A stretch of DNA of 64,000 nucleotides from Carbonactinospora thermoautotrophica (GTDB lineage: Bacteria > Actinomycetota > Actinomycetes > Streptomycetales > Carbonactinosporaceae), in NCBI RefSeq assembly GCF_001543895.1, contig NZ_JYIJ01000018.1, forward strand, positions 682,001 to 746,000, given 5' to 3'. Position 1 is the first letter of the stretch. Every line of letters starts with the position of its first letter. The translations under genes and the position numbers were made by a program. Below, piece by piece: positions 1-64,000 of the stretch. The notes under the pieces were generated by a model. It made no database searches, was not told the origin of the DNA, and saw nothing but the letters and a program-made list of their open reading frames with translations.

Positions 1-90
1 GGTGCTGGACCAGCGCATGCCCCACCTGCCACCGCGATCTACCAGCGCAAACACCACCACAACAGCACCCACCCGGAGCGACCTGACGAA

Positions 91-121
91 GTACTACCTA
101 GGGGATGTACTACCTAGGGGA
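91..121. repeat. Tandem 15-bp repeat at 3' end of ABC ATPase gene
   Basis: GTACTACCTAGGGGA occurs at 91-105 and again at 107-121, a 16-bp period. The second copy carries the stop codon of the minus-strand ABC ATPase gene, so the first copy looks like a short tandem duplication just past the stop. Nothing else is recognisable in bases 1-90. Confidence 0.7.
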
Positions 122-1088
122 CGCTGTCCTCCAATGTCGACAGGCCCTGCCGGTACAGCTGGTGGATCACGTCCTCGATGTCCGGTTCACGCAACGCGAT
201 GTCGACCACCTCGTACCGGGCGGTGATGTCGGCGATCAGCGCCGCCGCGGACGAGCCGGGTGGGACGGCGAGCCACTGCCGGGGCCCGTCGACCCGGGTC
301 ACCGACGCGCCGTCGGCCGTCAGCGGCGGCGCGGGCCGGGCCAGGTCCACCACGAGCGTGCGGGGCGTGGCCGCGCGGGCGCGCAGCTCCGCCAGGTCGC
401 CGTCGTAGGCGAGCCGCCCCTGGTCGATCACCATGACCCGGCGGCACAGCCGCTCGATGTCGTCCAGGTCGTGGGTGGTGAGCAGGATCGTGGTGCCGCG
501 CTCGGCGTTGATCCGCTCCAGGAACCCGCGCACGGCCGCCTTGCTCACCACGTCGAGCCCGATCGTGGGCTCGTCGAGGAACAGGATCGGCGGGTCGTGC
601 AGCAGCGCGGCGGTCAGGTCGCCGCGCATCCGCTGGCCGAGGCTGAGCTGCCGGACCGGGGTGTCCAGGAACGGCCCCAGATCCAGCAGCTCGGTGAAGG
701 CGGCGAGGTTCGCCGCGTACCGGTCGCGGTCGATCCGGTACATGTGGCGCAGCAGGCTGAGGCTGTCCCGCAGCGGCAGGTCCCACCACAGGGTGGTGCG
801 CTGCCCGAACACCACGCCGATTCGCCGGGCGAGCCGCATGCGCTGCCGGGCCGGGTCCAGCCCGGCGACCCGGACGTGACCGGCGCTCGGGGTCAGGATG
901 CCGGTGAGCATCTTGATCGTGGTGGACTTGCCGGCGCCGTTCGGGCCGATGTAGCCGACGATCTCGCCCGGCTGGATGGCGAAGGAGACACGGTCCACGG
1001 CGCGCACCTGCTCGCGGACCCGGCGGAACCGTCCGGCCCGGCGGCGCACCGGGAAGCTCTTCGCCGCGTCACGGACCTCGATGATCAT
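114..1088 (-). CDS. ABC transporter ATP-binding protein (ABC-2 exporter)
   Basis: A 324-residue ATPase that would power the two adjacent membrane permeases as an exporter. The Walker A motif GPNGAGKST lies near residue 50, the signature is LSLGQRMRGDL near 150, and Walker B ILFLDEPTIGLD follows, with a switch His in LLTTHDLDD. The family resembles the ATPases paired with DUF990-type permeases (ABC-2 subfamily, as in daunorubicin-resistance-like systems). The start ATG at 1088 lies only 3 bases beyond the stop of permease 1 on the minus strand, so the three genes form one operon read right to left. The substrate cannot be told from sequence. Confidence 0.93.
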   Translation of the reverse strand: MIIEVRDAAKSFPVRRRAGRFRRVREQVRAVDRVSFAIQPGEIVGYIGPNGAGKSTTIKMLTGILTPSAGHVRVAGLDPARQRMRLARRIGVVFGQRTTLWWDLPLRDSLSLLRHMYRIDRDRYAANLAAFTELLDLGPFLDTPVRQLSLGQRMRGDLTAALLHDPPILFLDEPTIGLDVVSKAAVRGFLERINAERGTTILLTTHDLDDIERLCRRVMVIDQGRLAYDGDLAELRARAATPRTLVVDLARPAPPLTADGASVTRVDGPRQWLAVPPGSSAAALIADITARYEVVDIALREPDIEDVIHQLYRQGLSTLEDSVP

Positions 1089-1091
1089 CAG

Positions 1092-1907
1092 TCAGCTCCC
1101 GGTCGAGCGGTAGTGGCGCAGCGCGGCCCGCCACGCGGCGGCCGCGACCAGGGCGAGCAGCAGGGCGGCCGCCGGGGACGCGAACCGGACGGCCGTCGGC
1201 AGGCCCAGCGGGTCGGGCCGGTCGAGGAGGTACAGGGCCGGCTGCCAGTTCACGAACGCGAGCGGCACCACCCAGGTGACCGCGTGGACCAGTTCGCGCC
1301 CGTAGATCGCGAGCGGGTACTGGGTGAGGAAGTTCCCGCCGTACGTGAACGCGTTGACCACCTCGCGGGTGTCGGCGACCACCACCTGGAACGCCGCGCC
1401 CAGCACCCACAGCGCTCCGTAGATCACCGCGCCGCTGACGATCATCACCGGCACGAGCAGCACGCGCCCGGGCGTCCAGCGCACCTCCAGTGCCGGGACC
1501 GCCCAGGCCAGCACGACCGCCGCCTGCAGGAGCCGCCCCACCCGGCGCGGCGTGAACCCCTCGGTGGCCAGCTGCGCCAGCGGGCTGACCGGCCGGATCA
1601 GCATGGCGTCCAGGGTGCCGGTGCGGATGTGGACGCCGACGTTGTCCAGGTTGATCAGGAGCAGGTACGCGATCCCGAACGACACGCACGAGGAGCCGTA
1701 CAGGAACGCCAGCTCCGGCAGCGAGAACCCGGCCAGCCGCGGGGTGTGCGCGAACAGCAGCCCGATCGCCACGAAGTCCAGCCCGGTGACCGCAAACTGG
1801 GTGCAGGTGAGCAGCAGGAGCGACGCGGGGTACTGCGCCGCGGCCCGGGTCCACATCCAGGCCAGCAGCGCGTACGCCCGCAGCGGCCCGAGCCCCCGGT
1901 CAGCCAC
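1092..1907 (-). CDS. ABC-2 family transporter permease 1
   Basis: A 271-residue hydrophobic protein with about six membrane segments, for example LLLLTCTQFAVTGLDFVAIG and LLVPVMIVSGAVIYGALWVL. It resembles the DUF990/ABC-2 permeases that occur as pairs with one ATPase. Its ATG overlaps the last 8 bases of the upstream permease gene, which indicates translational coupling. It would form half of the membrane channel. The substrate is unknown. Confidence 0.88.
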   Translation of the reverse strand: MADRGLGPLRAYALLAWMWTRAAAQYPASLLLLTCTQFAVTGLDFVAIGLLFAHTPRLAGFSLPELAFLYGSSCVSFGIAYLLLINLDNVGVHIRTGTLDAMLIRPVSPLAQLATEGFTPRRVGRLLQAAVVLAWAVPALEVRWTPGRVLLVPVMIVSGAVIYGALWVLGAAFQVVVADTREVVNAFTYGGNFLTQYPLAIYGRELVHAVTWVVPLAFVNWQPALYLLDRPDPLGLPTAVRFASPAAALLLALVAAAAWRAALRHYRSTGS

Positions 1908-2694
1908 CCTGGACCACCACCTTGCGGTGCGCCGCCCGGGTGGCCAGCCGGCCGAGCGCGAGCAGCGCCAGCGCCCACGCCGCCTGGAACGCGAGCGCCT
2001 CCAGCAGCGCGGGCCCCTGGTGCTTGCCGAGGAACACGTCCGAGGGCACCTGGACGGTCGCCGCCCAGGGCAGCGCCTGGGCCAGCGTGCCCAGCCACCC
2101 GGGGAACAGCACCAGCGGCAGCACCATGCCGGAGAAGAACGCCGCGCACAGCAGCGCCACCGCGCTCACCCCGCGCGCGTCGAGCAGCCAGAACGCGGCC
2201 AGCGCGACCAGGTACCGCAGCCCGAAGCTCACCAGGATCGCGAGTAGAACCGCGGCGGCGAACCCGGCCCAGGTGAGCGGGTCGCCCGGCAGGCGCACGC
2301 CCAGGACCAGCGCGCCCGCCAGGAACGGCGGCAGCCCGCGGGCGACCAGCTCGTACACGGCGCGGCCGAGGTCCTGGGCGAGCCACCAGCCCTGGAAGTC
2401 CACCGGCCGGTACAGGTCGATCGCGACGTCCCCGGTGCGGATGCGCTCGACCAGGTCCAGGCCGCCGCCGAAGATCGCGATCGGCGCGATCAGCGCCTGG
2501 CCCAGGAAGCAGAACGTGACCGCGTCGGTCACGTCGTACCCGCCGATGCCTGGGCGCGCCTGCCACAGCGCGATCAGGATGTAGGCGCGGATGAAGCCGA
2601 AGACGGTGTTGGTGAAGGCCCCCGCCACGGTCGCGGCCCGGTACGTCGCGTAGCGGCGGGCCGCGCGCCACCCGGCCGCGAGATAGACGCGCAT
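1900..2694 (-). CDS. ABC-2 family transporter permease 2
   Basis: First gene of the exporter operon, 264 residues, with several hydrophobic segments such as FGLRYLVALAAFWLLDARGV and AVALLCAAFFSGMVLPLVLF. The conserved family feature RTGDVAIDLYRPVDFQ is visible in the first cytoplasmic loop; permease 1 has the equivalent RTGTLDAMLIRPVSP. I chose the ATG at 2694 because GGGAGG lies 6-11 bases upstream; an in-frame start at 2784 would add 30 residues of non-conserved sequence. Confidence 0.88.
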   Translation of the reverse strand: MRVYLAAGWRAARRYATYRAATVAGAFTNTVFGFIRAYILIALWQARPGIGGYDVTDAVTFCFLGQALIAPIAIFGGGLDLVERIRTGDVAIDLYRPVDFQGWWLAQDLGRAVYELVARGLPPFLAGALVLGVRLPGDPLTWAGFAAAVLLAILVSFGLRYLVALAAFWLLDARGVSAVALLCAAFFSGMVLPLVLFPGWLGTLAQALPWAATVQVPSDVFLGKHQGPALLEALAFQAAWALALLALGRLATRAAHRKVVVQGG

Positions 2695-2828
2695 CCGGCC
2701 CTCCCGTCGACGGACGACTCGGTCGAACGGTAGGGCGTGTCGCTCGCGGGATCCAAGCCCGTTCCCTCGAAGGAAGGAGGGCACGGGATGCTTTACCGCA
2801 GGGACGGGAGGCGCGCCGGGTTGCGGCG

Positions 2829-2857
2829 TTGACGCTCCCGGTCCACGCGGCTACAGT
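2829..2857 (+). promoter_or_regulatory. Sigma70-like promoter upstream of the SDR-LLM-MaoC operon
   Basis: TTGACG at 2829-2834 and TACAGT at 2852-2857 are 17 bases apart. The TetR-type palindrome begins 8 bases after the -10 box, a position where a repressor would block initiation. The first intact gene downstream starts at 3296, after a phosphotransferase relic. Confidence 0.55.
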
Positions 2858-2864
2858 GCGGATC

Positions 2865-2886
2865 GCATACCAACCGGTCGGTATGC
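2865..2886. promoter_or_regulatory. TetR-type operator palindrome
   Basis: The 22-bp site reads GCATACCAAC followed by CGGTCGGTATGC and is symmetric in 20 of 22 positions, with an ACCGGT core. The pattern ATACC-N-ACCGGT-N-GGTAT is typical of TetR-family regulators of acyl-CoA and fatty-acid genes. No TetR gene lies within this window, so the regulator must be encoded elsewhere. Confidence 0.6.
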
Positions 2887-2906
2887 CAGTTGCCGGAGGC
2901 CTGCTC

Positions 2907-3125
2907 ATGGACCACGACGCCGTACCCGGTCTCGATGCGGCGCCTCGCCGCCTACCCGCGCCTGCCGGGCGGCGGCGCGTCGCGGGCCGGGGCGGACCTC
3001 ACGTACCGGCTGACCGACGGCGGCCAGGCGCCGCGCCGGCCCCCGCTCGGCCGCGTGCCGCCGTCCGCGCACGACATGGCGCGCGAGCGCCGAGCGCCCA
3101 CGCCTGATGCGGATCGCCCTGACCC
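2907..3125 (+). pseudogene. Relic of an APH-type phosphotransferase (ACAD10/FadE36-like)
   Basis: Frames between 2907 and 3125 carry pieces typical of the aminoglycoside-phosphotransferase-like proteins found beside acyl-CoA dehydrogenases: VPGLDAAPRRL, then ADLTYRLTDGG (about 2995-3027), RRPPLGRVPP and SAHDMARERR (to about 3093). The pieces need a frame change and the C-terminal two thirds are missing. The relic sits directly behind the promoter and operator, so it was probably the original first gene of the operon. Confidence 0.6.
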
Positions 3126-3295
3126 GCGCCGGCGGCGAACGGCCCGGCGTGCAGGCCTGGCCGGCCGTCGCCTCGTCGACGGCACCCGCTGGCCGCGCTG
3201 CGGCCGCGGACCGGCTGACCACAGGAGCGCCCCACCGGCCGCCTCTGCCGCAGACCCGCTCCGCCGACCGAGCGGAGACCCTACCGAGGAGGGAC

Positions 3296-4072
3296 ATGGA
3301 GACAGGACTCACCGGCAAAAGCGCACTCATCACCGGAGCCTCGCGAGGGATCGGCCGGGCGATCGCGTTCGCCTTGGCCCGCGAGGGCTGCTCGGTGATG
3401 CTGTCCTCGCGCAAGAAGGAGGCGCTGGACGCCGTCGCCGAGGAGCTCAGCGCCGCCTACCCGGACGTGCGCGTGGAGACGTACGCGGCCAACGCGGGCG
3501 ACCCGGAGGCCGCCGCGGCGTGCGTCGCGGCCACGGTCAGCGCGCTCGGCGGGCTCGACGTGCTGGTCAACAACGCCGCCACCAACCCGTACTTCGGCCC
3601 GCTCGTCGACCTGGACCTGGCGCGCGCTGAGAAGACCGTCCGGGTCAACCAGTACGGCATCGTGCTGTGGACCCAGCTCGCCTGGAAGGCGGCCATGGCC
3701 GAGCGCGGCGGCGCGATCGTCAACCTGGCCTCGATCGGCGGGTTCCTGACCGAGCCCGGGATCGGGTACTACAACGCGACCAAGGCGGCCGTCATCCACC
3801 TCACCCGGCAGTTCGCCGCCGAGCTCGCGCCCAAGGTCCGGGTCAACGCGATCGCCCCCGGCATCGTCCGCACCGACTTCGCCCGCGCCCTGTGGGAGGA
3901 GCGCGAGGAGGAGCTCAACGCCGCCCTGCCGCTCGGGCGCACCGGCGAGCCGGAGGACATCGCCGATGTCGCGGTCTTCCTCGCCGGGGAGTGCTCGCGT
4001 TGGATGACCGGTCAGACCGTGGTCGTGGACGGCGGCGCGGCGATCCGACCGTCGCTCACCGTGGGCGGGTGA
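3296..4072 (+). CDS. SDR family NAD(P)-dependent oxidoreductase
   Basis: A 258-residue classical short-chain dehydrogenase. It has the cofactor motif TGASRGIG near residue 14, NNAAT for the NNAG motif, a catalytic Ser in NLASIGG, and YNATK supplying Tyr and Lys. ATG 3296 was chosen because GAGGAGGG precedes it; upstream in-frame extension is not conserved. It is followed after 4 bases by the LLM gene and then by MaoC, and the set lies behind a TetR-type operator, so a role in acyl-CoA or lipid-like substrate oxidation is likely. The exact substrate is unknown. Confidence 0.88.
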   Translation: METGLTGKSALITGASRGIGRAIAFALAREGCSVMLSSRKKEALDAVAEELSAAYPDVRVETYAANAGDPEAAAACVAATVSALGGLDVLVNNAATNPYFGPLVDLDLARAEKTVRVNQYGIVLWTQLAWKAAMAERGGAIVNLASIGGFLTEPGIGYYNATKAAVIHLTRQFAAELAPKVRVNAIAPGIVRTDFARALWEEREEELNAALPLGRTGEPEDIADVAVFLAGECSRWMTGQTVVVDGGAAIRPSLTVGG

Positions 4073-4076
4073 GGCG

Positions 4077-5054
4077 GTGACCCGCTGGGGCCTCACGTTG
4101 CCCCTGGACGGCGTACCGCTGCATGCGCACCGCGCGCTCGTCGAGGAGCTGCCCGGCCTGGGGTACACCGACGTGTGGTCCGCCGAGACCGCGGGCACGG
4201 ACGCGTTCACCCCGCTCGCGATGGCCGCCGCCTGGTCGCCGACGCTACGGCTCGGCACCGCGATCGTGCCGGTCCACACCCGGGGGCCGGCGCTGCTCGC
4301 GATGAGCGCCGCCACGCTCGCCGAGGCCGCGCCCGGCCGGTTCGTGCTCGGCGTCGGTGCCTCCTCGCCGGCGATCGTCGAGCGGTGGAACGGCATCCCG
4401 CACACCGAGCCGTACCGGCGCGTCCGCGACACTGTGCGGTTCCTGCGCCGCGCGCTGGCCGGGGAGAGGGTCGACGCGGAGTACGAGACGTTCACCGTCC
4501 GGGGGTTCCGGTTGGAGCGCCCGCCGCAGACCCCGCCGCCGATCCTCCTCGCCGCGCTGCGGCCCGGGATGCTGCGGCTCGCCGTCCGCGAGGCCGACGG
4601 GGCGATCACCAACTTCCTCGGCGCGGCAGACGTGCCCAAGGTCGTCGAGGCGGTCGGCGCCGCGGGCGCCGGCAAGGAGCTGGTGGCCCGGATCTTCGTC
4701 TGCCCGACCGAGGATGCCGCCTACGCCCGGCAGTTCGCCCGCCGGCTGCTCAGCGCGTACCTCACCGTGCCCGCGTACGCGGCCTTCCACGAGTGGCTCG
4801 GCCGGGGCGAGCAGCTCAAGCCGCTGCACGAGGCCTGGGCCGCCGGCGACCGGGAGGCGGCCACCCGGGCCATCCCTGATGAGGTCGTGGACGCGCTGGT
4901 CCTCCACGGCGCGCCCGAGGCGTGCCGCGAGCAGGTGCTGCGGTACGTCGAGGCCGGCATCACCACCCCGGTCCTCGCGCTCTTCCCCACACCCGAGCTG
5001 GCCGCCGACCCGGGGGCGCTGCGCCGGGTGCTGCGCGTCCTCGGACCGAGCTGA
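4077..5054 (+). CDS. LLM-class F420-dependent oxidoreductase
   Basis: A 325-residue luciferase-like protein, probably an (alpha/beta)8 barrel that uses coenzyme F420. Typical features are GYTDVWSAET near residue 30, RLGTAIVP and FVLGVGASS in the first half, and a C-terminal LHGAPEACREQVLRYVEAGI element. The GTG start lies 4 bases after the SDR stop, so the two are almost certainly co-translated. Its pairing with an SDR and a MaoC hydratase suggests stepwise redox work on one substrate. An FMN-dependent activity cannot be excluded. Confidence 0.85.
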   Translation: MTRWGLTLPLDGVPLHAHRALVEELPGLGYTDVWSAETAGTDAFTPLAMAAAWSPTLRLGTAIVPVHTRGPALLAMSAATLAEAAPGRFVLGVGASSPAIVERWNGIPHTEPYRRVRDTVRFLRRALAGERVDAEYETFTVRGFRLERPPQTPPPILLAALRPGMLRLAVREADGAITNFLGAADVPKVVEAVGAAGAGKELVARIFVCPTEDAAYARQFARRLLSAYLTVPAYAAFHEWLGRGEQLKPLHEAWAAGDREAATRAIPDEVVDALVLHGAPEACREQVLRYVEAGITTPVLALFPTPELAADPGALRRVLRVLGPS

Positions 5055-5066
5055 GCAGGAGGTGAC

Positions 5067-5519
5067 ATGCGGAGATTCGCCTCACCCGCGGAACTCCCCG
5101 CTGCGGTCGGCGCCCATCTGGGGTACAGCGGCTGGCTCCTGGTCGACCAGGAGCGCATCGACGCGTTCGCCGACGTCACCGGCGACCATCAGTGGATCCA
5201 CGTGGACGTCGAGCGTGCCAAGGCCGGCCCGTTCGGCGACACGGTCGCGCACGGCTTCCTGACGCTCTCGTTGCTTCCGGCGTTTTTGTCCCAGATCATC
5301 TCGGTGGACGGCGTGCGGATGGCCGTGAACTACGGGCTGAACAAGGTGCGCTTCCCCGCCCCGGTCCCGTCCGGGTCCCGGGTGCGGGGTGGCGCGGAGC
5401 TGGTGGAGGTGCAGGAGGTGCCCGGCGGTTACCAGGTCGTCACGCGCGTCACGGTCGAGCGGGAGGGCGGCGACAAGCCCTGCTGCGTGGCCGAACTGGT
5501 GTCCCGCTACTACGTCTAG
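5067..5519 (+). CDS. MaoC family dehydratase
   Basis: A 150-residue single hot-dog domain protein. The hydratase-2 signature is clear: DVTGDHQWIHVDVERAK with the catalytic Asp and His near residues 37-42, followed by FGDTVAHGFLTLSLLPAF. The family hydrates or dehydrates enoyl/3-hydroxyacyl-CoA thioesters. AGGAGG lies just before ATG 5067, 12 bases after the LLM stop, making it the third gene of the operon. Confidence 0.9.
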   Translation: MRRFASPAELPAAVGAHLGYSGWLLVDQERIDAFADVTGDHQWIHVDVERAKAGPFGDTVAHGFLTLSLLPAFLSQIISVDGVRMAVNYGLNKVRFPAPVPSGSRVRGGAELVEVQEVPGGYQVVTRVTVEREGGDKPCCVAELVSRYYV

Positions 5520-5651
5520 CCATGCCCCGTGACCGGGGTCCGGTCGGTTTTGCCGACTCGAGCCGGCCGGCCTGCCGCGCCCTCGGGGTGGGTGCCGTGG
5601 GCTGAGTCCGGCAAGCTGTAGGACATCAGACGTACAGAAAGGACATATGGG

Positions 5652-6419
5652 ATGAACACGCGACTGGGCGGCCGGGTGGCGTTCGTGACCGGGGCGGCGC
5701 GCGGCATCGGCGCGGCGACCGCGCGGCGGCTGGCGGCCGACGGGGCCGCGGTGGCGGTCGTCGACCTGCGCGAGGAGGACACCAAGGAGACCGTCGAGGC
5801 GATCCGCGTCGCCGGGGGCGACGCGATCGGCATCGGGTGCGACGTGTCCCAGCGCGACCAGGTGGAGGCGGCGGTCGAGCGCACGGTGGCCGAGTTCGGC
5901 CGGCTGGACATCCTGGTCAACAACGCGGGCGTGATCCGCGACAACCTGCTGTTCAAGATGTCCGACGAGGACTGGGACACCGTGATGGCGGTCCACCTCA
6001 AGGGCGCGTTCCTGTGCGCCCGGGCCGCGCAGAAGCACATGGTCGAGCAGCGCTGGGGCCGCATCGTCAACCTCAGCAGCACCTCCGCCACGGGCAACCG
6101 CGGCCAGGCCAACTACTCGACGGCCAAGGCGGGTCTGCAGGGCTTCACCCGCACGCTCGCGATCGAGCTCGGCCCGTTCGGCGTCACGGCCAACGCGGTC
6201 GCGCCCGGCTTCATCGAGACGGCTATGACCGAGGCGACCGCCCAGCGGATCGGGGTCGGGTTCGAGGACTTCAAGAAGGCCGCGGCCGAGCAGATCCCGG
6301 TGCGCCGCATCGGCAGGCCGGAGGACGTCGCGAACGTGATCGCGTTCCTGGCCAGCGACGACGCCGGGTACGTGTCCGGCCAGGTGATCTACGTCGACGG
6401 CGGCGCGACCCGGGCCTGA
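5652..6419 (+). CDS. 3-oxoacyl-ACP/acetoacetyl-CoA reductase-like SDR
   Basis: A 255-residue SDR close to FabG/PhaB-type reductases: TGAARGIG near residue 14, NNAGVIRDN with the FabG-like RDN after NNAG, Ser in NLSSTSATGN, YSTAK for Tyr and Lys, and VAPGFIETAMT. It would reduce 3-oxoacyl thioesters with NADPH. AAAGGA precedes ATG 5652. A 132-bp gap separates it from the MaoC gene, so it may have its own promoter. It ends at a hairpin at 6452-6491. Confidence 0.88.
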   Translation: MNTRLGGRVAFVTGAARGIGAATARRLAADGAAVAVVDLREEDTKETVEAIRVAGGDAIGIGCDVSQRDQVEAAVERTVAEFGRLDILVNNAGVIRDNLLFKMSDEDWDTVMAVHLKGAFLCARAAQKHMVEQRWGRIVNLSSTSATGNRGQANYSTAKAGLQGFTRTLAIELGPFGVTANAVAPGFIETAMTEATAQRIGVGFEDFKKAAAEQIPVRRIGRPEDVANVIAFLASDDAGYVSGQVIYVDGGATRA

Positions 6420-6451
6420 GCGACGGGTGCGAGCTGCTCGCCCGATGCGTC

Positions 6452-6491
6452 CCGGCGCCCACTCCCGGGTACTCGAGGAAGTGGGCGCCGG
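6452..6491 (+). terminator. Hairpin terminator after the FabG-like gene
   Basis: CCGGCGCCCAC (6452-6462) pairs perfectly with GTGGGCGCCGG (6481-6491) around an 18-base loop. There is no T run, as is usual in high-GC actinobacteria. Confidence 0.55.
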
Positions 6492-6633
6492 CTTCACGTC
6501 GATCATGGCCCGGGCCGACCGCGCCGGGTGCGAGATCAAGGTTAGGGTGATTGGTGCCCGCGGCGTCGTGCCGCGGTGAGGACGCGAACGCCCGGTGCGC
6601 CCCTGGGGCGCACCGGGCTGTCGAAGGAGGATC

Positions 6634-8061
6634 ATGACGGCTGACATCGGGGTCACCGGACTGGCGGTGATGGGCCGGAACCTGGCCCGGAACCTGGCCC
6701 GGCACGGGTACACGGTGGCCGTGCACAACCGCACCGCCGCGCGTACCGAGGCGCTGGTGGCCGAGTACGGGCACGAGGGGAAGTTCGTGCCGGCCTTCTC
6801 GATGGAGGACTTCGTCGCGTCTCTCGACCGCCCGCGCCGCGTGATCGTCATGGTCAAGGCGGGCGCGCCGACCGACGCGGTCATCGACGAGCTGGCGCCC
6901 CTGCTGGAGCCCGGTGACATGATCGTCGACGGCGGCAACGCGCACTTCGAGGACACCCGCCGCCGGGAAGCGGCGCTCCGCGAGCGCGGCATCCACTTCG
7001 TCGGCACCGGCATCTCCGGCGGTGAGGAGGGCGCCCTGCTCGGCCCGAGCATCATGCCCGGTGGGTCGGCGGAGGCCTACGCCTCGGTGGGCCCCATCCT
7101 GGAGACCATCGCGGCCAAGGTCGACGGCACGCCGTGCTGCACCCACGTCGGCCCGGACGGCGCCGGCCACTTCGTGAAGATGGTGCACAACGGCATCGAG
7201 TACGCGGACATGCAGCTCATCGCCGAGGCGTACGACCTGCTGCGCCAGGCGACCGGCGCCACCCCCGCCGACCTGGCCGCGGTCTTCCGCGAGTGGAACA
7301 CCGGCGAGCTGGAGTCGTTCCTGATCGAGATCACCGCGGAAGTGCTCGGCCACGTCGACGCCGCCACCGGCAGGCCGTTCGTGGACATCGTGCTGGACCA
7401 GGCCGAGCAGAAGGGCACCGGCCGGTGGACCGTGCAGGTGGCGCTCGAACTCGGCGTGCCCGTCACCGGCATCGCCGAGGCCGTCTTCGCCCGCTCCCTG
7501 TCCGGCCACGCCGCGCAGCGCGCCGCCACCCGCTCGCTGCCGGGCCCGCGCGGCCAGGCCGACCCCGGCGACGCCGCGCGCCTGACCGAGGACGTGCGGC
7601 GGGCGCTGTACGCGTCGAAGATCGTGGCGTACGCGCAGGGCTTCGACCAGATCGCCGCCGCCAGCGAGGCCTACGGCTGGGAGATCGACCGCGGGGCGCT
7701 CGCCACCATCTGGCGCGGCGGGTGCATCATCCGCGCCAGGTTCCTCGACCGGATCCGCGCCGCCTACCAGGCCGACCCCGCGTTGCCCTCGCTGCTGTGC
7801 GACCCCTACTTCACCCAGGTCGTCGCCGAGGCGCAGGAGTCCTGGCGGCGCGTGGTCGCGACCGCCGCCACCCTCGGGGTGCCGGTGCCCGGGTTCGCCT
7901 CCGCGCTGTCCTACTACGACGCGCTGCGCCGCGACCGGCTGCCGGCCGCCCTCATCCAGGGGCTGCGCGACTTCTTCGGCGCCCACACCTACCGCCGTGT
8001 CGACCGGGACGGCGCCTACCACACCCTCTGGTCGGGGGACCGCTCCGAGGTCCAGGCCTGA
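6634..8061 (+). CDS. gnd: 6-phosphogluconate dehydrogenase, decarboxylating (long type)
   Basis: A 475-residue enzyme converting 6-phosphogluconate to ribulose-5-phosphate plus CO2. GLAVMGRNLARNLA is the cofactor fold, and HNRT after strand 2 is the NADP-type pattern. GISGGEEGALLGPSIMPGG and the catalytic Lys in [15 protein letters not shown] are present. The C-terminal half matches the long (about 470 residue) family with RDFFGAHTYRRVD. AAGGAGG lies before ATG 6634. A second, short-type enzyme is at 47168-48181, and a decayed gnd copy lies at 9121-9300. Confidence 0.95.
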   Translation: MTADIGVTGLAVMGRNLARNLARHGYTVAVHNRTAARTEALVAEYGHEGKFVPAFSMEDFVASLDRPRRVIVMVKAGAPTDAVIDELAPLLEPGDMIVDGGNAHFEDTRRREAALRERGIHFVGTGISGGEEGALLGPSIMPGGSAEAYASVGPILETIAAKVDGTPCCTHVGPDGAGHFVKMVHNGIEYADMQLIAEAYDLLRQATGATPADLAAVFREWNTGELESFLIEITAEVLGHVDAATGRPFVDIVLDQAEQKGTGRWTVQVALELGVPVTGIAEAVFARSLSGHAAQRAATRSLPGPRGQADPGDAARLTEDVRRALYASKIVAYAQGFDQIAAASEAYGWEIDRGALATIWRGGCIIRARFLDRIRAAYQADPALPSLLCDPYFTQVVAEAQESWRRVVATAATLGVPVPGFASALSYYDALRRDRLPAALIQGLRDFFGAHTYRRVDRDGAYHTLWSGDRSEVQA

Positions 8062-8090
8062 CACAGCGACGCGTCGGGGTCGGCGCGGGC

Positions 8091-8762
8091 TCACCCGGAC
8101 CTCGCGCGGGCGGTGCGGGCGGCGCGGCGGGCCAGGCGGAGCGGTTCCGGGGTGCGCCACCGCGCGCAGCAGCGGCGCACCACGTCCAGGGCGGTCTCCG
8201 GGTCGACGCGCCAGCCGGGGTGGACGACGATCGGGCGCTTGGCGGCCCGAGGACGCAGCCAGTACCCGACCAACTCGCCCTCCAGGAACAGCGGGCTGGC
8301 GGCGCCCGCGCGCGGCTCGGGCCACTCGCCGGTGGCCAGCAGCGGCCGGTGCGTCACGCCCACGGTCGGCACCCCCAACTCGGCGCCCAGGTGGATGGCG
8401 AGCCCGGCCCGGCGCGGGTGGTCCCGGCCGGTCGCGTTGACCAGCAGGACGTCCGGCAGGCGGGGCAGGCCGCGGACCGCCGCCTCCAGCAGCGGACCCT
8501 CGCGCAGCGCGAGCAGGCCCGCCTGGTACGGGCCGCGCGCGGTGGCGCGGACCACGTACCGGCCCACGCGACGGCCGTCGGCCAGGAGCACCGCCGCCGC
8601 CCACGCCGGGTCACCCGCGGCCCCGATCCCGGTGTGGCCGCGAGGGAAGCACACGAAGCAGCCGCCGACCGTGAGCGGCCCGGGACGCCACGGCTCGGGG
8701 TTGGCGACCGCCAGCGCCCGCTGGGCCTCGATCAGCTCCGCGACGGTTGTCGGCCACACCAT
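8091..8762 (-). CDS. Endonuclease V family protein, catalytic positions altered
   Basis: A 223-residue protein with the endonuclease V (Nfi) fold, which normally cuts next to deoxyinosine. YQAGLLALREGPLLEA matches the family YxPGxLxFRExPxLL region (E. coli Glu89 kept), and GRDHPRRAGLAIHLGAELGVPTVGV matches GxxHPRRxGxAxHxG. However, the segment expected to be VDGHG reads VNATG (Asp110 replaced by Asn), and the first Asp motif (like GADVG) appears as VGGCFVCF with no Asp. It may be inactive, use other ligands, or only bind. It is convergent with gnd. Confidence 0.75.
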   Translation of the reverse strand: MVWPTTVAELIEAQRALAVANPEPWRPGPLTVGGCFVCFPRGHTGIGAAGDPAWAAAVLLADGRRVGRYVVRATARGPYQAGLLALREGPLLEAAVRGLPRLPDVLLVNATGRDHPRRAGLAIHLGAELGVPTVGVTHRPLLATGEWPEPRAGAASPLFLEGELVGYWLRPRAAKRPIVVHPGWRVDPETALDVVRRCCARWRTPEPLRLARRAARTARARSG

Positions 8763-8792
8763 CCCAGGATGCGGGAGGTAGCTGACAGCATG

Positions 8793-8832
8793 CGATCCCC
8801 CGGCAGGATCGACATGCCGGTTGCGGGGATCG
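8793..8832. other. Imperfect hairpin
   Basis: CGATCCCCC and CGGGGATCG form the outer arms (8793-8801 and 8824-8832), with an inner CGGCA/TGCCG stem. It overlaps the start of the xylulokinase relic, so it may be fortuitous. Confidence 0.3.
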
Positions 8833-8960
8833 ACTCGTCGACCCGATCAACCAAAGTCCTTGAGCGGGCGGATCCCGCGCGGGGCGCGGGCGCCACACCC
8901 GGACGGCACGGAGGTCCATCCGGACGCCTGGTGGCGGGCGCTCCCGGCGGCCGTCCCCGA
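8814..8960 (+). pseudogene. xylB: Xylulokinase (FGGY kinase) N-terminal relic
   Basis: From ATG 8814 one frame reads [16 protein letters not shown], the N-terminal phosphate-binding segment of FGGY sugar kinases (usually GIDSSTQSTK). After a shift of frame near 8880 the next reads [20 protein letters not shown], the following conserved segment, ending in [12 protein letters not shown] near 8970. About 60 of roughly 480 residues remain. Together with the adjoining gnd relic and the DeoR regulator it marks a decayed sugar or polyol operon. Confidence 0.65.
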
Positions 8961-9120
8961 CGGTTTCCTGGACGCTGGACGACGCAGGAGACGCCCGAAC
9001 TCAGCGCGTTCTGGCGCCGAGCATGATGACTGCGCTCCACCCGCGGTCTCTGTCCGTGTCGCCTACCCGGCGCAAGCACGCCGCGAGCATTCTGAGCGGA
9101 CCCCGGCGAGTCCTCGCGAG

Positions 9121-9300
9121 TACACGCTGATCGCTGAGGTTCGCGGCGCTCTCCACGCGTCGAAGATCGTGGCGAGGGCTTCGACCGACTCGCTGCGGTT
9201 AGCCGTACGTGGGACGTCGAGCTGAGGGCGCGCTCGCCACGATCTGGCGCGGCGGGTGCATCATGCGCGCGCGGTTTCCGCGACCGAATTCGTGGATCCT
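9121..9300 (+). pseudogene. gnd: 6-phosphogluconate dehydrogenase fragment
   Basis: Near 9127-9180 the translation [13 protein letters not shown] matches DVRRALYASKIVA of the intact gnd at 6634-8061. After a deletion and frame change, GALATIWRGGCIMRARF (about 9227-9277) matches GALATIWRGGCIIRARF. The intervening 30 or so codons are scrambled. It is the decayed C-terminal part of a second long-type gnd. Confidence 0.7.
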
Positions 9301-9361
9301 ACGCTTATGCGCCTCACGTCGACAGCCGCCTCGATGCCGCGGTAAGGGGAACCGCGGCTGT

Positions 9362-10162
9362 TCACTTCGCTTCGGCTGTGGTCTCCTCGCCTGGCGAGGG
9401 TGTCGTGATCGGGGCGCGCACCACATGGTCGCCGTAAGCCTGGGCCGCATCCTCGGGTAGTTCGGCGTCGGTGAGGATGAGGTCGACCTCGTCGAGCGTA
9501 GCGACCTTGGCGAGCGCGCGCTGCCCGAATTTCGAGCTGTCGACAACTACGACAGTGGTATCGCCGGCCGCGATCATGGCGCGCTTCAGCGGTACTTCGA
9601 GGGTGTTGGTATTGGTGATTCCAGCCACCGGGTCGATGGCGTCGGCACCGAGGAACGTCCAGTCGGCGTTGTAGTCCTCGACAAACGAGACCGCACGCTC
9701 ACCCACCAGCGTGAAGACCGAACCGAGCAGCTCACCGCCGGTTACGAGCAGCCGCACGTCGGGCAGCGTCGCGACGAACTTGCCGATGCGCAGGTCATTC
9801 GTGATGACCGTCAGCCGCTTTTTGTGGCGCAGCGCGACCGCGACCTCGTACGTCGTCGAGCCGCTGTCAAGGATCACCGTGTCCCCGTTCCGAACCCGAC
9901 TCGCCGCCGCGACCGCGATCGCGACCTTCTCCTTGACCCGCTCGCTCTTCTTCGTCGCATACGGCACATCGACCGCGCGACCAAGAACCGGGCGTGCACC
10001 ACCATGAGTGCGTTGCACCTGCCCGGTGCGCGCCAGCGCATCCAGATCCCGCCGAATCGTCGAGGTATCGACTCCCAGGCTGGCGGCAAGCTCCTTCGCC
10101 TCGACATAGCCATCGACCAGCAGACGATGGAGGATCTCGCGCTGGCGTGCGCTCGCGTGCAT
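9362..10162 (-). CDS. DeoR/GlpR family transcriptional regulator
   Basis: A 266-residue regulator. The N-terminal helix-turn-helix is the DeoR type: RQREILHRLLVDGYVEAKEL, then LGVDTSTIRRDLDALARTG and RTHGGA. The C-terminal sugar-phosphate sensor domain contains ILDSGSTTYEVA, TVITNDL and VVVVDSSKFGQRA. Such proteins usually repress sugar or polyol catabolic operons and respond to a phosphorylated sugar. ATG 10162 was chosen because the HTH begins directly after it. Three copies of a TGCACGGTWCC element upstream may be its own operator. Its likely target operon survives only as relics at 8814-9300. Confidence 0.9.
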   Translation of the reverse strand: MHASARQREILHRLLVDGYVEAKELAASLGVDTSTIRRDLDALARTGQVQRTHGGARPVLGRAVDVPYATKKSERVKEKVAIAVAAASRVRNGDTVILDSGSTTYEVAVALRHKKRLTVITNDLRIGKFVATLPDVRLLVTGGELLGSVFTLVGERAVSFVEDYNADWTFLGADAIDPVAGITNTNTLEVPLKRAMIAAGDTTVVVVDSSKFGQRALAKVATLDEVDLILTDAELPEDAAQAYGDHVVRAPITTPSPGEETTAEAK

Positions 10163-10184
10163 CCGCGACCTCCCAACCACCTGG

Positions 10185-10218
10185 TGCACGGTACCTCCCA
10201 ACCCTGGTGCACGGTTCC
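10185..10218. promoter_or_regulatory. Direct repeats in DeoR promoter (operator candidate)
   Basis: TGCACGGTACC (10185-10195) and TGCACGGTTCC (10208-10218) repeat at 23 bp, inside a longer shared CTGGTGCACGGT. An inverted copy, GGTACCGTGCA, lies at 10295-10305. The set is 20-145 bp upstream of the DeoR start, a place expected for autoregulation. Confidence 0.45.
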
Positions 10219-10294
10219 GTGCCCCAGTCTGCGTCATGTCCCCAGGCTGCGCACACCTGCCGCGCTATCGCGTGATTCCGGCCATATAGTGCGT

Positions 10295-10305
10295 GGTACC
10301 GTGCA
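10295..10305. promoter_or_regulatory. Third, inverted copy of the DeoR-region element
   Basis: GGTACCGTGCA is the reverse complement of TGCACGGTACC at 10185-10195. Confidence 0.35.
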
Positions 10306-10460
10306 AGCGGCCGCGTGACCTGCGGCGAGAGCGGGGTGCAGCCGCTAGTCCATGCGGCGGCAGGTCGTGCGGCGTCCACCGCGAAGTCCGGCACCCAGTC
10401 GGCCGAACAGTGATCGGCGAGCAGACCACGCAGCCTCTGCGTCGAGCACGAGGACCGGGA

Positions 10461-10545
10461 GATCAAGCGTGGCTGGATCACGTCGAGGCCCGCTCCTGGC
10501 GCGGCTGGCACCACCACCCAGGTCACCACACGTGTTCTTGACCTC
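10461..10545 (+). mobile_element. IS701-type transposase C-terminal relic
   Basis: The translation AWLDHVEARSWRGWHHH near 10473-10520 resembles the conserved LDHYEVRSWRGWYRH segment near the C-terminus of IS701-family transposases. The rest of the gene is not recognisable. The surrounding bases 10310-10700 hold no other gene that I can support. Confidence 0.5.
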
Positions 10546-10703
10546 GCGGCAGCTGAACCCAAAAGCCGACACGCCGGTCTGAGCACCCGGTTCTGAACGC
10601 ACCGCAAGGCCTGATCGGCTGCTGGACCGGCACCTGCCACCGCCTCGACGACGCCGACGCACCCGACATCCAACCCCGACTTAGTACGGTGACTCCGGCG
10701 TGA

Positions 10704-10759
10704 ACCGTGCGCGAAAGCGGGAAGCCAGGCTCACCTGACCTCCCGCTTTCGCGCACGGT
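10704..10759 (-). terminator. Perfect 19-bp hairpin downstream of pckA
   Basis: ACCGTGCGCGAAAGCGGGA (10704-10722) pairs fully with TCCCGCTTTCGCGCACGGT (10741-10759), loop 18 bases. It lies 10 bases beyond the pckA stop and is a strong terminator candidate for that gene. Confidence 0.75.
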
Positions 10760-10768
10760 CATGGAGAC

Positions 10769-12316
10769 TCAGCCGAGAGAGTCGACCACGCCGTCGATGA
10801 GACCGACGTGCTGCTTCATGTACTCCCGGCGCTCGGCCTTGAGCTTGGCCACAAGCTCGGCGTACTCGTCCGCGCGGCCTTGCTTCTCGTACAGCTTGCG
10901 CGGTTGCAGCAGGTCCGGGTCGTCGAAGTCGGGCACGGAGGTGGCGACGAGGTAGCCGAAGTCGGGATCCTCTTCCCACTCGATCGTACCCTCCGCGATC
11001 GCCTTCACGATCGCGGAGGTGTGCGGGATTTTGACTTTCTTCGATCGCTCGTCGTCCTCGCCGCCGCCGACCCGGCCGGTGTTGAGGACGTAGACCTGAA
11101 AGTCGTAGTCCATCGAGTCGATCATCTCGCCGAGCCGGTTGCCCTGCTGGTAGTCGTGACCCATGAAGAACGGGTTGGTGCCGGGCACGCGGAGGAACTT
11201 GCCGGCCTCGGCCTTGCCGCCGGCCGAGGTGCCCTTGGTCTCGCCAAGCATGTAGTAGGCGATCGCCTGCTCCTTGCTCGCCATCTTCGCGACCGCCGGG
11301 ATGATCGACTCGTTGCGGTTGAGGATGAGCAGGAAGTGGGCCTTGCCGAGCTTGCGCGGGTCGAAGTGCGGGATCTCGGCCAGCGAGAAGGTGCCGCGCC
11401 CGTTGGCGGTGTAGGAGTCGTCGAAGAAGTCGACCTTGCCGTTGCCGTCGACTGCGACGTTCTCCAGCCACGCCGACGGCTTGGTCAGCGCGCCGTAGAT
11501 CGTGGGCTCGTACTTCGGGTCGAGCCCGTATGTCTTCGCGAAGCAGCCGTTCTCCGTGGAGTAGGTGTCACCCCCGGCGACTAGGGCGACGATGTCGTCC
11601 TGCACCGGGAGCGAGTTGTTCTGCCGGGTGAAGGTGGTCGTGGTCTTGCCGGTGCCTGACAGGCCCACGATCAGTGCGACCTTGTCGCCGCCCGCCGTAG
11701 GGATCACCTTGGCGCCGGCGTGCATGGCGAGGGCGCCCTGCTGGTACACCCACTCCATCCACATGCGCAGGCCGCCCATCTTCGATTCGCCGAAGTAGTC
11801 GATGTTGAAGACGCGGGTGACCCAGTTGTCGAGGTCGATGGTGACCAGCCGGTCGTCCGGGTAGTTCCCGGGCGCGGGGCAGTTGGGCGTGTAGATGACG
11901 GTGAGGGCGTCCTCCTCACGCCAGTCGGCGTCCTTCGGGTAGTACAGCTGCTGCTGCATCGCCGGGATGTTGGCGTTAGCGCGCTCGATGTAGACCCGCG
12001 CTGGCCGCTTCAACGGCGAGTTCTCCGGGCCGATGTACCCCTCGACGAGGATCATGTCCTTGTCGGCGATGTACTCCTCCTGGGCACGAGCGACCGCCTC
12101 GTACTCGGAACGCGGCATCGTCTGCTTGGTCGTCCGGCTCGGGTCGTCGGTCACGATGAACGTCGAACCGGCGGAGCGGGCCGTGACCCGTGCCTTGACG
12201 TTGTAGTTGCCGAACTCGGTGAGCTGGGCGTTCGGCATCTTCGCGACGTACCGCTTGAGCTCGTCCTGGCTGGGATTCGCGATAACCGACTTGGCCTTCG
12301 GAAGTTCGATCGCCAT
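10769..12316 (-). CDS. pckA: Phosphoenolpyruvate carboxykinase (ATP-type family)
   Basis: A 515-residue member of the PEPCK_ATP family, which converts oxaloacetate and ATP to PEP and CO2. The kinase P-loop VGLSGTGKTTT is near residues 217-227, the kinase-2 region reads QDDIVAL, and YFGESKMGG and MHAGAKV sit where the E. coli enzyme has WYGGEMKKG and MHCSANV. NGRGTFSL and VLNTGRVGGG match the substrate and adenine loops. It is divergent from E. coli PckA, so activity is inferred. ATG 12316 has AAAGGA upstream. It diverges from an aldehyde dehydrogenase gene across a region with LacI-type sites. Most actinobacteria use the GTP enzyme instead. Confidence 0.8.
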   Translation of the reverse strand: MAIELPKAKSVIANPSQDELKRYVAKMPNAQLTEFGNYNVKARVTARSAGSTFIVTDDPSRTTKQTMPRSEYEAVARAQEEYIADKDMILVEGYIGPENSPLKRPARVYIERANANIPAMQQQLYYPKDADWREEDALTVIYTPNCPAPGNYPDDRLVTIDLDNWVTRVFNIDYFGESKMGGLRMWMEWVYQQGALAMHAGAKVIPTAGGDKVALIVGLSGTGKTTTTFTRQNNSLPVQDDIVALVAGGDTYSTENGCFAKTYGLDPKYEPTIYGALTKPSAWLENVAVDGNGKVDFFDDSYTANGRGTFSLAEIPHFDPRKLGKAHFLLILNRNESIIPAVAKMASKEQAIAYYMLGETKGTSAGGKAEAGKFLRVPGTNPFFMGHDYQQGNRLGEMIDSMDYDFQVYVLNTGRVGGGEDDERSKKVKIPHTSAIVKAIAEGTIEWEEDPDFGYLVATSVPDFDDPDLLQPRKLYEKQGRADEYAELVAKLKAERREYMKQHVGLIDGVVDSLG

Positions 12317-12425
12317 GCGAGGCAGATCCTTTCGCTTCGGCTGATAGCGCCCGGCGGCAGCTCGTGGTCCTGGCCGCCTCGCGCGCAGAGCAGGCACCGC
12401 GTGTGCCGGGACACGCCGAGTGTAT

Positions 12426-12435
12426 GAAACGCTTC
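12426..12435. promoter_or_regulatory. LacI-type operator candidate before pckA
   Basis: GAAACGCTTC, a near-symmetric site of the LacI pattern with a central CG, followed by TCGAAGC. Confidence 0.4.
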
Positions 12436-12593
12436 TCGAAGCACCGTGACGCCGCCGATCGGGAACGATATGTGTTTCAAAACATGCCCGTCAACCCAGG
12501 TAGTACGGCTAATAGCCTAGGCGACTCGGGCTATCGAGCTGGTGCCGCGCGTCGCGACATGGGGTTCCTTGACCCTCGTCAGGGGCAGTGACA

Positions 12594-12606
12594 TGATACG
12601 TTTCTA
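12594..12606. promoter_or_regulatory. LacI-type operator candidate (exact copy of the lacI promoter site)
   Basis: TGATACGTTTCTA is the exact reverse complement of TAGAAACGTATCA at 22500-22512, in front of the GATase1-like/lacI operon. It lies about 230 bp upstream of the aldehyde dehydrogenase. Confidence 0.6.
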
Positions 12607-12839
12607 CCGTCAGTGCACACGTTCCTACGTCTCGTTCCTCGGAGCGCTCCCCGGCTAGTGGCAGGCGTGCGGATCGACGATCCGGCACGCGCCGAGAGTC
12701 GGCATCCGGTGGTGCTGCGAGGAGCAGCGGGCGGGGGATCACCCGCGTTCGGGCTGTGTCCGCGCGTGCGGGCGCTGGGCGCGGGTCGCACGCCGCTCGT
12801 CACCAGGCGAGCCGAGCTTCGCCGTATGGAGGTCACTCA

Positions 12840-14321
12840 ATGAGTAACACCGTGCTTCCCGTCACCGAGACCCCCCGGCTCCCTGACGGCCCGCGCGGGC
12901 TGCTGATCGACGGTGCCTTTGTCGACGCTGCCGACGGCGCCACGATGTCCGTCTACAACCCCGCGACTGGTGAGGTTCAGGCGGAGGTCGCTGTCGCCGG
13001 CCAGGAGGACGTCGATCGCGCAGTGCGCGCCGCCCGCCGTGCGTTCGAGGAGGGACCGTGGCGCGACTTCACCCCATCGGCACGAGGCAAGGTGCTGTGG
13101 CGTCTGGCCGACTTGGTGGAGGAGCACGCGGAGGAGCTTGCGTTGATCGAGACACTCGACAACGGCAAGCCGCTGGCCGAGTCGCGCGGCGACATCGCCT
13201 TTTCGGTGGAAGTCTTCCGTTACTACGCGGGGGCGGCGACCAGGATCGAGGGACGCACCGTCACGCCGTCGATCCCCGGGCATTGGCACGCGTACACGCG
13301 GCGTGAGCCTGTCGGCGTGGTGGGCCAGATCATCCCCTGGAATTTCCCACTGATGATGGCCTCGTGGAAGCTCGCCCCCGCGCTGGCCGTCGGGTGCACC
13401 GTGGTGCTCAAGCCGGCCGAGCAGACGCCGTTGTCGGCACTGCGGCTGGGTGAGCTCCTCCTGGAAGCGGGACTGCCGCCCGGTGTGGTGAACATCGTCA
13501 ACGGTGTCGGCGCGGTGACCGGCGCGGCGATCGCCGCACACGACGGTGTGGACAAGGTGGCGTTCACCGGGTCTGCCGAGACCGGGCGAGCGATCGTGCA
13601 GGCGGCCATGGGCAACCTCAAGAAGGTGAGCCTGGAGCTCGGCGGCAAGTCGCCGAACATCGTCTTCGCTGACGCTGACTTGGAGGCGGCCACGGCAGGC
13701 GCGGCGGCTGCGATCTTCAGCCACATGGGTGAGGTCTGCATCGCGGGCTCGCGTCTGTACGTGCAGCAGGACGTGTTCGACGACGTCGTCAACGGTGTCG
13801 CGGAACAGGCCCGGCGGCTGCGTATCGGCCCGGGCACGGATCCGAACACCCAGCTCGGCCCGCTGGTTTCGGAGGACCAACTGCGGCGGGTCACTGGCTA
13901 CATCGAGGACGGGCTTCGCAGCGGTGCGCGTGCGCTCACCGGCGGTGGCCGCTGCGGCGATCGAGGCTACTTCGTCGAGCCGACCGTTCTGGTGGATGTG
14001 GAGGCCAACGCGCGAGTGGTGCGTGAAGAGATCTTCGGCCCCGTGCTCGTAGCGCGGCCCTTCAAGGACCCGGCCGAGCTGGCGCGCGAGGCCAACGACA
14101 CCCGGTACGGCCTCGCCGCGGGTGTGTGGACGAGGGATCTGTCCAAGGCGCACCGTGCGGCGGCTGCGCTGCAGGCCGGAATGGTCTTCGTCAACAGCTA
14201 CGGAGCCATCGACCCCAGCTTGCCGTTCGGCGGGTACAAGGAATCCGGCTGGGGACGTGAGCTCGGCCCCGATGCGCTGGATCTCTACACGGAGACGAAG
14301 ACCGTGGTGGTCGCGCTGTGA
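12840..14321 (+). CDS. Aldehyde dehydrogenase family protein
   Basis: A 493-residue NAD(P)+-dependent aldehyde dehydrogenase. The oxyanion Asn is in IIPWNFPLMM, the general base Glu is E266 in LELGGKSPN, and the nucleophile is C300 in GEVCIAGSRL. EEIFGPVL and PFGGYKESGWGRELG complete the family pattern. It is closest in style to betaine/phenylacetaldehyde-type ALDHs. GGAGG precedes ATG 12840. A LacI-type site upstream and the divergent pckA suggest a catabolic role feeding the TCA cycle. The substrate is not identifiable. Confidence 0.92.
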   Translation: MSNTVLPVTETPRLPDGPRGLLIDGAFVDAADGATMSVYNPATGEVQAEVAVAGQEDVDRAVRAARRAFEEGPWRDFTPSARGKVLWRLADLVEEHAEELALIETLDNGKPLAESRGDIAFSVEVFRYYAGAATRIEGRTVTPSIPGHWHAYTRREPVGVVGQIIPWNFPLMMASWKLAPALAVGCTVVLKPAEQTPLSALRLGELLLEAGLPPGVVNIVNGVGAVTGAAIAAHDGVDKVAFTGSAETGRAIVQAAMGNLKKVSLELGGKSPNIVFADADLEAATAGAAAAIFSHMGEVCIAGSRLYVQQDVFDDVVNGVAEQARRLRIGPGTDPNTQLGPLVSEDQLRRVTGYIEDGLRSGARALTGGGRCGDRGYFVEPTVLVDVEANARVVREEIFGPVLVARPFKDPAELAREANDTRYGLAAGVWTRDLSKAHRAAAALQAGMVFVNSYGAIDPSLPFGGYKESGWGRELGPDALDLYTETKTVVVAL

Positions 14322-14357
14322 TGCTGAGGTTCGATTAGCCTCACCGGTTGAGCTTCC

Positions 14358-14395
14358 ACCTTGGCGGGCCCGGCGGGAGCCGGGCCCGCCAAGGT
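14358..14395. terminator. Bidirectional hairpin terminator
   Basis: ACCTTGGCGGGCCCG (14358-14372) pairs perfectly with CGGGCCCGCCAAGGT (14381-14395), loop 8. It lies between the convergent aldehyde dehydrogenase and nucleoside hydrolase genes and can serve both. Confidence 0.85.
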
Positions 14396-14401
14396 GTTCG
14401 G

Positions 14402-15352
14402 TCAGGCTCCTGCGGCGACGCGGGCGAGTATCATCTCGCGAAACCGCTCGACGTCCAGGTCGACGGCTATCTGCGTGCGCGTGGTGGCATGAGGGGCATC
14501 GCCATTGCCGGCCGCAGGCGACCTGGTGAAAGAGCACACGGTCTGCCCCCGCCCGATACCGAAGCCGGTGTCGACCTCGATCAACGCGGGACGAGTTCGA
14601 ATCAACGTCGGATCGATGATCGCCGCGATCGCGACCACGTCGTGTAGCGGCCATCCGTCAGGACCGCGGTCGGCGTAGCCGGCAATCATCTCCGCGAGCA
14701 AACCACCACGGTCTGAGCCTGCGCGCAGCGCGGCCAGCCCGCGCTCGTCGATCGTCGCCTTCTGCGTCACGTCGAGTCCGATGAGGCAAATGTCCAGGTC
14801 TGAACCGGTGAGCACGCGATGCGCAGCCTCCGGGTCTGCCCAGATATTGAACTCCGCCACTGGCGTTATGTTGCCCTGGCCAACAGCACCGCCCATCACC
14901 ACGAGCCGGTCAATCCGGTCGATCAGCTCCGGATGCAGGGCGACGAAGAGCGCGATGTTGGTGAGCGGGCCGATCGCTGCGATCGTCACCGATCGGGTCT
15001 GGGCTTCGCGAAGGAGGCTGGCGAGGAAGTACACCGCGTGTTCCGCCCGGGGCGGGGTCGCACTGGGGGGCAAGTCGACGCCGCCCAGCCCGTTGCTGCC
15101 GTGGACGGGCGGGTGCGCCCTCGGGACGCGGACTAGGGCACGTGCGGCGCCACGAGCGACTGGGACATCCTCGCGGCCGAAGGCTCGCAGTATCCGGAGA
15201 GCATTGTTCGTCGTGAGCTCGACCGGCACGTTTCCGGCCACGGTCGTCACCGCGCGTAGATCGATCTCGGGACTGCCGATGGCTAGCGCCAGAGATACCG
15301 CATCGTCGATTCCCGGGTCACAGTCGATCACCAGTCGTGTAGGCGTAGCCAT
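14402..15352 (-). CDS. Ribonucleoside hydrolase (inosine-uridine hydrolase family)
   Basis: A 316-residue nucleoside N-ribohydrolase that releases the base and free ribose. The Ca2+-binding Asp cluster DCDPGIDDA starts at residue 10, VMGGAV and EFNIWADPEAA mark the active site, and GWPLHDVVAI carries the C-terminal His-Asp pair. Base preference cannot be read from sequence. Released ribose would be a substrate for the ribokinase at 18133. It diverges from a cupin gene across a region with two LacI-type sites. Confidence 0.92.
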   Translation of the reverse strand: MATPTRLVIDCDPGIDDAVSLALAIGSPEIDLRAVTTVAGNVPVELTTNNALRILRAFGREDVPVARGAARALVRVPRAHPPVHGSNGLGGVDLPPSATPPRAEHAVYFLASLLREAQTRSVTIAAIGPLTNIALFVALHPELIDRIDRLVVMGGAVGQGNITPVAEFNIWADPEAAHRVLTGSDLDICLIGLDVTQKATIDERGLAALRAGSDRGGLLAEMIAGYADRGPDGWPLHDVVAIAAIIDPTLIRTRPALIEVDTGFGIGRGQTVCSFTRSPAAGNGDAPHATTRTQIAVDLDVERFREMILARVAAGA

Positions 15353-15673
15353 TGAGTCTCCTCTCAGTCCGTCCGTGCGACGTCCGAGCCGGCTTGCCGA
15401 CTATGTTCGAAGCAGCCATGCGACCTCGGGAACGAGCCGACTGCGCTGACCACGACGGGCAGTCCAACTCGCGGCGTCGGAGCTGGGCTCTCGAGATCGT
15501 CTGATCGGCCAGTGTGCCAAGCAGCTCGAGCCTCATGTGGTAGCTCAGCCGCTGAGCCAGGACGATGCTGATCGCGGGCGTATGAGAGCGAATCGCGGTC
15601 TGGTAACAGTTCACGGCACCCTTTCGGTGGGCTGGCTCGACAGGGTTGACGGGCTCGTTCGTAGCCCCTAGAT

Positions 15674-15686
15674 TAGAAACGAATCA
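15674..15686. promoter_or_regulatory. LacI-type operator candidate
   Basis: TAGAAACGAATCA differs at one base from the site at 22500-22512. Confidence 0.55.
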
Positions 15687-15732
15687 AGTACTGCGCAACG
15701 GGCTACATCTCGCATGAGATGGGAGTATAAGA

Positions 15733-15742
15733 GAAACGTTTC
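15733..15742. promoter_or_regulatory. Perfect LacI-type palindrome
   Basis: GAAACGTTTC is fully symmetric with a central CG, the classical core of LacI/GalR operators. It lies 59 bp from the site at 15674. Confidence 0.6.
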
Positions 15743-15876
15743 GATCCGAGAGTGACACCGTCAGGGAGCCTAACTGGGTACGGTGACGCGGCATGCCGCG
15801 TGACGGCCTCGGGCGAGTGTTGACCTGGACCGAATGAGACGGAACAGGTCCTTCAATTCACGAAGGGAAAAAGCAG

Positions 15877-16344
15877 ATGTCCGGCTACGATCCGACAGCT
15901 CCGAAGACGCGGCGTTATCCTCGTGTGACCACCATGGACAATATCTTGTCGATGCCGCGTCTGGAGTTCAAAAAGGGCATTGACACCGCTATCTTCCTGT
16001 CCCGAGAGCTCGATGACGCCCGGTACTTCCGTCAGGGCGTGTGCTTCCAGGAGCCCGATCACGAACCGTACCAGTGGGATCAGACGAACTTCGACGAGAC
16101 GCACTGGGTCCTCAAAGGGAAGGTTCGCCTCCGCGTGCGTGATGCGAAGGGTCGCGAGGTGGTGCTCGAGGCCAAGGAGGGCGAGCACATCTATCTGCCG
16201 GCCGGATACACCTACACCTTGGAGCCGACGGGCGTTGAAACCGCTTTCCTGTGGACGAGTGGCCCTTCGCCGCGAGTCGGCCTCTTCGAGGCGCCTGACT
16301 ACAGCAAGCAGCTCCTGGCGCTGAGGAAGGAAGCGGAAGCGTGA
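15877..16344 (+). CDS. Cupin domain protein (EutQ-like)
   Basis: A 155-residue single-cupin protein. The core reads DETHWVLKGKVRLRVRDAKG, then LEAKEGEHIYLPAGYTYTL, the two beta-barrel motifs; the metal ligands appear reduced (Glu, His) compared with dioxygenases. It resembles EutQ-type or ethanolamine-utilisation cupins. It could be a sugar isomerase-like or small-molecule binding protein. The ATG follows GAAGGGA. Its 3' end is partly duplicated (16343-16379). It is 64 bp upstream of a flavin-binding gene, probably in one operon under LacI-type control. Confidence 0.75.
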   Translation: MSGYDPTAPKTRRYPRVTTMDNILSMPRLEFKKGIDTAIFLSRELDDARYFRQGVCFQEPDHEPYQWDQTNFDETHWVLKGKVRLRVRDAKGREVVLEAKEGEHIYLPAGYTYTLEPTGVETAFLWTSGPSPRVGLFEAPDYSKQLLALRKEAEA

Positions 16345-16379
16345 GTCGGCCTCTTCGAGGCGCCTGACTACAGCAAGCA
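16274..16379 (+). repeat. Direct 37-bp repeat at the cupin gene end
   Basis: The 37 bases at 16274-16310 recur exactly at 16343-16379 with a 69-bp offset. The first copy is coding (near the cupin C-terminus, after SPR), and the second spans the stop and the leader of the next gene. It is a partial tandem duplication. Confidence 0.9.
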
Positions 16380-16408
16380 ACCCCAGTTACTTGAGGAAGT
16401 GAGAGAGC

Positions 16409-16939
16409 ATGGCTGCCGAAAAGCCAAGTGCGAGCGTGGTAGCACCGCTGCGCGGTGAGAAGCGGTGGGCTTACCTGACCCGTGCCAAGACTATTCGCGT
16501 GGCGAGCGTGAATGAGGACGGGACGATCTATCTGACGCCCTTGTGGTTCGTGGTCGATAACCAGCGAATCTACATTCCCCTGGACGCCGGCAGCCGCCAT
16601 GGCGCGAACGTCGAAGCCGGGCGTCCACTCTCGGCGCTGGTCGATGCCGGCGATGAATATGCCACCGTCAGTGGCGTACGGATCATCGGTTCATTGCGGC
16701 CAGTGGACGATGCCGAACTCGCCAACCGGCTGGAGGAGCTGGTCTTCGAGAAGTACTTCCACGTGGGGCACCCGTACGCGGAAAGCTACTTCGAATTCCG
16801 TGAGTTCGCTGGCGGTCGGTTCTTCGAGCTTGTCCCTGACAAGATGATTGGGTGGGACTCTCGCGAGACCACGATCGTGCAGGTGCCTGAGAGCCGCGTC
16901 CTCCCGGACTTCGTCCAAGACCGGATCTTGCCGTCTTGA
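16409..16939 (+). CDS. Pyridoxamine 5'-phosphate oxidase-like flavin-binding protein
   Basis: A 176-residue split-barrel protein of the PNPOx/flavin-deazaflavin oxidoreductase superfamily. RAKTIRVASVNEDGTIYLTPLWFVVD at the N-terminus and GRPLSALVDAGDEYATVSGVRIIG are the typical flavin-binding strands. Members bind FMN, F420 or heme; given the F420 genes in this window an F420 enzyme is possible. ATG 16409 has GAGGAAG 12-18 bases upstream. It follows the cupin on the same strand. Confidence 0.75.
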   Translation: MAAEKPSASVVAPLRGEKRWAYLTRAKTIRVASVNEDGTIYLTPLWFVVDNQRIYIPLDAGSRHGANVEAGRPLSALVDAGDEYATVSGVRIIGSLRPVDDAELANRLEELVFEKYFHVGHPYAESYFEFREFAGGRFFELVPDKMIGWDSRETTIVQVPESRVLPDFVQDRILPS

Positions 16940-17089
16940 CGCCCGGGTCTCGCCCCGGCTGAACACGGTACCCGCTTGTTTGCGTGGCAGTCCGTTGCAG
17001 CGCGTCTGAGTGGTGGCGTCAGGTCACCCCGATGCGTGCCGTTGGTTAGTTTCCATCATCGTTGCCGGACACGGCGAAACTAGCCTGGA

Positions 17090-17104
17090 TTTCACGCGTT
17101 TCTC
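17090..17104. promoter_or_regulatory. Weak LacI-type site before GATase1-like copy 1
   Basis: TTTCACGCGTTTCTC contains GAAACGCG on the reverse strand. It is the only similar element upstream of copy 1, whose leader otherwise differs from that of copy 2. Confidence 0.3.
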
Positions 17105-17163
17105 TGATCAGACGTCGGGCGTGTTTGATGCCCCGCCCAGGGATTTCCGTGTCACGTAGTTGG

Positions 17164-18014
17164 TTTGTGCGTGTTTCCTCCCGGTTGGAGTGCGTGTGAG
17201 TATGGGTGACGAGGCGGCGCTCCGCGTTCTTGTCGTCGGAGAGTCGTGGATCAAGCACACGGTGCACTTGAAGGGTTTCGATTCTTTTCAGACCACGGAG
17301 TACGAGGAGGGTGCTGGGGTTTTCCTCGGGGCGCTGGCGGCCTCGGGGTTTGAGGTGACGTACTTGCGTGCGCATGAGATCTCCGGCCGGTTCCCGAGGA
17401 CCAGGGAGGAGATCGACCGGTTCGATGTGGTCCTCATCAGTGATGTGGGGGCGAATTCGTTCCTGCTGGCGGATGAGACGTTCCTGCGGTCGGAGCGCAC
17501 GGTCAACCGGTTGGCCCTGCTCGCCGATTACGTCCAGCGCGGCGGTGGGCTGGTCATGGTTGGCGGATACATGTCGTTCAGTGGGATCGATGGCCGGGCG
17601 CGGTACAAGATGAGCCCGCTGGCGTCGGTGTTGCCGGTGGAGATGCTCGATCACGATGACCGGGTGGAGGTTCCGGAGGGGGTCGTGCCGAGCGTCGAGG
17701 TGCCGGGGCATGAGGTGTTGGGCGGGACGCCGGCGCAGTGGCCGATCCTTTTGGGTTACAACCGGCTGGTCGCGAAGCCGGGCAGCACGGTGGTCGCGCG
17801 GGTGGGGGAAGACCCGCTGCTGGTGGTCGGGGATGCGGGGTCGGGGCGTACGGTGGCGTTCGCTTCGGATCTGGCCCCGCATTGGGCGCCGCCGGAGTTT
17901 TTGAACTGGGCGTATTACCGGCAGCTTTGGGCGTCCATCCTGCGCTGGGCGGGCAGGGGCGGCGCCGCCGGGGCCGAGCAGCCCACCGCCGCACACATGG
18001 AGGCACTGGCGTGA
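17164..18014 (+). repeat. 851-bp inverted repeat, left copy
   Basis: Bases 17164-18014 are almost identical to the reverse complement of 21637-22487; I found one substitution, a silent CTG/CTC Leu change near 17820. The repeat covers the whole GATase1-like gene plus about 38 bases of leader. Outside it the two copies diverge sharply. Confidence 0.9.
17202..18014 (+). CDS. GATase1-like (DUF1355/ThuA-like) protein, copy 1
   Basis: A 270-residue protein of the class-I glutamine-amidotransferase-like superfamily. LRVLVVGESWIKHT opens the fold, FDVVLISDVGANSF follows, YVQRGGGLVMVGGYMSF marks the nucleophile-elbow region (no Cys, so not a classical amidotransferase), and GRTVAFASDLAPHWAPPEF closes it. 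Similar domains occur with sugar catabolic genes. In-frame starts are GTG 17196 (5 bases after GGAG) and ATG 17202. The stop overlaps the start of a truncated lacI, followed by ribokinase. Confidence 0.8.
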   Translation: MGDEAALRVLVVGESWIKHTVHLKGFDSFQTTEYEEGAGVFLGALAASGFEVTYLRAHEISGRFPRTREEIDRFDVVLISDVGANSFLLADETFLRSERTVNRLALLADYVQRGGGLVMVGGYMSFSGIDGRARYKMSPLASVLPVEMLDHDDRVEVPEGVVPSVEVPGHEVLGGTPAQWPILLGYNRLVAKPGSTVVARVGEDPLLVVGDAGSGRTVAFASDLAPHWAPPEFLNWAYYRQLWASILRWAGRGGAAGAEQPTAAHMEALA

Positions 18015-18136
18015 TGCTGGGTACCCGGCTGTTCGATCCGTTGGAGGGTAAGGCTGAGGAGCAACCGGACAGCTTGTTTCCGGCCTCGGTTCAGATCCGG
18101 GACTCTGTCGCGCCGCCGAGGTGTGGGCGGTCATGA
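18011..18136 (+). pseudogene. Internally deleted lacI (C-terminal 40 codons)
   Basis: The reading frame beginning GTG 18011 encodes VMLGTRLFDPLEG and ends SVAPPRCGRS. This matches the C-terminus of the intact LacI at 20591-21640 (LLFDLLEG to SVAPPRRGRS) with about ten changes. All of the HTH and most of the sensor domain are deleted, yet the frame stays open and keeps GTGA and ATGA overlaps with its neighbours, so translation of ribokinase would remain coupled. The divergence shows this lacI was a paralogue, not a recent copy. Confidence 0.85.
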
Positions 18137-19161
18137 GTAGCGGGTGGCCTGCTGGCCCGGCGGGGTCGGGGCGGGTTGTGGTGGTGGGCGCGATCAACGT
18201 GGACCTGGTGGTCGCTGCGGGGCGGCTTCCTGGTCCGGGGGAGACGGTGGTGGGTGCGCGTGTTGAGCGCCACGGCGGTGGCAAGGGGGCGAATGCCGCC
18301 GTGGCGGCTGCGCGGGCGGGGGCGGCGGTGCGCCTTGTGGGGGCGGTGGGCGCGGATGAGAACGGTGCGAGTGCGCTGAGCGAGCTCCGCGCGCAGGGGG
18401 TGGGTGTCGGTGACGTCGCGGTGCTCGATGGTGAGGCCACGGGTGTCGCGTTGATCGTGGTGGACCCGGAGGGGGAGAACCAGATCGCCGTGGGGGCGGG
18501 CGCGAATGCGGCTGTCACGGCGGATCAGGTAGGGGCGGCACTGCAGGACGCGCTGCCGGGCGCCGGTTGTGTGCTGGTCAGTACCGAGATTCCCGGGGAT
18601 GCGGTTGCCGCTGCGGTGCAGGCCGCGACAGCGGCTGGTGTGCCGTGTGTGCTCAATCCTGCTCCGGTGATTCCGGAAGTGGTGGATCTGCTCGCGCATG
18701 GCCCGCTGTTGACGCCGAATGCGACGGAGATCGCCGAGCTCGCCGCCATGCTGGGACAGCAGCCCGCGGGTATGGTCGCGGCCGCTGGTGAGGAGGCGCT
18801 GGGCGCGACCGGTGGTGGCGCGACCGGGGCTGGACGTCGCGCGGAGGTCGACGGCGCGTGGATGGTGGTGGCGCGGACGGGAGCGCCCGTTGTCATCACC
18901 CTCGGGGGTGACGGTGTGCTGGTGCTGACGCCGGATGGGCAGGTGGATCATGTGCCGCCGACGCCGGTCACGGTGCGGGACACCACCGGTGCGGGGGACA
19001 CCTTCAATGGCGTCCTGGCCGCGCGTATCGCGGCTGGCGACCGGCTCGACGTCGCGGTGCGGGTCGCCACGACCGCCGCGTCCCTGTCCGTCGCCCAGCT
19101 CGGAGCGCGGGATGGAATGCCCGACGCCGTAACGATCGAGGCTGCGCTGCGAACAACATGA
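18133..19161 (+). CDS. rbsK: Ribokinase (PfkB family)
   Basis: A 342-residue PfkB sugar kinase that would phosphorylate ribose to ribose-5-phosphate. VVVVGAINVDLVV and HGGGKGANAAVAAARAGAAV are the two N-terminal signatures (substrate and oxyanion regions), NPAPV and TPNATEIAEL follow, and DTTGAGDTFNG holds the catalytic Asp at D289. An insert of about 25 Gly/Ala-rich residues lies near 215-240. The ATG overlaps the stop of the lacI remnant (ATGA). A 35-codon fragment of a second copy lies at 20488-20594. It ends at a perfect hairpin. Confidence 0.92.
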   Translation: MSSGWPAGPAGSGRVVVVGAINVDLVVAAGRLPGPGETVVGARVERHGGGKGANAAVAAARAGAAVRLVGAVGADENGASALSELRAQGVGVGDVAVLDGEATGVALIVVDPEGENQIAVGAGANAAVTADQVGAALQDALPGAGCVLVSTEIPGDAVAAAVQAATAAGVPCVLNPAPVIPEVVDLLAHGPLLTPNATEIAELAAMLGQQPAGMVAAAGEEALGATGGGATGAGRRAEVDGAWMVVARTGAPVVITLGGDGVLVLTPDGQVDHVPPTPVTVRDTTGAGDTFNGVLAARIAAGDRLDVAVRVATTAASLSVAQLGARDGMPDAVTIEAALRTT

Positions 19162-19162
19162 A

Positions 19163-19222
19163 CACGACAGCCACGGCTTGTAGCGGTGAAGCGCTTTCGA
19201 GCTACAAGCCGTGGCTGTCGTG
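19163..19222. terminator. Perfect 22-bp hairpin after ribokinase
   Basis: Bases 19163-19184 pair without mismatch to 19201-19222 (arms end in GCTTGTAGC and GCTACAAGC). The 16-base loop contains GAAGCGCTTTC, itself nearly palindromic and similar to LacI-type cores. A terminator is the simplest reading; the loop could also be a binding site. Confidence 0.7.
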
Positions 19223-19289
19223 CGACGTCTTCGAACCTCGGCACGCAGTCGTTCGTCGTCTACCTCCACTCACGTTCACAGGAGAAAGT

Positions 19290-19670
19290 TTGAGCACAGC
19301 AAACCGCGTGGCGTTGCTTGAGGAATTCATCAGAGCCTGGAGCGCTAAGGACGTCGACGCGCTGATGGATCTCATGGCAGAGGACTGTGAGTTCAGGTCC
19401 TCGCTCGGCGCGGAACCGGGCACGACCTTTGTCGGCCGCGATGAGGTCCGACGCGGGTACGAGCTGTTTCTCGGGCCCACCGATGAACCTGCCCCCGAGA
19501 CTGAGATCAGCGGGATTCTGGTCAACGACGACTTCGCAGTCGTACGTTGGACGTCGTTGTCGCCAGATGGTTCCTCCGTGGAGGTCCGCGCGTGTGACAT
19601 CTTCGAGTTCGAGGGCGACCGCATAAAGGTCAAGGACACGTACCGAAAGGTGCGTGGCGAGCTTCGTTGA
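19290..19670 (+). CDS. SnoaL/NTF2-like domain protein
   Basis: A 126-residue cone-fold protein: VALLEEFIRAWSAKDVDALM, LMAEDCEFRSS, FVGRDEVRRGYELF and FEFEGDRIKVKDTY are the classical SnoaL-like segments. Members are small isomerases, hydrolases or binding proteins, and the function here is unknown. I propose TTG 19290, since GGAGAA lies 4-9 bases before it and the upstream extension runs into the hairpin at 19163-19222. Confidence 0.65.
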   Translation: MSTANRVALLEEFIRAWSAKDVDALMDLMAEDCEFRSSLGAEPGTTFVGRDEVRRGYELFLGPTDEPAPETEISGILVNDDFAVVRWTSLSPDGSSVEVRACDIFEFEGDRIKVKDTYRKVRGELR

Positions 19671-19675
19671 CAGAG

Positions 19676-19709
19676 GAGCGCCGGGGCCTGGCGGCGGACA
19701 ACGCTCTCT
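19676..19709 (+). pseudogene. 34-bp fragment of a NAMPT gene
   Basis: These 34 bases match 29487-29520 inside the intact NAMPT gene at 33 positions, covering the codons for ERRGLAADNAL. The frame is not open to either side. It abuts an IS3 relic, which suggests that a second NAMPT gene once stood here and was lost, or that the fragment was carried in. Confidence 0.8.
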
Positions 19710-19714
19710 GTGGA

Positions 19715-20485
19715 TGCGGGGATACGGCCGGGTGGCAGGAGCTCGGATGCTGAACGGATCGCGCAGTTGGAGCGGGAGAACCGTGAGCTGCGTCGTGCGA
19801 TCGCTCAAAGCGATCTCGGCTTTCTTCGCTGCCCGGCCTTGGGCTGGCGGCTTATCCGGCGATGCGCGGCCGGTGCCAACGGACAGTGGCTCTGGCACAC
19901 CGTCGGTGACGCGGGGGTATCTGAGAAGGGGGAGGCGTGGTCGGAGGAGGTCGACGTTCGCGCGTCCGTACATCTGCCGTTCGATCATTTCTGAAGCGGG
20001 CCTGATCCATCGGGTCCTCCAGCAGACCAGTGATCACCTCGTGGATCGCCTGCCGGGCCGCCCCGGCTCCGGCGACGGTGTCCTGAACGGGCCCCCGCCC
20101 GCTGCGGCTCATCGATCACGGTCACCGGTGTACTCCTCAACACACGGTTGAACTCGTACACGCACCACCTGACACGCCCATCTTCCATCCGGACCGCGGC
20201 GGCGAGTACATCGCCGAGGCGTTCGCTGCCGCGTGTGCCCGGCTGGGGGTGACCCAGTCGATGGGCCGGGTCGGCTGCGCGTTGGACCCGTCGCCGAAGC
20301 GCTCAACTCCACGCTCAAGGTGGAGGCCATCCAGCACTTCACCACCCGCGAGGAGGCCCGGCAGGCGATCGCCACCTGGATCAGCGAGCCCTACCGCACC
20401 CGCCGCCGGCACTCAGCCTGCGGCGAGCAGTCCCCGATCGGCTACGAACACGGCACCGCCACCCTGGCGGAGGCCGCAGAGAACG
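19715..20485 (+). mobile_element. Decayed IS3-family element
   Basis: AERIAQLERENRELRRA near 19749-19800 is the leucine-zipper tail of an IS3 OrfA, followed out of frame by KAISAFFAAR. From about 20165, PIFHPDRGGEYIAEAFAAAC, GVTQSMGRVGCALD and, after a frameshift, EALNSTLKVEAIQHF and RTRRRHSACGEQSPIGYE are the catalytic C-terminal part of OrfB. The OrfB N-terminal half is missing, and 19850-20150 holds nothing I recognise. Its right end truncates a ribokinase copy. Confidence 0.8.
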
Positions 20486-20487
20486 AG

Positions 20488-20594
20488 CCTCCAGGGGTTG
20501 GCAGGCGTCCAGCAGCGACCACCAGGTCCACGTTGATCGTGCCTACCACAACCCGCCCCGACCCGACCGGGTCAGCAGACCACCCGCTACTCAT
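20488..20594 (-). pseudogene. rbsK: Ribokinase N-terminal fragment (second copy)
   Basis: Reading leftwards from ATG 20594, the first 35 or so codons parallel those of the intact rbsK (RVVVVGAINVDLVVAAGRLP in the intact copy; RVVVGTINVDLVVAAGRLP-like here). The fragment ends at the IS3 relic. It follows the intact lacI with the same ATGA overlap, so the original order was GATase1-like, lacI, rbsK in both copies. Confidence 0.85.
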
Positions 20595-21640
20595 GACCGC
20601 CCACGCCTCGGCGGTGCGACAGACTCCCGGATCTGAAGCGATGTCGGAAACAGCTCCGGTTCCCCCTCGGACTTGCCCTCCAACAGATCAAACAGCAGAG
20701 TCGCCGCTCGATATCCCATGTCGTACGCGGGTTGCCGGACCGTCGTGAGCCGCGGGGTGAGCAGCGCGGCGATGGGTACGTCATCGAAACCCACGATGCT
20801 GACGTCTTCCGGGACTCGAATCCCTGCCGATCTGCAGTATTCAAGGGCCCCAATGGCCATCAGGTCGTTGGCACAGAGCAACGCCGTCGGTCGATTCTTC
20901 GCCTGACCCCCAAGCAGCCGCGCCGCGAGTTCCGTGCCGGAGCGTTGCCGGTAATCCCCTACCAGAACCGGGATCTCATCCGGGTCATGACCGGCGGCGG
21001 CGAAGGCCTCTCGATAGCCTGCGAGACGTTGCTCGGCTGTCCACAGCGCCGTCGGACCTCCGATGACCGCGATCCGCTCGTGGCCCTGTTCCAATACATG
21101 ACGAGCGATTTCCCGCGCACCGCGACGAGAGTCAGACACAACGGATGGCAGATCGAAGCCCGGGATCCGCTCGTCGACGAGCACAACCGGGGCTAGTTCG
21201 TTGAGTTCGAGAACCGCGCTCGGTGACGTACCGGCGCCGGACAGGTAGACGACGCCGTCGAGCCGTTGGCTCCGCAGCAGCCTTGCATTGACCGATTCAG
21301 AGGCCCCGCCGGCCGCTTCGGGAGCACAGAAGACGACAAGCACGTCTCGCGCCGAAGCGGCACGCTCGACGCCCTCAGCAAGCAGGGCGAAGAACTGATT
21401 GGCGAGTTCAGGCACCACCAACCCGATCGTGGATGCCGACCGGAGCTTCAGGCTTCGCGCCGACGAGTTGGGCGTGTAGTTGAGTACGCGGACGGCATCG
21501 AGCACGCGCGCCCGACGGTCAGGCGCCACTGGTCCGCTGTTGTTCAGCACGTAGCTCACCGTGCTGACGGACACGCCAGCGTGCCGCGCAACGTCCTTCA
21601 TCGTGGGTCTGCGTTTTGGCGTCACGCGTTCTGTTGTCAC
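20591..21640 (-). CDS. LacI family transcriptional repressor
   Basis: A 349-residue repressor. The N-terminal HTH is PTMKDVARHAGVSVSTVSYVL followed by the hinge NSSARSLKLRSASTIGLVVP. The periplasmic-binding-protein-like sensor domain contains VVYLSGAG, VLVDERIPG, RIAVIGGP, ALLCANDLMAIGAL and VSIVGFDDVPIA. GTG 21640 overlaps the stop of the GATase1-like gene (GTGA), so the two are translated together. The effector is likely ribose or a related sugar, inferred from the neighbours. The site TAGAAACGTATCA in front of this operon suggests autoregulation and defines a probable regulon. Confidence 0.93.
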   Translation of the reverse strand: MTTERVTPKRRPTMKDVARHAGVSVSTVSYVLNNSGPVAPDRRARVLDAVRVLNYTPNSSARSLKLRSASTIGLVVPELANQFFALLAEGVERAASARDVLVVFCAPEAAGGASESVNARLLRSQRLDGVVYLSGAGTSPSAVLELNELAPVVLVDERIPGFDLPSVVSDSRRGAREIARHVLEQGHERIAVIGGPTALWTAEQRLAGYREAFAAAGHDPDEIPVLVGDYRQRSGTELAARLLGGQAKNRPTALLCANDLMAIGALEYCRSAGIRVPEDVSIVGFDDVPIAALLTPRLTTVRQPAYDMGYRAATLLFDLLEGKSEGEPELFPTSLQIRESVAPPRRGRS

Positions 21641-22449
21641 GCCAGTGCCTCCATGTGTGCGGCGGTGGGCTGCTCGGCCCCGGCGGCGCCGCCCCTGCCC
21701 GCCCAGCGCAGGATGGACGCCCAAAGCTGCCGGTAATACGCCCAGTTCAAAAACTCCGGCGGCGCCCAATGCGGGGCCAGATCCGAAGCGAACGCCACCG
21801 TACGCCCCGACCCCGCATCCCCGACCACGAGCAGCGGGTCTTCCCCCACCCGCGCGACCACCGTGCTGCCCGGCTTCGCGACCAGCCGGTTGTAACCCAA
21901 AAGGATCGGCCACTGCGCCGGCGTCCCGCCCAACACCTCATGCCCCGGCACCTCGACGCTCGGCACGACCCCCTCCGGAACCTCCACCCGGTCATCGTGA
22001 TCGAGCATCTCCACCGGCAACACCGACGCCAGCGGGCTCATCTTGTACCGCGCCCGGCCATCGATCCCACTGAACGACATGTATCCGCCAACCATGACCA
22101 GCCCACCGCCGCGCTGGACGTAATCGGCGAGCAGGGCCAACCGGTTGACCGTGCGCTCCGACCGCAGGAACGTCTCATCCGCCAGCAGGAACGAATTCGC
22201 CCCCACATCACTGATGAGGACCACATCGAACCGGTCGATCTCCTCCCTGGTCCTCGGGAACCGGCCGGAGATCTCATGCGCACGCAAGTACGTCACCTCA
22301 AACCCCGAGGCCGCCAGCGCCCCGAGGAAAACCCCAGCACCCTCCTCGTACTCCGTGGTCTGAAAAGAATCGAAACCCTTCAAGTGCACCGTGTGCTTGA
22401 TCCACGACTCTCCGACGACAAGAACGCGGAGCGCCGCCTCGTCACCCAT
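21637..22449 (-). CDS. GATase1-like (DUF1355/ThuA-like) protein, copy 2
   Basis: The protein is identical in sequence to copy 1 (17202-18014); see that entry for the fold. It is the first gene of an operon with the intact lacI. The promoter differs from that of copy 1 and carries the 13-bp LacI-type site 51 bp upstream of ATG 22449. Alternative in-frame GTG starts are at 22455 and 22461. Confidence 0.8.
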   Translation of the reverse strand: MGDEAALRVLVVGESWIKHTVHLKGFDSFQTTEYEEGAGVFLGALAASGFEVTYLRAHEISGRFPRTREEIDRFDVVLISDVGANSFLLADETFLRSERTVNRLALLADYVQRGGGLVMVGGYMSFSGIDGRARYKMSPLASVLPVEMLDHDDRVEVPEGVVPSVEVPGHEVLGGTPAQWPILLGYNRLVAKPGSTVVARVGEDPLLVVGDAGSGRTVAFASDLAPHWAPPEFLNWAYYRQLWASILRWAGRGGAAGAEQPTAAHMEALA

Positions 22450-22487
22450 ACTCACACGCACTCCAACCGGGAGGAAACACGCACAAC
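21637..22487 (-). repeat. 851-bp inverted repeat, right copy
   Basis: This is the inverted partner of 17164-18014. The two arms lie 3.6 kb apart and face each other, enclosing the lacI remnant, ribokinase, SnoaL-like gene, IS3 relic and intact lacI. Confidence 0.9.
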
Positions 22488-22499
22488 CATGACCTAGTA

Positions 22500-22512
22500 T
22501 AGAAACGTATCA
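22500..22512. promoter_or_regulatory. LacI-type operator before the GATase1-like/lacI operon
   Basis: TAGAAACGTATCA. It is immediately upstream of the repressor's own operon and exactly equal to the reverse complement of 12594-12606, so I use it as the reference site of the proposed regulon. Confidence 0.65.
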
Positions 22513-22549
22513 CGTGGAGGCTGAGCTGACCCTCCTCCGCGGCAATCCG

Positions 22550-23090
22550 CTTGGAGATCGCGGGCGCTCGCGACCGGTGCGCGTCGAGCTTGGCCACGAG
22601 CGTGTCGGCTGCGGACCGCGTGGATGATCTCGTCGTGTGCCGCCTGGATCGCGCCTCAGGCGAGGCGTTGTCATATCGGCCGGATGCTCCTGTGGAGTCG
22701 CAGAGTCAACGGGTGAGCCGGATGGCGTGGACTGGTCGGGCGACTCCAACACGCGACCTGAGATCGGCGTCGAGCTTCGCCGCGATGCGTTGGAGGGCCT
22801 CTTCATCGAGCGTCGGCGGCGTACGGCGTGCGGCCCGTTCCTCGAGTACCTGCCGCAGCTCGTAGATCTCCGTGAGGTCATCAGCACGAAGCTTGGTAAC
22901 TATCCGCGCCAGGGCCGATACATGACCTGCCCCTCCTGCTCGAGCGCGCGCAGCGCTTCGCGCACGGGAGCGATGCTGATGTCCAAGCCTTCGGCGATCT
23001 TCCTGGCGACCCCGCAGGCCATGCCGGCGGCGATCGCTCGGCGCAAAGCGTCGAGGGCGTGCTGAGTCGTGGTTCCGGGACCGGCCTTGT
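22550..23090 (-). pseudogene. GntR (FCD-type) regulator, frameshifted
   Basis: On the minus strand one frame gives HALDALRRAIAAGMACGVAR and APVREALRALEQEGQVMYRP, the GntR winged helix. The next frame gives LRADDLTEIYELRQVLEERA and RRTPPTLDEEALQRIAAKLD, the start of the FCD sensor domain. The C-terminal part is scrambled. It resembles the intact GntR at 36321-37007 (VPLREALKVLEGEGQVVYRP). It can no longer make a functional regulator. No other gene is supported in 22513-23461. Confidence 0.75.
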
Positions 23091-23309
23091 GCTTCCCCCG
23101 GCTGCCACTGACAAGAGTGGGCCGGCCTTCGTGCCCTCGGGCGACCACCCAGTCCACCCCCACCTCGAACCACGGGGGATGCGCGGGGCAGAACCAGGGC
23201 ATGCCGAAGGACGCTTCCCTCGGCGTCCGACACCGGCGCTTCTGTCCTCCCTCGCCTGTGAGCGAGGCGAGCCGACAAGGCCGCACCGGTTGACGAGTTT
23301 TCGAGACTG

Positions 23310-23323
23310 TAGAATCGTTACTA
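23310..23323. promoter_or_regulatory. Variant LacI-type site before aldehyde dehydrogenase 2
   Basis: TAGAATCGTTACTA is nearly palindromic (reverse complement TAGTAACGATTCTA) and resembles the TAGAAACG sites. It lies about 140 bp before the gene at 23462. Confidence 0.4.
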
Positions 23324-23461
23324 CTGCGAACGGTACGGAGCCCTGCGGCTCGCCAGCTACCGACTGGGGTTCTCGAGGTCTCTCACGTGGTCGATCTGGG
23401 CGGTCACCTGCCCTGGACTCCCGCAATCACCCATGTCTCGAAGATGTAGAAGGTACTGACA

Positions 23462-24928
23462 ATGCTCAGGCTTGCCTCATCGTCCGCGTCACTCGCCGAC
23501 GGCACCACCCTTTTCATCGGTGGTTCCTGGCAGGCGGCCAACGACACATACCAACGTTTCGACCCGGCTCACCTGGAACGGTCGACGGGTACGTTCGCGT
23601 CGGCCACACCCGAGCACGTGGCGAGCGCCTACGAGGCGGCGAGCGCGGCCCAGCCAGCCTGGAGCTCCACTCCAGCACCCCAGCGCGCGGAGATCCTGCG
23701 TCGTGCCGCCGACCTTCTGGAAGCCCGGGTTGACGAGGCGGCACGTCGGCTCACCTCTGACATGGGCAAGGCGATTCGCGACGCTCGCGCCGAGGTTCTA
23801 CGCAGCGTCGCGATCCTTCGCTATTTCTCGGGCGAGCTGCTGCAACCGGCCGGCGAGATCTACCCGAGCGCGGATCCCAACACGATGCTCCTGACGGTCG
23901 AGGAGCCGCTCGGGGTGGTGTGCGCCATCACTCCCTGGAACTTCCCCTTCGCCATTCCCACGTGGAAACTTGCACCCGCGCTCGGCTTCGGCAATGCGGT
24001 GGTCTGGAAGCCCGCCGAGTGGGCGTCCGGCAGCGCTGTATTCCTGACCGAGATACTCGCCGCCGCCGGACTCCCAGACGGGGTGCTGAACCTGGTCACG
24101 GGTAAGGGCAGCAGGCTCTCGTCGAGCCTCACCGGAGACCCCCGCCTGGCGGCGTTGACGTTCACCGGATCGGGTGAGGTGGGAGTGCGGCTCCGCCAAG
24201 CAGTCGCCGACAGGAACGTCAAGGTGCAGCTCGAGCTAGGCGGCAAGAATCCGGCAGTGGTGCTCGCCGACGCCGATCTTGAGGATGCTTCGGTGCAGGT
24301 GGTCCGAGGCGCCATGCTCTGCACGGGTCAGCGGTGCACGGCAACGAGCCGTGTCTACGTCGAACGCTCGGTGGCGCCGCGCTTCCGCGAGTTGCTCCGC
24401 CAACAAGTAGAGCGGCTTGTCGTCGGTGACCCCTTCGACGAAGCAACCGATGTTGGTCCGCTCGCCTCTCCTGAGCAGCGGGACACCGTCGCGAGCTACC
24501 TGCAGATCGCACGGGATGAGCAACTTGAAGTGATCACCGGCGGCACCATCGACGGCCCTGGCAGCTGCTTCGTAACGCCAACGGTTCTGGCGGGTGCTCG
24601 CTCTGACAGCCAGCTCATGCGTGAGGAGATCTTCGGCCCCGTCCTCGTCGTCGAGGAGGTCGATGACTTCGATGCGGCGCTTGAGGCCGCCAACGACACG
24701 GAGTTCGGGTTGTCCTCGGCGGTTTTCACGAAGGACATCGCCAAGGCGATGGCCTTCGTTCGCCGCACGCAGTCCGGTGTGGTCCACATCAACCGCGAGA
24801 CCGCCGGCGTGGAGCCGCACGTTCCGTTCGGTGGCCTGAAAGCCTCCAGCAGCATGAACCGCGAACAGGGTAAGGCCGCACGACTGTTCTTCACAACGAC
24901 GAAGACGGTCTACTTGCGCTCAACGTAG
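23462..24928 (+). CDS. Aldehyde dehydrogenase (ketoglutarate-semialdehyde dehydrogenase-like)
   Basis: A 488-residue aldehyde dehydrogenase. ITPWNFPFAIPTWKLAPAL holds the oxyanion Asn, E258 in LELGGKNPA is the general base, and C292 in TGQRCTATSRV is the nucleophile. EEIFGPVLVVEEVDDFDAAL and VPFGGLKASSSMNREQG complete the pattern. The TGQRCTATSR context is typical of alpha-ketoglutaric-semialdehyde dehydrogenases of oxidative pentose and sugar-acid pathways, but also of succinate-semialdehyde relatives, so the substrate is uncertain. A LacI-type site variant upstream links it to the nucleoside/ribose genes. Confidence 0.88.
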   Translation: MLRLASSSASLADGTTLFIGGSWQAANDTYQRFDPAHLERSTGTFASATPEHVASAYEAASAAQPAWSSTPAPQRAEILRRAADLLEARVDEAARRLTSDMGKAIRDARAEVLRSVAILRYFSGELLQPAGEIYPSADPNTMLLTVEEPLGVVCAITPWNFPFAIPTWKLAPALGFGNAVVWKPAEWASGSAVFLTEILAAAGLPDGVLNLVTGKGSRLSSSLTGDPRLAALTFTGSGEVGVRLRQAVADRNVKVQLELGGKNPAVVLADADLEDASVQVVRGAMLCTGQRCTATSRVYVERSVAPRFRELLRQQVERLVVGDPFDEATDVGPLASPEQRDTVASYLQIARDEQLEVITGGTIDGPGSCFVTPTVLAGARSDSQLMREEIFGPVLVVEEVDDFDAALEAANDTEFGLSSAVFTKDIAKAMAFVRRTQSGVVHINRETAGVEPHVPFGGLKASSSMNREQGKAARLFFTTTKTVYLRST

Positions 24929-25174
24929 CTGTCACTGTCACCCGACGCCGAAGCCCGGTTCGCCTGGCGATCTCTCGCCATCTCACGGTCTGCGAGATCG
25001 TGACCGACGAGGTGCGCAAGACATCACCGAATTCGGCGACGTGGTGGGTAGTGGGCGGCTCGATGTCACCTCCGCGACGGCACACCAGCACGAACCCGCC
25101 CGTACTGCTCTGGTACCAATCCAGCCAATCATTCAGCGATTAATACGCATCTCTACCGATCCGTGGAGCGGATA

Positions 25175-27424
25175 ATGCAGCTCGCCGCGATCATTGTTTC
25201 GCTGGTCTTCACCCTGGCCGGTGTGGCGTTGGTGGTGCGCACGGCCGTGCTCATCGTGTCGGTGGTGCGGGCCGGGCAGCCGGCGGTGGGCCGGACGGAC
25301 GACCCGGGCCGGCGTGTGGTCACGATGTTGAGGGAGACGCTGGGCCACACCCGGATGCTGCGGTGGGGGCTGGTGGGGGCGGCGCACTGGTTGGTGTTCG
25401 TCGGGTTCGGGTTTTTGTTTTTCACGCTGGTCACCGCGTACGGGCAGTTGTTCGACGCCGACTTCGCGTTGCCGGTGATCGGGCACTGGGTCCCGTATGA
25501 GATCGTGACGGAGGCCGTTGCCTGGGCGACGCTGGTCGGCATCGGGATCCTGATCGGGGTTCGGCAGGCGAGTCATCCGCGGCGGGCGGGGCGCAAGAGC
25601 CGGTTCGCGGGGTCGAACTTCTGGCAGGCGTACTACGTGGAGTGGACGATCGTCGGGGTGGCGGTGTGCATCCTGGTGCTGCGCGGCCTGGAGGGCGCGC
25701 TGGCCGGGGTGGAGGACTACAGCGCGCACTTCGCGTTGAGCTATCCGCTGGTCCGGGCGTTTGCCGGGTTGTCGCGGGGGGCGGTGGAGAACGCGATCTA
25801 CGGGGTGGCCGCGGCGAAGATCGTGATCTCGATGGCGTGGTTCATCACGATCGGGTTGAACGCCACCATGGGGGTGGCCTGGCACCGGTTCACCGCGTTC
25901 TTCAACATCTTCTTCCAGCGCAACGCCGGCGGGGAGCCGGCGCTGGGGGCGCTGCAGCCGATCATGTCCGGGGGTAAGCCGGTCGACTTCGAGGACCCCG
26001 GGGAGGAGGACCTGTTCGGGGTCGGGGCGGTGGAGCACTTCACCTGGAAGGGGTTGTTGGACTTCGCCACCTGTACCGAGTGTGGCCGTTGCCAGTCGCA
26101 GTGCCCGGCGTGGAACACCGGCAAGCCGCTGTCACCGAAGCTGTTGATCACCGGGTTGCGGGACCACGCGTTCGCCAAGGCGCCGTACCTGCTGGCGGGC
26201 GGCGGTAGGGACGCGGCCGGGGAGGAGAAGCTGGCCCCGCAGGCCTACGCCGCGCTGCCCGAGGCGGTGCGCGCGGAGGCGGAGCGGCCGCTGGTGGGTA
26301 CCGCCGCCGAGGGTGGGGTGATCGACCCGGAGGTGCTGTGGTCGTGCACCACCTGCGGGGCGTGCGTGGAGCAGTGCCCGGTCGACATCGAGCACGTCGA
26401 CCACATCATCGACATGCGCCGCTACCAGGTGCTGATCGAGTCGGCGTTCCCGTCCGAGGCGGGGGTGATGCTGAAGAACCTGGAGAACCGCGGCAACCCC
26501 TGGGGCATGGCCGAGACCCGGCGGCTGGACTGGACCGAGGGCCTGGACTTTGAGGTGCCGGTGGTCGGCGACACCATCGAGGACCTGTCGGAGGTGGAGT
26601 ACCTGTACTGGGTGGGCTGCGCTGGGGCGTTGGAGGACCGGGCGAAGAAGACCACCCGCGCGTTCGCCGAACTGCTGCACATCGCGGGCGTGAAGTTCGC
26701 GATCTTGGGCCCGGGCGAGGCGTGCACCGGCGACCCGGCCCGCCGGCTGGGGAACGAGTTCCTGTTCCACATGCTCGCCAGTGCGAACATCGAGACCCTC
26801 ACCCAGGCCAAGGCGACGAAGATCGTCGCTACCTGCCCGCACTGCTTCAACACCCTGGCCAACGAATACCCCCAGCTCGGCGGGCGTTTCGAGGTCATCC
26901 ACCACACCCAGCTGCTGGACCGGCTGGTCGCCGAGGGCCGGCTCACCCCCCTCACCCCCATCGAGGGCACCATCACCTACCACGACCCGTGCTACCTGGG
27001 CCGGCACAACCGCGTGTACACCCCGCCGCGGGAGATCCTCGCCCGGGTGCCCGGGGTGCGCACCACCGAGATGCACCGCTGCCGGGAACGCGGGTTCTGC
27101 TGCGGCGCGGGCGGGGCGCGCATGTGGATGGAGGAACGCATCGGCAAGCGCATCAACACCGAGCGGGTGGAGGAGGCGCTGTCGGTCCACCCGGACACCG
27201 TCTCCACCGCCTGCCCGTTCTGCCTGGTGATGCTCTCCGACGGCGTGACCGCGAAGAAACAATCCGGCCAAGCCCCGGAATCCCTGCAGGTGGTCGACGT
27301 CGCCCAACTGCTACTCACCTCGGTCAAACAACCCGCGACCGCGGCGAACGGCACCGGCACCGGACCCGTGCGGGAGACACCCACGCAGACCCCGGCCCCC
27401 TACCCCCCATCCCGTGAAGAGTGA
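25175..27424 (+). CDS. Membrane Fe-S oxidoreductase (Rv0338c-like, CCG domains)
   Basis: A 749-residue membrane electron-transfer protein. About five N-terminal membrane segments (to residue ~245) resemble the NarI-type cytochrome domain. Two 4Fe-4S motifs follow: CTECGRCQSQCPAWNTGKP and CTTCGACVEQCPVDIEH. Two CCG (heterodisulfide-reductase-like) domains come next, CAGALEDRAKKTTRAFAELL in the first and DPCYLGRHN with RGFCCGAGGARMWMEE in the second. Actinobacteria carry one conserved protein of this type; its donor and acceptor are not known. ATG 25175 is favoured over GTG 25163 because GGAG precedes it. Bases 24929-25174 hold no supported gene. Confidence 0.88.
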   Translation: MQLAAIIVSLVFTLAGVALVVRTAVLIVSVVRAGQPAVGRTDDPGRRVVTMLRETLGHTRMLRWGLVGAAHWLVFVGFGFLFFTLVTAYGQLFDADFALPVIGHWVPYEIVTEAVAWATLVGIGILIGVRQASHPRRAGRKSRFAGSNFWQAYYVEWTIVGVAVCILVLRGLEGALAGVEDYSAHFALSYPLVRAFAGLSRGAVENAIYGVAAAKIVISMAWFITIGLNATMGVAWHRFTAFFNIFFQRNAGGEPALGALQPIMSGGKPVDFEDPGEEDLFGVGAVEHFTWKGLLDFATCTECGRCQSQCPAWNTGKPLSPKLLITGLRDHAFAKAPYLLAGGGRDAAGEEKLAPQAYAALPEAVRAEAERPLVGTAAEGGVIDPEVLWSCTTCGACVEQCPVDIEHVDHIIDMRRYQVLIESAFPSEAGVMLKNLENRGNPWGMAETRRLDWTEGLDFEVPVVGDTIEDLSEVEYLYWVGCAGALEDRAKKTTRAFAELLHIAGVKFAILGPGEACTGDPARRLGNEFLFHMLASANIETLTQAKATKIVATCPHCFNTLANEYPQLGGRFEVIHHTQLLDRLVAEGRLTPLTPIEGTITYHDPCYLGRHNRVYTPPREILARVPGVRTTEMHRCRERGFCCGAGGARMWMEERIGKRINTERVEEALSVHPDTVSTACPFCLVMLSDGVTAKKQSGQAPESLQVVDVAQLLLTSVKQPATAANGTGTGPVRETPTQTPAPYPPSREE

Positions 27425-27434
27425 GGGCGACACC

Positions 27435-27485
27435 ATGCAGCACGCACCGTTGGACAATTACTGCACCCTCGGGCTGGACAGGTAA
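27435..27485 (+). other. Possible 16-codon ORF
   Basis: ATG 27435 to TAA 27485 encodes MQHAPLDNYCTLGLDR, starting 11 bases after the Fe-S reductase stop. The position suggests the start of a lost downstream gene rather than a functional peptide. Confidence 0.2.
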
Positions 27486-27599
27486 GCCGAGGTCACGTCC
27501 CGTGGCGTGGTGTACGTCCGGTGCCGGGCGGGGCTTTGTGGTGTGGTGACTATGCCGAGATCAGTTCCCGGCCGGCTACCTCCGTCGGGATGAGCTGGG

Positions 27600-27983
27600 G
27601 GGACGGGGTCAGCCCGGGGGCGCCCGCTGGTGACCAGCCGTGCTGCCGGCCAGGCCGCGGGCCTTCAAGCCGCGCGGGCGAGTCCTTCCCCACCACCGCG
27701 AACAACGCCTGATCCACCCGCCGACGCCTCCGGCAGCGAGGGAAGAACGACCCGGCGCGCAGCATCGGGATCCGCACCTCCACCTTCCCCGCCGTAGGGG
27801 ACAGAACCCGCGGCCGGTGCCCTCCGGCGTGCGCGCATGCGGCACCACCCCGATCACCGCGGACGACTGAGCCTCGATCAGCGCCTGCCAGAATCGTCTC
27901 CACCGCCAGGCGACCCGATCACCGACATCTGCGGCCTTCAGCGCCTCCAGCACCCCCACCAGGGCAGACCGGTCCAGGGCCAT
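27600..27983 (-). mobile_element. IS256-family transposase N-terminal relic
   Basis: On the minus strand, ALDRSALVGVLEALKAADVG, FWQALIEAQSSAVIGVVPH and, in another frame, VEVRIPMLRAGSFFP with RRRRVDQALFAVV are the conserved N-terminal third of IS256 (Mutator) transposases. The frames are broken and the catalytic part is absent. The remainder of 27486-28200 holds nothing I can support. Confidence 0.75.
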
Positions 27984-28212
27984 CGCGTGGTCCTCCGTTG
28001 CGAGTTCCTTGGCCGGTTCACCCAGAGCCTCACGCGGTGGCCCTCACCGTGGGCGGCGGCTACCCGGCACGGGCTGTGGAACTTCCACCACCCGGCGGGA
28101 CACCGCTCAGGGACCCTCCTATTGACCGCACGAGTCCGCCGTTGCCCGACCATACTCCTCGTGCGACGCACACCGTCCGAAAGGACGGCTCCCAACCCTT
28201 GACGGGCCTCAG

Positions 28213-28225
28213 TAGAAACGTTAAA
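28213..28225. promoter_or_regulatory. LacI-type half-conserved site, distal to NAMPT
   Basis: TAGAAACGTTAAA keeps the left part of the motif. A further weak match, GAAACGATAC, lies at 28276-28285. Confidence 0.4.
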
Positions 28226-28410
28226 AATGTGAGCTCAAACACCCGGGTCAGGCCGCAAGTCCACGTAACATCGACGAAACGATACGGACACGGCCGGGTA
28301 ATGCCCCGGTCCTACCGTGCACAACGTGCACATCGCTGGACAAATTAGCGGATTCTGCCGCCAAACAAACCTGTGAGAGACGAAGGATTGAGCAGCAGGT
28401 GCGCCCGTAG

Positions 28411-28423
28411 TAGAAACGATTCA
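28411..28423. promoter_or_regulatory. LacI-type operator candidate before NAMPT
   Basis: TAGAAACGATTCA lies 17-29 bp before the NAMPT start, overlapping the expected leader. It differs from the reference site at two positions. Confidence 0.55.
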
Positions 28424-28439
28424 TGAAAGGTCCCTGTCT

Positions 28440-29909
28440 ATGCCTGGCTTCGACAACCTCATCCTCAACGTCGACAACTACAAGCACTGCCACTACCCCC
28501 TGTACCCCCCGGGAACGGAGTACGTCTCCAGCTACATCGAGTCGCGTGGAGGCGCCTTCCCCGTGACGATGTTCGTCGGCCTGCAGGCCTTCATCAGGGA
28601 GTACCTGATGAGGCCGATCACGCTGGAGGACATCGACGAGGCGGAGTTCGTGGTCCGCGAGCAGGGGATGCACTTCAACCGGGAGAACTGGCTCGGAATC
28701 CTCAACGACTATGACGGGTTCCTCCCGGTGGAGATCGAGGCAGTGCCCGAGGGGACCGTCCTGCCGACGAGGAACGTCCTGGTCCAGGTCATCAACACCG
28801 ACCCCAAGTACTACTGGGTGACCAGCTTCTTCGAGACCGCCCTGCTCCGAGCTGTGTGGTATCCGACGACGATCGGCACCGTCAGCTGGCTCTGCAAGCA
28901 GGTGATCAAGGAGGCGCTGGCCCGCACGTCCGATCACCCGGAACTCGTCCGGAGCATCCTGCACGACTACGGTGCGCGCGGCGTCAGCTCGCAGGAGTCG
29001 GCGGCACTCGGCGGGCTCGCGCACCTGGTGAACTTCTCCCAGAGCGACACCGTCCCGGGGATCCTGGCGGCGAAGAAGTACTACAACGCCGGACACGTGT
29101 CGAACTCCGGGCCGAACTCCGAGCACGCCGGGTTCTGCGCATGGGGTCGTGACGGCGAGGCCGACGCGATGCGGAACATGCTGCGAACATACCGTGACAA
29201 CGGAGTCGCTCTTCTGCTCACGGATACCTATGACCACGAGAACGCGGTCAAGAACATCATTGGGCGTGAGCTGCGCGACGAGATCCGGAATTTCCCCGGT
29301 TTGGTCGGTATCCGTCCGGACTCCGGTGATGTGGTGCAGGTGACGGCGGACACGGTCGAGTGGCTGATGGACAGTTTCGGCTACGAGACGAATAGCAAGG
29401 GGTTCAAGGTCCTGCCCCCGTTTATCCGTGTGGTGCAGGGAGACGGTGTCACGTTCGAGAGCCTGCCCAAGATCTACATCGAGCTTGAGCGTCGGGGCCT
29501 GGCGGCGGACAACGCTCTCTTCGGCATGGGTGGCGGGCTGCTCCAGCACTGGAACCGGGACACGATGAACTTCGGCCAGAAGGCGAGCGCCGTGCGGGTC
29601 AACGGTGAGTGGAGGGCCATCGCCAAGTCACCGACCGGTGCGGACTTCAAGGCGTCGAAGGCCGGACGTCTGGCGCTGAAATATGAGAACGGAACGTACA
29701 CGACCGTCCCGCGCGACTCGATCCCGCCCGAGGAGAACCAGCTGGTGCCGGTCTTCCGCAACGGCAAGCTCCTGAAGAAGTGGGACTTCACCGAGCTGAT
29801 CGAGCGCAGCGAGCGAGAGGTCCCCGAGTGGTACTACGAGCCCTTCGTCGCGCCGCTGCGCGCGGCCGGGAACGGGCGCGTCGCCAAGCCTCTAACCGTA
29901 AGCGCATAG
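28440..29909 (+). CDS. nadV: Nicotinamide phosphoribosyltransferase
   Basis: A 489-residue type II phosphoribosyltransferase that would join nicotinamide and PRPP to give NMN. HDYGARGVSSQESA matches the human NAMPT HDFGYRGVSSQETA region (Arg196 kept). D203 in NFSQSDTV matches Asp219, which favours nicotinamide over nicotinate. H229 in NSEHAGFCAWG matches His247, and R292 in GIRPDSGD matches Arg311. VVQGDGV and GMGGGLLQHWNRDTMNF complete the site. AAAGG lies before ATG 28440. LacI-type sites upstream suggest co-regulation with nucleoside and ribose genes. It is separated from the HAD-prs pair by a strong terminator. Confidence 0.93.
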   Translation: MPGFDNLILNVDNYKHCHYPLYPPGTEYVSSYIESRGGAFPVTMFVGLQAFIREYLMRPITLEDIDEAEFVVREQGMHFNRENWLGILNDYDGFLPVEIEAVPEGTVLPTRNVLVQVINTDPKYYWVTSFFETALLRAVWYPTTIGTVSWLCKQVIKEALARTSDHPELVRSILHDYGARGVSSQESAALGGLAHLVNFSQSDTVPGILAAKKYYNAGHVSNSGPNSEHAGFCAWGRDGEADAMRNMLRTYRDNGVALLLTDTYDHENAVKNIIGRELRDEIRNFPGLVGIRPDSGDVVQVTADTVEWLMDSFGYETNSKGFKVLPPFIRVVQGDGVTFESLPKIYIELERRGLAADNALFGMGGGLLQHWNRDTMNFGQKASAVRVNGEWRAIAKSPTGADFKASKAGRLALKYENGTYTTVPRDSIPPEENQLVPVFRNGKLLKKWDFTELIERSEREVPEWYYEPFVAPLRAAGNGRVAKPLTVSA

Positions 29910-29916
29910 TGTCGTC

Positions 29917-29950
29917 GCTCGCCGCACCCGGGCAACCGGGTGCGGCGAGC
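29917..29950 (+). terminator. 15-bp hairpin with GCAA tetraloop after NAMPT
   Basis: GCTCGCCGCACCCGG (29917-29931) pairs perfectly with CCGGGTGCGGCGAGC (29936-29950) around the GNRA loop GCAA. It begins 8 bases after the NAMPT stop. Confidence 0.85.
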
Positions 29951-30048
29951 AACTGATCGGATACGAGAGACGAATCGCTGAGCAGCATGCTGCGAGCCGC
30001 GGTCACGAGGCAGGGTTCGCAGTTCTTCATCATGCTCGAGGGGTGTAC

Positions 30049-30105
30049 ATGGATTCGACGCAGTTGTTGATCGCCGACGGCGGACGGCTGGAGCTGCCCC
30101 TATGA
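30049..30105 (+). CDS. 18-residue upstream ORF coupled to the HAD gene
   Basis: ATG 30049 opens MDSTQLLIADGGRLELPL, and its stop overlaps the HAD start as ATGA (30102-30105). GAGGGG stands before it. It could be a leader peptide or the remnant of a deleted first gene. No similarity is recognised. Confidence 0.35.
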   Translation: MDSTQLLIADGGRLELPL

Positions 30106-30779
30106 CCAAGCTGCACATCTTTGACATGGACGGCACCCTCCTACGAGGAACTGCGTCGGTCGAGATCTCGCGGCGCGTCGGGCAACTCGAGGCCGCGATG
30201 GCCATCGAGGAGGGTTGGGTCCGCGGTGAGATCAGTGACGTGCAATTTTGGGAGTTGTGTCTGCCGCTGTGGCAAGGAATCACTGACGCGGACATCGACG
30301 AGGCGTTTGAGGCGGCTCCCTGGATCGACGGCGTCGAGGCCGTGTTCGCTGACATCGCTCAGCGCGGCGAATACAGCGCCGTGATCACGCAGTCGCCGCA
30401 GTTCTTTGCCGAGCGGCTGTTGCGATGGGGCGTTGGGTCTGTCTATGGCGCCGGAGTGGAGCCCGGGGGGCGCGCAGGCTCGGACCTCCTGTTGACAGCG
30501 GACGACAAGGTCGTGATCGCTACCAAGCTGATGGCGGACTACGGGCTTACCGAGGCCGACTGCGTCGCATACGGTGATTCGTCCTCCGACGTCCCACTGT
30601 TCCGCCGCCTGCGGCATACCGTTGCGGTGAACGGCAGCGAAACCATCCGCAAACTCGCGGCGGTCGTGTACGACGGCTGCGACCTGCGCGAGGCGTACGC
30701 GGCGGGTCGTTCGCTGCTGTCCGACGGTGGCGCGAACGGGCCCGAGCGTGACCGACACAGAGCGGATACCTGCGCATGA
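30102..30779 (+). CDS. HAD superfamily phosphatase (SerB-like, subfamily IB)
   Basis: A 225-residue haloacid-dehalogenase phosphatase. Motif I is FDMDGTLLRG with the nucleophile Asp9 and acid/base Asp11, motif II is VITQSPQFF, motif III supplies Lys in DDKVVIATK, and motif IV is YGDSSSDVPLF. Subfamily IB includes phosphoserine phosphatases and several nucleotide or sugar phosphatases. Its ATGA overlap with prs points to a substrate connected with ribose-5-phosphate, PRPP or NMN, which is inference. Confidence 0.85.
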   Translation: MTKLHIFDMDGTLLRGTASVEISRRVGQLEAAMAIEEGWVRGEISDVQFWELCLPLWQGITDADIDEAFEAAPWIDGVEAVFADIAQRGEYSAVITQSPQFFAERLLRWGVGSVYGAGVEPGGRAGSDLLLTADDKVVIATKLMADYGLTEADCVAYGDSSSDVPLFRRLRHTVAVNGSETIRKLAAVVYDGCDLREAYAAGRSLLSDGGANGPERDRHRADTCA

Positions 30780-31810
30780 ACATGATGACAGCGACCTTGC
30801 CATCTGCTGATGCCGCGACGAGTCTGCCGTTGGACCGTGACAAGCGCCTGATGTTGTTCAGCGGCCGGGCGAATCCCGAGCTTGCGGAAGCGATCGGCCG
30901 CCTGCTCGGAGTCGGGCTGGGGTCGATTACGCTGAAGACGTTTTCCAACGGCGAGGTGTATTGCCGGTTCGATGAGTCGATCCGCGGCGCAGATGTGTTC
31001 TTGGTGCAGCCGATGTGCGCGAATCCAGCGACTGGGCTCACCGCGAACGATGCGCTGGTGGAGTTGCTGGTGATGATCGATGCCGCGGTCGGTGCGAGCG
31101 CGCGCCGCGTGATCGCGGTGACGCCGTGGTACGGCTATTCGCGGCAGGACAAGAAGAGCGCCCCGCGCGAGCCGATCTCGGCGCGGCTGGTGGCTCGGAT
31201 GTTGGAGTCCGCCGGAGCTGACCGGGTGCTGACGATGGACCTGCACGCCGGTCAGATTCAGGGCATGTTCCAGATCCCGGTGGACCACATGACCGCGATG
31301 GTGATGCTCGCGCAGTACTTCATCGACTTGGAACTCGATGACCGGCTCGTCGTCGTCGCGCCCGATGCCGGCCGGGTGAAGCTGAACAAGAAGTTCGCCG
31401 ACCGGTTGGGTGCGGATCTGGCGATCCTGGACAAGGAGCGTCCGCGCCAGCAGGTCGCCGAAATAGGGCACGTGATCGGTGATGTGGAGGGCAAGACGGC
31501 GATCATCGTCGACGACATCATCGACACGGCCGGGACGCTGCGCGCCGCTGGTGAGACGGTCCGCCGGGCCGGCGCCAAACGGATCTACGCCGCGGCCACT
31601 CATGCCGTGTTCAGCGGTCAGGCGTACGAGAACCTCGCTGCTGCGCCCTTCGAGCAGATCGTCGTGACTGACACCATCCCGTTGCGGCCCGGAGCACCCG
31701 CGAACGTTCACGTCGTGTCGTGCGCCAGCCTGCTCACCGACTCGATCCGGCGGATCTTCACCTGCGACTCGGTGAGCGAGGTCTTCGGGGGGCAGAACCA
31801 GGTGTTCTGA
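30776..31810 (+). CDS. prs: Ribose-phosphate pyrophosphokinase
   Basis: A 344-residue class I PRPP synthetase: ribose-5-phosphate plus ATP gives PRPP plus AMP. LMLFSGRANPELAEAIGRLL opens the fold, VLTMDLHAGQIQGMF is the flavodoxin-like ATP region, and IVDDIIDTAGTL is the PRPP-binding loop. TFSNGEVYCRFDESIRG and VVAPDAGRVKLNKKFADRL also fit. It is about 20 residues longer at the N-terminus than usual. The ATGA overlap with HAD indicates one transcript. Because NAMPT stands directly upstream, it may be a dedicated second enzyme for nicotinamide salvage rather than the housekeeping one. Confidence 0.93.
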   Translation: MNMMTATLPSADAATSLPLDRDKRLMLFSGRANPELAEAIGRLLGVGLGSITLKTFSNGEVYCRFDESIRGADVFLVQPMCANPATGLTANDALVELLVMIDAAVGASARRVIAVTPWYGYSRQDKKSAPREPISARLVARMLESAGADRVLTMDLHAGQIQGMFQIPVDHMTAMVMLAQYFIDLELDDRLVVVAPDAGRVKLNKKFADRLGADLAILDKERPRQQVAEIGHVIGDVEGKTAIIVDDIIDTAGTLRAAGETVRRAGAKRIYAAATHAVFSGQAYENLAAAPFEQIVVTDTIPLRPGAPANVHVVSCASLLTDSIRRIFTCDSVSEVFGGQNQVF

Positions 31811-31952
31811 CGCGAACGGCGCGCCGCCAGGCGGGCGATGCGGCGCTCGGTGCGGGAAGGAGGAGAGATAAGGCTGCCGCTGGGGCGGCGAGCTTCGGCA
31901 GAGCCCTCGTCATGTTGGTATCCAAGCGGGATGTTGCGGTGGAGTGGTTCAG

Positions 31953-32960
31953 ATGGGTTTGAAGATCGGGTACAAGGCGTCGGCGGAGCAGTTCGGGCCG
32001 CGGGAGCTTGTGGAGTTCGCGGTGCGAGCCGAGGAGTTGGGGCTGGATAGCGTGATGGTCAGTGACCATTTCCAGCCGTGGCGGCACAACGGTGGCCACG
32101 CGCCGTTCTCGATGTCGTGGTTGAGCGCGGTTGGCGAGCGGACGTCGCGGATTGTGTTGGGTACCAGCGTGTTGACGCCGACGTTTCGGTACAACCCGGC
32201 GGTGGTCGCGCAGGCGTTCGGCACGCTGGGTTGCCTCTATCCGGGGCGGGTCATCCTGGGTATCGGGACCGGGGAGGCGTTGAACGAGGTCGCGGTGTCG
32301 CGCATGGAGTGGCCCGGGTTCAAGGAGCGGTTCGCCCGGTTGCGGGAGGCCGTGGAGCTGATGCGGGCGCTGTGGCGCGATGAGCGGGTCACCTTCGAAG
32401 GCGACTATTACCAGACGACGAATGCCACGGTGTATGACCGGCCGCCGGGGGGCATTCCGATCTACGTAGCTGCCGGTGGGCCGGTGGTCGCGAAGTACGC
32501 GGGCAGGGCCGGGGATGGGTTCATCTGTACCAGCGGCAAGGGGATGGAGCTGTACACCGACAAGCTGCTGCCCGCGGTGGCTGAGGGGGCTGCGGCCAGC
32601 GGCCGCGACCCCGATGCGATCGAGCGGATGATCGAAATCAAGCTGTCCTTCGACCCGGATCCGGATCTGGCTTTGGAGAACACGCGGTTTTGGGCTCCGC
32701 TGGCGCTGTCCGCTGAGCAGAAGCACGGCCTGGAGGACCCGGTGGAGATGGAGCGGGCGGGGGATGAGCTGTCCATCGAGCAGGTGGCCAGCCGCTGGAT
32801 CGTCACCTCCGATCCCGATGAGGCGGTCGCGGCGATCAAGGCCTACGTGGATGCGGGATTCAATCACCTGGTGTTTCACGGGCCCGGGCACGACCAATTC
32901 CGCTTCCTCACCTCGTTCGCCGAGCAGGTTCTCCCGAGGCTGCGTGCGCTGGACGCGTAG
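31953..32960 (+). CDS. fgd: F420-dependent glucose-6-phosphate dehydrogenase
   Basis: A 335-residue LLM-family enzyme that oxidises glucose-6-phosphate to 6-phosphogluconolactone with F420. It follows M. tuberculosis FGD1 closely: [16 protein letters not shown], then [18 protein letters not shown] with His39 and Trp43 in the places of the catalytic His40 and Trp44, [12 protein letters not shown] with Glu near 108, and [18 protein letters not shown] 31953 was chosen over GTG 31944 by alignment of the N-terminus. It is followed by FO synthase and 6-phosphogluconolactonase, so the genes for the reaction, its cofactor and the next step stand together. Confidence 0.95.
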
Positions 32961-33039
32961 CCGCATGGCTTGCGGGACCCTTGCCCGGACCACCTGCTGG
33001 CCGTGCGCGTGTCGACGCGGTCAGCGCTGACCAGGAGGC

Positions 33040-35430
33040 ATGATGACCACGCGTGCGCGGAACGGAGCAGCCGCCGATGAGAAGCTGTTGGAGTGGTCGC
33101 TTTCCGAACTGATGGACCGCGCCCGGCAGGTGCGCGACGCCGCGTTCGGAAGCAGGGTGACGTACTCGCCGAAGGTGTTCATCCCGTTGACCACGCTGTG
33201 CCGGGACCGGTGCGGGTACTGCACCTTTGCCCGCTCACCCAAACAGATGGACGCGCCGTTCCTTTCTCCCGACCAGGTCCTGGAGCTGGCGGTCCAGGGT
33301 GCGCAGGCCGGCTGCCACGAGGCGCTGTTCACGCTGGGCGAGCGGCCCGAACAGCGGTACCCGCAGGCGCGGGAATGGCTAGCCGAGCATGGCTACCGGT
33401 CCACTGTCGAGTATCTGGCCGCGATGTGCCGGCTGGTCGTGGAGGAGACCGGGCTGCTGCCGCACGCCAATGCGGGGGCGTTGCATCGGGAGGAACTGGC
33501 GCTGCTGCGACCGGTGACGGCGAGCCAGGGCATGATGATCGAGTCCCTGCGGGACGATCTGCCTGCCCACCGAGGTGCTCCCGACAAGCTTCCGCAACGG
33601 CGCCTGGCGACGCTGGAAGCGGCCGGCGAGCTGGCGATCCCCTTCACCACCGGGATCCTGGTCGGCATCGGCGAAACCGCGCGCGACCGGCTGGACGCCT
33701 TGCGCGCCATCGCTGAGTCGCATCGCCGGCACGGGCACGTGCAGGAAGTGATCGTGCAGAACTTCGTGCCGAAGCCCGACACGGCCATGCGAAACGCGCC
33801 GGCATGCTCGCCTGAGGACTTCCTGCAGGCGATCGCCATGGCGCGGTTGGTGCTGCCACCCGAGGTGCATGTGCAGGCGCCGCCGAACCTGTCTGAGGAC
33901 TTCGGCGTCTTGCTGGAGGCGGGGATCGACGACTGGGGCGGTGTCTCGCCGGTCACCGTGGATCACGTGAACCCGGAGCGACCCTGGCCGACGCTGGAGC
34001 GGTTGCGCGAGGTGACCGAGGCCCATGGCAAGGTGCTCGCCCCCCGGCTGACGGTGTACCCGGAGTACGCGGCGGAGCCTGATCGGTGGCTGGACGAGAA
34101 CATGCGGTTCGCGGTGCAGGACCGCTCGGACGCCGAAGGCCTGGGCCGCGATGATCCGGGCGCGGTGTTTCCCGAGCGCTATGCCGATGCGCAGAACGTG
34201 GGTACCGGCGCGGAAGTCGTCCTTATCGGACGCAAGTCCACAGCCTGGTACTCCGGCGCAGCGGTTCCCGCGCCGCACCTGGTTCCTGGTCGGGCCCGGG
34301 CGGGCGGCGCCGTGGGCGAGGTGCTGGACGGGGTGCGCAGCGGCCAGGAACTCGGTGAGCAGGAGATCGTGACACTCTTCGCCGCGCGTGGCCCGGAGGT
34401 CGCCGCGGTCGCCGAGCTCGCCGACGAGCTGCGCGCGCAAGCGGTCGGCGATGACGTGACGTTCGTCCGCAACCGGAACATCAACTACACCAACGTGTGC
34501 ACGTTCAAGTGCCGGTTCTGCGGGTTCTCCAAGGGGCCGCTGTCGCTCAACCTGCGCGGCAAGCCGTACCTGTTGAGTCTCGATGAGATCGCCGAACGGG
34601 TGCGGGAGGCGTGGGAACTCGGGTGCACGGAGGTATGCCTGCAGGGCGGCATCCATCCCAGCTTCGACGGTGACTATTACATCGACGTTTGCCGGGCCGT
34701 GAAGGACGCCGCGCCGGACATCCATGTCCATGGGTTCACCGCGCTGGAGGTCACCGAGGGCGCCAAGCGCTTGGGGGAGCCGCTCGAGAAGTACCTGCGG
34801 CGGCTGGCTGACGCGGGGCTGGGATCGTTGCCGGGGACGGCCGCGGAGATCCTCGACGACGAGGTGCGCGCGGTGCTCTGCCCTGACAAGATCAGCACAG
34901 AGGAGTGGCTGCACTGTCACCGAGTGGCGCACTCAGTGGGTCTGCGCTCGAACGTCACGATGATGTTCGGTGCGGTGGAGCAGCCGGTGCACTGGGCGCG
35001 GCACCTCCTGCTGACCAGGGACCTCCAGCGGGAGACCGGTGGGTTCACCGAGTTTGTCGGGCTTCCGTTCGTCCACATGGCTGCCCCGATCTACCTCAAG
35101 CGCCGAGCACGGCGGGGCCCGACCTGGCGCGAAGTCGTCCTGGTCCACGCGATCGCTCGGATCGTCTATCACGGGCTGATCGACCACATCCAGGCGTCGT
35201 GGGTCAAGCTCGGGCTGCCCGGTGTCCGTCAGCTCCTTCAGGCAGGGGTTGACGATGTCGGTGGCACGCTGATCGACGAGAACATCAGCCGCGCTGCGGG
35301 GGCCAGCCATGGCCAGCGCATCGACGAGGCCGCCTTGCATGCCGCGGTGACCAGCGTCGGGCGCCGACTGCGCCGCCGCGACACCCTGTACCGGATCCTG
35401 GACGAGGACCGGCAACCAAGAAGCGCCTGA
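33040..35430 (+). CDS. fbiC: FO synthase (CofG-CofH fusion)
   Basis: A 796-residue bifunctional radical-SAM protein making 7,8-didemethyl-8-hydroxy-5-deazariboflavin (FO), the chromophore of F420, from 5-amino-6-ribitylaminouracil and tyrosine. The N-terminal CofG half has its CxxxCxxC cluster motif at C54/C58/C61 (CRDRCGYC). The C-terminal CofH half has it at C487/C491/C494 (CTFKCRFC). Length and order match actinobacterial FbiC. AGGAGG lies directly before the ATGATG start. Its placement between fgd and pgl is unusual and couples cofactor supply to its main reductant source. Confidence 0.96.
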   Translation: MMTTRARNGAAADEKLLEWSLSELMDRARQVRDAAFGSRVTYSPKVFIPLTTLCRDRCGYCTFARSPKQMDAPFLSPDQVLELAVQGAQAGCHEALFTLGERPEQRYPQAREWLAEHGYRSTVEYLAAMCRLVVEETGLLPHANAGALHREELALLRPVTASQGMMIESLRDDLPAHRGAPDKLPQRRLATLEAAGELAIPFTTGILVGIGETARDRLDALRAIAESHRRHGHVQEVIVQNFVPKPDTAMRNAPACSPEDFLQAIAMARLVLPPEVHVQAPPNLSEDFGVLLEAGIDDWGGVSPVTVDHVNPERPWPTLERLREVTEAHGKVLAPRLTVYPEYAAEPDRWLDENMRFAVQDRSDAEGLGRDDPGAVFPERYADAQNVGTGAEVVLIGRKSTAWYSGAAVPAPHLVPGRARAGGAVGEVLDGVRSGQELGEQEIVTLFAARGPEVAAVAELADELRAQAVGDDVTFVRNRNINYTNVCTFKCRFCGFSKGPLSLNLRGKPYLLSLDEIAERVREAWELGCTEVCLQGGIHPSFDGDYYIDVCRAVKDAAPDIHVHGFTALEVTEGAKRLGEPLEKYLRRLADAGLGSLPGTAAEILDDEVRAVLCPDKISTEEWLHCHRVAHSVGLRSNVTMMFGAVEQPVHWARHLLLTRDLQRETGGFTEFVGLPFVHMAAPIYLKRRARRGPTWREVVLVHAIARIVYHGLIDHIQASWVKLGLPGVRQLLQAGVDDVGGTLIDENISRAAGASHGQRIDEAALHAAVTSVGRRLRRRDTLYRILDEDRQPRSA

Positions 35431-35460
35431 GGCTGTATCCAGGATCGCTTGGAGAACTAG

Positions 35461-36237
35461 ATGACCGATATCGATCGCCGGGCCCATGCGATAGCAGAGG
35501 TAACGGTGCTCCCTAACCCTGCGCGGCTCAGCATGGCGGTGGCCGCGCGGCTGCTCGCGCGGTTGGCGGACGTGCAGTCCCAGAAGGGGACAGCGTCGTT
35601 GGTCCTTACCGGCGGCCGAACAGGAATCGCCGTACTCGACCACGTGAGGCATCACGCGGACCGGGACGCAGTGGACTGGTCGCGGGTCGACCTGTTCTGG
35701 GGCGACGAACGTTTCGTCCCCCGCGACCATGCCGAGCGTAACGAGCGGCAGGCCCGTGAAGCACTGCTCGATCACATCCCGCTCGACGAGCGTCGAGTGC
35801 ATCCGATGGAACCGTCGGACGGCCGGGTCGGGGACGACCCCGAGGCAGCGGCCGCTGCCTACCGTGAGGTGCTCGCCGCCGCGGGCCGGGAGCGTGGTGA
35901 CACGCTGTTCGATATCTGCCTGCTCGGCGTCGGCGAGGACGGCCACGTCGCCTCGCTGTTCCCGAAGTCGCCAGCAGTGCGCGAGGATCAGCTCACGGTC
36001 GTCGCCGTGCGCGACAGTCCGAAACCTCCGCCGACCCGCATCACCCTGACCTTGCCGGCCATCTGCCGTGCCAGTGAAGTGTGGTTGATGACCTGGGGAA
36101 TCGGCAAGGCCGACGCTGTGGCCGCAGCCCTGTCCGGCGCCGACGAACTGACCCTGCCGGCGACTGGCGCTCGTGGCCGGGACCGGACTCTGTGGTTCTT
36201 GGACACCGCGGCGGCAAGCGCGATATCGCGAGGGTGA
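35461..36237 (+). CDS. pgl: 6-phosphogluconolactonase
   Basis: A 258-residue DevB-type lactonase of the NagB/RpiA fold that opens 6-phosphogluconolactone, the product of Fgd. DLFWGDERFVPRDHAERN and CLLGVGEDGHVASLFP are the two signature regions. It lies 30 bases after fbiC. A bacterial operon normally pairs pgl with zwf; here it is paired with the F420 enzyme instead. Confidence 0.93.
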   Translation: MTDIDRRAHAIAEVTVLPNPARLSMAVAARLLARLADVQSQKGTASLVLTGGRTGIAVLDHVRHHADRDAVDWSRVDLFWGDERFVPRDHAERNERQAREALLDHIPLDERRVHPMEPSDGRVGDDPEAAAAAYREVLAAAGRERGDTLFDICLLGVGEDGHVASLFPKSPAVREDQLTVVAVRDSPKPPPTRITLTLPAICRASEVWLMTWGIGKADAVAAALSGADELTLPATGARGRDRTLWFLDTAAASAISRG

Positions 36238-36320
36238 GATCATGCCGCCGCGAAGTGTCCGCATGGGCCCTGGGAGCCTGGGGTCGGCATCTTGAGCCAA
36301 GCGGCTTGCCGAAAGTCCTG

Positions 36321-37007
36321 TCAGCGCAATCCGGCCGCCGGCTTGTCCTCGGCTGAGCCGATGACCTTGCTGAGCTCCTCTACAGCATGGTTCCGGTGCT
36401 CCTCGAGGAGGCGCACGACCCGCTCGGTGTCCCGGCGGTGAAGCGCCGCGAGGATCGCCCGGTGCTCGAGGTTGACCCGTGCCCGGTTGGCATGCTGGCC
36501 GTAGTACAGGGACCGGTAAGCGTCCGTCGCGTCCCACAAGAGCCGGATCAACCGGACCAGTCGAGGCATGCCGCAGCGCTCGAACAGTCCGAAGTGGAAA
36601 CGCCGGTTAGCCTCGGCCATCGCCGCGACGTCCTGCGTTTCGCTCGCCTTCTCTACCTCCTGCTGAGCGGCTGCCAGCGCGGCTAGGTCCTCGGCGGTGA
36701 GCTTCGCCACCGCCTGACGCACCGCTTCACTCTCAAGGAGCCTGCGGATGAGGTATACCTCGAGCAGGTCGTCGAGGGACAAGTCGGCGACCTTGTATCC
36801 GCAACGAGGGCGGTAGACGACCTGGCCCTCCCCTTCGAGGACTTTCAGGGCTTCACGGAGCGGAACGCGGCTGACGCCGAGGCGGTCCGCCAGCGCGTCC
36901 TGACGGATCGGCTCGCCGGGTCGCAGCTCTCGCGACAGGATCGCCCGCCGCAACTCGCTCAGGACGAACTCCTGAGCCGTCGGTGGTCTTCTCCGCGCTG
37001 CGGTCAC
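36321..37007 (-). CDS. GntR family regulator (FCD type)
   Basis: A 228-residue regulator. The winged helix contains FVLSELRRAILSRELRPGEP and LGVSRVPLREALKVLEGEGQ. The C-terminal FCD domain has LIRRLLESEAVRQAV, NRRFHFGLFE and HRAILAALHRRD with the metal-binding His residues. GTG 37007 is preferred, since AAGGA stands 8 bases before it. It lies downstream of the CoA-transferase gene on the same strand. A near-palindromic site at 38308-38321, between the CoA-transferase and GcdH, is its probable operator, and the ligand may be glutarate or glutaryl-CoA. Confidence 0.88.
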   Translation of the reverse strand: MTAARRRPPTAQEFVLSELRRAILSRELRPGEPIRQDALADRLGVSRVPLREALKVLEGEGQVVYRPRCGYKVADLSLDDLLEVYLIRRLLESEAVRQAVAKLTAEDLAALAAAQQEVEKASETQDVAAMAEANRRFHFGLFERCGMPRLVRLIRLLWDATDAYRSLYYGQHANRARVNLEHRAILAALHRRDTERVVRLLEEHRNHAVEELSKVIGSAEDKPAAGLR

Positions 37008-37104
37008 TTCTTGATTCCTTACTCCTCCGGAATGGTGATCCCGAAGACCAACCCTAGGCAATAGCGCCGAGCCAGGTCGTGCCACAGCGGTGCGCGCTCG
37101 ACCC

Positions 37105-38262
37105 CTAGCGTCTGATCCCCAGCATCTGGAGCACCTCGGCCTCGTCCTCTCCCAACCGCGGCGGCGCTTTGTGATACTTCGGTGGCGTGCAACTCAGCGT
37201 GATGGGGTTTGCTACCTGACGCACTGGCTTGTCACGGTGGGGATCGTCGATTTCGACCACCGGATCGAGGCCGAGGCGGGTCGCGAACTCGAACGCCGCC
37301 GCCAGGTCGTTGATCGGTCCGCACGGCACGCCGGCCTCGGTCAGCGCCGCGAACCACGCGTCGGCCGTGCGCGTGGACAGCCGAGCCGAGAGCCGCTCGT
37401 TGAGCGCTTCTCGGTTGGCGACCCGCTTGGTGTTCGTCGCGAAGCGCTCGTCGCTTGAGAGCTCCGGTACGCCGATCACGCTGCAGAGCGCTCGGAACTG
37501 CTTGTCGTTCCCCACGGCCAGGACCATAGGACGGTCCGCGGTGGCATACACCTCGTAAGGGGCGATGCTGGGGTGCCGGTTGCCCATGGCGGTCGGCACC
37601 ACGCCGGCGGCGACGTAGGCGGACGACTGGTTGACAAGTGCCGACAGCAGCGAGGACAGCAGCGACACCTCAACTCGCTGCCCTTCTCCGGTGCGGTCCC
37701 GATGCCGCAACGCCGCGAGGATCCCGACGCAGGCGTGCAGCCCGGTCAGGACATCCACGACCGCGACCCCGGTCTTGATCGGCTCCCCACCCGGTTCCCC
37801 GGTCACGCTCATGAGCCCGCCGACGGCCTGCACCAGCAGGTCGTAGCCGGGGAGTGCCGCACCTCCAGCCGATCCGAAGCCGGTGATCGAGCAGTAGATC
37901 AGGCGAGGGTTGACCTTCACGAGATCGGCGTACCCGAGCCCGAGCCGGTCCATCGTGCCCGGGCGGAAGTTCTCGACGAGCACGTCGGCGCGGGCGGCCA
38001 GCGCGCGGGCCACCTCGAGGTCGTCCGGGTCGCGCAGGTCGAGGGCGATCGAGCGCTTGTTCCGGTTGACGCCGAGGAAGTAGGTCGTCTCGTCTCCTGC
38101 GAAAGGAGGCCCCCAAGCACGGGTTTCGTCCCCGGACCCGCGCCGCTCCACCTTCACCACCTCAGCACCCAGGTCCGCGAGCAGCATCGTGGCGTACGGA
38201 GCGGCGAGCACACGTCCGAAATCTGCGACGAGCACGCCGGAGAGTGCCCCTGTTTCTCCCAC
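37105..38262 (-). CDS. CaiB/BaiF family CoA transferase (glutarate-CoA transferase candidate)
   Basis: A 385-residue family III CoA transferase. LSGVLVADFGRVLAAPYATM opens the protein, LGAEVVKVERRGSGDETRAW follows, and NRNKRSIALDLRDPDD and ENFRPGTMDRLGLGY are the CoA-binding loops. The catalytic Asp is expected in the GYDLLVQAVGG segment. Divergence from a glutaryl-CoA dehydrogenase gene across a shared control region suggests that it activates glutarate, as human SUGCT does. The substrate is inferred from context only. Confidence 0.85.
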   Translation of the reverse strand: MGETGALSGVLVADFGRVLAAPYATMLLADLGAEVVKVERRGSGDETRAWGPPFAGDETTYFLGVNRNKRSIALDLRDPDDLEVARALAARADVLVENFRPGTMDRLGLGYADLVKVNPRLIYCSITGFGSAGGAALPGYDLLVQAVGGLMSVTGEPGGEPIKTGVAVVDVLTGLHACVGILAALRHRDRTGEGQRVEVSLLSSLLSALVNQSSAYVAAGVVPTAMGNRHPSIAPYEVYATADRPMVLAVGNDKQFRALCSVIGVPELSSDERFATNTKRVANREALNERLSARLSTRTADAWFAALTEAGVPCGPINDLAAAFEFATRLGLDPVVEIDDPHRDKPVRQVANPITLSCTPPKYHKAPPRLGEDEAEVLQMLGIRR

Positions 38263-38307
38263 GACTGAACCTCCTCATGACGGCGCGGCGGAAGGGTTGC
38301 AAGTGTA

Positions 38308-38321
38308 TATTGGATCCGATA
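38308..38321. promoter_or_regulatory. GntR-type operator candidate
   Basis: TATTGGATCCGATA is symmetric at 12 of 14 positions around GGATCC. It lies in the 143-bp divergent region between the CoA-transferase and glutaryl-CoA dehydrogenase genes. Confidence 0.5.
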
Positions 38322-38405
38322 ACTTGGCCAACCTAGTTGGACTTGAAGATCCCGCTGTCGAGTCCCCGGAGAACCTCAACACCCCGGAGGGGAGCTGTAC
38401 CCAAG

Positions 38406-39590
38406 ATGGCGAAGGACCACGGCAAGGCGGCGTCGGCGTTCGAACTCTTCGCGATCGACAAGTTGCTATCCGAGGAAGAGCGGGCGATCCGTGACACCGT
38501 GAGAAAGTTCGGTGAACAGGCGCTTCGGCCGCAGATCGCGGAGTGGTTCGAGACGGCTACCCTGCCCGCGCGCGAGCTCGCCCGCGAGTTGGGGAAGCTC
38601 GGCGTGCTCGGGATGCACCTTGAGGGTTACGGCTGCGCGGGCACAAACGCCGTCTCGTACGGCCTTGCCTGCCTGGAACTGGAGGCGGTCGATTCCGGTA
38701 TCCGCAGCCTGGTGTCGGTGCAGGGATCCCTGGCGATGTATGCGATCTGGGCCTTCGGCAGCGAGGAGCAGAAGCAGGAATGGCTGCCGCGCATGGCGAC
38801 AGGGGAGGCCATCGGCTGCTTCGGCCTGACCGAGCCCGACTACGGCTCCAACCCGGCAGGCATGCGCACCTTCGCCAAGCGCGACGGCGGCGACTGGGTG
38901 ATCAACGGCACGAAGATGTGGATCACCAATGGCTCGATCGCCGACGTGGCCATCGTCTGGGCCCGGACAGACGACGGCATTCGTGGTTTCGTGGTCCCGA
39001 CGGACACCGCGGGGTTCTCCGCTCGCGAGATCAAGCACAAGATGTCCCTGCGCGCGAGTGTCACGAGCGAACTCGTCCTCGACGGGGTGCGGCTGCCCGC
39101 TTCCGCGGTTCTCCCGGGCGCTCGCGGGCTGTCGGGGCCGCTGAGCTGCCTCAACGAGGCGCGCTTCGGCATCGTCTTCGGCGCTTTGGGTGCTGCGTAC
39201 GACTGCCTCCAGACCGCGACGTCGTACGCGATGGACCGTGAGGTGTTCGGCAAGCCGCTGGCGGCCTACCAACTCACGCAGGAGAAGCTGGCGAACATGG
39301 CCCTCGAGCTCGGCAAGGGCATGCTGCTCGCACTGCATCTCGGTCGGCTCAAGGACGACCACCGCCTCGCTCCCGAGCAGATCAGCCTGGGGAAGCTGAA
39401 CAACGTCCGCGAGGCGCTGTGGGTGGCCCGCGAGTGCCGCACGATCCTCGGCGCCAACGGAATCACCCTGGAGTACCCGGTGATCCGGCACGCCAACAAC
39501 CTCGAGTCGGTACTCACCTACGAAGGCACGAGCGAGATCCACACGCTCGTGGTCGGGAAGGCCCTGACAGGGCTTGCCGCATTCGCCTGA
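38406..39590 (+). CDS. Glutaryl-CoA dehydrogenase-like acyl-CoA dehydrogenase
   Basis: A 394-residue flavoprotein. LLSEEERAIRDTVRKFGEQA, YGCAGTNAVSYGLACLELE, DSGIRSLVSVQGSLAMYAIW, CFGLTEPDYGSNPAGM and YEGTSEIHTLVVGKALTG are the marks of glutaryl-CoA dehydrogenases; the catalytic Glu is in the LTYEGTSEIH segment. The reaction would be glutaryl-CoA to crotonyl-CoA plus CO2. ATG 38406 fits the family start; an upstream in-frame ATG at 38337 adds a poorly conserved leader. It is followed after 28 bases by a 3-hydroxyacyl-CoA dehydrogenase. Confidence 0.88.
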   Translation: MAKDHGKAASAFELFAIDKLLSEEERAIRDTVRKFGEQALRPQIAEWFETATLPARELARELGKLGVLGMHLEGYGCAGTNAVSYGLACLELEAVDSGIRSLVSVQGSLAMYAIWAFGSEEQKQEWLPRMATGEAIGCFGLTEPDYGSNPAGMRTFAKRDGGDWVINGTKMWITNGSIADVAIVWARTDDGIRGFVVPTDTAGFSAREIKHKMSLRASVTSELVLDGVRLPASAVLPGARGLSGPLSCLNEARFGIVFGALGAAYDCLQTATSYAMDREVFGKPLAAYQLTQEKLANMALELGKGMLLALHLGRLKDDHRLAPEQISLGKLNNVREALWVARECRTILGANGITLEYPVIRHANNLESVLTYEGTSEIHTLVVGKALTGLAAFA

Positions 39591-39618
39591 CCGGACGCCG
39601 AGTCGATTCGGAGCGATC

Positions 39619-40485
39619 ATGAGTGACATTCAGCGTGTCGGCGTCGTGGGTTGCGGATTGATGGGGTCAGGCATCGCTGAGGTTTGCGCGCGTGCCGGAC
39701 TCGACGTCGTCGTGGTCGAGTTGGACGCGTCAGCCCTGGCCGCCGGTCGAGAACGGATCGCTCGATCTTTGGCTCAGGCCGTCCGCAGGGGGAAGCTCGC
39801 GGCGAAGGACGCCGAGGCGGCGCAAGAGCGGATCCGATTCACCGATGACGTCACGCGGCTGGCGGACCGCGACATGGTGATCGAGGCCGTCGTCGAAGAC
39901 GAGGCCGTGAAGACCGAGGTGTTCAGGACCTTGGACAAGGTGGTAGAGCGCGAGGACGCCATCCTCGCGTCGAACACCTCCTCGATTCCGATCATGAAGC
40001 TGGGAGCGGTCACGGGCCGTCCCGAGCAGGTGCTGGGGTTGCACTTCTTCAACCCCGTGCCCGTGCTCGGCCTGGTCGAGCTGGTCCCCTCGCTGCTGAC
40101 CGGCGCGGCCGCGGTCGAACGCGCGGAATCCTTCGTGCGTGAGGTGCTCGGCAAGCATGTCATTCGTTCCAAAGACAGGGCAGGTTTCGTAGTCAACGCG
40201 CTCCTCGTCCCGTACCTGCTGTCCGCGGTGCGGATGCTCGAGTCCGGCTTCGCCTCCTTGCGGGACATCGACGAAGGCATGGTGCGCGGATGCGCGCACC
40301 CGATGGGCCCGCTGCAGCTCGCCGACCTCATCGGGCTCGACACGCTGAAGGCGATCGCCGAGTCGCTGTACGAGGAGTTCAAAGAACCGCTCTACTCGCC
40401 GCCGCCGCTGCTCCTGCGCATGGTGGACGCCGGCCTGCTCGGCCGGAAGAACGGCCGCGGCTTCTATACCTACGCGACCTCCTGA
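39619..40485 (+). CDS. 3-hydroxybutyryl-CoA dehydrogenase family protein
   Basis: A 288-residue enzyme oxidising 3-hydroxyacyl-CoA with NAD. The Rossmann motif GVVGCGLMGSGIAEVCARAG starts near residue 9, and SNTSSIPI, LHFFNPVPVLGLVELV with the catalytic His, and KDRAGFVVNALLVPYL follow. Glu in this HFFNPVP region and Asn in VNALL complete the site. It would act after GcdH and a crotonase to yield acetoacetyl-CoA. The crotonase is not in this window. GGAG precedes ATG 39619. Confidence 0.9.
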   Translation: MSDIQRVGVVGCGLMGSGIAEVCARAGLDVVVVELDASALAAGRERIARSLAQAVRRGKLAAKDAEAAQERIRFTDDVTRLADRDMVIEAVVEDEAVKTEVFRTLDKVVEREDAILASNTSSIPIMKLGAVTGRPEQVLGLHFFNPVPVLGLVELVPSLLTGAAAVERAESFVREVLGKHVIRSKDRAGFVVNALLVPYLLSAVRMLESGFASLRDIDEGMVRGCAHPMGPLQLADLIGLDTLKAIAESLYEEFKEPLYSPPPLLLRMVDAGLLGRKNGRGFYTYATS

Positions 40486-40640
40486 GCTTCGCGTCTCGCC
40501 TCGGTTCGGCTGTCGCAGGCCGGACCGCCCCAGCCGACCTGGATCTGTGCTGGCGGGCCGGCTCCCGCCCGGAGCCGGCCCGCTCGAGGAGTGTCACGGC
40601 CCGGCCGACGACCGGGATCCGAACGAGACAGCTCCCGCTG

Positions 40641-42188
40641 AGCTTGCGATTTAACCCGTACCGCTGGCAGCGGTGTGGGTTTTCTTGATTGCGGGGTGGC
40701 GTTGAGCTGGTCTTGTTCGGCTGCCTTTGGGTCGGCCGGGGCCGCGTCCGGAGGGTTTCGGCGGACTGGCGGGGGTGCCGATCGCGGGGTGGAGTCGCAG
40801 AAAACCTCGTCGGACGCGGGTCGGGGTGAGTTTGGTCGGCGGCAGTGGTCGTTCCCAGGGCAGTCGTTGGTCCGCGACGGCGGTGCGGGCCAACCGTAGC
40901 TGGGTGTAGGCGGCCACGATGATCCAGGTCCACCGGTCGGCCTGCTCGGGGGTACGCACCGCCGGGATGACCCAGCCCAGGGTGTTCTTGACAAAGCGCA
41001 GGGTGTGCTCGATGTCGAAGCGGCGCACGTACGCCCGCCACAACACGTCCAGGTCCGCACTGCCAGACCCGGCCCACCACAGCCACAGGGCCTTGTTCCG
41101 CCCGCACGCCGTGGGCAGGCGTTGCACCTGGACCCGCACGATCGTGCCGGGCACGATCGGTGGGACGGCGCCGGTGTGCCGGCCCCGGCCGGCGAGTTTG
41201 GGGTGCAGCCCGGACCAGGCGCGCACGGTGACCGTGCCGTATTGGGTGTCGCGGCAGGTCAACTGGGCGGTCGGCGGCGGCCAGGTGGCCGGGTCAGCGC
41301 AGGCGAACCGTGCGCCGTGCCGCCGCGGACGCCCACCCACGCCCGGGAGGCGCGGTGGCGGGTCGGCGTAGAAGACCCGGTCAGCGCGGATCCGCACCAA
41401 AATCTGCACGTCCTGCCCGGCCAGGCCTTCGCTCAATGCGATCGGGTCATAGCCGGCATCGAACACAAACAACGGCCGCTGCGCCACGCCGCCGGCGGCC
41501 AGTCGCTCGGCCACCGCGGTGACCTGCCTGACCGTCACGTCGACGGCGTCCTCGTGCGGATGGATGCGGCACACGTCGACCGGAGCGGTCCACGAGTCGG
41601 GCCGCCACGACAACTGGGCGACCCACTGATACGACCAGCCCGCCACGATCGGCTGCCCCGCCGAATGCCGCGAGGGGTGATAGTAGAACCCGCGGCCCGG
41701 GCTGGTCTCCGCGTCGCAGCGCACCCACGTGCTGGCGTCCACCGCGAACACCGGCGGCCAGCCGGCCGGACGGTGCGCCGCCAGCAGGTCCCGCACCGCA
41801 TCGGTGTCGACATCACCCTCGGCGAGAGCCGCATACAGGCTGCCGTGCCCACGCCGAAACAGCGGCTCCAACGACAGGTGCGGCAACGAGGTCACCGGCC
41901 CCGCCGAACCCAGCAACGCATCACCGAGCTCGAACAACGCGTCCCGGCGCCGGCGCAGACATCCGTACCAGCCCCGGCGGAACGCCACCAGCGCGGCCCG
42001 GGCGTCCCGCCGGGGCGGGGCGGGCAGCCTCAACCCGCCCGGATAGTCCACAATGGCAGTCACGGCCACCGCCCATCAACGAGATCCTTCAGCAGAACTC
42101 GAAGATGATCAGGGCGGTGGCCGCCTCACGCCACGCCGACACGCCGGACGACGCGTGCACAGGCGCCCCCCAGGTTAAATCGCAAGCT
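40641..42188. mobile_element. Complete insertion sequence with 16-bp terminal inverted repeats
   Basis: AGCTTGCGATTTAACC at 40641-40656 is repeated exactly in inverted form at 42173-42188, bounding 1.55 kb with one transposase gene. The bases just outside match partly, so the ends may extend a few bases. I could not identify a target duplication with confidence. Confidence 0.8.
40651..42069 (-). CDS. DDE transposase (IS4/IS701-superfamily type)
   Basis: A 472-residue transposase. VFAVDASTWVRCDAETSPGRGFYYHPS provides the first acidic residue, PLFVFDAGYDPIALSEGLAG the second, and VRRFDIEHTLRFVKNTLGW the third (Glu) with the typical YREK-like context. The C-terminus is basic (GRGPGRPKGSRTRP). 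The GTG start at 42069 is followed by AVTAIVDYPGGL. The frame is complete and flanked by perfect inverted repeats, so the element may still be active. Confidence 0.88.
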   Translation of the reverse strand: MAVTAIVDYPGGLRLPAPPRRDARAALVAFRRGWYGCLRRRRDALFELGDALLGSAGPVTSLPHLSLEPLFRRGHGSLYAALAEGDVDTDAVRDLLAAHRPAGWPPVFAVDASTWVRCDAETSPGRGFYYHPSRHSAGQPIVAGWSYQWVAQLSWRPDSWTAPVDVCRIHPHEDAVDVTVRQVTAVAERLAAGGVAQRPLFVFDAGYDPIALSEGLAGQDVQILVRIRADRVFYADPPPRLPGVGGRPRRHGARFACADPATWPPPTAQLTCRDTQYGTVTVRAWSGLHPKLAGRGRHTGAVPPIVPGTIVRVQVQRLPTACGRNKALWLWWAGSGSADLDVLWRAYVRRFDIEHTLRFVKNTLGWVIPAVRTPEQADRWTWIIVAAYTQLRLARTAVADQRLPWERPLPPTKLTPTRVRRGFLRLHPAIGTPASPPKPSGRGPGRPKGSRTRPAQRHPAIKKTHTAASGTG

Positions 42189-42190
42189 GA

Positions 42191-42381
42191 GAGCGTGTTG
42201 CGAAACCGCTTGTCCGGCTCGCCGGCCCCCGCATCCACGCCGGCTACCGGGGGTGCGGGGGTGTCCCCCGCAAGGCACAGCGTCGCGAAGGCCGACAAGC
42301 CACGCCGGTACGTGGCTTGTCCTCCGCCTTGCCGGCGGGATGATCGGCTCGCTGATCGAACAGCGGTTTCGCAACGCGCTC
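42191..42381. mobile_element. MITE-like 191-bp element
   Basis: GAGCGTGTTGCGAAACCGC (42191-42209) and its inverted partner at 42363-42381 match in 18 of 19 positions. TGA flanks both sides (42188-42190 and 42382-42384), a possible 3-bp target duplication. The inside is non-coding. Ends beginning GAGCGTGTTGCGAAA are typical of IS5-like elements of actinobacteria, so it is probably a non-autonomous derivative. Confidence 0.65.
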
Positions 42382-42440
42382 TGAGCTGCCTCATCGCGCG
42401 GCGGCGCCGGTTCGCGGCGACCGGCACACGATGAGATGCC

Positions 42441-42547
42441 TGATTTCGTGCGCTATCCGTCCCTGATTTCGTTTGCTGCCGCCATACTTGACAGATATCG
42501 ACCAAGGCTTGGATGATATCGCGCAATACTTGCTTGATATCGCGCAA
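42441..42547. promoter_or_regulatory. Five-fold TGATWTCG repeat array in the tkt promoter
   Basis: TGATTTCGT occurs at 42441 and 42464, AGATATCGACCAA at 42493, and TGATATCGCGCAA at 42514 and 42535. The last three are spaced exactly 21 bp apart, two helical turns, so bound proteins would lie on one face. A promoter-like TTGACA (42488-42493) with GATGAT (42512-42517) sits inside the array. It controls the tkt-tal-glpX-gnd-pgi genes that follow. Confidence 0.6.
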
Positions 42548-42621
42548 GCTGTCAGTGCAGCTCGACGACGCTTCGCCGCGGCGTCGGTACTGGTGCCGAG
42601 GTTCAGTTCCACGGCTGTGAC

Positions 42622-44712
42622 ATGGATGTGGTGCACGTGATCGAGCGTGATCAGTTCGAGCGGTCTGATCTGGACGCGCGAGCCGTCGACACGGCGCGGG
42701 TGCTGGCGATGGACGCGGTGGAGAGGGCGGGTAACGGCCATCCGGGCACGGCGATGAGCCTCGCCCCGGCGGCGTACCTGATCTTCCAGCGGTTGCTGCG
42801 GCACGACCCGACCGACCCGGACTGGCTGGGCCGCGACCGGTTCGTGCTCTCCTGCGGGCACTCGAGCCTCACGCTCTACATCCAGCTCTTCCTGTCCGGG
42901 TACGACCTCACGCTGGACGACCTCAAGCGCTACCGGGCGTGGGGCAGTAACACGCCCGGCCACCCGGAGTACGGCCACACCGTCGGAGTGGAGACCACCA
43001 CCGGACCGCTGGGCCAGGGCATCAGCACCGCGGTCGGGATGGCGATGGCGGCGCGCAGAGCGCGCGGGATGTTCGACCCGGAGACCCCGGTCGGTGAGAG
43101 CGTGTTCGACCACACCATCTGGGTCATCGTCTCCGACGGGGACATCGAGGAGGGCGTCGCGTCGGAAGCGTCGTCGCTCGCCGGCCACCAGCGGCTCGGC
43201 AACCTCGTGGTGCTCTATGACGACAACCGCATCTCGATCGACGGCGACACCGCCGTCGCGATGAGCGAGGACGTGCTCAAGCGCTACGAGGCGTACGGGT
43301 GGCACACCCAGCGGGTGGACGACGCCGAAGACGTCCAGGCGCTCAACGCCGCGCTCGAGATCGCCCGCGACCACCACGACCGCCCGTCCATCATCGCGAT
43401 GCGCTCGATCATCGCCTGGCCGGCCCCGAACGCGCAGAACACCGCGAAGGCCCACGGCGCGGCGCTCGGCCCCGACGAGGTGGCGGCCACCAAGAAGAAG
43501 CTCGGCTTCGACCCGAACCGGACCTTCGAGGTCCCGGACGACGTCCTCCGGCACGCGCGCAAGGTGATCGACCGCGGGCGGCGGCTGCGCGCAGAGTGGA
43601 ACAAGCGGTACGAGGCGTGGCGGGCCGCGCATCCCGAGCGCGCAGCGGAACTGGACCGGATACGCGCCCGGCGGCTGCCCAACGGCTGGGCCAAGAACCT
43701 GCCCGAGTTCCCACCGGGCAAGGACATGGCGACCCGCAAGGCTTCCGGTGCGGTGCTCAACGCGATCGCGCCGGTGCTGCCCGAGCTGTGGGGCGGGTCA
43801 GCCGATCTCGCCGAGTCGAACAACACGTTGATCGAGGGCGAGCCGTCGTTCGTGCCGGTCGAGTCGGGCGCCAAGAACGCCGACCCCTACGGTCGGAACA
43901 TCCACTTCGGGGTGCGGGAGCACGCCATGGGCGCGGCGTTGAACGGCATCGCGCTGCACGGGCTGTTCCGGCCCTACGGCGGGACGTTCCTCGTGTTCAG
44001 CGACTACATGCGGCCCTCGGTGCGGCTGGCGGCGATGATGAAGCAGCCGGTCGTCTACGTCTGGACGCACGACTCGATCGGTCTCGGCGAGGACGGCCCC
44101 ACCCATCAGCCGGTGGAGCACCTGTGGGCGCTGCGCGCCATTCCCGGGCTGGACGTCGTCCGCCCTGCCGACGCCAACGAGACGGTCGTGGCGTGGCGTA
44201 CGATCCTCGAGCACCACGACCGGCCGGCGGGCCTGTGCCTGTCCCGGCAGAACCTGCCGACCCTGGAGCGTTCCCCCCGCACCGGGCTGGCCAGCGCCGA
44301 GGGAGTGGCGCGCGGCGGGTACATCCTCGCGGAGGCCAGCGGCGGCACTCCCGACGTCATCCTCATCGCCACCGGCAGCGAGGTCGCCATCGCGCTGGAG
44401 GCCCGCGAGCGCCTGGAGGCCGACGGCGTCGGTACCCGTGTGGTGTCGATGCCCTGCCTGGAGTGGTTCGACGCGCAGGAGCCGGCCTACCGTCAGCAGG
44501 TGCTGCCACCCTCGGTGCGCAGCCGGGTCGTCGTCGAGGCCGGCATCTCGCAGGGCTGGTGGCGGCTGCTCGGCGACTGCGGGGAATGCGTCTCGCTCGA
44601 ACACTTCGGCGCGTCCGCGCCGTACGCCACCCTCTACGAACAGTTCGGCATCACCGTCGAACGAGTCGTCGCGGCGGCACACCGCACGTTGCGGGCCTGT
44701 AGCGACGGGTGA
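42622..44712 (+). CDS. tkt: Transketolase
   Basis: A 696-residue thiamine-diphosphate enzyme that moves two-carbon units between ketoses and aldoses. GNGHPGTAMSLAP and GPLGQGISTAVGMA in the N-terminal domain, the ThDP/Mg motif DGDIEEGVASEASSLAGHQRLGN, and in the Pyr domain the catalytic Glu in HFGVREHAMGAALNGIALHG and DSIGLGEDGPTHQPVEHL are all present. No clear Shine-Dalgarno stands before ATG 42622, so GTG 42637 is a possible alternative. It is the first gene of the carbon-recycling cluster behind the repeat array. Confidence 0.95.
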   Translation: MDVVHVIERDQFERSDLDARAVDTARVLAMDAVERAGNGHPGTAMSLAPAAYLIFQRLLRHDPTDPDWLGRDRFVLSCGHSSLTLYIQLFLSGYDLTLDDLKRYRAWGSNTPGHPEYGHTVGVETTTGPLGQGISTAVGMAMAARRARGMFDPETPVGESVFDHTIWVIVSDGDIEEGVASEASSLAGHQRLGNLVVLYDDNRISIDGDTAVAMSEDVLKRYEAYGWHTQRVDDAEDVQALNAALEIARDHHDRPSIIAMRSIIAWPAPNAQNTAKAHGAALGPDEVAATKKKLGFDPNRTFEVPDDVLRHARKVIDRGRRLRAEWNKRYEAWRAAHPERAAELDRIRARRLPNGWAKNLPEFPPGKDMATRKASGAVLNAIAPVLPELWGGSADLAESNNTLIEGEPSFVPVESGAKNADPYGRNIHFGVREHAMGAALNGIALHGLFRPYGGTFLVFSDYMRPSVRLAAMMKQPVVYVWTHDSIGLGEDGPTHQPVEHLWALRAIPGLDVVRPADANETVVAWRTILEHHDRPAGLCLSRQNLPTLERSPRTGLASAEGVARGGYILAEASGGTPDVILIATGSEVAIALEARERLEADGVGTRVVSMPCLEWFDAQEPAYRQQVLPPSVRSRVVVEAGISQGWWRLLGDCGECVSLEHFGASAPYATLYEQFGITVERVVAAAHRTLRACSDG

Positions 44713-44826
44713 TGCGACCTGGCTGTGGGGCAGGCGGTGGAACAGGCCGCCTCAGCTTCAGCTCCGGCGACCACGCCGGCAAACCGTCCTCGAGCACGTC
44801 GGACAGGTCGATAAGGAGAACCGGCC

Positions 44827-44991
44827 ATGCGCATGCGACGGCTGACGTCAGCGGGCCGGCGAACGCGGCCAGGGCGCCGTGAGGCGTGGATCCCTGGCTG
44901 CGGCGATGTCATCCACGATCCCCGACACACCGGGCACGGACTTTCCCCACCGGCTCCGCGTCCCGCAGGAGCAACCCGACACGCTGTTTGA
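44827..44991 (+). other. Possible 54-residue ORF between tkt and tal
   Basis: ATG 44827 has AAGGAG 9-14 bases upstream, and the frame runs to TGA 44991, overlapping the tal ribosome-binding site. The product is very Arg-rich (MRMRRLTSAGRRTRPGRR at the start) and resembles nothing I know. The rest of 44713-45000 holds no recognisable feature. Confidence 0.2.
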
Positions 44992-45000
44992 GAGGATCCC

Positions 45001-46125
45001 ATGACCGACCCGCTGCGACAGTTGTCTCGCGAGGGCGTAGCCATCTGGCTGGATGACCTGAGCCGCCAACGGCTCGTGTCCGGCGATCTTGCGGCTCTCG
45101 TGCGGGACAAGCACGTCGTCGGGGTCACCACCAACCCGACGATCTTCCGCAACGCCATCTCCGCCAGCGACATCTACGACGAACAGTTGAGCCAACTCGC
45201 CCAGCTCGACGTCTCCGCAGCGGAGGCCGTGCGTCTGATCACCACACACGACGTGCGATCGGCGTGCGACGTCCTTCGCCCCATCTATGAGGCCAGCGAG
45301 GGGCGCGACGGGCGGGTGTCGATCGAGGTCGACCCCCGGCTGGCGCACGATACCGCGCGCACGCTGGCCGAGGCCCGACTGCTCTGGTGGATGGTCGACC
45401 GACCCAACCTGTTGATCAAGATTCCGGCCACCGAGGAGGGGCTGCCCGCGATCTCCGCCTGCCTAGCCGAGGGCATCAGCGTCAACGTGACCCTGATCTT
45501 TTCCCTCGCCCGTTATGAGGCCGTGATGGCAGCCTTCCTCGACGGCATCGAGGGCGCGCAGCGAGCTGGGCGAGACCTGTCCCGCATCGGCTCGGTCGCG
45601 TCGTTTTTCATCAGCCGCGTCGACACGGAGATCGACAGGCGGCTCGACAAGATCGGCACGACACAGGCACAGATGCTGCGCGGGAAGGCCGCTGTCGCCA
45701 ATGCCCGGCTCGCCTACCGCCTGCATGAGCAGGTGTTCACGAGTGAGCGGTGGCGAAGGCTGGCGGCTGCTGGCGCCCAGCCCCAGCGTCCACTGTGGGC
45801 CTCGACCAGCGTTAAGGATCCCGCATACGACGACACGCGGTACGTCGTCGACCTGGTCGCGCCCGGCACTGTCAACACGATGCCGGAGGCCACCCTCCAG
45901 GCTGTCGCTGACCACGGCGTCATCAAGGGTGACACCGTGCGCGGCCGCTACACCGCGGCCCGCGAGTTGTTCGACCAACTCGCCGCTATAGGGATCGACT
46001 ACGACGACGTCGTACGCGGACTGGAACGCGATGGCGTCGCCAAGTTCCAGGCCTCGTGGACCGAGCTGCTCGAGGACGTCGAGACCGCCCTGGCAAGCCA
46101 CCGGTCACGGAGGGCGTCATGTTGA
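45001..46125 (+). CDS. tal: Transaldolase
   Basis: A 374-residue actinobacterial-type transaldolase moving the dihydroxyacetone unit from sedoheptulose-7-phosphate to glyceraldehyde-3-phosphate. [14 protein letters not shown] and [13 protein letters not shown] are conserved N-terminal strands, the Schiff-base Lys lies in [16 protein letters not shown], and INVTLIFS-like [16 protein letters not shown] follows. [20 protein letters not shown] is present near residue 260. It ends inside glpX by 7 bases. In many actinobacteria zwf-opcA follow tal; here they are replaced by glpX, gnd and pgi. Confidence 0.95.
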
Positions 46126-47138
46126 CTCACCCTGCCAACGAACCCGCGGCGTCGACGGACCGTAACCTCGCGTTGGAGCTCGTCCGTGTGACCGAGGCCG
46201 CCGCGATGGCCGCGGGTCGGTGGGTGGGCCGGGGGGACAAGGACGGTGCGGACCGCGCGGCGGTGAACGCGATGCGCCAGCTGATCAACTCGGTGTCGAT
46301 GAACGGCGTGGTGGTGATCGGCGAAGGCGAGAAGGACCAGGCCCCCATGCTCTACAACGGGGAGCTGGTCGGTGACGGCAACGGGCCGGAGTGCGACGTG
46401 GCGGTGGACCCGATCGACGGGACCACGCTGACCGCGAAAGGCATGAACAACGCGATCTCGGTGCTCGCGGTCGCGGAACGGGGGACCATGTACGACCCGT
46501 CCGCCGTGTTCTACATGGAGAAGCTGGCCACCGGTCCGGAGGCCGCGGACGTGGTGGACATCACCGCGCCGGTCGGGGAGAACGTCCGCCGGGTCGCGCG
46601 GGCCAAGGGCTGCGCGCCGGACGATGTCACGGTGGTGATCCTGGACCGGCCCCGGCACGAGCGGATCGTCCAGGAGGTCCGGCAGACCGGGGCGCGGATC
46701 AAGTTCATCAGTGACGGGGATGTGGCTGGGGCGATCATGGCGGCCCGGCCCAACACCGGGGTCGACTTGATGCTGGGGATCGGTGGCACGCCGGAGGGCA
46801 TCATCGCCGCGTGTGCGCTCAAGTGCCTGGGTGGGGTGCTGGAGGGCAGGCTGTGGCCGCGGGATGAGGAGGAGCGGCAGAAGGCGCTGGATGCCGGCCA
46901 TGACCTGGACGCCGTGCTGACCACCGACGATCTGGTCCGGAGCGACAACGTGTTCTTCGTCGCCACCGGGGTGACCGACGGGGAGTTGTTGCACGGGGTG
47001 CGTTACCGGGCGGGTGGCGCGGTGACGGACTCGCTGGTGATGCGGTCCAAGAGCGGCACGATCCGGCACATCCAAAGCGAGCATCAGCTGACCAAGCTGC
47101 GCGCGTACAGCTCGATCGACTTCGAGCGGGCGCCGTGA
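46119..47138 (+). CDS. glpX: Fructose-1,6-bisphosphatase class II
   Basis: A 339-residue GlpX-type FBPase producing fructose-6-phosphate. [18 protein letters not shown] and [14 protein letters not shown] carry the metal ligands, and [16 protein letters not shown] and [18 protein letters not shown] complete the site. ATG 46119 overlaps the tal stop by 7 bases. Next to pgi it can return triose- and F6P-level carbon to glucose-6-phosphate, as needed for a cyclic pentose-phosphate route or gluconeogenesis. Confidence 0.95.
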
Positions 47139-47167
47139 GACAAGCACGAGCCAGGGAGCGTTCTGAC

Positions 47168-48181
47168 ATGCAGATCGGCATGGTCGGCGCGGGCCGCATG
47201 GGCGCGAACCTCGCCCGCCGGCTCAGCCGGGCGGGACATGAATGCGTCGTCTACGACCGCGACGCTGACGCCGTGGCACGGCTGGAGAGCGAGGGGGTGA
47301 TCGGCGCGGTATCGCTGGAGGATCTCATCAAGAAGCTTGAGACTCCGCGCGCGGTGTGGGTGATGGTGCCCGCAGCGCGAACGGATGAGGTGATCGACGC
47401 ACTCGGCGCGATGATGGACGCGGACGATGTGATCGTCGACGGCGGCAACTCCTACTACCGCGACGACGTAAGGCGGGCGGCCACGCTCGCGGCCCGCGGC
47501 ATCCACTACGTCGACGTGGGCACCAGCGGCGGCGTTCACGGGCTCGAGCGCGGCTACTGCCTGATGATCGGTGGCGAGCCGGTAGCCGTCCAGCGGCTCG
47601 ACCCGATCTTCCGAGCCCTCGCGCCAGGGGTCGAGGCCGCGCCGCGTACACCAGGTCGCGCGGGCGAAGCGAGCACAGCCGAACACGGATACCTGCACTG
47701 CGGGCCGGCCGGCGCCGGCCATTTCGTGAAGATGGTGCACAACGGGATCGAGTACGGCCAGATGGCGGCGCTCGCCGAAGGCCTGGCGATCCTGCGCAAG
47801 GCGAACGCCGGCGCGATTGCCCGGGACAGCGACGCCGAGACGGCACCGCTCGTCGATGCGGAGTTCTACCGGTACGACATCGACGTGGCCGAGGTCGCCG
47901 AGGTGTGGCGCCGCGGAAGCGTGATCAGCTCGTGGTTGCTCGACCTCACGGCAGGGATGCTGCGTGACGACCCGGAGCTCAGCGGATTCTCCGGCCATGT
48001 CGCGGACTCCGGCGAGGGCCGCTGGACCGTGCAGGCGGCAGTCGACGAGGGAGTGCCGGCGTACGTCCTCACCGCAGCGCTCTACGAGCGGTTCAGCTCA
48101 CGCCGGGAAGGCGACTACGCCGACAAGGTGCTCTCCGCCATGCGGAAGGCATTCGGCGGTCACCAGGAAAAGCTGACGTGA
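47168..48181 (+). CDS. gnd: 6-phosphogluconate dehydrogenase, short NAD-type
   Basis: A 337-residue short-type decarboxylating 6-phosphogluconate dehydrogenase (YqeC/GndA-like). The Rossmann motif is [27 protein letters not shown] has an acidic residue after strand 2, which favours NAD over NADP, in contrast to HNRT in the long enzyme at 6634. [30 protein letters not shown] and [16 protein letters not shown] with the catalytic Lys follow. ATG 47168 has AGGGAG upstream; an in-frame GTG at 47135 overlapping glpX is possible. The pgi start overlaps its stop. Confidence 0.92.
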
Positions 48182-49818
48182 GGAAAGCTGGCGGGAACGT
48201 GGGAATCACCTCAATTCCGGCGTGGGCGGCCCTGGAAACGCATTATCAAGCGCTTCGCGACGTGCACCTGCGTGACTTGTTCGCGCAGGATGCGCGTCGG
48301 GGTGAATCGTTGACAGCCGAGCACGACGGAATCTATCTCGACTTCTCGAAGAACCGTGTCACGCGGCGGACCATCGATCTCCTCGTCGCGCTCGCCGAGG
48401 CTCGTGGCCTTCGCGACGGCATCGAAGCGATGTTCACGGGACACCGGGTGAACGCGACCGAAGACCGGGCGGTGCTGCATGTGGCGCTGCGCGCTCCCCG
48501 CGACGCGTCGATCCGTGTCGATGGCGAGGACGTGGTTCCCAAGGTTCACGCTGTGCTCGAGCGGATGAGCCGGTTCGCGGAGCGCGTACGCCAAGGCGAG
48601 TGGCGCGGCTTCACCGGCCAACGCATCCGCAATGTGGTCAACATCGGCATCGGCGGATCCCACCTCGGGCCCGAGATGGCCTACGAGGCGTTGCGCGACT
48701 TCGCCGACGAGCGACTTGAGTTCCGGTTCGTCTCCAACGTCGACGGCAGCGACATCAGCCGAGCGCTCCGCGACCTGCATCTTGCGCAGACGCTGTTCGT
48801 CGTTTCGTCGAAGACATTCACTACCAGCGAGACGCTCACGAACGCGCGCACAGCCAGGCAGTGGGTGCTCGACGCCATGGGCGATCCGGCAGCCGTGAGG
48901 AATCACTTCGTCGCCGTGTCGGCGAACCCTACCGAAGTCGAGGCCTTCGGTATCGACCCGCAGAACATGTTCGAGTTCTGGGACTGGGTTGGCGGCCGTT
49001 ACTCGGTCCACTCCGCTATTGGGCTGTCGCTCATGCTCGCGATCGGGCCGGAGCACTTCCGCGCGATGCTCGCCGGCGCACGCTCCATGGATGACCATTT
49101 CCGCACCGCGCCGTTCGAACGGAATCTCCCGGTGCTGCTCGGTCTCCTCGGCATCTGGTACCGCAACTTCTTCGGAGCACAGACCCACGCGGTGTTGCCG
49201 TACGACCAGCGGCTCGCCCGCTTCGCGGCATATCTGCAGCAGCTCGACATGGAGAGCAACGGCAAGTCGGTCGACTGGGCAGGCCGGCCCATGCCCGTCG
49301 ACACAGCTCCCGTCGTGTGGGGGGAGCCGGGCACCAACGGGCAGCACGCTTTCTTCCAAATGCTTCACCAGGGAACAACCCTTGTGCCGTGCGACTTCAT
49401 CGGAACCATCGAACCCGCACACGGGCTGCAAGAACACCAGGACCTTCTCATGGCCAACCTCTTCGCACAGACCGAGGCGCTCGCCTTCGGCAAAACACCA
49501 GAAGAGGCCCAGCGCGAAGGCGTTCCTGTGGAGCAGCTGGCACATCGAGTATTCGCCGGCAACAGGCCCAGCAACACGCTCCTGATCCCGCGTCTGACGC
49601 CGTACACACTCGGGCAACTCATCGCACTCTACGAGCACAAGGTATTCACCCAGGGTTGGATCTGGGGCGTCAACTCTTTCGATCAATGGGGCGTGGAACT
49701 CGGCAAGGCCCTGGCCAATCGCATATTGACTGAGTTGCAGTCAGATGACCCCCAGCTCGCCCATGACAGCTCGACAAACGCGCTGATCGAGCGGTACCGA
49801 CGCTGCCGCCGTCGCTGA
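48178..49818 (+). CDS. pgi: Glucose-6-phosphate isomerase
   Basis: A 546-residue isomerase interconverting glucose-6-phosphate and fructose-6-phosphate. [19 protein letters not shown] is the first signature, [18 protein letters not shown] binds phosphate, [20 protein letters not shown] and the catalytic Glu in [16 protein letters not shown] follow, and the family C-terminal signature with Lys is [23 protein letters not shown] 48178 overlaps the gnd stop. It is the last gene of the cluster, followed by a strong hairpin. Confidence 0.96.
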
Positions 49819-49864
49819 ACCGGCGGTCTGAAGAGCACCACAACCGCCCGGCCGCGGGAACACT

Positions 49865-49903
49865 GCCGCCCCGGCCGGCCCGCTACGGGCCGGCCGGGGC
49901 GGC
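49865..49903 (+). terminator. 18-bp GC hairpin after pgi
   Basis: GCCGCCCCGGCCGGCCCG (49865-49882) pairs perfectly with its complement at 49886-49903, loop 3. It closes the tkt-pgi cluster. Confidence 0.85.
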
Positions 49904-49971
49904 TTCGTCACGTCTCGATGCCGGCACCCGGACGACGCGCACGGACCAGCAGCGTCGGCGCTGTCTCACCA

Positions 49972-51030
49972 CTAGATGGTTGATGTGAATTTCGTTGCTG
50001 GTGGCGACACGCGTGGCGGGTAGGGGCGGAGAAGGCGGAGAGTGTCCAGGATCGGCGTTGCACACCCAACGTCGACCATGGGGGCCGCGTGGACGCCGAC
50101 CTGGACACTCTTCTGATCGCACTCTACGTGGCCTTGGAGGATCACATCATCCCGGCCAGACGGACACGCCGGGCCGGTCCGGGCCGCCGGCCAAAGGTCA
50201 CCGATGCCGAACTGGTGTGCCTGGCCGTGGCGCAGGCGCTGCTGCGCTACCCCGATGAGCATCACTGGCTACGTGCCGCACCCGCCCGGGTCGGGCACCT
50301 GTTCCCGCGGCTGTTGTCGCAACCGGAGTACAACCGCCGGCTCCGCGCCGCCGCTGACCTGATGGAAGACGCGCTGCGGTGGCTGGCCGACCACACCCCG
50401 GCCACCGCCGAACCGCTGCGGCTGATGGACGGCACACCGGTGCCCTGCGGCGCCTCCCGGACCACCGCGAGGCGCTCGAACCTGTTCGGCTGGGCCGGCT
50501 ACGGCCACGACACCTCCCACCACCGCTTCTACTGGGGTACCAGGCTGATGCTCCTGGTCACCGCCGAGGGCACCATCACCGGGTTCGGGCTGGCCAACCC
50601 CAAGCTGGTCGGCGAACGCCAGCAGGTGCTGGGCCTGCTCGCCCGCCGCAAGAACCTGCCGTCCCCAGGCAGCACGATCGTGTGTGACAAGGGCTTCGCC
50701 GGCCGAGACTTCGCCATCGCCCTGGCCGGCAAGGCCCTGACCGTGCTCCGCCCGGCCCGCAAGGACGAACCCGACCCGGGCATCTTCCCCCACTGGCTAC
50801 GCCAACGCGTCGAAGCGATCATCTGGACCTTGAAAGGCCAACTCCACCTCGAACACCACGGCGGGCGCATCCCCACCGGCCTGTGGGCCCGCATCGTGCA
50901 GCGTCTGCTCGCCCTCAACGCCGTGATCTGGCACAACTGGACCATAGGCGCACCAGTCAAGCGCTCCCTGATCCCCTACGACCACTGACCAAGGCCCTGA
51001 CCAGCCCACAAATTCACATCAACGATCTAG
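49972..51030. mobile_element. IS982-family insertion sequence
   Basis: Inverted ends of 21 bp, 49972-49992 and 51010-51030, match at 20 positions (CTAGAT to GTGAATTT). The 1.06-kb size and the single transposase fit IS982. CTAG at both outer edges may be part of the ends or a 4-bp target duplication. Confidence 0.85.
50089..50988 (+). CDS. IS982-family transposase
   Basis: A 299-residue DDE transposase. DLDTLLIALYVALEDHI at the N-terminus, LMDGTPVPCGASRTTARRSN for the first Asp, IVCDKGFAGRDFAIALA for the second, and RVEAIIWTLKGQLHLEHHGG for the Glu are the family blocks. The GTG start at 50089 was taken from the frame. The reading frame is complete, so the element may be mobile. Confidence 0.9.
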   Translation: MDADLDTLLIALYVALEDHIIPARRTRRAGPGRRPKVTDAELVCLAVAQALLRYPDEHHWLRAAPARVGHLFPRLLSQPEYNRRLRAAADLMEDALRWLADHTPATAEPLRLMDGTPVPCGASRTTARRSNLFGWAGYGHDTSHHRFYWGTRLMLLVTAEGTITGFGLANPKLVGERQQVLGLLARRKNLPSPGSTIVCDKGFAGRDFAIALAGKALTVLRPARKDEPDPGIFPHWLRQRVEAIIWTLKGQLHLEHHGGRIPTGLWARIVQRLLALNAVIWHNWTIGAPVKRSLIPYDH

Positions 51031-51144
51031 AGGCTGCCTCTCCCTGGGCCGCCCCGACCCTCGCCGCCTCCCCGGGGCGGGGACGGCCCTCACTCGGCCC
51101 GGCCGATACATCGTCCCCCGTGGTGCCCCGCCGGCCGGGCTTTT

Positions 51145-51194
51145 CGTCGAGTGTGCGTGTCGTCACACGCGTGTGACGACACGCACACTCGACG
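51145..51194. repeat. Perfect 50-bp palindrome without spacer
   Basis: The two 25-base arms, from CGTCGAGTGTG to CACACG and back to CACACTCGACG, match without error and with no loop. It is followed by two tandem copies of GACGCGGCCAAAGCC (51191-51205 and 51206-51220). TTTT precedes the palindrome and no T run follows, so it is not a classical terminator. It lies 115 bp beyond the IS982 end. Confidence 0.85.
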
Positions 51195-51319
51195 CGGCCA
51201 AAGCCGACGCGGCCAAAGCCGACGTCACTGGAGCCGGCGGGCCGTGCGGGCCCGGACTCCCGCGCCACCAACCCAACAATGCCCCCGCAACCCTGGTGAC
51301 CCGAGAGAAACCGCCCGCA

Positions 51320-51369
51320 CGGCCCGCCGCCCAAACCCCGGTGCCTATGACGCCTACCCGAAGGGCCAT
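51320..51369 (-). pseudogene. Possible N-terminal stub of a Gfo/Idh/MocA oxidoreductase
   Basis: On the minus strand, GGTGAGGAGG stands before ATG 51369, which opens MALRVGVIGTG, the usual start of MocA-type dehydrogenases. After about 11 residues the similarity is lost. If real, it is a gene cut off by deletion. Bases 51221-51600 hold nothing else I can support. Confidence 0.25.
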
Positions 51370-51600
51370 CGCGTCCTCCTCACCTTCGGTGAGACTCTCA
51401 TACCCTGTCGTGTGCGGCTGGCCGCGATCGCGTATCCGACCATGCCGAACCTGCCTTGGGTCGCACGCCGATGACTTGGGGCCGCGCGGTTCGGCGCAGG
51501 GGATTTTCGGCGCCGACGGGCGCATGGGCCAGGAGAGGGGGCGATCCCTGGCTGGCGTGGCAGTTCGACGGCCGGGGGTTCTTCGCCCGCTTAAATAGCA

Positions 51601-51622
51601 GGACCCGGTACGCACCGGGTCC
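51601..51622 (-). terminator. Hairpin downstream of DAHP synthase
   Basis: GGACCCGGT (51601-51609) pairs with ACCGGGTCC (51614-51622), loop of 4. It lies 118 bp past the stop of the minus-strand DAHP synthase gene. Confidence 0.5.
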
Positions 51623-51739
51623 AGGAGCTCACAAGCCCGCGAGACACGAGCGCGGTGAGAAGTCCTCGCCATGCTGAGTGAGCGCGCTGTCCTCAGCCCG
51701 CGGCGGTGGCCAGGGCTCCGGCCTGGTTCGTACGCGCGG

Positions 51740-52786
51740 TCAGGCCGGGGTCAGCTCATTAGCCACAGCCTCGGGGATCCGCCGGCCCATCACCCGAGCC
51801 AGGTCGGCTACCGCCTGCGCCAGTTGCTGTATGTCTTGGTGGGTGAGTGCTTGGGCGCCGTCGCATAGGGCGTATGCGGGGTCGGGGTGGATGTCGATGA
51901 TCAGCCCGTCCGCTCCGGCGGCGATCGCCGCCCGGGCCAGGGGCACCACCAGGTCGCGTCGCCCGCTGGCGTGGGAGGGGTCCACGATGACCGGCAGGTG
52001 AGACAGCGCGTGGGCGACGGGGACCGCGCTGATGTCCAGGGTGTTGCGGGTGGTTTTCTCAAAGGTGCGGATCCCCCGCTCGCACAGCACGATGTTGAGG
52101 TTGCCGCGTTGGGCGATGTGCTCGGCGGCCAGCAGCCATTCTTCGATCGTGGCGCTCATGCCGCGTTTGAGCAGCACCGGGCGGGTGGTTTCGCCGACGG
52201 CGTGCAACAGGGTGAAGTTCTGCATGTTGCGGGCGCCGATTTGCAGCATGTCGGCGTAGTGGGCGGCCAGGTCGACATCGCGGGGATCGACGACTTCGGT
52301 GACGATGGGTAGGCCGGTTTCGGCGCGGACGTCGGCGAGGATTTTCAGGCCTTGTTCGCCGAGGCCTTGGAAGGTGTAGGGGGAGGTGCGGGGTTTGTAG
52401 GCTCCGCCGCGTAGCAGGGTGGCTCCGGCAGTTTTGGCCAGCCGGGCGGCGTGCAGGGTTTGTTCTGGGGTTTCCACCGCGCAGGGCCCGGCGATCAACG
52501 TGAAGGTATCCGGACCGATGGGAACCCCGCTGACCTCGACCACGGACCGAGCAGGGTGGTGTTCGGCGCTCACCAGCTTGTACGGCGCGGAGACCTGGGC
52601 CACCTCGCTCACCCCGCGCATGCCGCGCAGCCGTTGCGGCCCGAGCCGCTCAAGGTCGCCGACCACGCCGATGACCGTCCTGGCGAAACCGCGGCTGACG
52701 AACGCCTCGCAGCCTGCTGCCTCCGCCAGCGTCACAACGGCCTCGATGTCGGACGGATCGGCGTCGGGAGACATCACGATGACCAT
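51740..52786 (-). CDS. aroF: 3-deoxy-7-phosphoheptulonate synthase (type I beta)
   Basis: A 348-residue DAHP synthase catalysing the first shikimate step from PEP and erythrose-4-phosphate. Residues 1-70 look like the ferredoxin-like regulatory domain of the I-beta class (MVIVMSPDADPSDIEAVV, SRGFARTVIGVVGD). The barrel has IAGPCAVETPEQ, LRGGAYKPRTSPYTFQGLG, GARNMQNFTLLHAVG, VLLKRGMSATIEEWLLAAE and VIVDPSHASGRRDLV. It heads the minus-strand side of a cluster with a PhzE-type enzyme, so it probably supplies extra chorismate for a secondary metabolite. GGAAGAGGGGAG lies before ATG 52786. Confidence 0.93.
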   Translation of the reverse strand: MVIVMSPDADPSDIEAVVTLAEAAGCEAFVSRGFARTVIGVVGDLERLGPQRLRGMRGVSEVAQVSAPYKLVSAEHHPARSVVEVSGVPIGPDTFTLIAGPCAVETPEQTLHAARLAKTAGATLLRGGAYKPRTSPYTFQGLGEQGLKILADVRAETGLPIVTEVVDPRDVDLAAHYADMLQIGARNMQNFTLLHAVGETTRPVLLKRGMSATIEEWLLAAEHIAQRGNLNIVLCERGIRTFEKTTRNTLDISAVPVAHALSHLPVIVDPSHASGRRDLVVPLARAAIAAGADGLIIDIHPDPAYALCDGAQALTHQDIQQLAQAVADLARVMGRRIPEAVANELTPA

Positions 52787-52937
52787 ATTTTCGAGACTCC
52801 CCTCTTCCTTCTTTCCTCTTGCTCCAAAAGGCGGTGAATGGCCGAGACGGGAAGTGGAAACAGGAAACCTTGTCTTGACCTCTGAGCCAGTTCGGGACGT
52901 CGACTCCGGTGAGCATGCCCGCGATCACGCTGTCGAG

Positions 52938-52955
52938 CCGGTGATCCGTCACCGG
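52938..52955 (-). terminator. Short hairpin after cupin 1 of the metabolite cluster
   Basis: CCGGTGA (52938-52944) and TCACCGG (52949-52955) form a 7-bp stem with a 4-base loop in the 259-bp gap between the cupin and DAHP synthase genes. No gene is seen in that gap. Confidence 0.4.
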
Positions 52956-53045
52956 ACGCGACGAGGTCTTTGGTGGCCGGTCGGACCGTTCTCCTGTTCG
53001 CCAGCGCCTCGGCGGCGACCGCGATCCGCGAGGCCGGATCGCTGG

Positions 53046-53546
53046 TCAGAACAATGTCACGTGGTATTTCTCCGCGAGCTCGGCAAGGCTGTCCAAGTCG
53101 ATTTCCATACCGAAAGAAGCGGCGTGCGCGACGAGCTTTTCCAACGCGGAGGGGTCATTCGGCGCGGCGACTTCCGAGATGCCGCGGAAATACCTGTCCA
53201 GGTTTCCGGGAGTGATCGCCATGATCATGCGCGCGGTGCTGTTCCCGGCGTTCCAGAAGGAGTGAGCGACACCCCGTGGGCCGAAGACCACCGATCCTGG
53301 TTCCGCCTCGACATCCAGGTCGCCGAGCCTGACGCCTACACGTCCCTCGATGACGAACACGGTCTCGTCTTCGTGCGCGTGCACGTGCACCGGGGCGACC
53401 AGCCCGCCCGGTTGCACCGTGATCTCCATCATGCTCAGCGATCCTCCTGCTGAGGCGCCGGACAACAGCATCCGTTCCATCACCTTCGGCCGGGGCAGGT
53501 GGAAGCCGTCCCCTGGCGCGACCACCACTGGGCGCGGCACGGTCAT
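53046..53546 (-). CDS. Cupin domain protein 1
   Basis: A 166-residue cupin. The metal-binding motif APVHVHAHEDETVFVIEGRVGV holds two His and a Glu, and GSVVFGPRGVAHSFWN holds the last His. The C-terminal helix is extended (MEIDLDSLAELAEKYHVTLF). Such proteins act as small dioxygenases, isomerases or cyclases in biosynthetic clusters. GAAGGG precedes ATG 53546. It lies downstream of the flavin oxidase gene on the same strand. Confidence 0.85.
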   Translation of the reverse strand: MTVPRPVVVAPGDGFHLPRPKVMERMLLSGASAGGSLSMMEITVQPGGLVAPVHVHAHEDETVFVIEGRVGVRLGDLDVEAEPGSVVFGPRGVAHSFWNAGNSTARMIMAITPGNLDRYFRGISEVAAPNDPSALEKLVAHAASFGMEIDLDSLAELAEKYHVTLF

Positions 53547-53689
53547 TCCCTTCTCATCTCCTTCGCGGCGTGCGCTTTCATGGCTGTGTGATCTGGGTCG
53601 AGGTGATCTGGGTCGAGGTCAGACGTACGACGTCACGGACTCAAAGGTGGTTTCCGGGCTCGCCCTGGCAGGGCGAGCCCGGAGGGGCG

Positions 53690-55327
53690 CTACCGATTCG
53701 GCAGCCGGATGGATTGGGCGTGGCGGAAGATGTCCCTGGGATCCCACGTCGCCTTGACCTGCTGCAACCGTGGGTAGTTGTCTTTGTAGTACAGCGTGTG
53801 CCAAGGCACGCCAGAGGTGTTCCACTGCGGGTCGCTCAGGTCGAGGTCCGCGTAGTTGATGAAGCAGCCGTCGGTCACCGCGTTAGGCACCGGAACCCCG
53901 CCGGTGTCGCTGTAGACGTCTCGGTAGAACTCCCTGAGCCAGCTGATGTGTTTGCTGTCCTCGGCCGGATCGGTCCAGGCCACCAGGTAGTGCAGCTTCA
54001 TCACCGAGTCGCGCTGCGCGACCGCGGTCGCGGAGGGCGACACGGTGTTGGTCTTGCCGCCGTAGGAGGCGATCTGCACCATCGCGACGGGGTGCTGGTA
54101 GTCCGTGCGCGTGAGGTGCTGGTAGAAGGCCGCGAGCTGGGCGTCGGTGAAGTTCCTGCGCATGTAGGCGGACTTGAAGTCGGCGCGTCCGGTCGGGTCG
54201 CCGCCGAACAGGCTGCTCCACAGGGTCGAATGCAGCCATGGCAGGCGACGCTGCTCGTTGATCCGAGGGATCACGCCGACGCCGTCGTTGATCGCGGCGA
54301 GGTATTCGTTGAGCATCTGCTCGGCGTTGGGTGTCGAGGCGTCCAGTTGCGTGACCAGGGTGATGGCGCCGTTCGCGCGGTGCGCGACATTGAACCGGCT
54401 GAACAGGCCCGTGTAGGGGGAGTTCGGCGCGCTGTTGGCCTCGTGCCAGGCGCCGAAGTTGCGCAGCAGCCGGGTGAACGCCTGCTCGGTCAGCGAGTCC
54501 CACGGCCAGGACACCGAGCTCACCCAGACCTGGGCGGGCGGCTTCGGTAGCAGGTTCGCGGGGTTCGTGTCGGTGGCGTTCGGGTCGCGCAACCAGTAGC
54601 GGGTGATCACGCCGAAGTTGCCGCCGCCCGCGCCGGTGTGCGCCCACCACAGGCCCCGCAGGGCGGGATCGGAACTGTCCCGCGTGGCCACCACGCTGCG
54701 CGCGGTGCCGGAGGAGTCCACCACCACGACCTCGACCCCGTACAGGTAGTCCACGGTCAGGCCGTGCGATCGATTCAGCTGGCCGTAGCCACCGCCGACG
54801 ATGTGACCGCCGGCGCCGACCGTGGGGCAGGAGCCTCCTGGAATGGTCACGCCCCAGCCCTTGAAGAGGGCCTCGTAGACCTCCCCCAGCATGGCCCCGG
54901 GCTCGACCGCGAAAGCGTTCTGGGACGAGTCGAAGTAGACCCTCTTCATCTCGGACATGTCGATGACGACCCGGATGTCCGAGCTGGTGACGAAGTCCTC
55001 ATAGCAGTGCCCGCCGCTGCGGACCGCGATCCGCTTGCCCGCGGAGACCGCGTCCTGCACCAACTGGACGACCTGCTGGGTCGTCCAGACCAGGGTGACG
55101 TGCTCCGGAGTCCCCACCCACCGCTGGTTGTATCCGCGGACCAGGTCCCCGTACCGGATGTCACCCGGTCGCACGGTGACCGGGTTCGGCGCGGATTTGA
55201 CCGACCCGGTGGACGCGGCTGCCTGCGTCCCCGTCCCGTTGGATCGGGTGATCGGGAGCGCGACGGCGGCGCTTCCCACGGCCGCCGCACCGGACAAGAA
55301 GCGTCGGCGGGTGACTTGGCTCGTCAT
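53690..55327 (-). CDS. Secreted bicovalent-flavin oxidase (berberine-bridge-enzyme type)
   Basis: A 545-residue FAD oxidoreductase with a twin-arginine signal, TRRRFLSGAAAVGSAAVALP, at residues 6-25. The FAD is probably held by two covalent bonds: H107 in VRSGGHCYED and C167 in PGGSCPTVGAGGHIVGGGYG. The C-terminal BBE segment reads YYKDNYPRLQQVKATWDPRD. Relatives in actinomycete clusters oxidise alcohols or close rings on nearly finished products outside the cytoplasm. ATG 55327 has GGGAGGG upstream, and five residues of the longer frame were excluded. Confidence 0.92.
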   Translation of the reverse strand: MTSQVTRRRFLSGAAAVGSAAVALPITRSNGTGTQAAASTGSVKSAPNPVTVRPGDIRYGDLVRGYNQRWVGTPEHVTLVWTTQQVVQLVQDAVSAGKRIAVRSGGHCYEDFVTSSDIRVVIDMSEMKRVYFDSSQNAFAVEPGAMLGEVYEALFKGWGVTIPGGSCPTVGAGGHIVGGGYGQLNRSHGLTVDYLYGVEVVVVDSSGTARSVVATRDSSDPALRGLWWAHTGAGGGNFGVITRYWLRDPNATDTNPANLLPKPPAQVWVSSVSWPWDSLTEQAFTRLLRNFGAWHEANSAPNSPYTGLFSRFNVAHRANGAITLVTQLDASTPNAEQMLNEYLAAINDGVGVIPRINEQRRLPWLHSTLWSSLFGGDPTGRADFKSAYMRRNFTDAQLAAFYQHLTRTDYQHPVAMVQIASYGGKTNTVSPSATAVAQRDSVMKLHYLVAWTDPAEDSKHISWLREFYRDVYSDTGGVPVPNAVTDGCFINYADLDLSDPQWNTSGVPWHTLYYKDNYPRLQQVKATWDPRDIFRHAQSIRLPNR

Positions 55328-55511
55328 GTAAACCCTCCCCACGGTCAGAGCGCGACCGGCGTCGCCTGGAGCGCCGGCCCAGTGAGAGTGCTTGAGAAGT
55401 GCGTGAGAACTTGGATGAGCGCTGCCCGGCTCACCCGGACAGCGCGGCAGACGGGCGGGCGGATCCGATCGGACTGTGGGACCGCCCGTCCTCCCGGCCA
55501 GGGGGAGGCCG

Positions 55512-57452
55512 TCAGGTGGCGAGGCCGACAGGAAGCAGGAGCGAGGTGACCAGCTCGCGTAGGATGTCCACCCCGTGCTCGGTGAGCACGGACTCGGGGT
55601 GGAACTGCACCGACCGGAAGCCTGGGCCGCGGAGGGCGTGTACCTCGCCGCTCCCGGCGTCCCGGCTCACCTCGACCGGCCCCATGGCGCACTCGAACCG
55701 GTCGACGGAGCAGACCGCGGTGAACGTGTTGTAGAAGGCGACCCGTCGGCGGCGGCCGAAAAAGTCGATCTCCTTCTGCAGGCCCTGATTCGGAACCTGC
55801 TTGCGGATCAGCTTCAGGCCGAGCAGCGAGGACAGGACCTGATGCCCGAGGCACACCGCGAGGAAGGGGGTCTGTCCCGCGAGCAACCTACGGGTGATGC
55901 CCCGCAGGGTGGCTATCTTGGGGTCGCTCACCGCACGTGGATCACCCGGTCCGGGGCCCACGACGATCAGGGCGAAGCCCTCAAGATCGGGGGGTTCGTC
56001 GAATCGGCGGACCACCACCGTGAGCCCGAGCGACCGCAGCTGGTGGGCGAGCATGGCGGTGAAGGTGTCTTCGGCGTCCACCAGCAGCACGCGGCAGCCG
56101 ATCAGCTCCTGCACGGTGAGATCGCGACGAGCTCGCTGTTCCAGCCAGAACCGGGCCAAGGCGTCGTTGCGGGCCTGCAGGGCTCGGCGAACCTCGGGGT
56201 GCTCGCCGAGGCGTTGCCTGGAGGCGGTGCTCGTCTCGTCGGAGGTGTCCGTCCCTTCGAGGGCGGCGAGCAGCGCGGTCGCCTTGGCCCGGGTTTCGGC
56301 GACCTCCGAAGCCGGGTCGGAGTGCCGGACGAGGGTGGCGCCCACGCCGATGCGCAGTCGACCGGTCCGGTCGATCTCCGCGGTCCGAATCAGGATCGCG
56401 GAGTCCAGCGTGCGGGCGCCGCGCGCGTCTCGACCGATGAGCGCCAGCACGCCGCTGTAGTAACCGCGTCCTCGCGGCTCGTACCGGGCGATCACCCGGA
56501 AAGCGTTCTCCAGCGGGCTGCCGGTGACCGTCGGCGCGAACATGGTCTCCCGCAGGACATCCCGCACATCCAGCGAGCTGCGCCCTTCGATGAAGTACTC
56601 AGTGTGGGCGAGCTTCGCCATCTCCTTCAGCCGCGGTCCGATCACGCGAACGCCGAGGTCGCACACCCGCGTCATCATCTTGAGTTCCTCATCCACCACC
56701 ATGTACAGCTCCTCGGCCTCCTTGCGGTCGGCCAGGAACCGCAGCACATCGGGCAGCGAGAGACCGGACGGCGGGTAGCGGTAGGTGCCGCTGATCGGGT
56801 TCATGACCACGACGCCATCGGCGAGGCTGACATGCCGTTCCGGAGTAGCGCCGATGAACGTGCGATCGTCGGTGTGGACGAGGAATGTCCAGTAGGCCCC
56901 GAGCTCGCGCGCCAGCAGGCGGCGGAAAACCGCCAGCGCGGTCCGCGCCGAGTGGTTCTTGACACGCGCCACGAAAGAACGCCTGATGACGAAGTTGGAG
57001 CCTTCTCCTCGACCGATCTCCTCCGCCAAGACCTTCCGAACGATGTCGGAGTAGCTTTCGTCATCGATGTCGAAGTCCGCGTCCGCCAGCTCGACCGGGT
57101 CATCGGGAAGCAGGCGCAGCGCTTCGGACACCGACATCCTGCCTTGCGCTCGGACGGTCATCGCCAGCAGCGGCTCGCCGTCCTCCCGGTAGGCGAATCC
57201 GCGTTCTGCGATCTGCCGGTACGGCACGACCACGAGCAGTTCGTGGTGTGGCGTGCCCGGCGTCCGCGGTGAATCAGGTAACGGGAGATCGGCGAGCATG
57301 TCCACGGTCGACACGTCGCCGATGAGGACTTCCACCTCATCCCGAACCGACTCCGGACGCCACAGCAACGCGAACGCGGGGACGTCGGGGGCCAGAAGCT
57401 GGGTGAGATCTACGCCACTCCCGTCGGTGGCCTCGGCATCCTTTCGGATCAT
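55512..57452 (-). CDS. phzE: PhzE-type 2-amino-2-desoxyisochorismate (ADIC) synthase
   Basis: A 646-residue fusion of a chorismate-using MST domain (residues ~100-410) and a class I glutamine amidotransferase domain (~450-640). NPISGTYRYPPSGL, LKMMTRVCDLGVRVIGPRL and APTVTGSPLENAFRVIARYE lie in the MST part. GPGPGDPRAVSD, C534 in FLAVCLGHQVLSSLLGLKL and VQFHPESVLTEHG form the amidotransferase. The domain order and length match PhzE rather than TrpE/TrpG, so the expected product is ADIC rather than anthranilate. GGAGG lies before ATG 57452. No PhzD, PhzF, PhzB or PhzG is seen in this window. Confidence 0.9.
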   Translation of the reverse strand: MIRKDAEATDGSGVDLTQLLAPDVPAFALLWRPESVRDEVEVLIGDVSTVDMLADLPLPDSPRTPGTPHHELLVVVPYRQIAERGFAYREDGEPLLAMTVRAQGRMSVSEALRLLPDDPVELADADFDIDDESYSDIVRKVLAEEIGRGEGSNFVIRRSFVARVKNHSARTALAVFRRLLARELGAYWTFLVHTDDRTFIGATPERHVSLADGVVVMNPISGTYRYPPSGLSLPDVLRFLADRKEAEELYMVVDEELKMMTRVCDLGVRVIGPRLKEMAKLAHTEYFIEGRSSLDVRDVLRETMFAPTVTGSPLENAFRVIARYEPRGRGYYSGVLALIGRDARGARTLDSAILIRTAEIDRTGRLRIGVGATLVRHSDPASEVAETRAKATALLAALEGTDTSDETSTASRQRLGEHPEVRRALQARNDALARFWLEQRARRDLTVQELIGCRVLLVDAEDTFTAMLAHQLRSLGLTVVVRRFDEPPDLEGFALIVVGPGPGDPRAVSDPKIATLRGITRRLLAGQTPFLAVCLGHQVLSSLLGLKLIRKQVPNQGLQKEIDFFGRRRRVAFYNTFTAVCSVDRFECAMGPVEVSRDAGSGEVHALRGPGFRSVQFHPESVLTEHGVDILRELVTSLLLPVGLAT

Positions 57453-57553
57453 CCCTGTTTACCTCCACTGAGGAACAACAGGCGGAGTCATCGGTGAGCT
57501 GCTCCTCGTCCTGTTACGGAAAGCCGTGGTGCGGCAGGCGAGTCAGCACGAAG

Positions 57554-57699
57554 TCTGAGTCATCGGAAAATTCGTTCCGATATCTGAGTCCAGCCGAATC
57601 GATCCTCGCGCGAGGCCTGGTTACCCACAACTACTTATTTGAGTCGTAATAACTCTTCACTTGCGGCTCGAAACGTGGCGCGAAAACTACTTGAGTAGT
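57554..57699. promoter_or_regulatory. Operator-rich control region of phzE
   Basis: TCTGAGTC occurs at 57554-57561 and 57583-57590. Between the two lies the inverted repeat TCGGAA-N6-TTCCGA (57563-57580). Further on, ACTACT-TG-AGTAGT (57686-57699) is a perfect palindrome around TG, and a related ACTACTT is found near 57630. The region is AT-rich for this genome. It is probably bound by the cluster's regulator(s). No gene is present in 57453-57921. Confidence 0.5.
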
Positions 57700-57750
57700 G
57701 AATCGCGGAATGGCGAAGCGACGGAAGACGAGAGCGCTCGAATCTCTTAA

Positions 57751-57787
57751 AAAGAGAAGGCCGCCCTGTCAGGGCGGCCTTCTCTTT
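57751..57787. terminator. 17-bp hairpin terminator with T-rich end
   Basis: AAAGAGAAGGCCGCCCT (57751-57767) pairs perfectly with AGGGCGGCCTTCTCTTT (57771-57787), loop GTC. Downstream of the minus-strand hydroxylase gene it separates that transcript from the phzE promoter. Confidence 0.9.
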
Positions 57788-57921
57788 CGCGGCCCCTCTC
57801 ACATGAACCGTGGATTTCTATTTATCCCCCGGAGGGAAGCGGGCGAGATTTTCACCGGTCGCATCGGACCGACCGCGAGTGTGAAGCCGTCACCCCTTCC
57901 CAACGACACGGGCGGGACTGA

Positions 57922-59532
57922 TCAGCGCCCGCACACCCGGTCGAGCACCGCTCCCCAGTCCTCGGGCGGGGTGTTCCCGCGCCACGCCACGTGGTGGTCG
58001 GGGCGCACCAGGACCAGGTCACGCTCCCACACCGCACGTACGTTCTCGTCGTCCACGGGGAGGTGCGTCATCGGCACTCCGCGTCGCTGGGCCTCCTCCA
58101 CCAGGGCTTTGCCGGCGTTCTCCGCGGAGAGGTCCACCAGCGTCAGCCCGGTCCCGAACCGGTCGAACAGCGCGGAGCCGTCCCGCAGCCGTACGCTGGG
58201 CGCGCGGCCACCCGGCCATGTGCTCGGGACGATGCGCTGCCACTCCCATCGAGGTGCGGAACCTTCCTCATGGCAGATGACCGGCGAGGAGGTGTAGCGG
58301 TAGCCGAAGTGGATGCCGATGTTGTCGACCTGGTAGCTCTCCTTCTCCAGGAAGCCCGTCAGGTGCTCCCGAGAGGCGCCGTACTGCGTCATCCGCGGGA
58401 AGCGGTGCCACACCTCCAGCAGGTTGAGGGACATCTCCCGGTTGAACAGCGCGACCGGTCGCCGTTCGGCCTCGTAGCTGTCCAACAGGCGCGGCCCACC
58501 CCATCCGTTGATGACGGCGGCGAGCTTCCAGCCCAGGTCCACGGCGTCGCCGAGGCCGGTGTTCGCCCCGTGTCCCCCGGTCGGGAAGAACTGGTGCGCC
58601 GCGTCGCCGGCGAGGAAGACAGAGCCACGTCGGTAGGATTCGGCCACCGCCATCCGCCCTATCCACTCGGCGGTGATGATCACCTCGTCGACTCGGAACT
58701 TGACGCCGAGTCGCTCCTGGACCACCGCCATCGGATCCGCGGGGAGGGGCCCGTCGTCGAAGACCGGGAAGGTGCCCGTCCAGGTGTCTTTCTCGTCCCG
58801 CGACACTAGGGTCAGGCCGCGGCCTGAGATCGTCAGGAAGAACCTGCCGTGTTGACGCAGCGCGGGATCGCCGCTGCGGAAGTACACGTCACAGTGCCGC
58901 GTCGTGGGCCCTATCGAATCCAGCGGTATCCGCAGCGCTTGGCGGACAGCGCTGTTGGCGCCGTCGCATCCGACGAGGAAACGGGTCCGGATCGAGTGCC
59001 GCGTACCGGTGGTCGAGTCGACGACGTGCGCGGTCACGCCGTCCGCGTCCTGGTCCAGCCTGACGAAGGTCCAGCCTTCGCGTACGTCGATCAAGGGGTG
59101 CGCACGCGTCCGCCGGCGCCCGAGGTCCTCCAGCAAAGAGCCCAGCACGCGCTGGTACGGCTCTAGCGGCATGGAGCCGTCGTTGACCTTGTTGATCTTC
59201 TCCAGCACCCCTGCCACGGATGGGTAGTGCCACCGCGTGAGGGGCGGCTCGTCAAAGCCGCGGGTCCAGATGAAGGTGAAGGGATGCTCAGGCCCCACCC
59301 CGAGGGCGCGGATCTCGTCAGATAAGCCGAGCCGGCGCAGCAGCTCCATGCTTCGCCCGTTGACGAAGTCCATCTTGGGGTGGCGCGACGGCGTCAACGA
59401 CCGGTCGATGAGGATGCTGGGAACGCCATGGTGCGCCAGTTCCAGGGCGAGGATGGCCCCGACCGGGCCGGCCCCCACGACCAGCACTGGTGCGCTAGGG
59501 GCGTCGGGCTCAGAGCGTCGCTGGGTGTTCAC
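57922..59532 (-). CDS. FAD-dependent aromatic hydroxylase (class A monooxygenase)
   Basis: A 536-residue phenol-hydroxylase-like flavoprotein. The FAD motif VVGAGPVGAILALELAHHG starts near residue 18, the DG motif is LVGCDGANSAVRQAL, and the ribityl-binding GD motif is VFLAGDAAHQFFPTGGHGAN. A C-terminal thioredoxin-like segment ends in LVRPDHHVAWRGNTPPEDWG. It would hydroxylate an aromatic ring with NAD(P)H and O2. GTG 59532 has AGGGAG upstream. It is the gene after the exporter on the same strand. Confidence 0.9.
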   Translation of the reverse strand: MNTQRRSEPDAPSAPVLVVGAGPVGAILALELAHHGVPSILIDRSLTPSRHPKMDFVNGRSMELLRRLGLSDEIRALGVGPEHPFTFIWTRGFDEPPLTRWHYPSVAGVLEKINKVNDGSMPLEPYQRVLGSLLEDLGRRRTRAHPLIDVREGWTFVRLDQDADGVTAHVVDSTTGTRHSIRTRFLVGCDGANSAVRQALRIPLDSIGPTTRHCDVYFRSGDPALRQHGRFFLTISGRGLTLVSRDEKDTWTGTFPVFDDGPLPADPMAVVQERLGVKFRVDEVIITAEWIGRMAVAESYRRGSVFLAGDAAHQFFPTGGHGANTGLGDAVDLGWKLAAVINGWGGPRLLDSYEAERRPVALFNREMSLNLLEVWHRFPRMTQYGASREHLTGFLEKESYQVDNIGIHFGYRYTSSPVICHEEGSAPRWEWQRIVPSTWPGGRAPSVRLRDGSALFDRFGTGLTLVDLSAENAGKALVEEAQRRGVPMTHLPVDDENVRAVWERDLVLVRPDHHVAWRGNTPPEDWGAVLDRVCGR

Positions 59533-59593
59533 GCGATCAACTCCCTAGCGGGTAGGCCGAGTACGGAGGTCTTGTCGAATTCCGGACAGAGGC

Positions 59594-61060
59594 TCACGCC
59601 TCCTGGGCGTCCTGCTGTCCTTCCACGGGGCCAGATCGCTTCAGCCATAGCGTGAGCGCGACAGCGACCACGGCCAGCGCCAAGGCTCCCCAGAGCGCGA
59701 TGGCGTGACCGGACGCCAGGGCCTCGGCCCTGCGGACCGCGTCCGCCGTGGAGTCGCCCAGCAGGGCCGCGGTGCGGCGGTCGGCGACCGTGGTCAACAC
59801 GGCGACTCCGACAGCCCCCCCGATCTCAAAGGTCGTCGTCACAAGCCCGGAGGCGGCTCCGGCGACCGAGCCGGTCAGGCCGCTCGTGCACAGGACGTAC
59901 GCGGCGACGATGGTGATGCCCAAGCCGCAGCACCACACGGTGGCGGGAAGCACGGTCGCGAAGAGGACGTGCTGCTCGGCGTCGAGCGCGCTGGCCCACC
60001 AACCTAGGGCCACCGCTTGTCCGAGCAGGCCGCTGAGCAGCGCGTTCGCCGGACCGAACCGTCCCATCAGCCGGGTGGCCGCCTGGGAGCCGACCAGCAT
60101 GGCGAGGTTCATCGGCACGATCAGCAGGGACGCCGTGAACGGGTCGTAGCCGCGCGCCTGCTGCAGGAAGAGGGTGCTCACGAAGAAACCGCCGAACAGC
60201 AGGGCGCCGAGCAGGGCGTTGACCGCGTTCCCGAACACCACGTTGGGCAGTCGGAACAGCAGTCTGGGCACCAGCGGAGCGGTCGCCTTGGACTGCCGTA
60301 CCACGAACGCGGCGAGCAAGACGACCGCGGCGCCGAATCCGATCAGCGTGCTCGTGGATCCCCAGCCGAGCTCGCTGCCGTTCACCACCGCGTACAGCAG
60401 CAGGCACAGCCCTCCGGTGCCGCTGACCGCGCCGAACGCGTCCAGACCGCCGGTCGCCTCCGCCTGGCTCGCCGGCAGCATCCGACGACCGAGAAGCAGC
60501 ACTGCGGCGCCGACCGGCACGTTGATCAGGAAAACCCATTCCCAGGCCACAGCGGAAAGCAGCCCGCCGAGCAGGATGCCTGCCGCGCCCGCGATACCTC
60601 CCATGCCGCCCCAGATGGCCAGCGCGCGGTTGCGCTGGTCGCCCTCTGGGAAGACGTCGGTGACCAGCGCCAACGCGGCCGGAGCGGCCAGCGCGGCGCC
60701 CAGCCCTTGAGCGACGCGGCCGAGGATGAGATGCCAGCTTTCCGCCGACACCCCGCACACCAGCGAAGCCAGGGTGAAAACCGCCGTCCCGACGAAGACC
60801 AGCCGACGCCGGCCCACCAGATCGGCGGCTCGCCCCCCAAGCAACAGGAACCCGCCGAAGACCAGTAGGTAGGCGTTCATCACCCACCCCAGCCCTGTGG
60901 CGGAGAACCCCAGGTCGGCTTGGATGGACGGCAGGGCCACGACCACCACGCTGCCGTCCAGCACGACTACGAACTGGACCAGGGCCAGCAGGGAGAAGAT
61001 CCGCCATGGGCCACGCCTGGCCCGCCCGATCTGGACGCCTTCCGCTTCGATCATGCTCAT
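59594..61060 (-). CDS. MFS drug-efflux transporter (DHA2, EmrB/QacA type)
   Basis: A 488-residue membrane protein with about 14 hydrophobic segments. LVQFVVVLDGSVVVVALPSI is the DHA2 motif D1 in the first helix, GGRAADLVGRRRLVFVG is the MFS loop 2-3 motif A, and WEWVFLINVPVG is the DHA2 WRWIFxINxP motif. It probably exports the cluster's product and gives self-resistance. ATG 61060 has GGAGG upstream; the frame extends further but without family similarity. Confidence 0.9.
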   Translation of the reverse strand: MSMIEAEGVQIGRARRGPWRIFSLLALVQFVVVLDGSVVVVALPSIQADLGFSATGLGWVMNAYLLVFGGFLLLGGRAADLVGRRRLVFVGTAVFTLASLVCGVSAESWHLILGRVAQGLGAALAAPAALALVTDVFPEGDQRNRALAIWGGMGGIAGAAGILLGGLLSAVAWEWVFLINVPVGAAVLLLGRRMLPASQAEATGGLDAFGAVSGTGGLCLLLYAVVNGSELGWGSTSTLIGFGAAVVLLAAFVVRQSKATAPLVPRLLFRLPNVVFGNAVNALLGALLFGGFFVSTLFLQQARGYDPFTASLLIVPMNLAMLVGSQAATRLMGRFGPANALLSGLLGQAVALGWWASALDAEQHVLFATVLPATVWCCGLGITIVAAYVLCTSGLTGSVAGAASGLVTTTFEIGGAVGVAVLTTVADRRTAALLGDSTADAVRRAEALASGHAIALWGALALAVVAVALTLWLKRSGPVEGQQDAQEA

Positions 61061-61417
61061 CCAGCAGCCTCCGGGGCGAACACCTCGACCGCGACTGCGC
61101 CCGGTGCGGCCACAGCACCACAGCACGCGACAGCCGCGCAGCCAGGAACAGGATGGGTATCGACGCCATCCCGCACATCGCACGTTCATGTGATTTCCTC
61201 GGGCGCGAACGCGCGGAGCAGCTCTCGGCCGCGCGCACGCCGAGCCCGCGCCCGGCCGCGAACACCCTGATGGCTGTCCCAAGGGCACCGTCGGGACAGG
61301 GGCACGGCGCTGACAAAAGATCGCATGAGTGTGTGAAGCCAGCGCCGCCGTCGCGAGGCAGCCTGGTGACGGCCACTCGCCGCGTCACCAGATGCGTGGA
61401 TCGACTGGAAGGGCGTG
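61061..61417. other. Divergent control region exporter / cupin 2
   Basis: This 357-bp gap separates the minus-strand exporter-hydroxylase genes from the plus-strand cupin-SDR pair. I see no gene and no clear operator in it. Both promoters must lie here. Confidence 0.4.
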
Positions 61418-61930
61418 ATGACGACTGCGATCAGCAGGAACCAGAGGGTGATCCATGTGCCCGCCGGAGAGGGACCGGCGCTGTGGGTGCCCGAGGACAC
61501 GGTTTCGCCCGATGCGACCTCCTCGGTCAAAGCGACCTACATAGTCAAAGCGACCGCGGAGATCACCGGGGGTTCGCTGTCTTTCGTGGAGGCTTCCGTA
61601 CCGCCGGGCAGCGGCCCGCCTCCCCACGTGCACGCCGACTCAGATGAGGCGTACTACATCCTGTCTGGTCGGTTCGAGGTGCTCGACGGCGACCGGACGT
61701 TGGTGGCGAAGCCCGGGGACTTCGTTTACATCCCGCGCAATACGCTGCATCGATTCAAGAACGTCGGCGTCGACGCGGCACGGTTGCTCTTCCTCTTCAC
61801 GCCGGCTGGATTCGAGCGTCTCTTCTTCGAGGTCGGTCAGCCGGCCCGTCCCGGTGAGCCCGCCCCACTGGTGGGGCCGGATGACGTGCGCAAGGCGGCC
61901 GAGGTCGGGCCGCGCTTCTTCGGGGCGTAG
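61418..61930 (+). CDS. Cupin domain protein 2
   Basis: A 170-residue cupin distinct from cupin 1. PHVHADSDEAYYILSGRFEVL holds two His and a Glu, and KPGDFVYIPRNTLHRFKNVG carries the third His. The C-terminal part FLFTPAGFERLFFEVGQPA is typical of quercetinase-like cupins of secondary metabolism. GGAAGGG precedes the start; GTG 61415 is equally possible. The SDR gene follows after 71 bases. Confidence 0.85.
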   Translation: MTTAISRNQRVIHVPAGEGPALWVPEDTVSPDATSSVKATYIVKATAEITGGSLSFVEASVPPGSGPPPHVHADSDEAYYILSGRFEVLDGDRTLVAKPGDFVYIPRNTLHRFKNVGVDAARLLFLFTPAGFERLFFEVGQPARPGEPAPLVGPDDVRKAAEVGPRFFGA

Positions 61931-62001
61931 CCGCCGGTCCGGCGTCGTCCATCGATCCCACCAACACGTCACGAAACGAGCAAGAAGCAGAAGGGAACTG
62001 C

Positions 62002-62760
62002 ATGAGCACGCGTTTCGCCGGCAAGGTCGCTCTGGTGACCGGCGGTGGCTCGGGTATCGGTCGAGCCACCGCGTTGGCCTTCGCCCGGGAGGGCGCGGCC
62101 GTGGTGGTCGCCGGCCGCAACCCAGAGCCGCTCACCGAGACCGTGAAGCTCATCGAGGCTGACGGCGGGCGAGCCGCTGTGGTCACCGCCGACATCACTC
62201 GGAGCGCGGACGTGGCCCGTCTTGTCGAGACGACCGCGGAGCGGTACGGCGGGCTGCACATCGCCTTCAACAACGCCGGTGTCTTCACCGCGGGCCCGCT
62301 GGTCGACCTCGACGAGGCTGAGTGGGCCAGGATCATCGAGATCAACGTGACCGGCACCTGGCTCTCGATGAAGCACGAGATCGCGTACATGCGCGAGCAC
62401 GGCGGCGGTGTGATCATCAACATGTCCTCGTCCGTCGGCCCGCACATCACGGTGCCCGGGCTGGGCGCCTACGCCGCCTCCAAGGCCGCGGTGAGCTCCC
62501 TGACCCGCACCGCCGCGCGTGAGCACATCCGCGACGGAATCCGCATCAACGCGATCAGCCCTGGACCCTGCGACACCCCCATGTCCATGCTGCCTGGGGA
62601 GACCGAGGCCGAGCGCGCTGAGCGCATGAAGGAGCAGGTCCCCATCGGCCGGGTTGGCACGCTTGAGGAAGTGGCCGCCACCGTGCTGTGGCTGGCCTCC
62701 CCGGAGTCCGGCTTCGCCGTGGGCCATGACCTGGTCATCGACGGAGGCGGCAGCGCCTGA
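62002..62760 (+). CDS. SDR family oxidoreductase (cluster-associated)
   Basis: A 252-residue classical SDR: VTGGGSGIGRATALAFAREG for the cofactor, VVAGRN after strand 2 (Arg favours NADP), NNAGVF, the catalytic Ser in NMSSSVGPH, YAASK for Tyr and Lys, and SPGPCDTPM. AGAAGGGA precedes ATG 62002. It belongs with cupin 2 as the plus-strand arm of the metabolite cluster. The substrate is unknown. Confidence 0.9.
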   Translation: MSTRFAGKVALVTGGGSGIGRATALAFAREGAAVVVAGRNPEPLTETVKLIEADGGRAAVVTADITRSADVARLVETTAERYGGLHIAFNNAGVFTAGPLVDLDEAEWARIIEINVTGTWLSMKHEIAYMREHGGGVIINMSSSVGPHITVPGLGAYAASKAAVSSLTRTAAREHIRDGIRINAISPGPCDTPMSMLPGETEAERAERMKEQVPIGRVGTLEEVAATVLWLASPESGFAVGHDLVIDGGGSA

Positions 62761-62816
62761 CAGATCCCCCGGCTGGGGTCGCCCCCGGGCGACCCCAGCC
62801 GGATCGCACCCGCTGC

Positions 62817-64000
62817 CTACTGATCCGCGGCTTCGTGCGTCAGGACCAGCCGGGTCAACTCGACGCGGCTGGACACACCCAGCTTGGTGAAGGCGTGCCG
62901 CAAATGACTGCTCACGGTGTGCGGAGACAGGAACAAACGCTGGGCGACCTCCCGGTTGGTCAAGCCGTCGGCGACCAGCCGCACCACGCGCAGCTCCGAT
63001 TCGGTCAGGCTGGACCAGCCGCTGCGCGCATGCCGTGAACCCTGGATCTTGCGCCGCACCCCCAGCCTGCGCAGCCGACGCTGCACCCGTGCCGCGTCGC
63101 GCTGGGCGCCGCTGTTCAGGTAGTGGGTGAGGGCCTCCTCCAGCAGCGCCACCGCCTCCTGGCGATGTCCCGCGGCATCCTCGGCCAGCGCGGTGTCCTC
63201 CAGCGCCGAGGCCCGGTCCAGCGGGCGAGGGCTGGCGCGATACGCCTGTACGGCGGCGCGCAGGATGCCGAGATCTCTGGAGAACAACCCCTCAGCGTGC
63301 GCGGAGGCGCCGACGAGGGAGGCCACGGCGGGGTTGCGCTCGGCCAGTCCTCGCGCCGCCTCCAGGACTGCCTCGGCCCGCTCTGGGGCGTCGGCTCGCA
63401 GCGCGATCCGCACCAGGTGCGGACCAGCCCAGGGGGCCAGGGTGAGCAACGACGCTTGCCGTGGCAGAGCGTCGTACAGGTCAGCCAGCGTTTCGAAGGC
63501 TTTCTGCGGCCGGCCGTCGGCTTCCTGGTACAAGGCCAGCTTCCAGGCCAGGAGCTTCGGCCCTATGCCGACGCCTTCCGCGGCCAAGCGCTGGGCCTGC
63601 TCCAGGTACCGGCGGGCCGTGGGCAGCTCGCCGCGCCGCACGGCCACCTCGCTGAGCGTGGTGAGCAGCGAGGGGAGCAACGCCGAGGCGGTCAGTTGCT
63701 CGGCCACTTGCACCCCGGCCTCGGCCTCCGCCTCGGCCTCGTCCAGCTGCCCCGCGGCCAGGCGCAGCTCGGCCAGGAAGCAGTGCCACAGCGGATGGGA
63801 CCACGCGGTGCCCAGCTCATCCGCTTCGCGTCGCCCGAGCTCGTACACGGCGTCGGCCTCGGTGAAGCGGTCCGCCGCGACCAGGGCACGGCCGAGCCAC
63901 AGCCGGGGATGCCGGTGCCGCGCCTCGCCAGCTTCGCCGTCGGCCAGCCGCACGGCGTCGCGCGCCAAGTCGATGGCGGTCTCCAGGTCGCCGCGGGAGC
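62817..64000 (-). CDS. LuxR family (LAL-type) regulator, C-terminal part
   Basis: The minus-strand frame is open to the window edge, so at least 394 C-terminal residues of a larger protein are seen; the N-terminal ATPase domain expected of LAL regulators would lie beyond 64000. The visible part is a series of TPR-like helical repeats (for example LWHCFLAELRLAAGQLDEAE, RRYLEQAQRLAAEGVGIGPK), followed by the LuxR HTH LTESELRVVRLVADGLTNRE and LFLSPHTVSSHLRHAFTKLG. It is a candidate activator of the adjoining cluster. Confidence 0.9.
   Translation of the reverse strand, partial: SRGDLETAIDLARDAVRLADGEAGEARHRHPRLWLGRALVAADRFTEADAVYELGRREADELGTAWSHPLWHCFLAELRLAAGQLDEAEAEAEAGVQVAEQLTASALLPSLLTTLSEVAVRRGELPTARRYLEQAQRLAAEGVGIGPKLLAWKLALYQEADGRPQKAFETLADLYDALPRQASLLTLAPWAGPHLVRIALRADAPERAEAVLEAARGLAERNPAVASLVGASAHAEGLFSRDLGILRAAVQAYRASPRPLDRASALEDTALAEDAAGHRQEAVALLEEALTHYLNSGAQRDAARVQRRLRRLGVRRKIQGSRHARSGWSSLTESELRVVRLVADGLTNREVAQRLFLSPHTVSSHLRHAFTKLGVSSRVELTRLVLTHEAADQ

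Follow-up and report, generated by a model that had tools for sequence, protein, structure and literature searches.

A three-site palindromic array overlapping a promoter-like sequence upstream of the tkt-tal-glpX-gnd-pgi operon of Carbonactinospora thermoautotrophica

The tkt operon and its surroundings

The window, the whole 64,000-nucleotide stretch of DNA that was analysed, contains an operon in the order tkt-tal-glpX-gnd-pgi, and the nearest genes on both of its sides were transposases rather than a regulator. The genes and mobile elements of the locus are:

40651-42069: DDE_5 transposase (Pfam), upstream of the array described below
42185-42387: MITE, about 200 bp long, with inverted ends of 26 bp and many relatives in the genome
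42622..44712, plus strand: tkt, transketolase, the first gene of the operon (Pfam)
45001..46125, plus strand: tal, transaldolase (Pfam)
46056..47138, plus strand: glpX, class II fructose-1,6-bisphosphatase (Pfam)
47135..48181, plus strand: gnd, 6-phosphogluconate dehydrogenase (Pfam)
48178..49818, plus strand: pgi, glucose-6-phosphate isomerase, with 65% identity to the pgi annotated on Rhodococcus plasmid pDK1
50089-50988: transposase after pgi (Pfam)

Three full transketolase genes were found in the genome. The second, at C15, is 73% identical to the window tkt and stands in the canonical order tkt-tal-pgi-zwf-opcA-pgl, adjoining ctaB (names other than tkt were assigned by reading). The third, at C16, is 54% identical to the window tkt, and its region contains RuBisCO (PF00016, E 5.9e-142). 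Because these canonical and RuBisCO-region transketolases are also present, tkt-tal-glpX-gnd-pgi is the second pentose-phosphate set of the genome, with a fructose-bisphosphatase of its own. The organism is described as a CO-oxidising CO2 fixer with RuBisCO (PMC9977764). In the region G000:C16:217000-236900 (L112), RuBisCO and the third transketolase were accompanied by phosphoribulokinase-, cbbX- and LysR-like frames, and the region also adjoins gap/pgk-like and respiratory complex I-like frames (all by reading). On Rhodococcus plasmid pDK1 (L002), tkt-tal, glpX, an F420-dependent glucose-6-phosphate dehydrogenase, a gnd-like stretch and pgi were observed, a content that resembles the window operon. 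The window itself encodes at 33040-36237 a radical SAM and CofH-type protein of 796 aa, assigned by its domains to F420 biosynthesis, and a 6-phosphogluconolactonase gene lies directly 3' of it, a few kb from the tkt operon.

Seven near-full genomic copies of the MITE were found at 89-96% identity, with further ones at 73-79%. When 42150-42640 was compared with its own genome, the 34 other listed matches all ended at or before 42389 (40 of the 137 candidates were scored). Because none of these listed matches passes 42389, the array described below belongs to the tkt side, in agreement with the original prediction that the insertion sequence and the MITE end before the array. A mobile-element origin of the array is not supported, since the listed genomic matches end at the MITE end. 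No terminator was found in 42380-42700. An RNA element was likewise rejected: a search of 40400-42800 against Rfam gave no match up to E = 1, and the fold of the presumed leader RNA was ordinary (z +1.36, with 186 of 200 shuffles folding at least as well).

Three dyads in register with a promoter-like sequence

The features between the MITE and tkt are:

42439..42454, plus strand: upstream element CCTGATTTCGTGCGCT, not palindromic, a possible weak or half site
42462..42477, plus strand: upstream element CCTGATTTCGTTTGCT, 14/16 identical to the element at 42439..42454, 23 bp away
42488..42517, plus strand: sigma-70-like promoter TTGACA-18-GATGAT, 10/12 (mean 0.1 in 50 shuffles)
42488..42505, no strand assigned: putative palindromic operator 1, TTGACAGATATCGACCAA, containing the -35 TTGACA
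42509..42526, no strand assigned: putative palindromic operator 2, TTGGATGATATCGCGCAA, containing the -10 GATGAT
42530..42547, no strand assigned: putative palindromic operator 3, TTGCTTGATATCGCGCAA, just 3' of the presumed start site

Direct reading of the sequence and a pattern search showed that an 18-bp interrupted palindrome, TTGnnnGATATCnnnCAA, is present before tkt in three perfect copies. Each of the three dyads matches this unit at 12/12 specified bases, and they are located 21 bp apart from centre to centre, with gaps of 3 bp. In the resulting 21-bp unit, 13/21 columns are invariant: the palindrome accounts for 12 of these, its full set, and the nine remaining columns for one. The region 42441-42550 is 51% AT, inside a window of 68% GC.

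The original prediction had described five TGATWTCG-like elements before tkt, the last three of them 21 bp apart and a TTGACA among them, and these observations were confirmed. Exact TGATWTCG was found at 42441, 42464, 42514 and 42535, with AGATATCG at 42493 as the fifth element; the 21-bp spacing is exact by direct reading; and TTGACA is located at 42488-42493. TGATWTCG occurred 5 times in the 64-kb window against 1.41 expected, and 0 of 100 shuffles reached 5. The idea of one five-element array held in part, in that three elements share the palindrome and the exact phase but the other two do not. The full TGATATCGCGCAA is present only twice, and the unit common to the last three elements is TTGnnnGATATCnnnCAA. 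The array of five is one array of three with a weaker pair beside it.

Neither of the two upstream TGATTTCG elements is palindromic. They share CCTGATTTCGT.. with each other and match the 18-bp dyad at 8/12 (element 1) and 6/12 (element 2). Their spacing is 23 bp, and the spacing to the next element is 29 bp; element 1 lies about 17 degrees and element 2 about 86 degrees off the helical phase of the three dyads (at 10.5 bp per turn). Such 14/16 pairs were found in 9 clusters across the 64 kb, of which 2 are at 42439/42462, so the pair is weak evidence.

TTGACA-18-GATGAT was the sole promoter-like site in 42380-42700, and it is in register with the dyads: the -35 hexamer forms the left portion of dyad 1, and the -10 hexamer lies within dyad 2. 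Transcription would start near 42523, with dyad 3 just beyond.

In the 5,134,156-base genome, the exact 18-mer dyad was found three times, before tkt, and nowhere else, against about 0.03 expected by chance from the window base composition; the pattern was derived from these data, so that such rarity figures are descriptive and no clean test. Dyads of the form 3+nnn+6+nnn+3 numbered 51 in the window, and the only triple at 21-bp spacing among them was the array before tkt. The array also gave the strongest three-copy tandem signal of the window at periods of 12-40 (10.2 vs 7.4 for the next), and 2 of the 7 GATATC pairs lying 3-33 bp apart in the genome fall within it. In a control of 1.40 Mb from 84 sources, tandem triples more perfect than the array were common. 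Because GC-rich near-perfect repeats (L031, L059 and L012, among the best 25 of 90) have at least as many conserved complementary pairs as the array, symmetric repetition is by itself neither unique nor proof of function.

Imperfect copies of the 18-mer were also inspected. With 2-3 mismatches, 13 other sites were found in the window, most of them far from promoters of interest; together with the dyads this made 16 against 6.29 expected, and 1 of 100 shuffles had as many. Places with at most 2 mismatches numbered 29 in the genome, the three dyads included, against 6 for a reversed control pattern; this control was poorly matched, since CTATAG and GATATC are not comparable. Besides the dyads, 26 places had 1-2 mismatches, and the surroundings of 13 of them (in 12 stretches) revealed nothing convincing as a second target. 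One of the imperfect sites, at G000:C17:375890-375918 (L099 2391-2419), reads TTGCTTAATATCTGCCTAATATCACGCAA, in which two copies of the dyad, each with 2 mismatches, overlap at an offset of 11 bp; it has no covering frame and lies upstream of a glycosyltransferase-like frame (by reading). The dyad was not shared with the other transketolase loci: its best match had 3 mismatches in the RuBisCO region and 6 upstream of the canonical tkt at C15.

Comparison with related genomes and known operators

The original prediction had proposed a motif search upstream of tkt in related genomes, and the result was negative. The 18-mer was found in 0 of 146 other genomes of the same order, the relatives found including none of the same family; the dyad pair was found in 0 of 395 other genomes of the phylum with a gap of 2-4 bp, and in 0 of 292 other genomes of the order with a gap of 1-12 bp (the three sets overlap). 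We also compared 83 related tkt loci, comprising the best 80 of 586 and three more, over 600 bp upstream of each (322 for L015). Neither TGATATCG nor the array was present before any of these 83 genes. The best dyad match before them had 2 mismatches in 1 locus, 3 in 5, 4 in 28, 5 in 44 and 6 in 5, and among 1,660 random 600-base stretches from the same loci the corresponding numbers for 2-6 mismatches were 7, 38, 430, 1,048 and 137. Matches with at most 3 mismatches were thus in slight excess (6/83 tkt upstream regions vs 45/1,660 random stretches), and at least two of the sites behind this excess, those of Actinomadura in L016 and L018, appear to descend from a single sequence. Because only one of the 83 loci, that of Rhodococcus pDK1, also has glpX near tkt (in the fetched stretch), the missing conservation is no refutation.

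We then compared the array with known operators. In E. coli, the sites bound by ArgR are two 18-bp semi-palindromes with 3 bp between them, located over promoters, and paired ARG boxes overlap the promoters of strongly repressible genes (PMC6640053). The array shares with this system, as described there, the 18-bp boxes, the 3-bp gap, the 21 bp from centre to centre and the overlap with a promoter. It differs in having three sites instead of two and in preceding an operon that is not for arginine. ARG boxes, with the consensus WNTGAATWWWWATTCANW in E. coli and TTGCATNNNNATGCAA in actinobacteria, were absent from 42388-42621, where the best matches had 7 and 5 mismatches, respectively.

For Lrp-like dimers, the binding sites lie two or three helical turns from one another (PMC2995911), and the archaeal Ss-LrpB occupies three juxtaposed TTG...CAA palindromes, one dimer per site, with cooperative binding (PMC4046817). 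The regular juxtaposed sites of the array fall within this two-or-three-turn rule as given there, and Ss-LrpB is the nearest three-site precedent, although an archaeal one. Its site is a 15-bp odd-centred TTGCAAAATTTGCAA, whereas the dyad of the array is 18 bp long and even-centred, and the best TTGCAAAATTTGCAA-like box in the region had 6/15 mismatches. By sequence, the array fits neither ArgR nor Lrp-like operators.

In Corynebacterium glutamicum, GntR1 and GntR2, members of the FadR subfamily, weakly repress tkt-tal-zwf-opcA-devB (PMC2230225). That case resembles the present one in being a tkt-led pentose phosphate cluster of an actinobacterium, and a FadR-type GntR gene is located at 36321-37085, 5.4 kb upstream of the array; however, this gene adjoins genes of acyl-CoA metabolism (by reading). 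The GntR operator TNGTNNNACNA gave no site with 0-1 mismatch in 42380-42640, and its best match in 42388-42621 had 2 mismatches. For MalR/AcrC, LacI-family regulators of Actinoplanes and Streptomyces, CTTGC(A/T)G inverted repeats at promoters are described (PMC5526262). Dyad 3 has CTTGC...GCAAG arms reminiscent of these, but dyads 1 and 2 are without the arm, and the GATATC centre is foreign to the MalR/AcrC operator. The best inverted pair of such arms had 3/14 mismatches, which 99 of 300 random window stretches equalled. The operator motifs of Rex (TTGTGAANNNNTTCACAA) and HspR (CTTGAGTNNNNNNNACTCAAG) matched at best with 6/14 and 5/14 mismatches. A CRP-type motif (3/10 mismatches) and a SoxR motif (9/18 mismatches) were rejected as well. 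The remark in the original prediction that no regulator is known with this motif holds for the literature searched, with subscription papers largely outside the search.

The window has 147 frames of at least 150 aa, most of them overlapping, and 30 frames were scanned with Pfam. Among these 30, transcription factors were found at 9362-10237 (DeoR), 20591-21913 (LacI), 36321-37085 (GntR/FCD) and 62817-63968 (LuxR), none of them adjoining the array.

A putative cooperative operator and its alternatives

The position of the array before tkt suggests that it controls the tkt cluster. We consider it probable, with modest confidence, that 42488-42547 is a three-site operator of tkt-tal-glpX-gnd-pgi that is cooperatively bound and most likely repressing. 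One dimer of a regulator of helix-turn-helix type would bind each 18-bp dyad. With gaps of 3 bp, successive dyads would be two helical turns from each other and face the same side of the DNA, which would allow neighbouring dimers to touch and bind cooperatively or to form one oligomer. Repression appears the most likely sign, since protein bound to the dyads would lie over the -35, the -10 and the start region and block RNA polymerase. The signal that lifts it might be a metabolite from sugar-phosphate or central carbon metabolism. The same-face cooperative array over the tkt promoter that had originally been predicted thus survives as three juxtaposed two-turn dyads overlapping the promoter; its five elements were too many. 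Several observations speak against an operator. An operator would normally turn up again beside the gene of its regulator or before further targets, yet there is no further exact site in the genome; the dyads were not conserved in the genomes searched; the 21-bp unit also reads as a heptad in one frame; and transposases, not a regulator gene, flank the operon.

An activator or a regulator of dual sign, for which the outer TGATTTCG elements would recruit and the three dyads set the response, seems unlikely. The upstream pair is itself a repeat (14/16 at 23 bp), and element 1 lies five turns from dyad 1, close to the phase of the dyads. There is also a precedent in Ss-LrpB, whose three cooperative sites at its own gene are associated with a change from positive to negative autoregulation with concentration (PMC2995911). 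The location of the dyads over the -35, the -10 and the start is nevertheless unfavourable for activation, element 2 is well off phase, and the upstream elements lack the palindrome.

In the second alternative, the array would be a coding remnant or a small open frame, in which the 21-bp unit corresponds to the seven codons of a coiled-coil heptad and the spacing reflects protein structure instead of DNA phasing. The frame from 42467, which reads FRLLPPYLTDIDQGLDDIAQYLLDIAQAVSAARRRF..., is open to a stop TGA ending at 42640, and the array within it reads LTDIDQG-LDDIAQY-LLDIAQA, with Leu and Ile at the a and d positions of the heptad. A looser two-unit pattern matched seven stretches of viral contigs, and all 7 lay in an open frame of about 207 nt reading DIxQxLxDI; this reading follows from the pattern itself, the openness does not, and five of the seven are apparently one family. 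The complete dyad was present in 0 of the 7 viral stretches matching the two-unit core. Of the alternatives to a DNA-level explanation of the pitch, we take coding most seriously, and the open frames of all seven viral stretches add to its weight. The codons of the array nevertheless argue against it. TTG, GAT and CAA, used in all three copies, are minority codons, with shares of 12%, 18% and 19% within their families across ten genes of the window. The exact codon set would arise by chance with a probability of 0.0038 in a single copy and of 5.5e-8 in three if these were independent, although duplication would make the copies dependent. The invariant codons TTG, GAT, ATC and CAA show no synonymous change, while the other three codons vary. 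The array has a GC3 of 0.52 and the full frame one of 0.61, compared with near 0.9 in presumed real-gene frames. The frame moreover overlaps tkt and lacks an ATG ahead of the array. We judged it to be non-coding, a quite improbable gene; it illustrates how 21-bp arrays can mimic coiled-coil coding.

A functionless local tandem duplication of a chance palindrome, which more perfect and partly symmetric tandem triples in actinobacterial DNA and the lack of conservation in the genomes searched would allow, is similarly improbable, since neutral copies would diverge anywhere, whereas the invariant columns here are 12/12 in the dyad and 1/9 elsewhere, and the copies overlie the sole promoter match of 42380-42700.

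The three-site array is real, well formed, unusually clean and operator-like, and of a familiar kind; it is not a new kind of system. Multi-site operators of such geometry are a known way to a steep switch, and any novelty would lie in the motif and its target. More tentatively, and as a possibility that we would not call probable, a lineage-confined regulator with an undescribed 18-bp operator may be dedicated to this one three-site promoter, where it would act as a steep, oligomer-based switch that balances this second, gluconeogenic/pentose-phosphate operon against the Calvin-cycle and primary pentose-phosphate sets. An array found once in this genome would offer a direct bait for the regulator that decides when the extra sugar-phosphate set is used.
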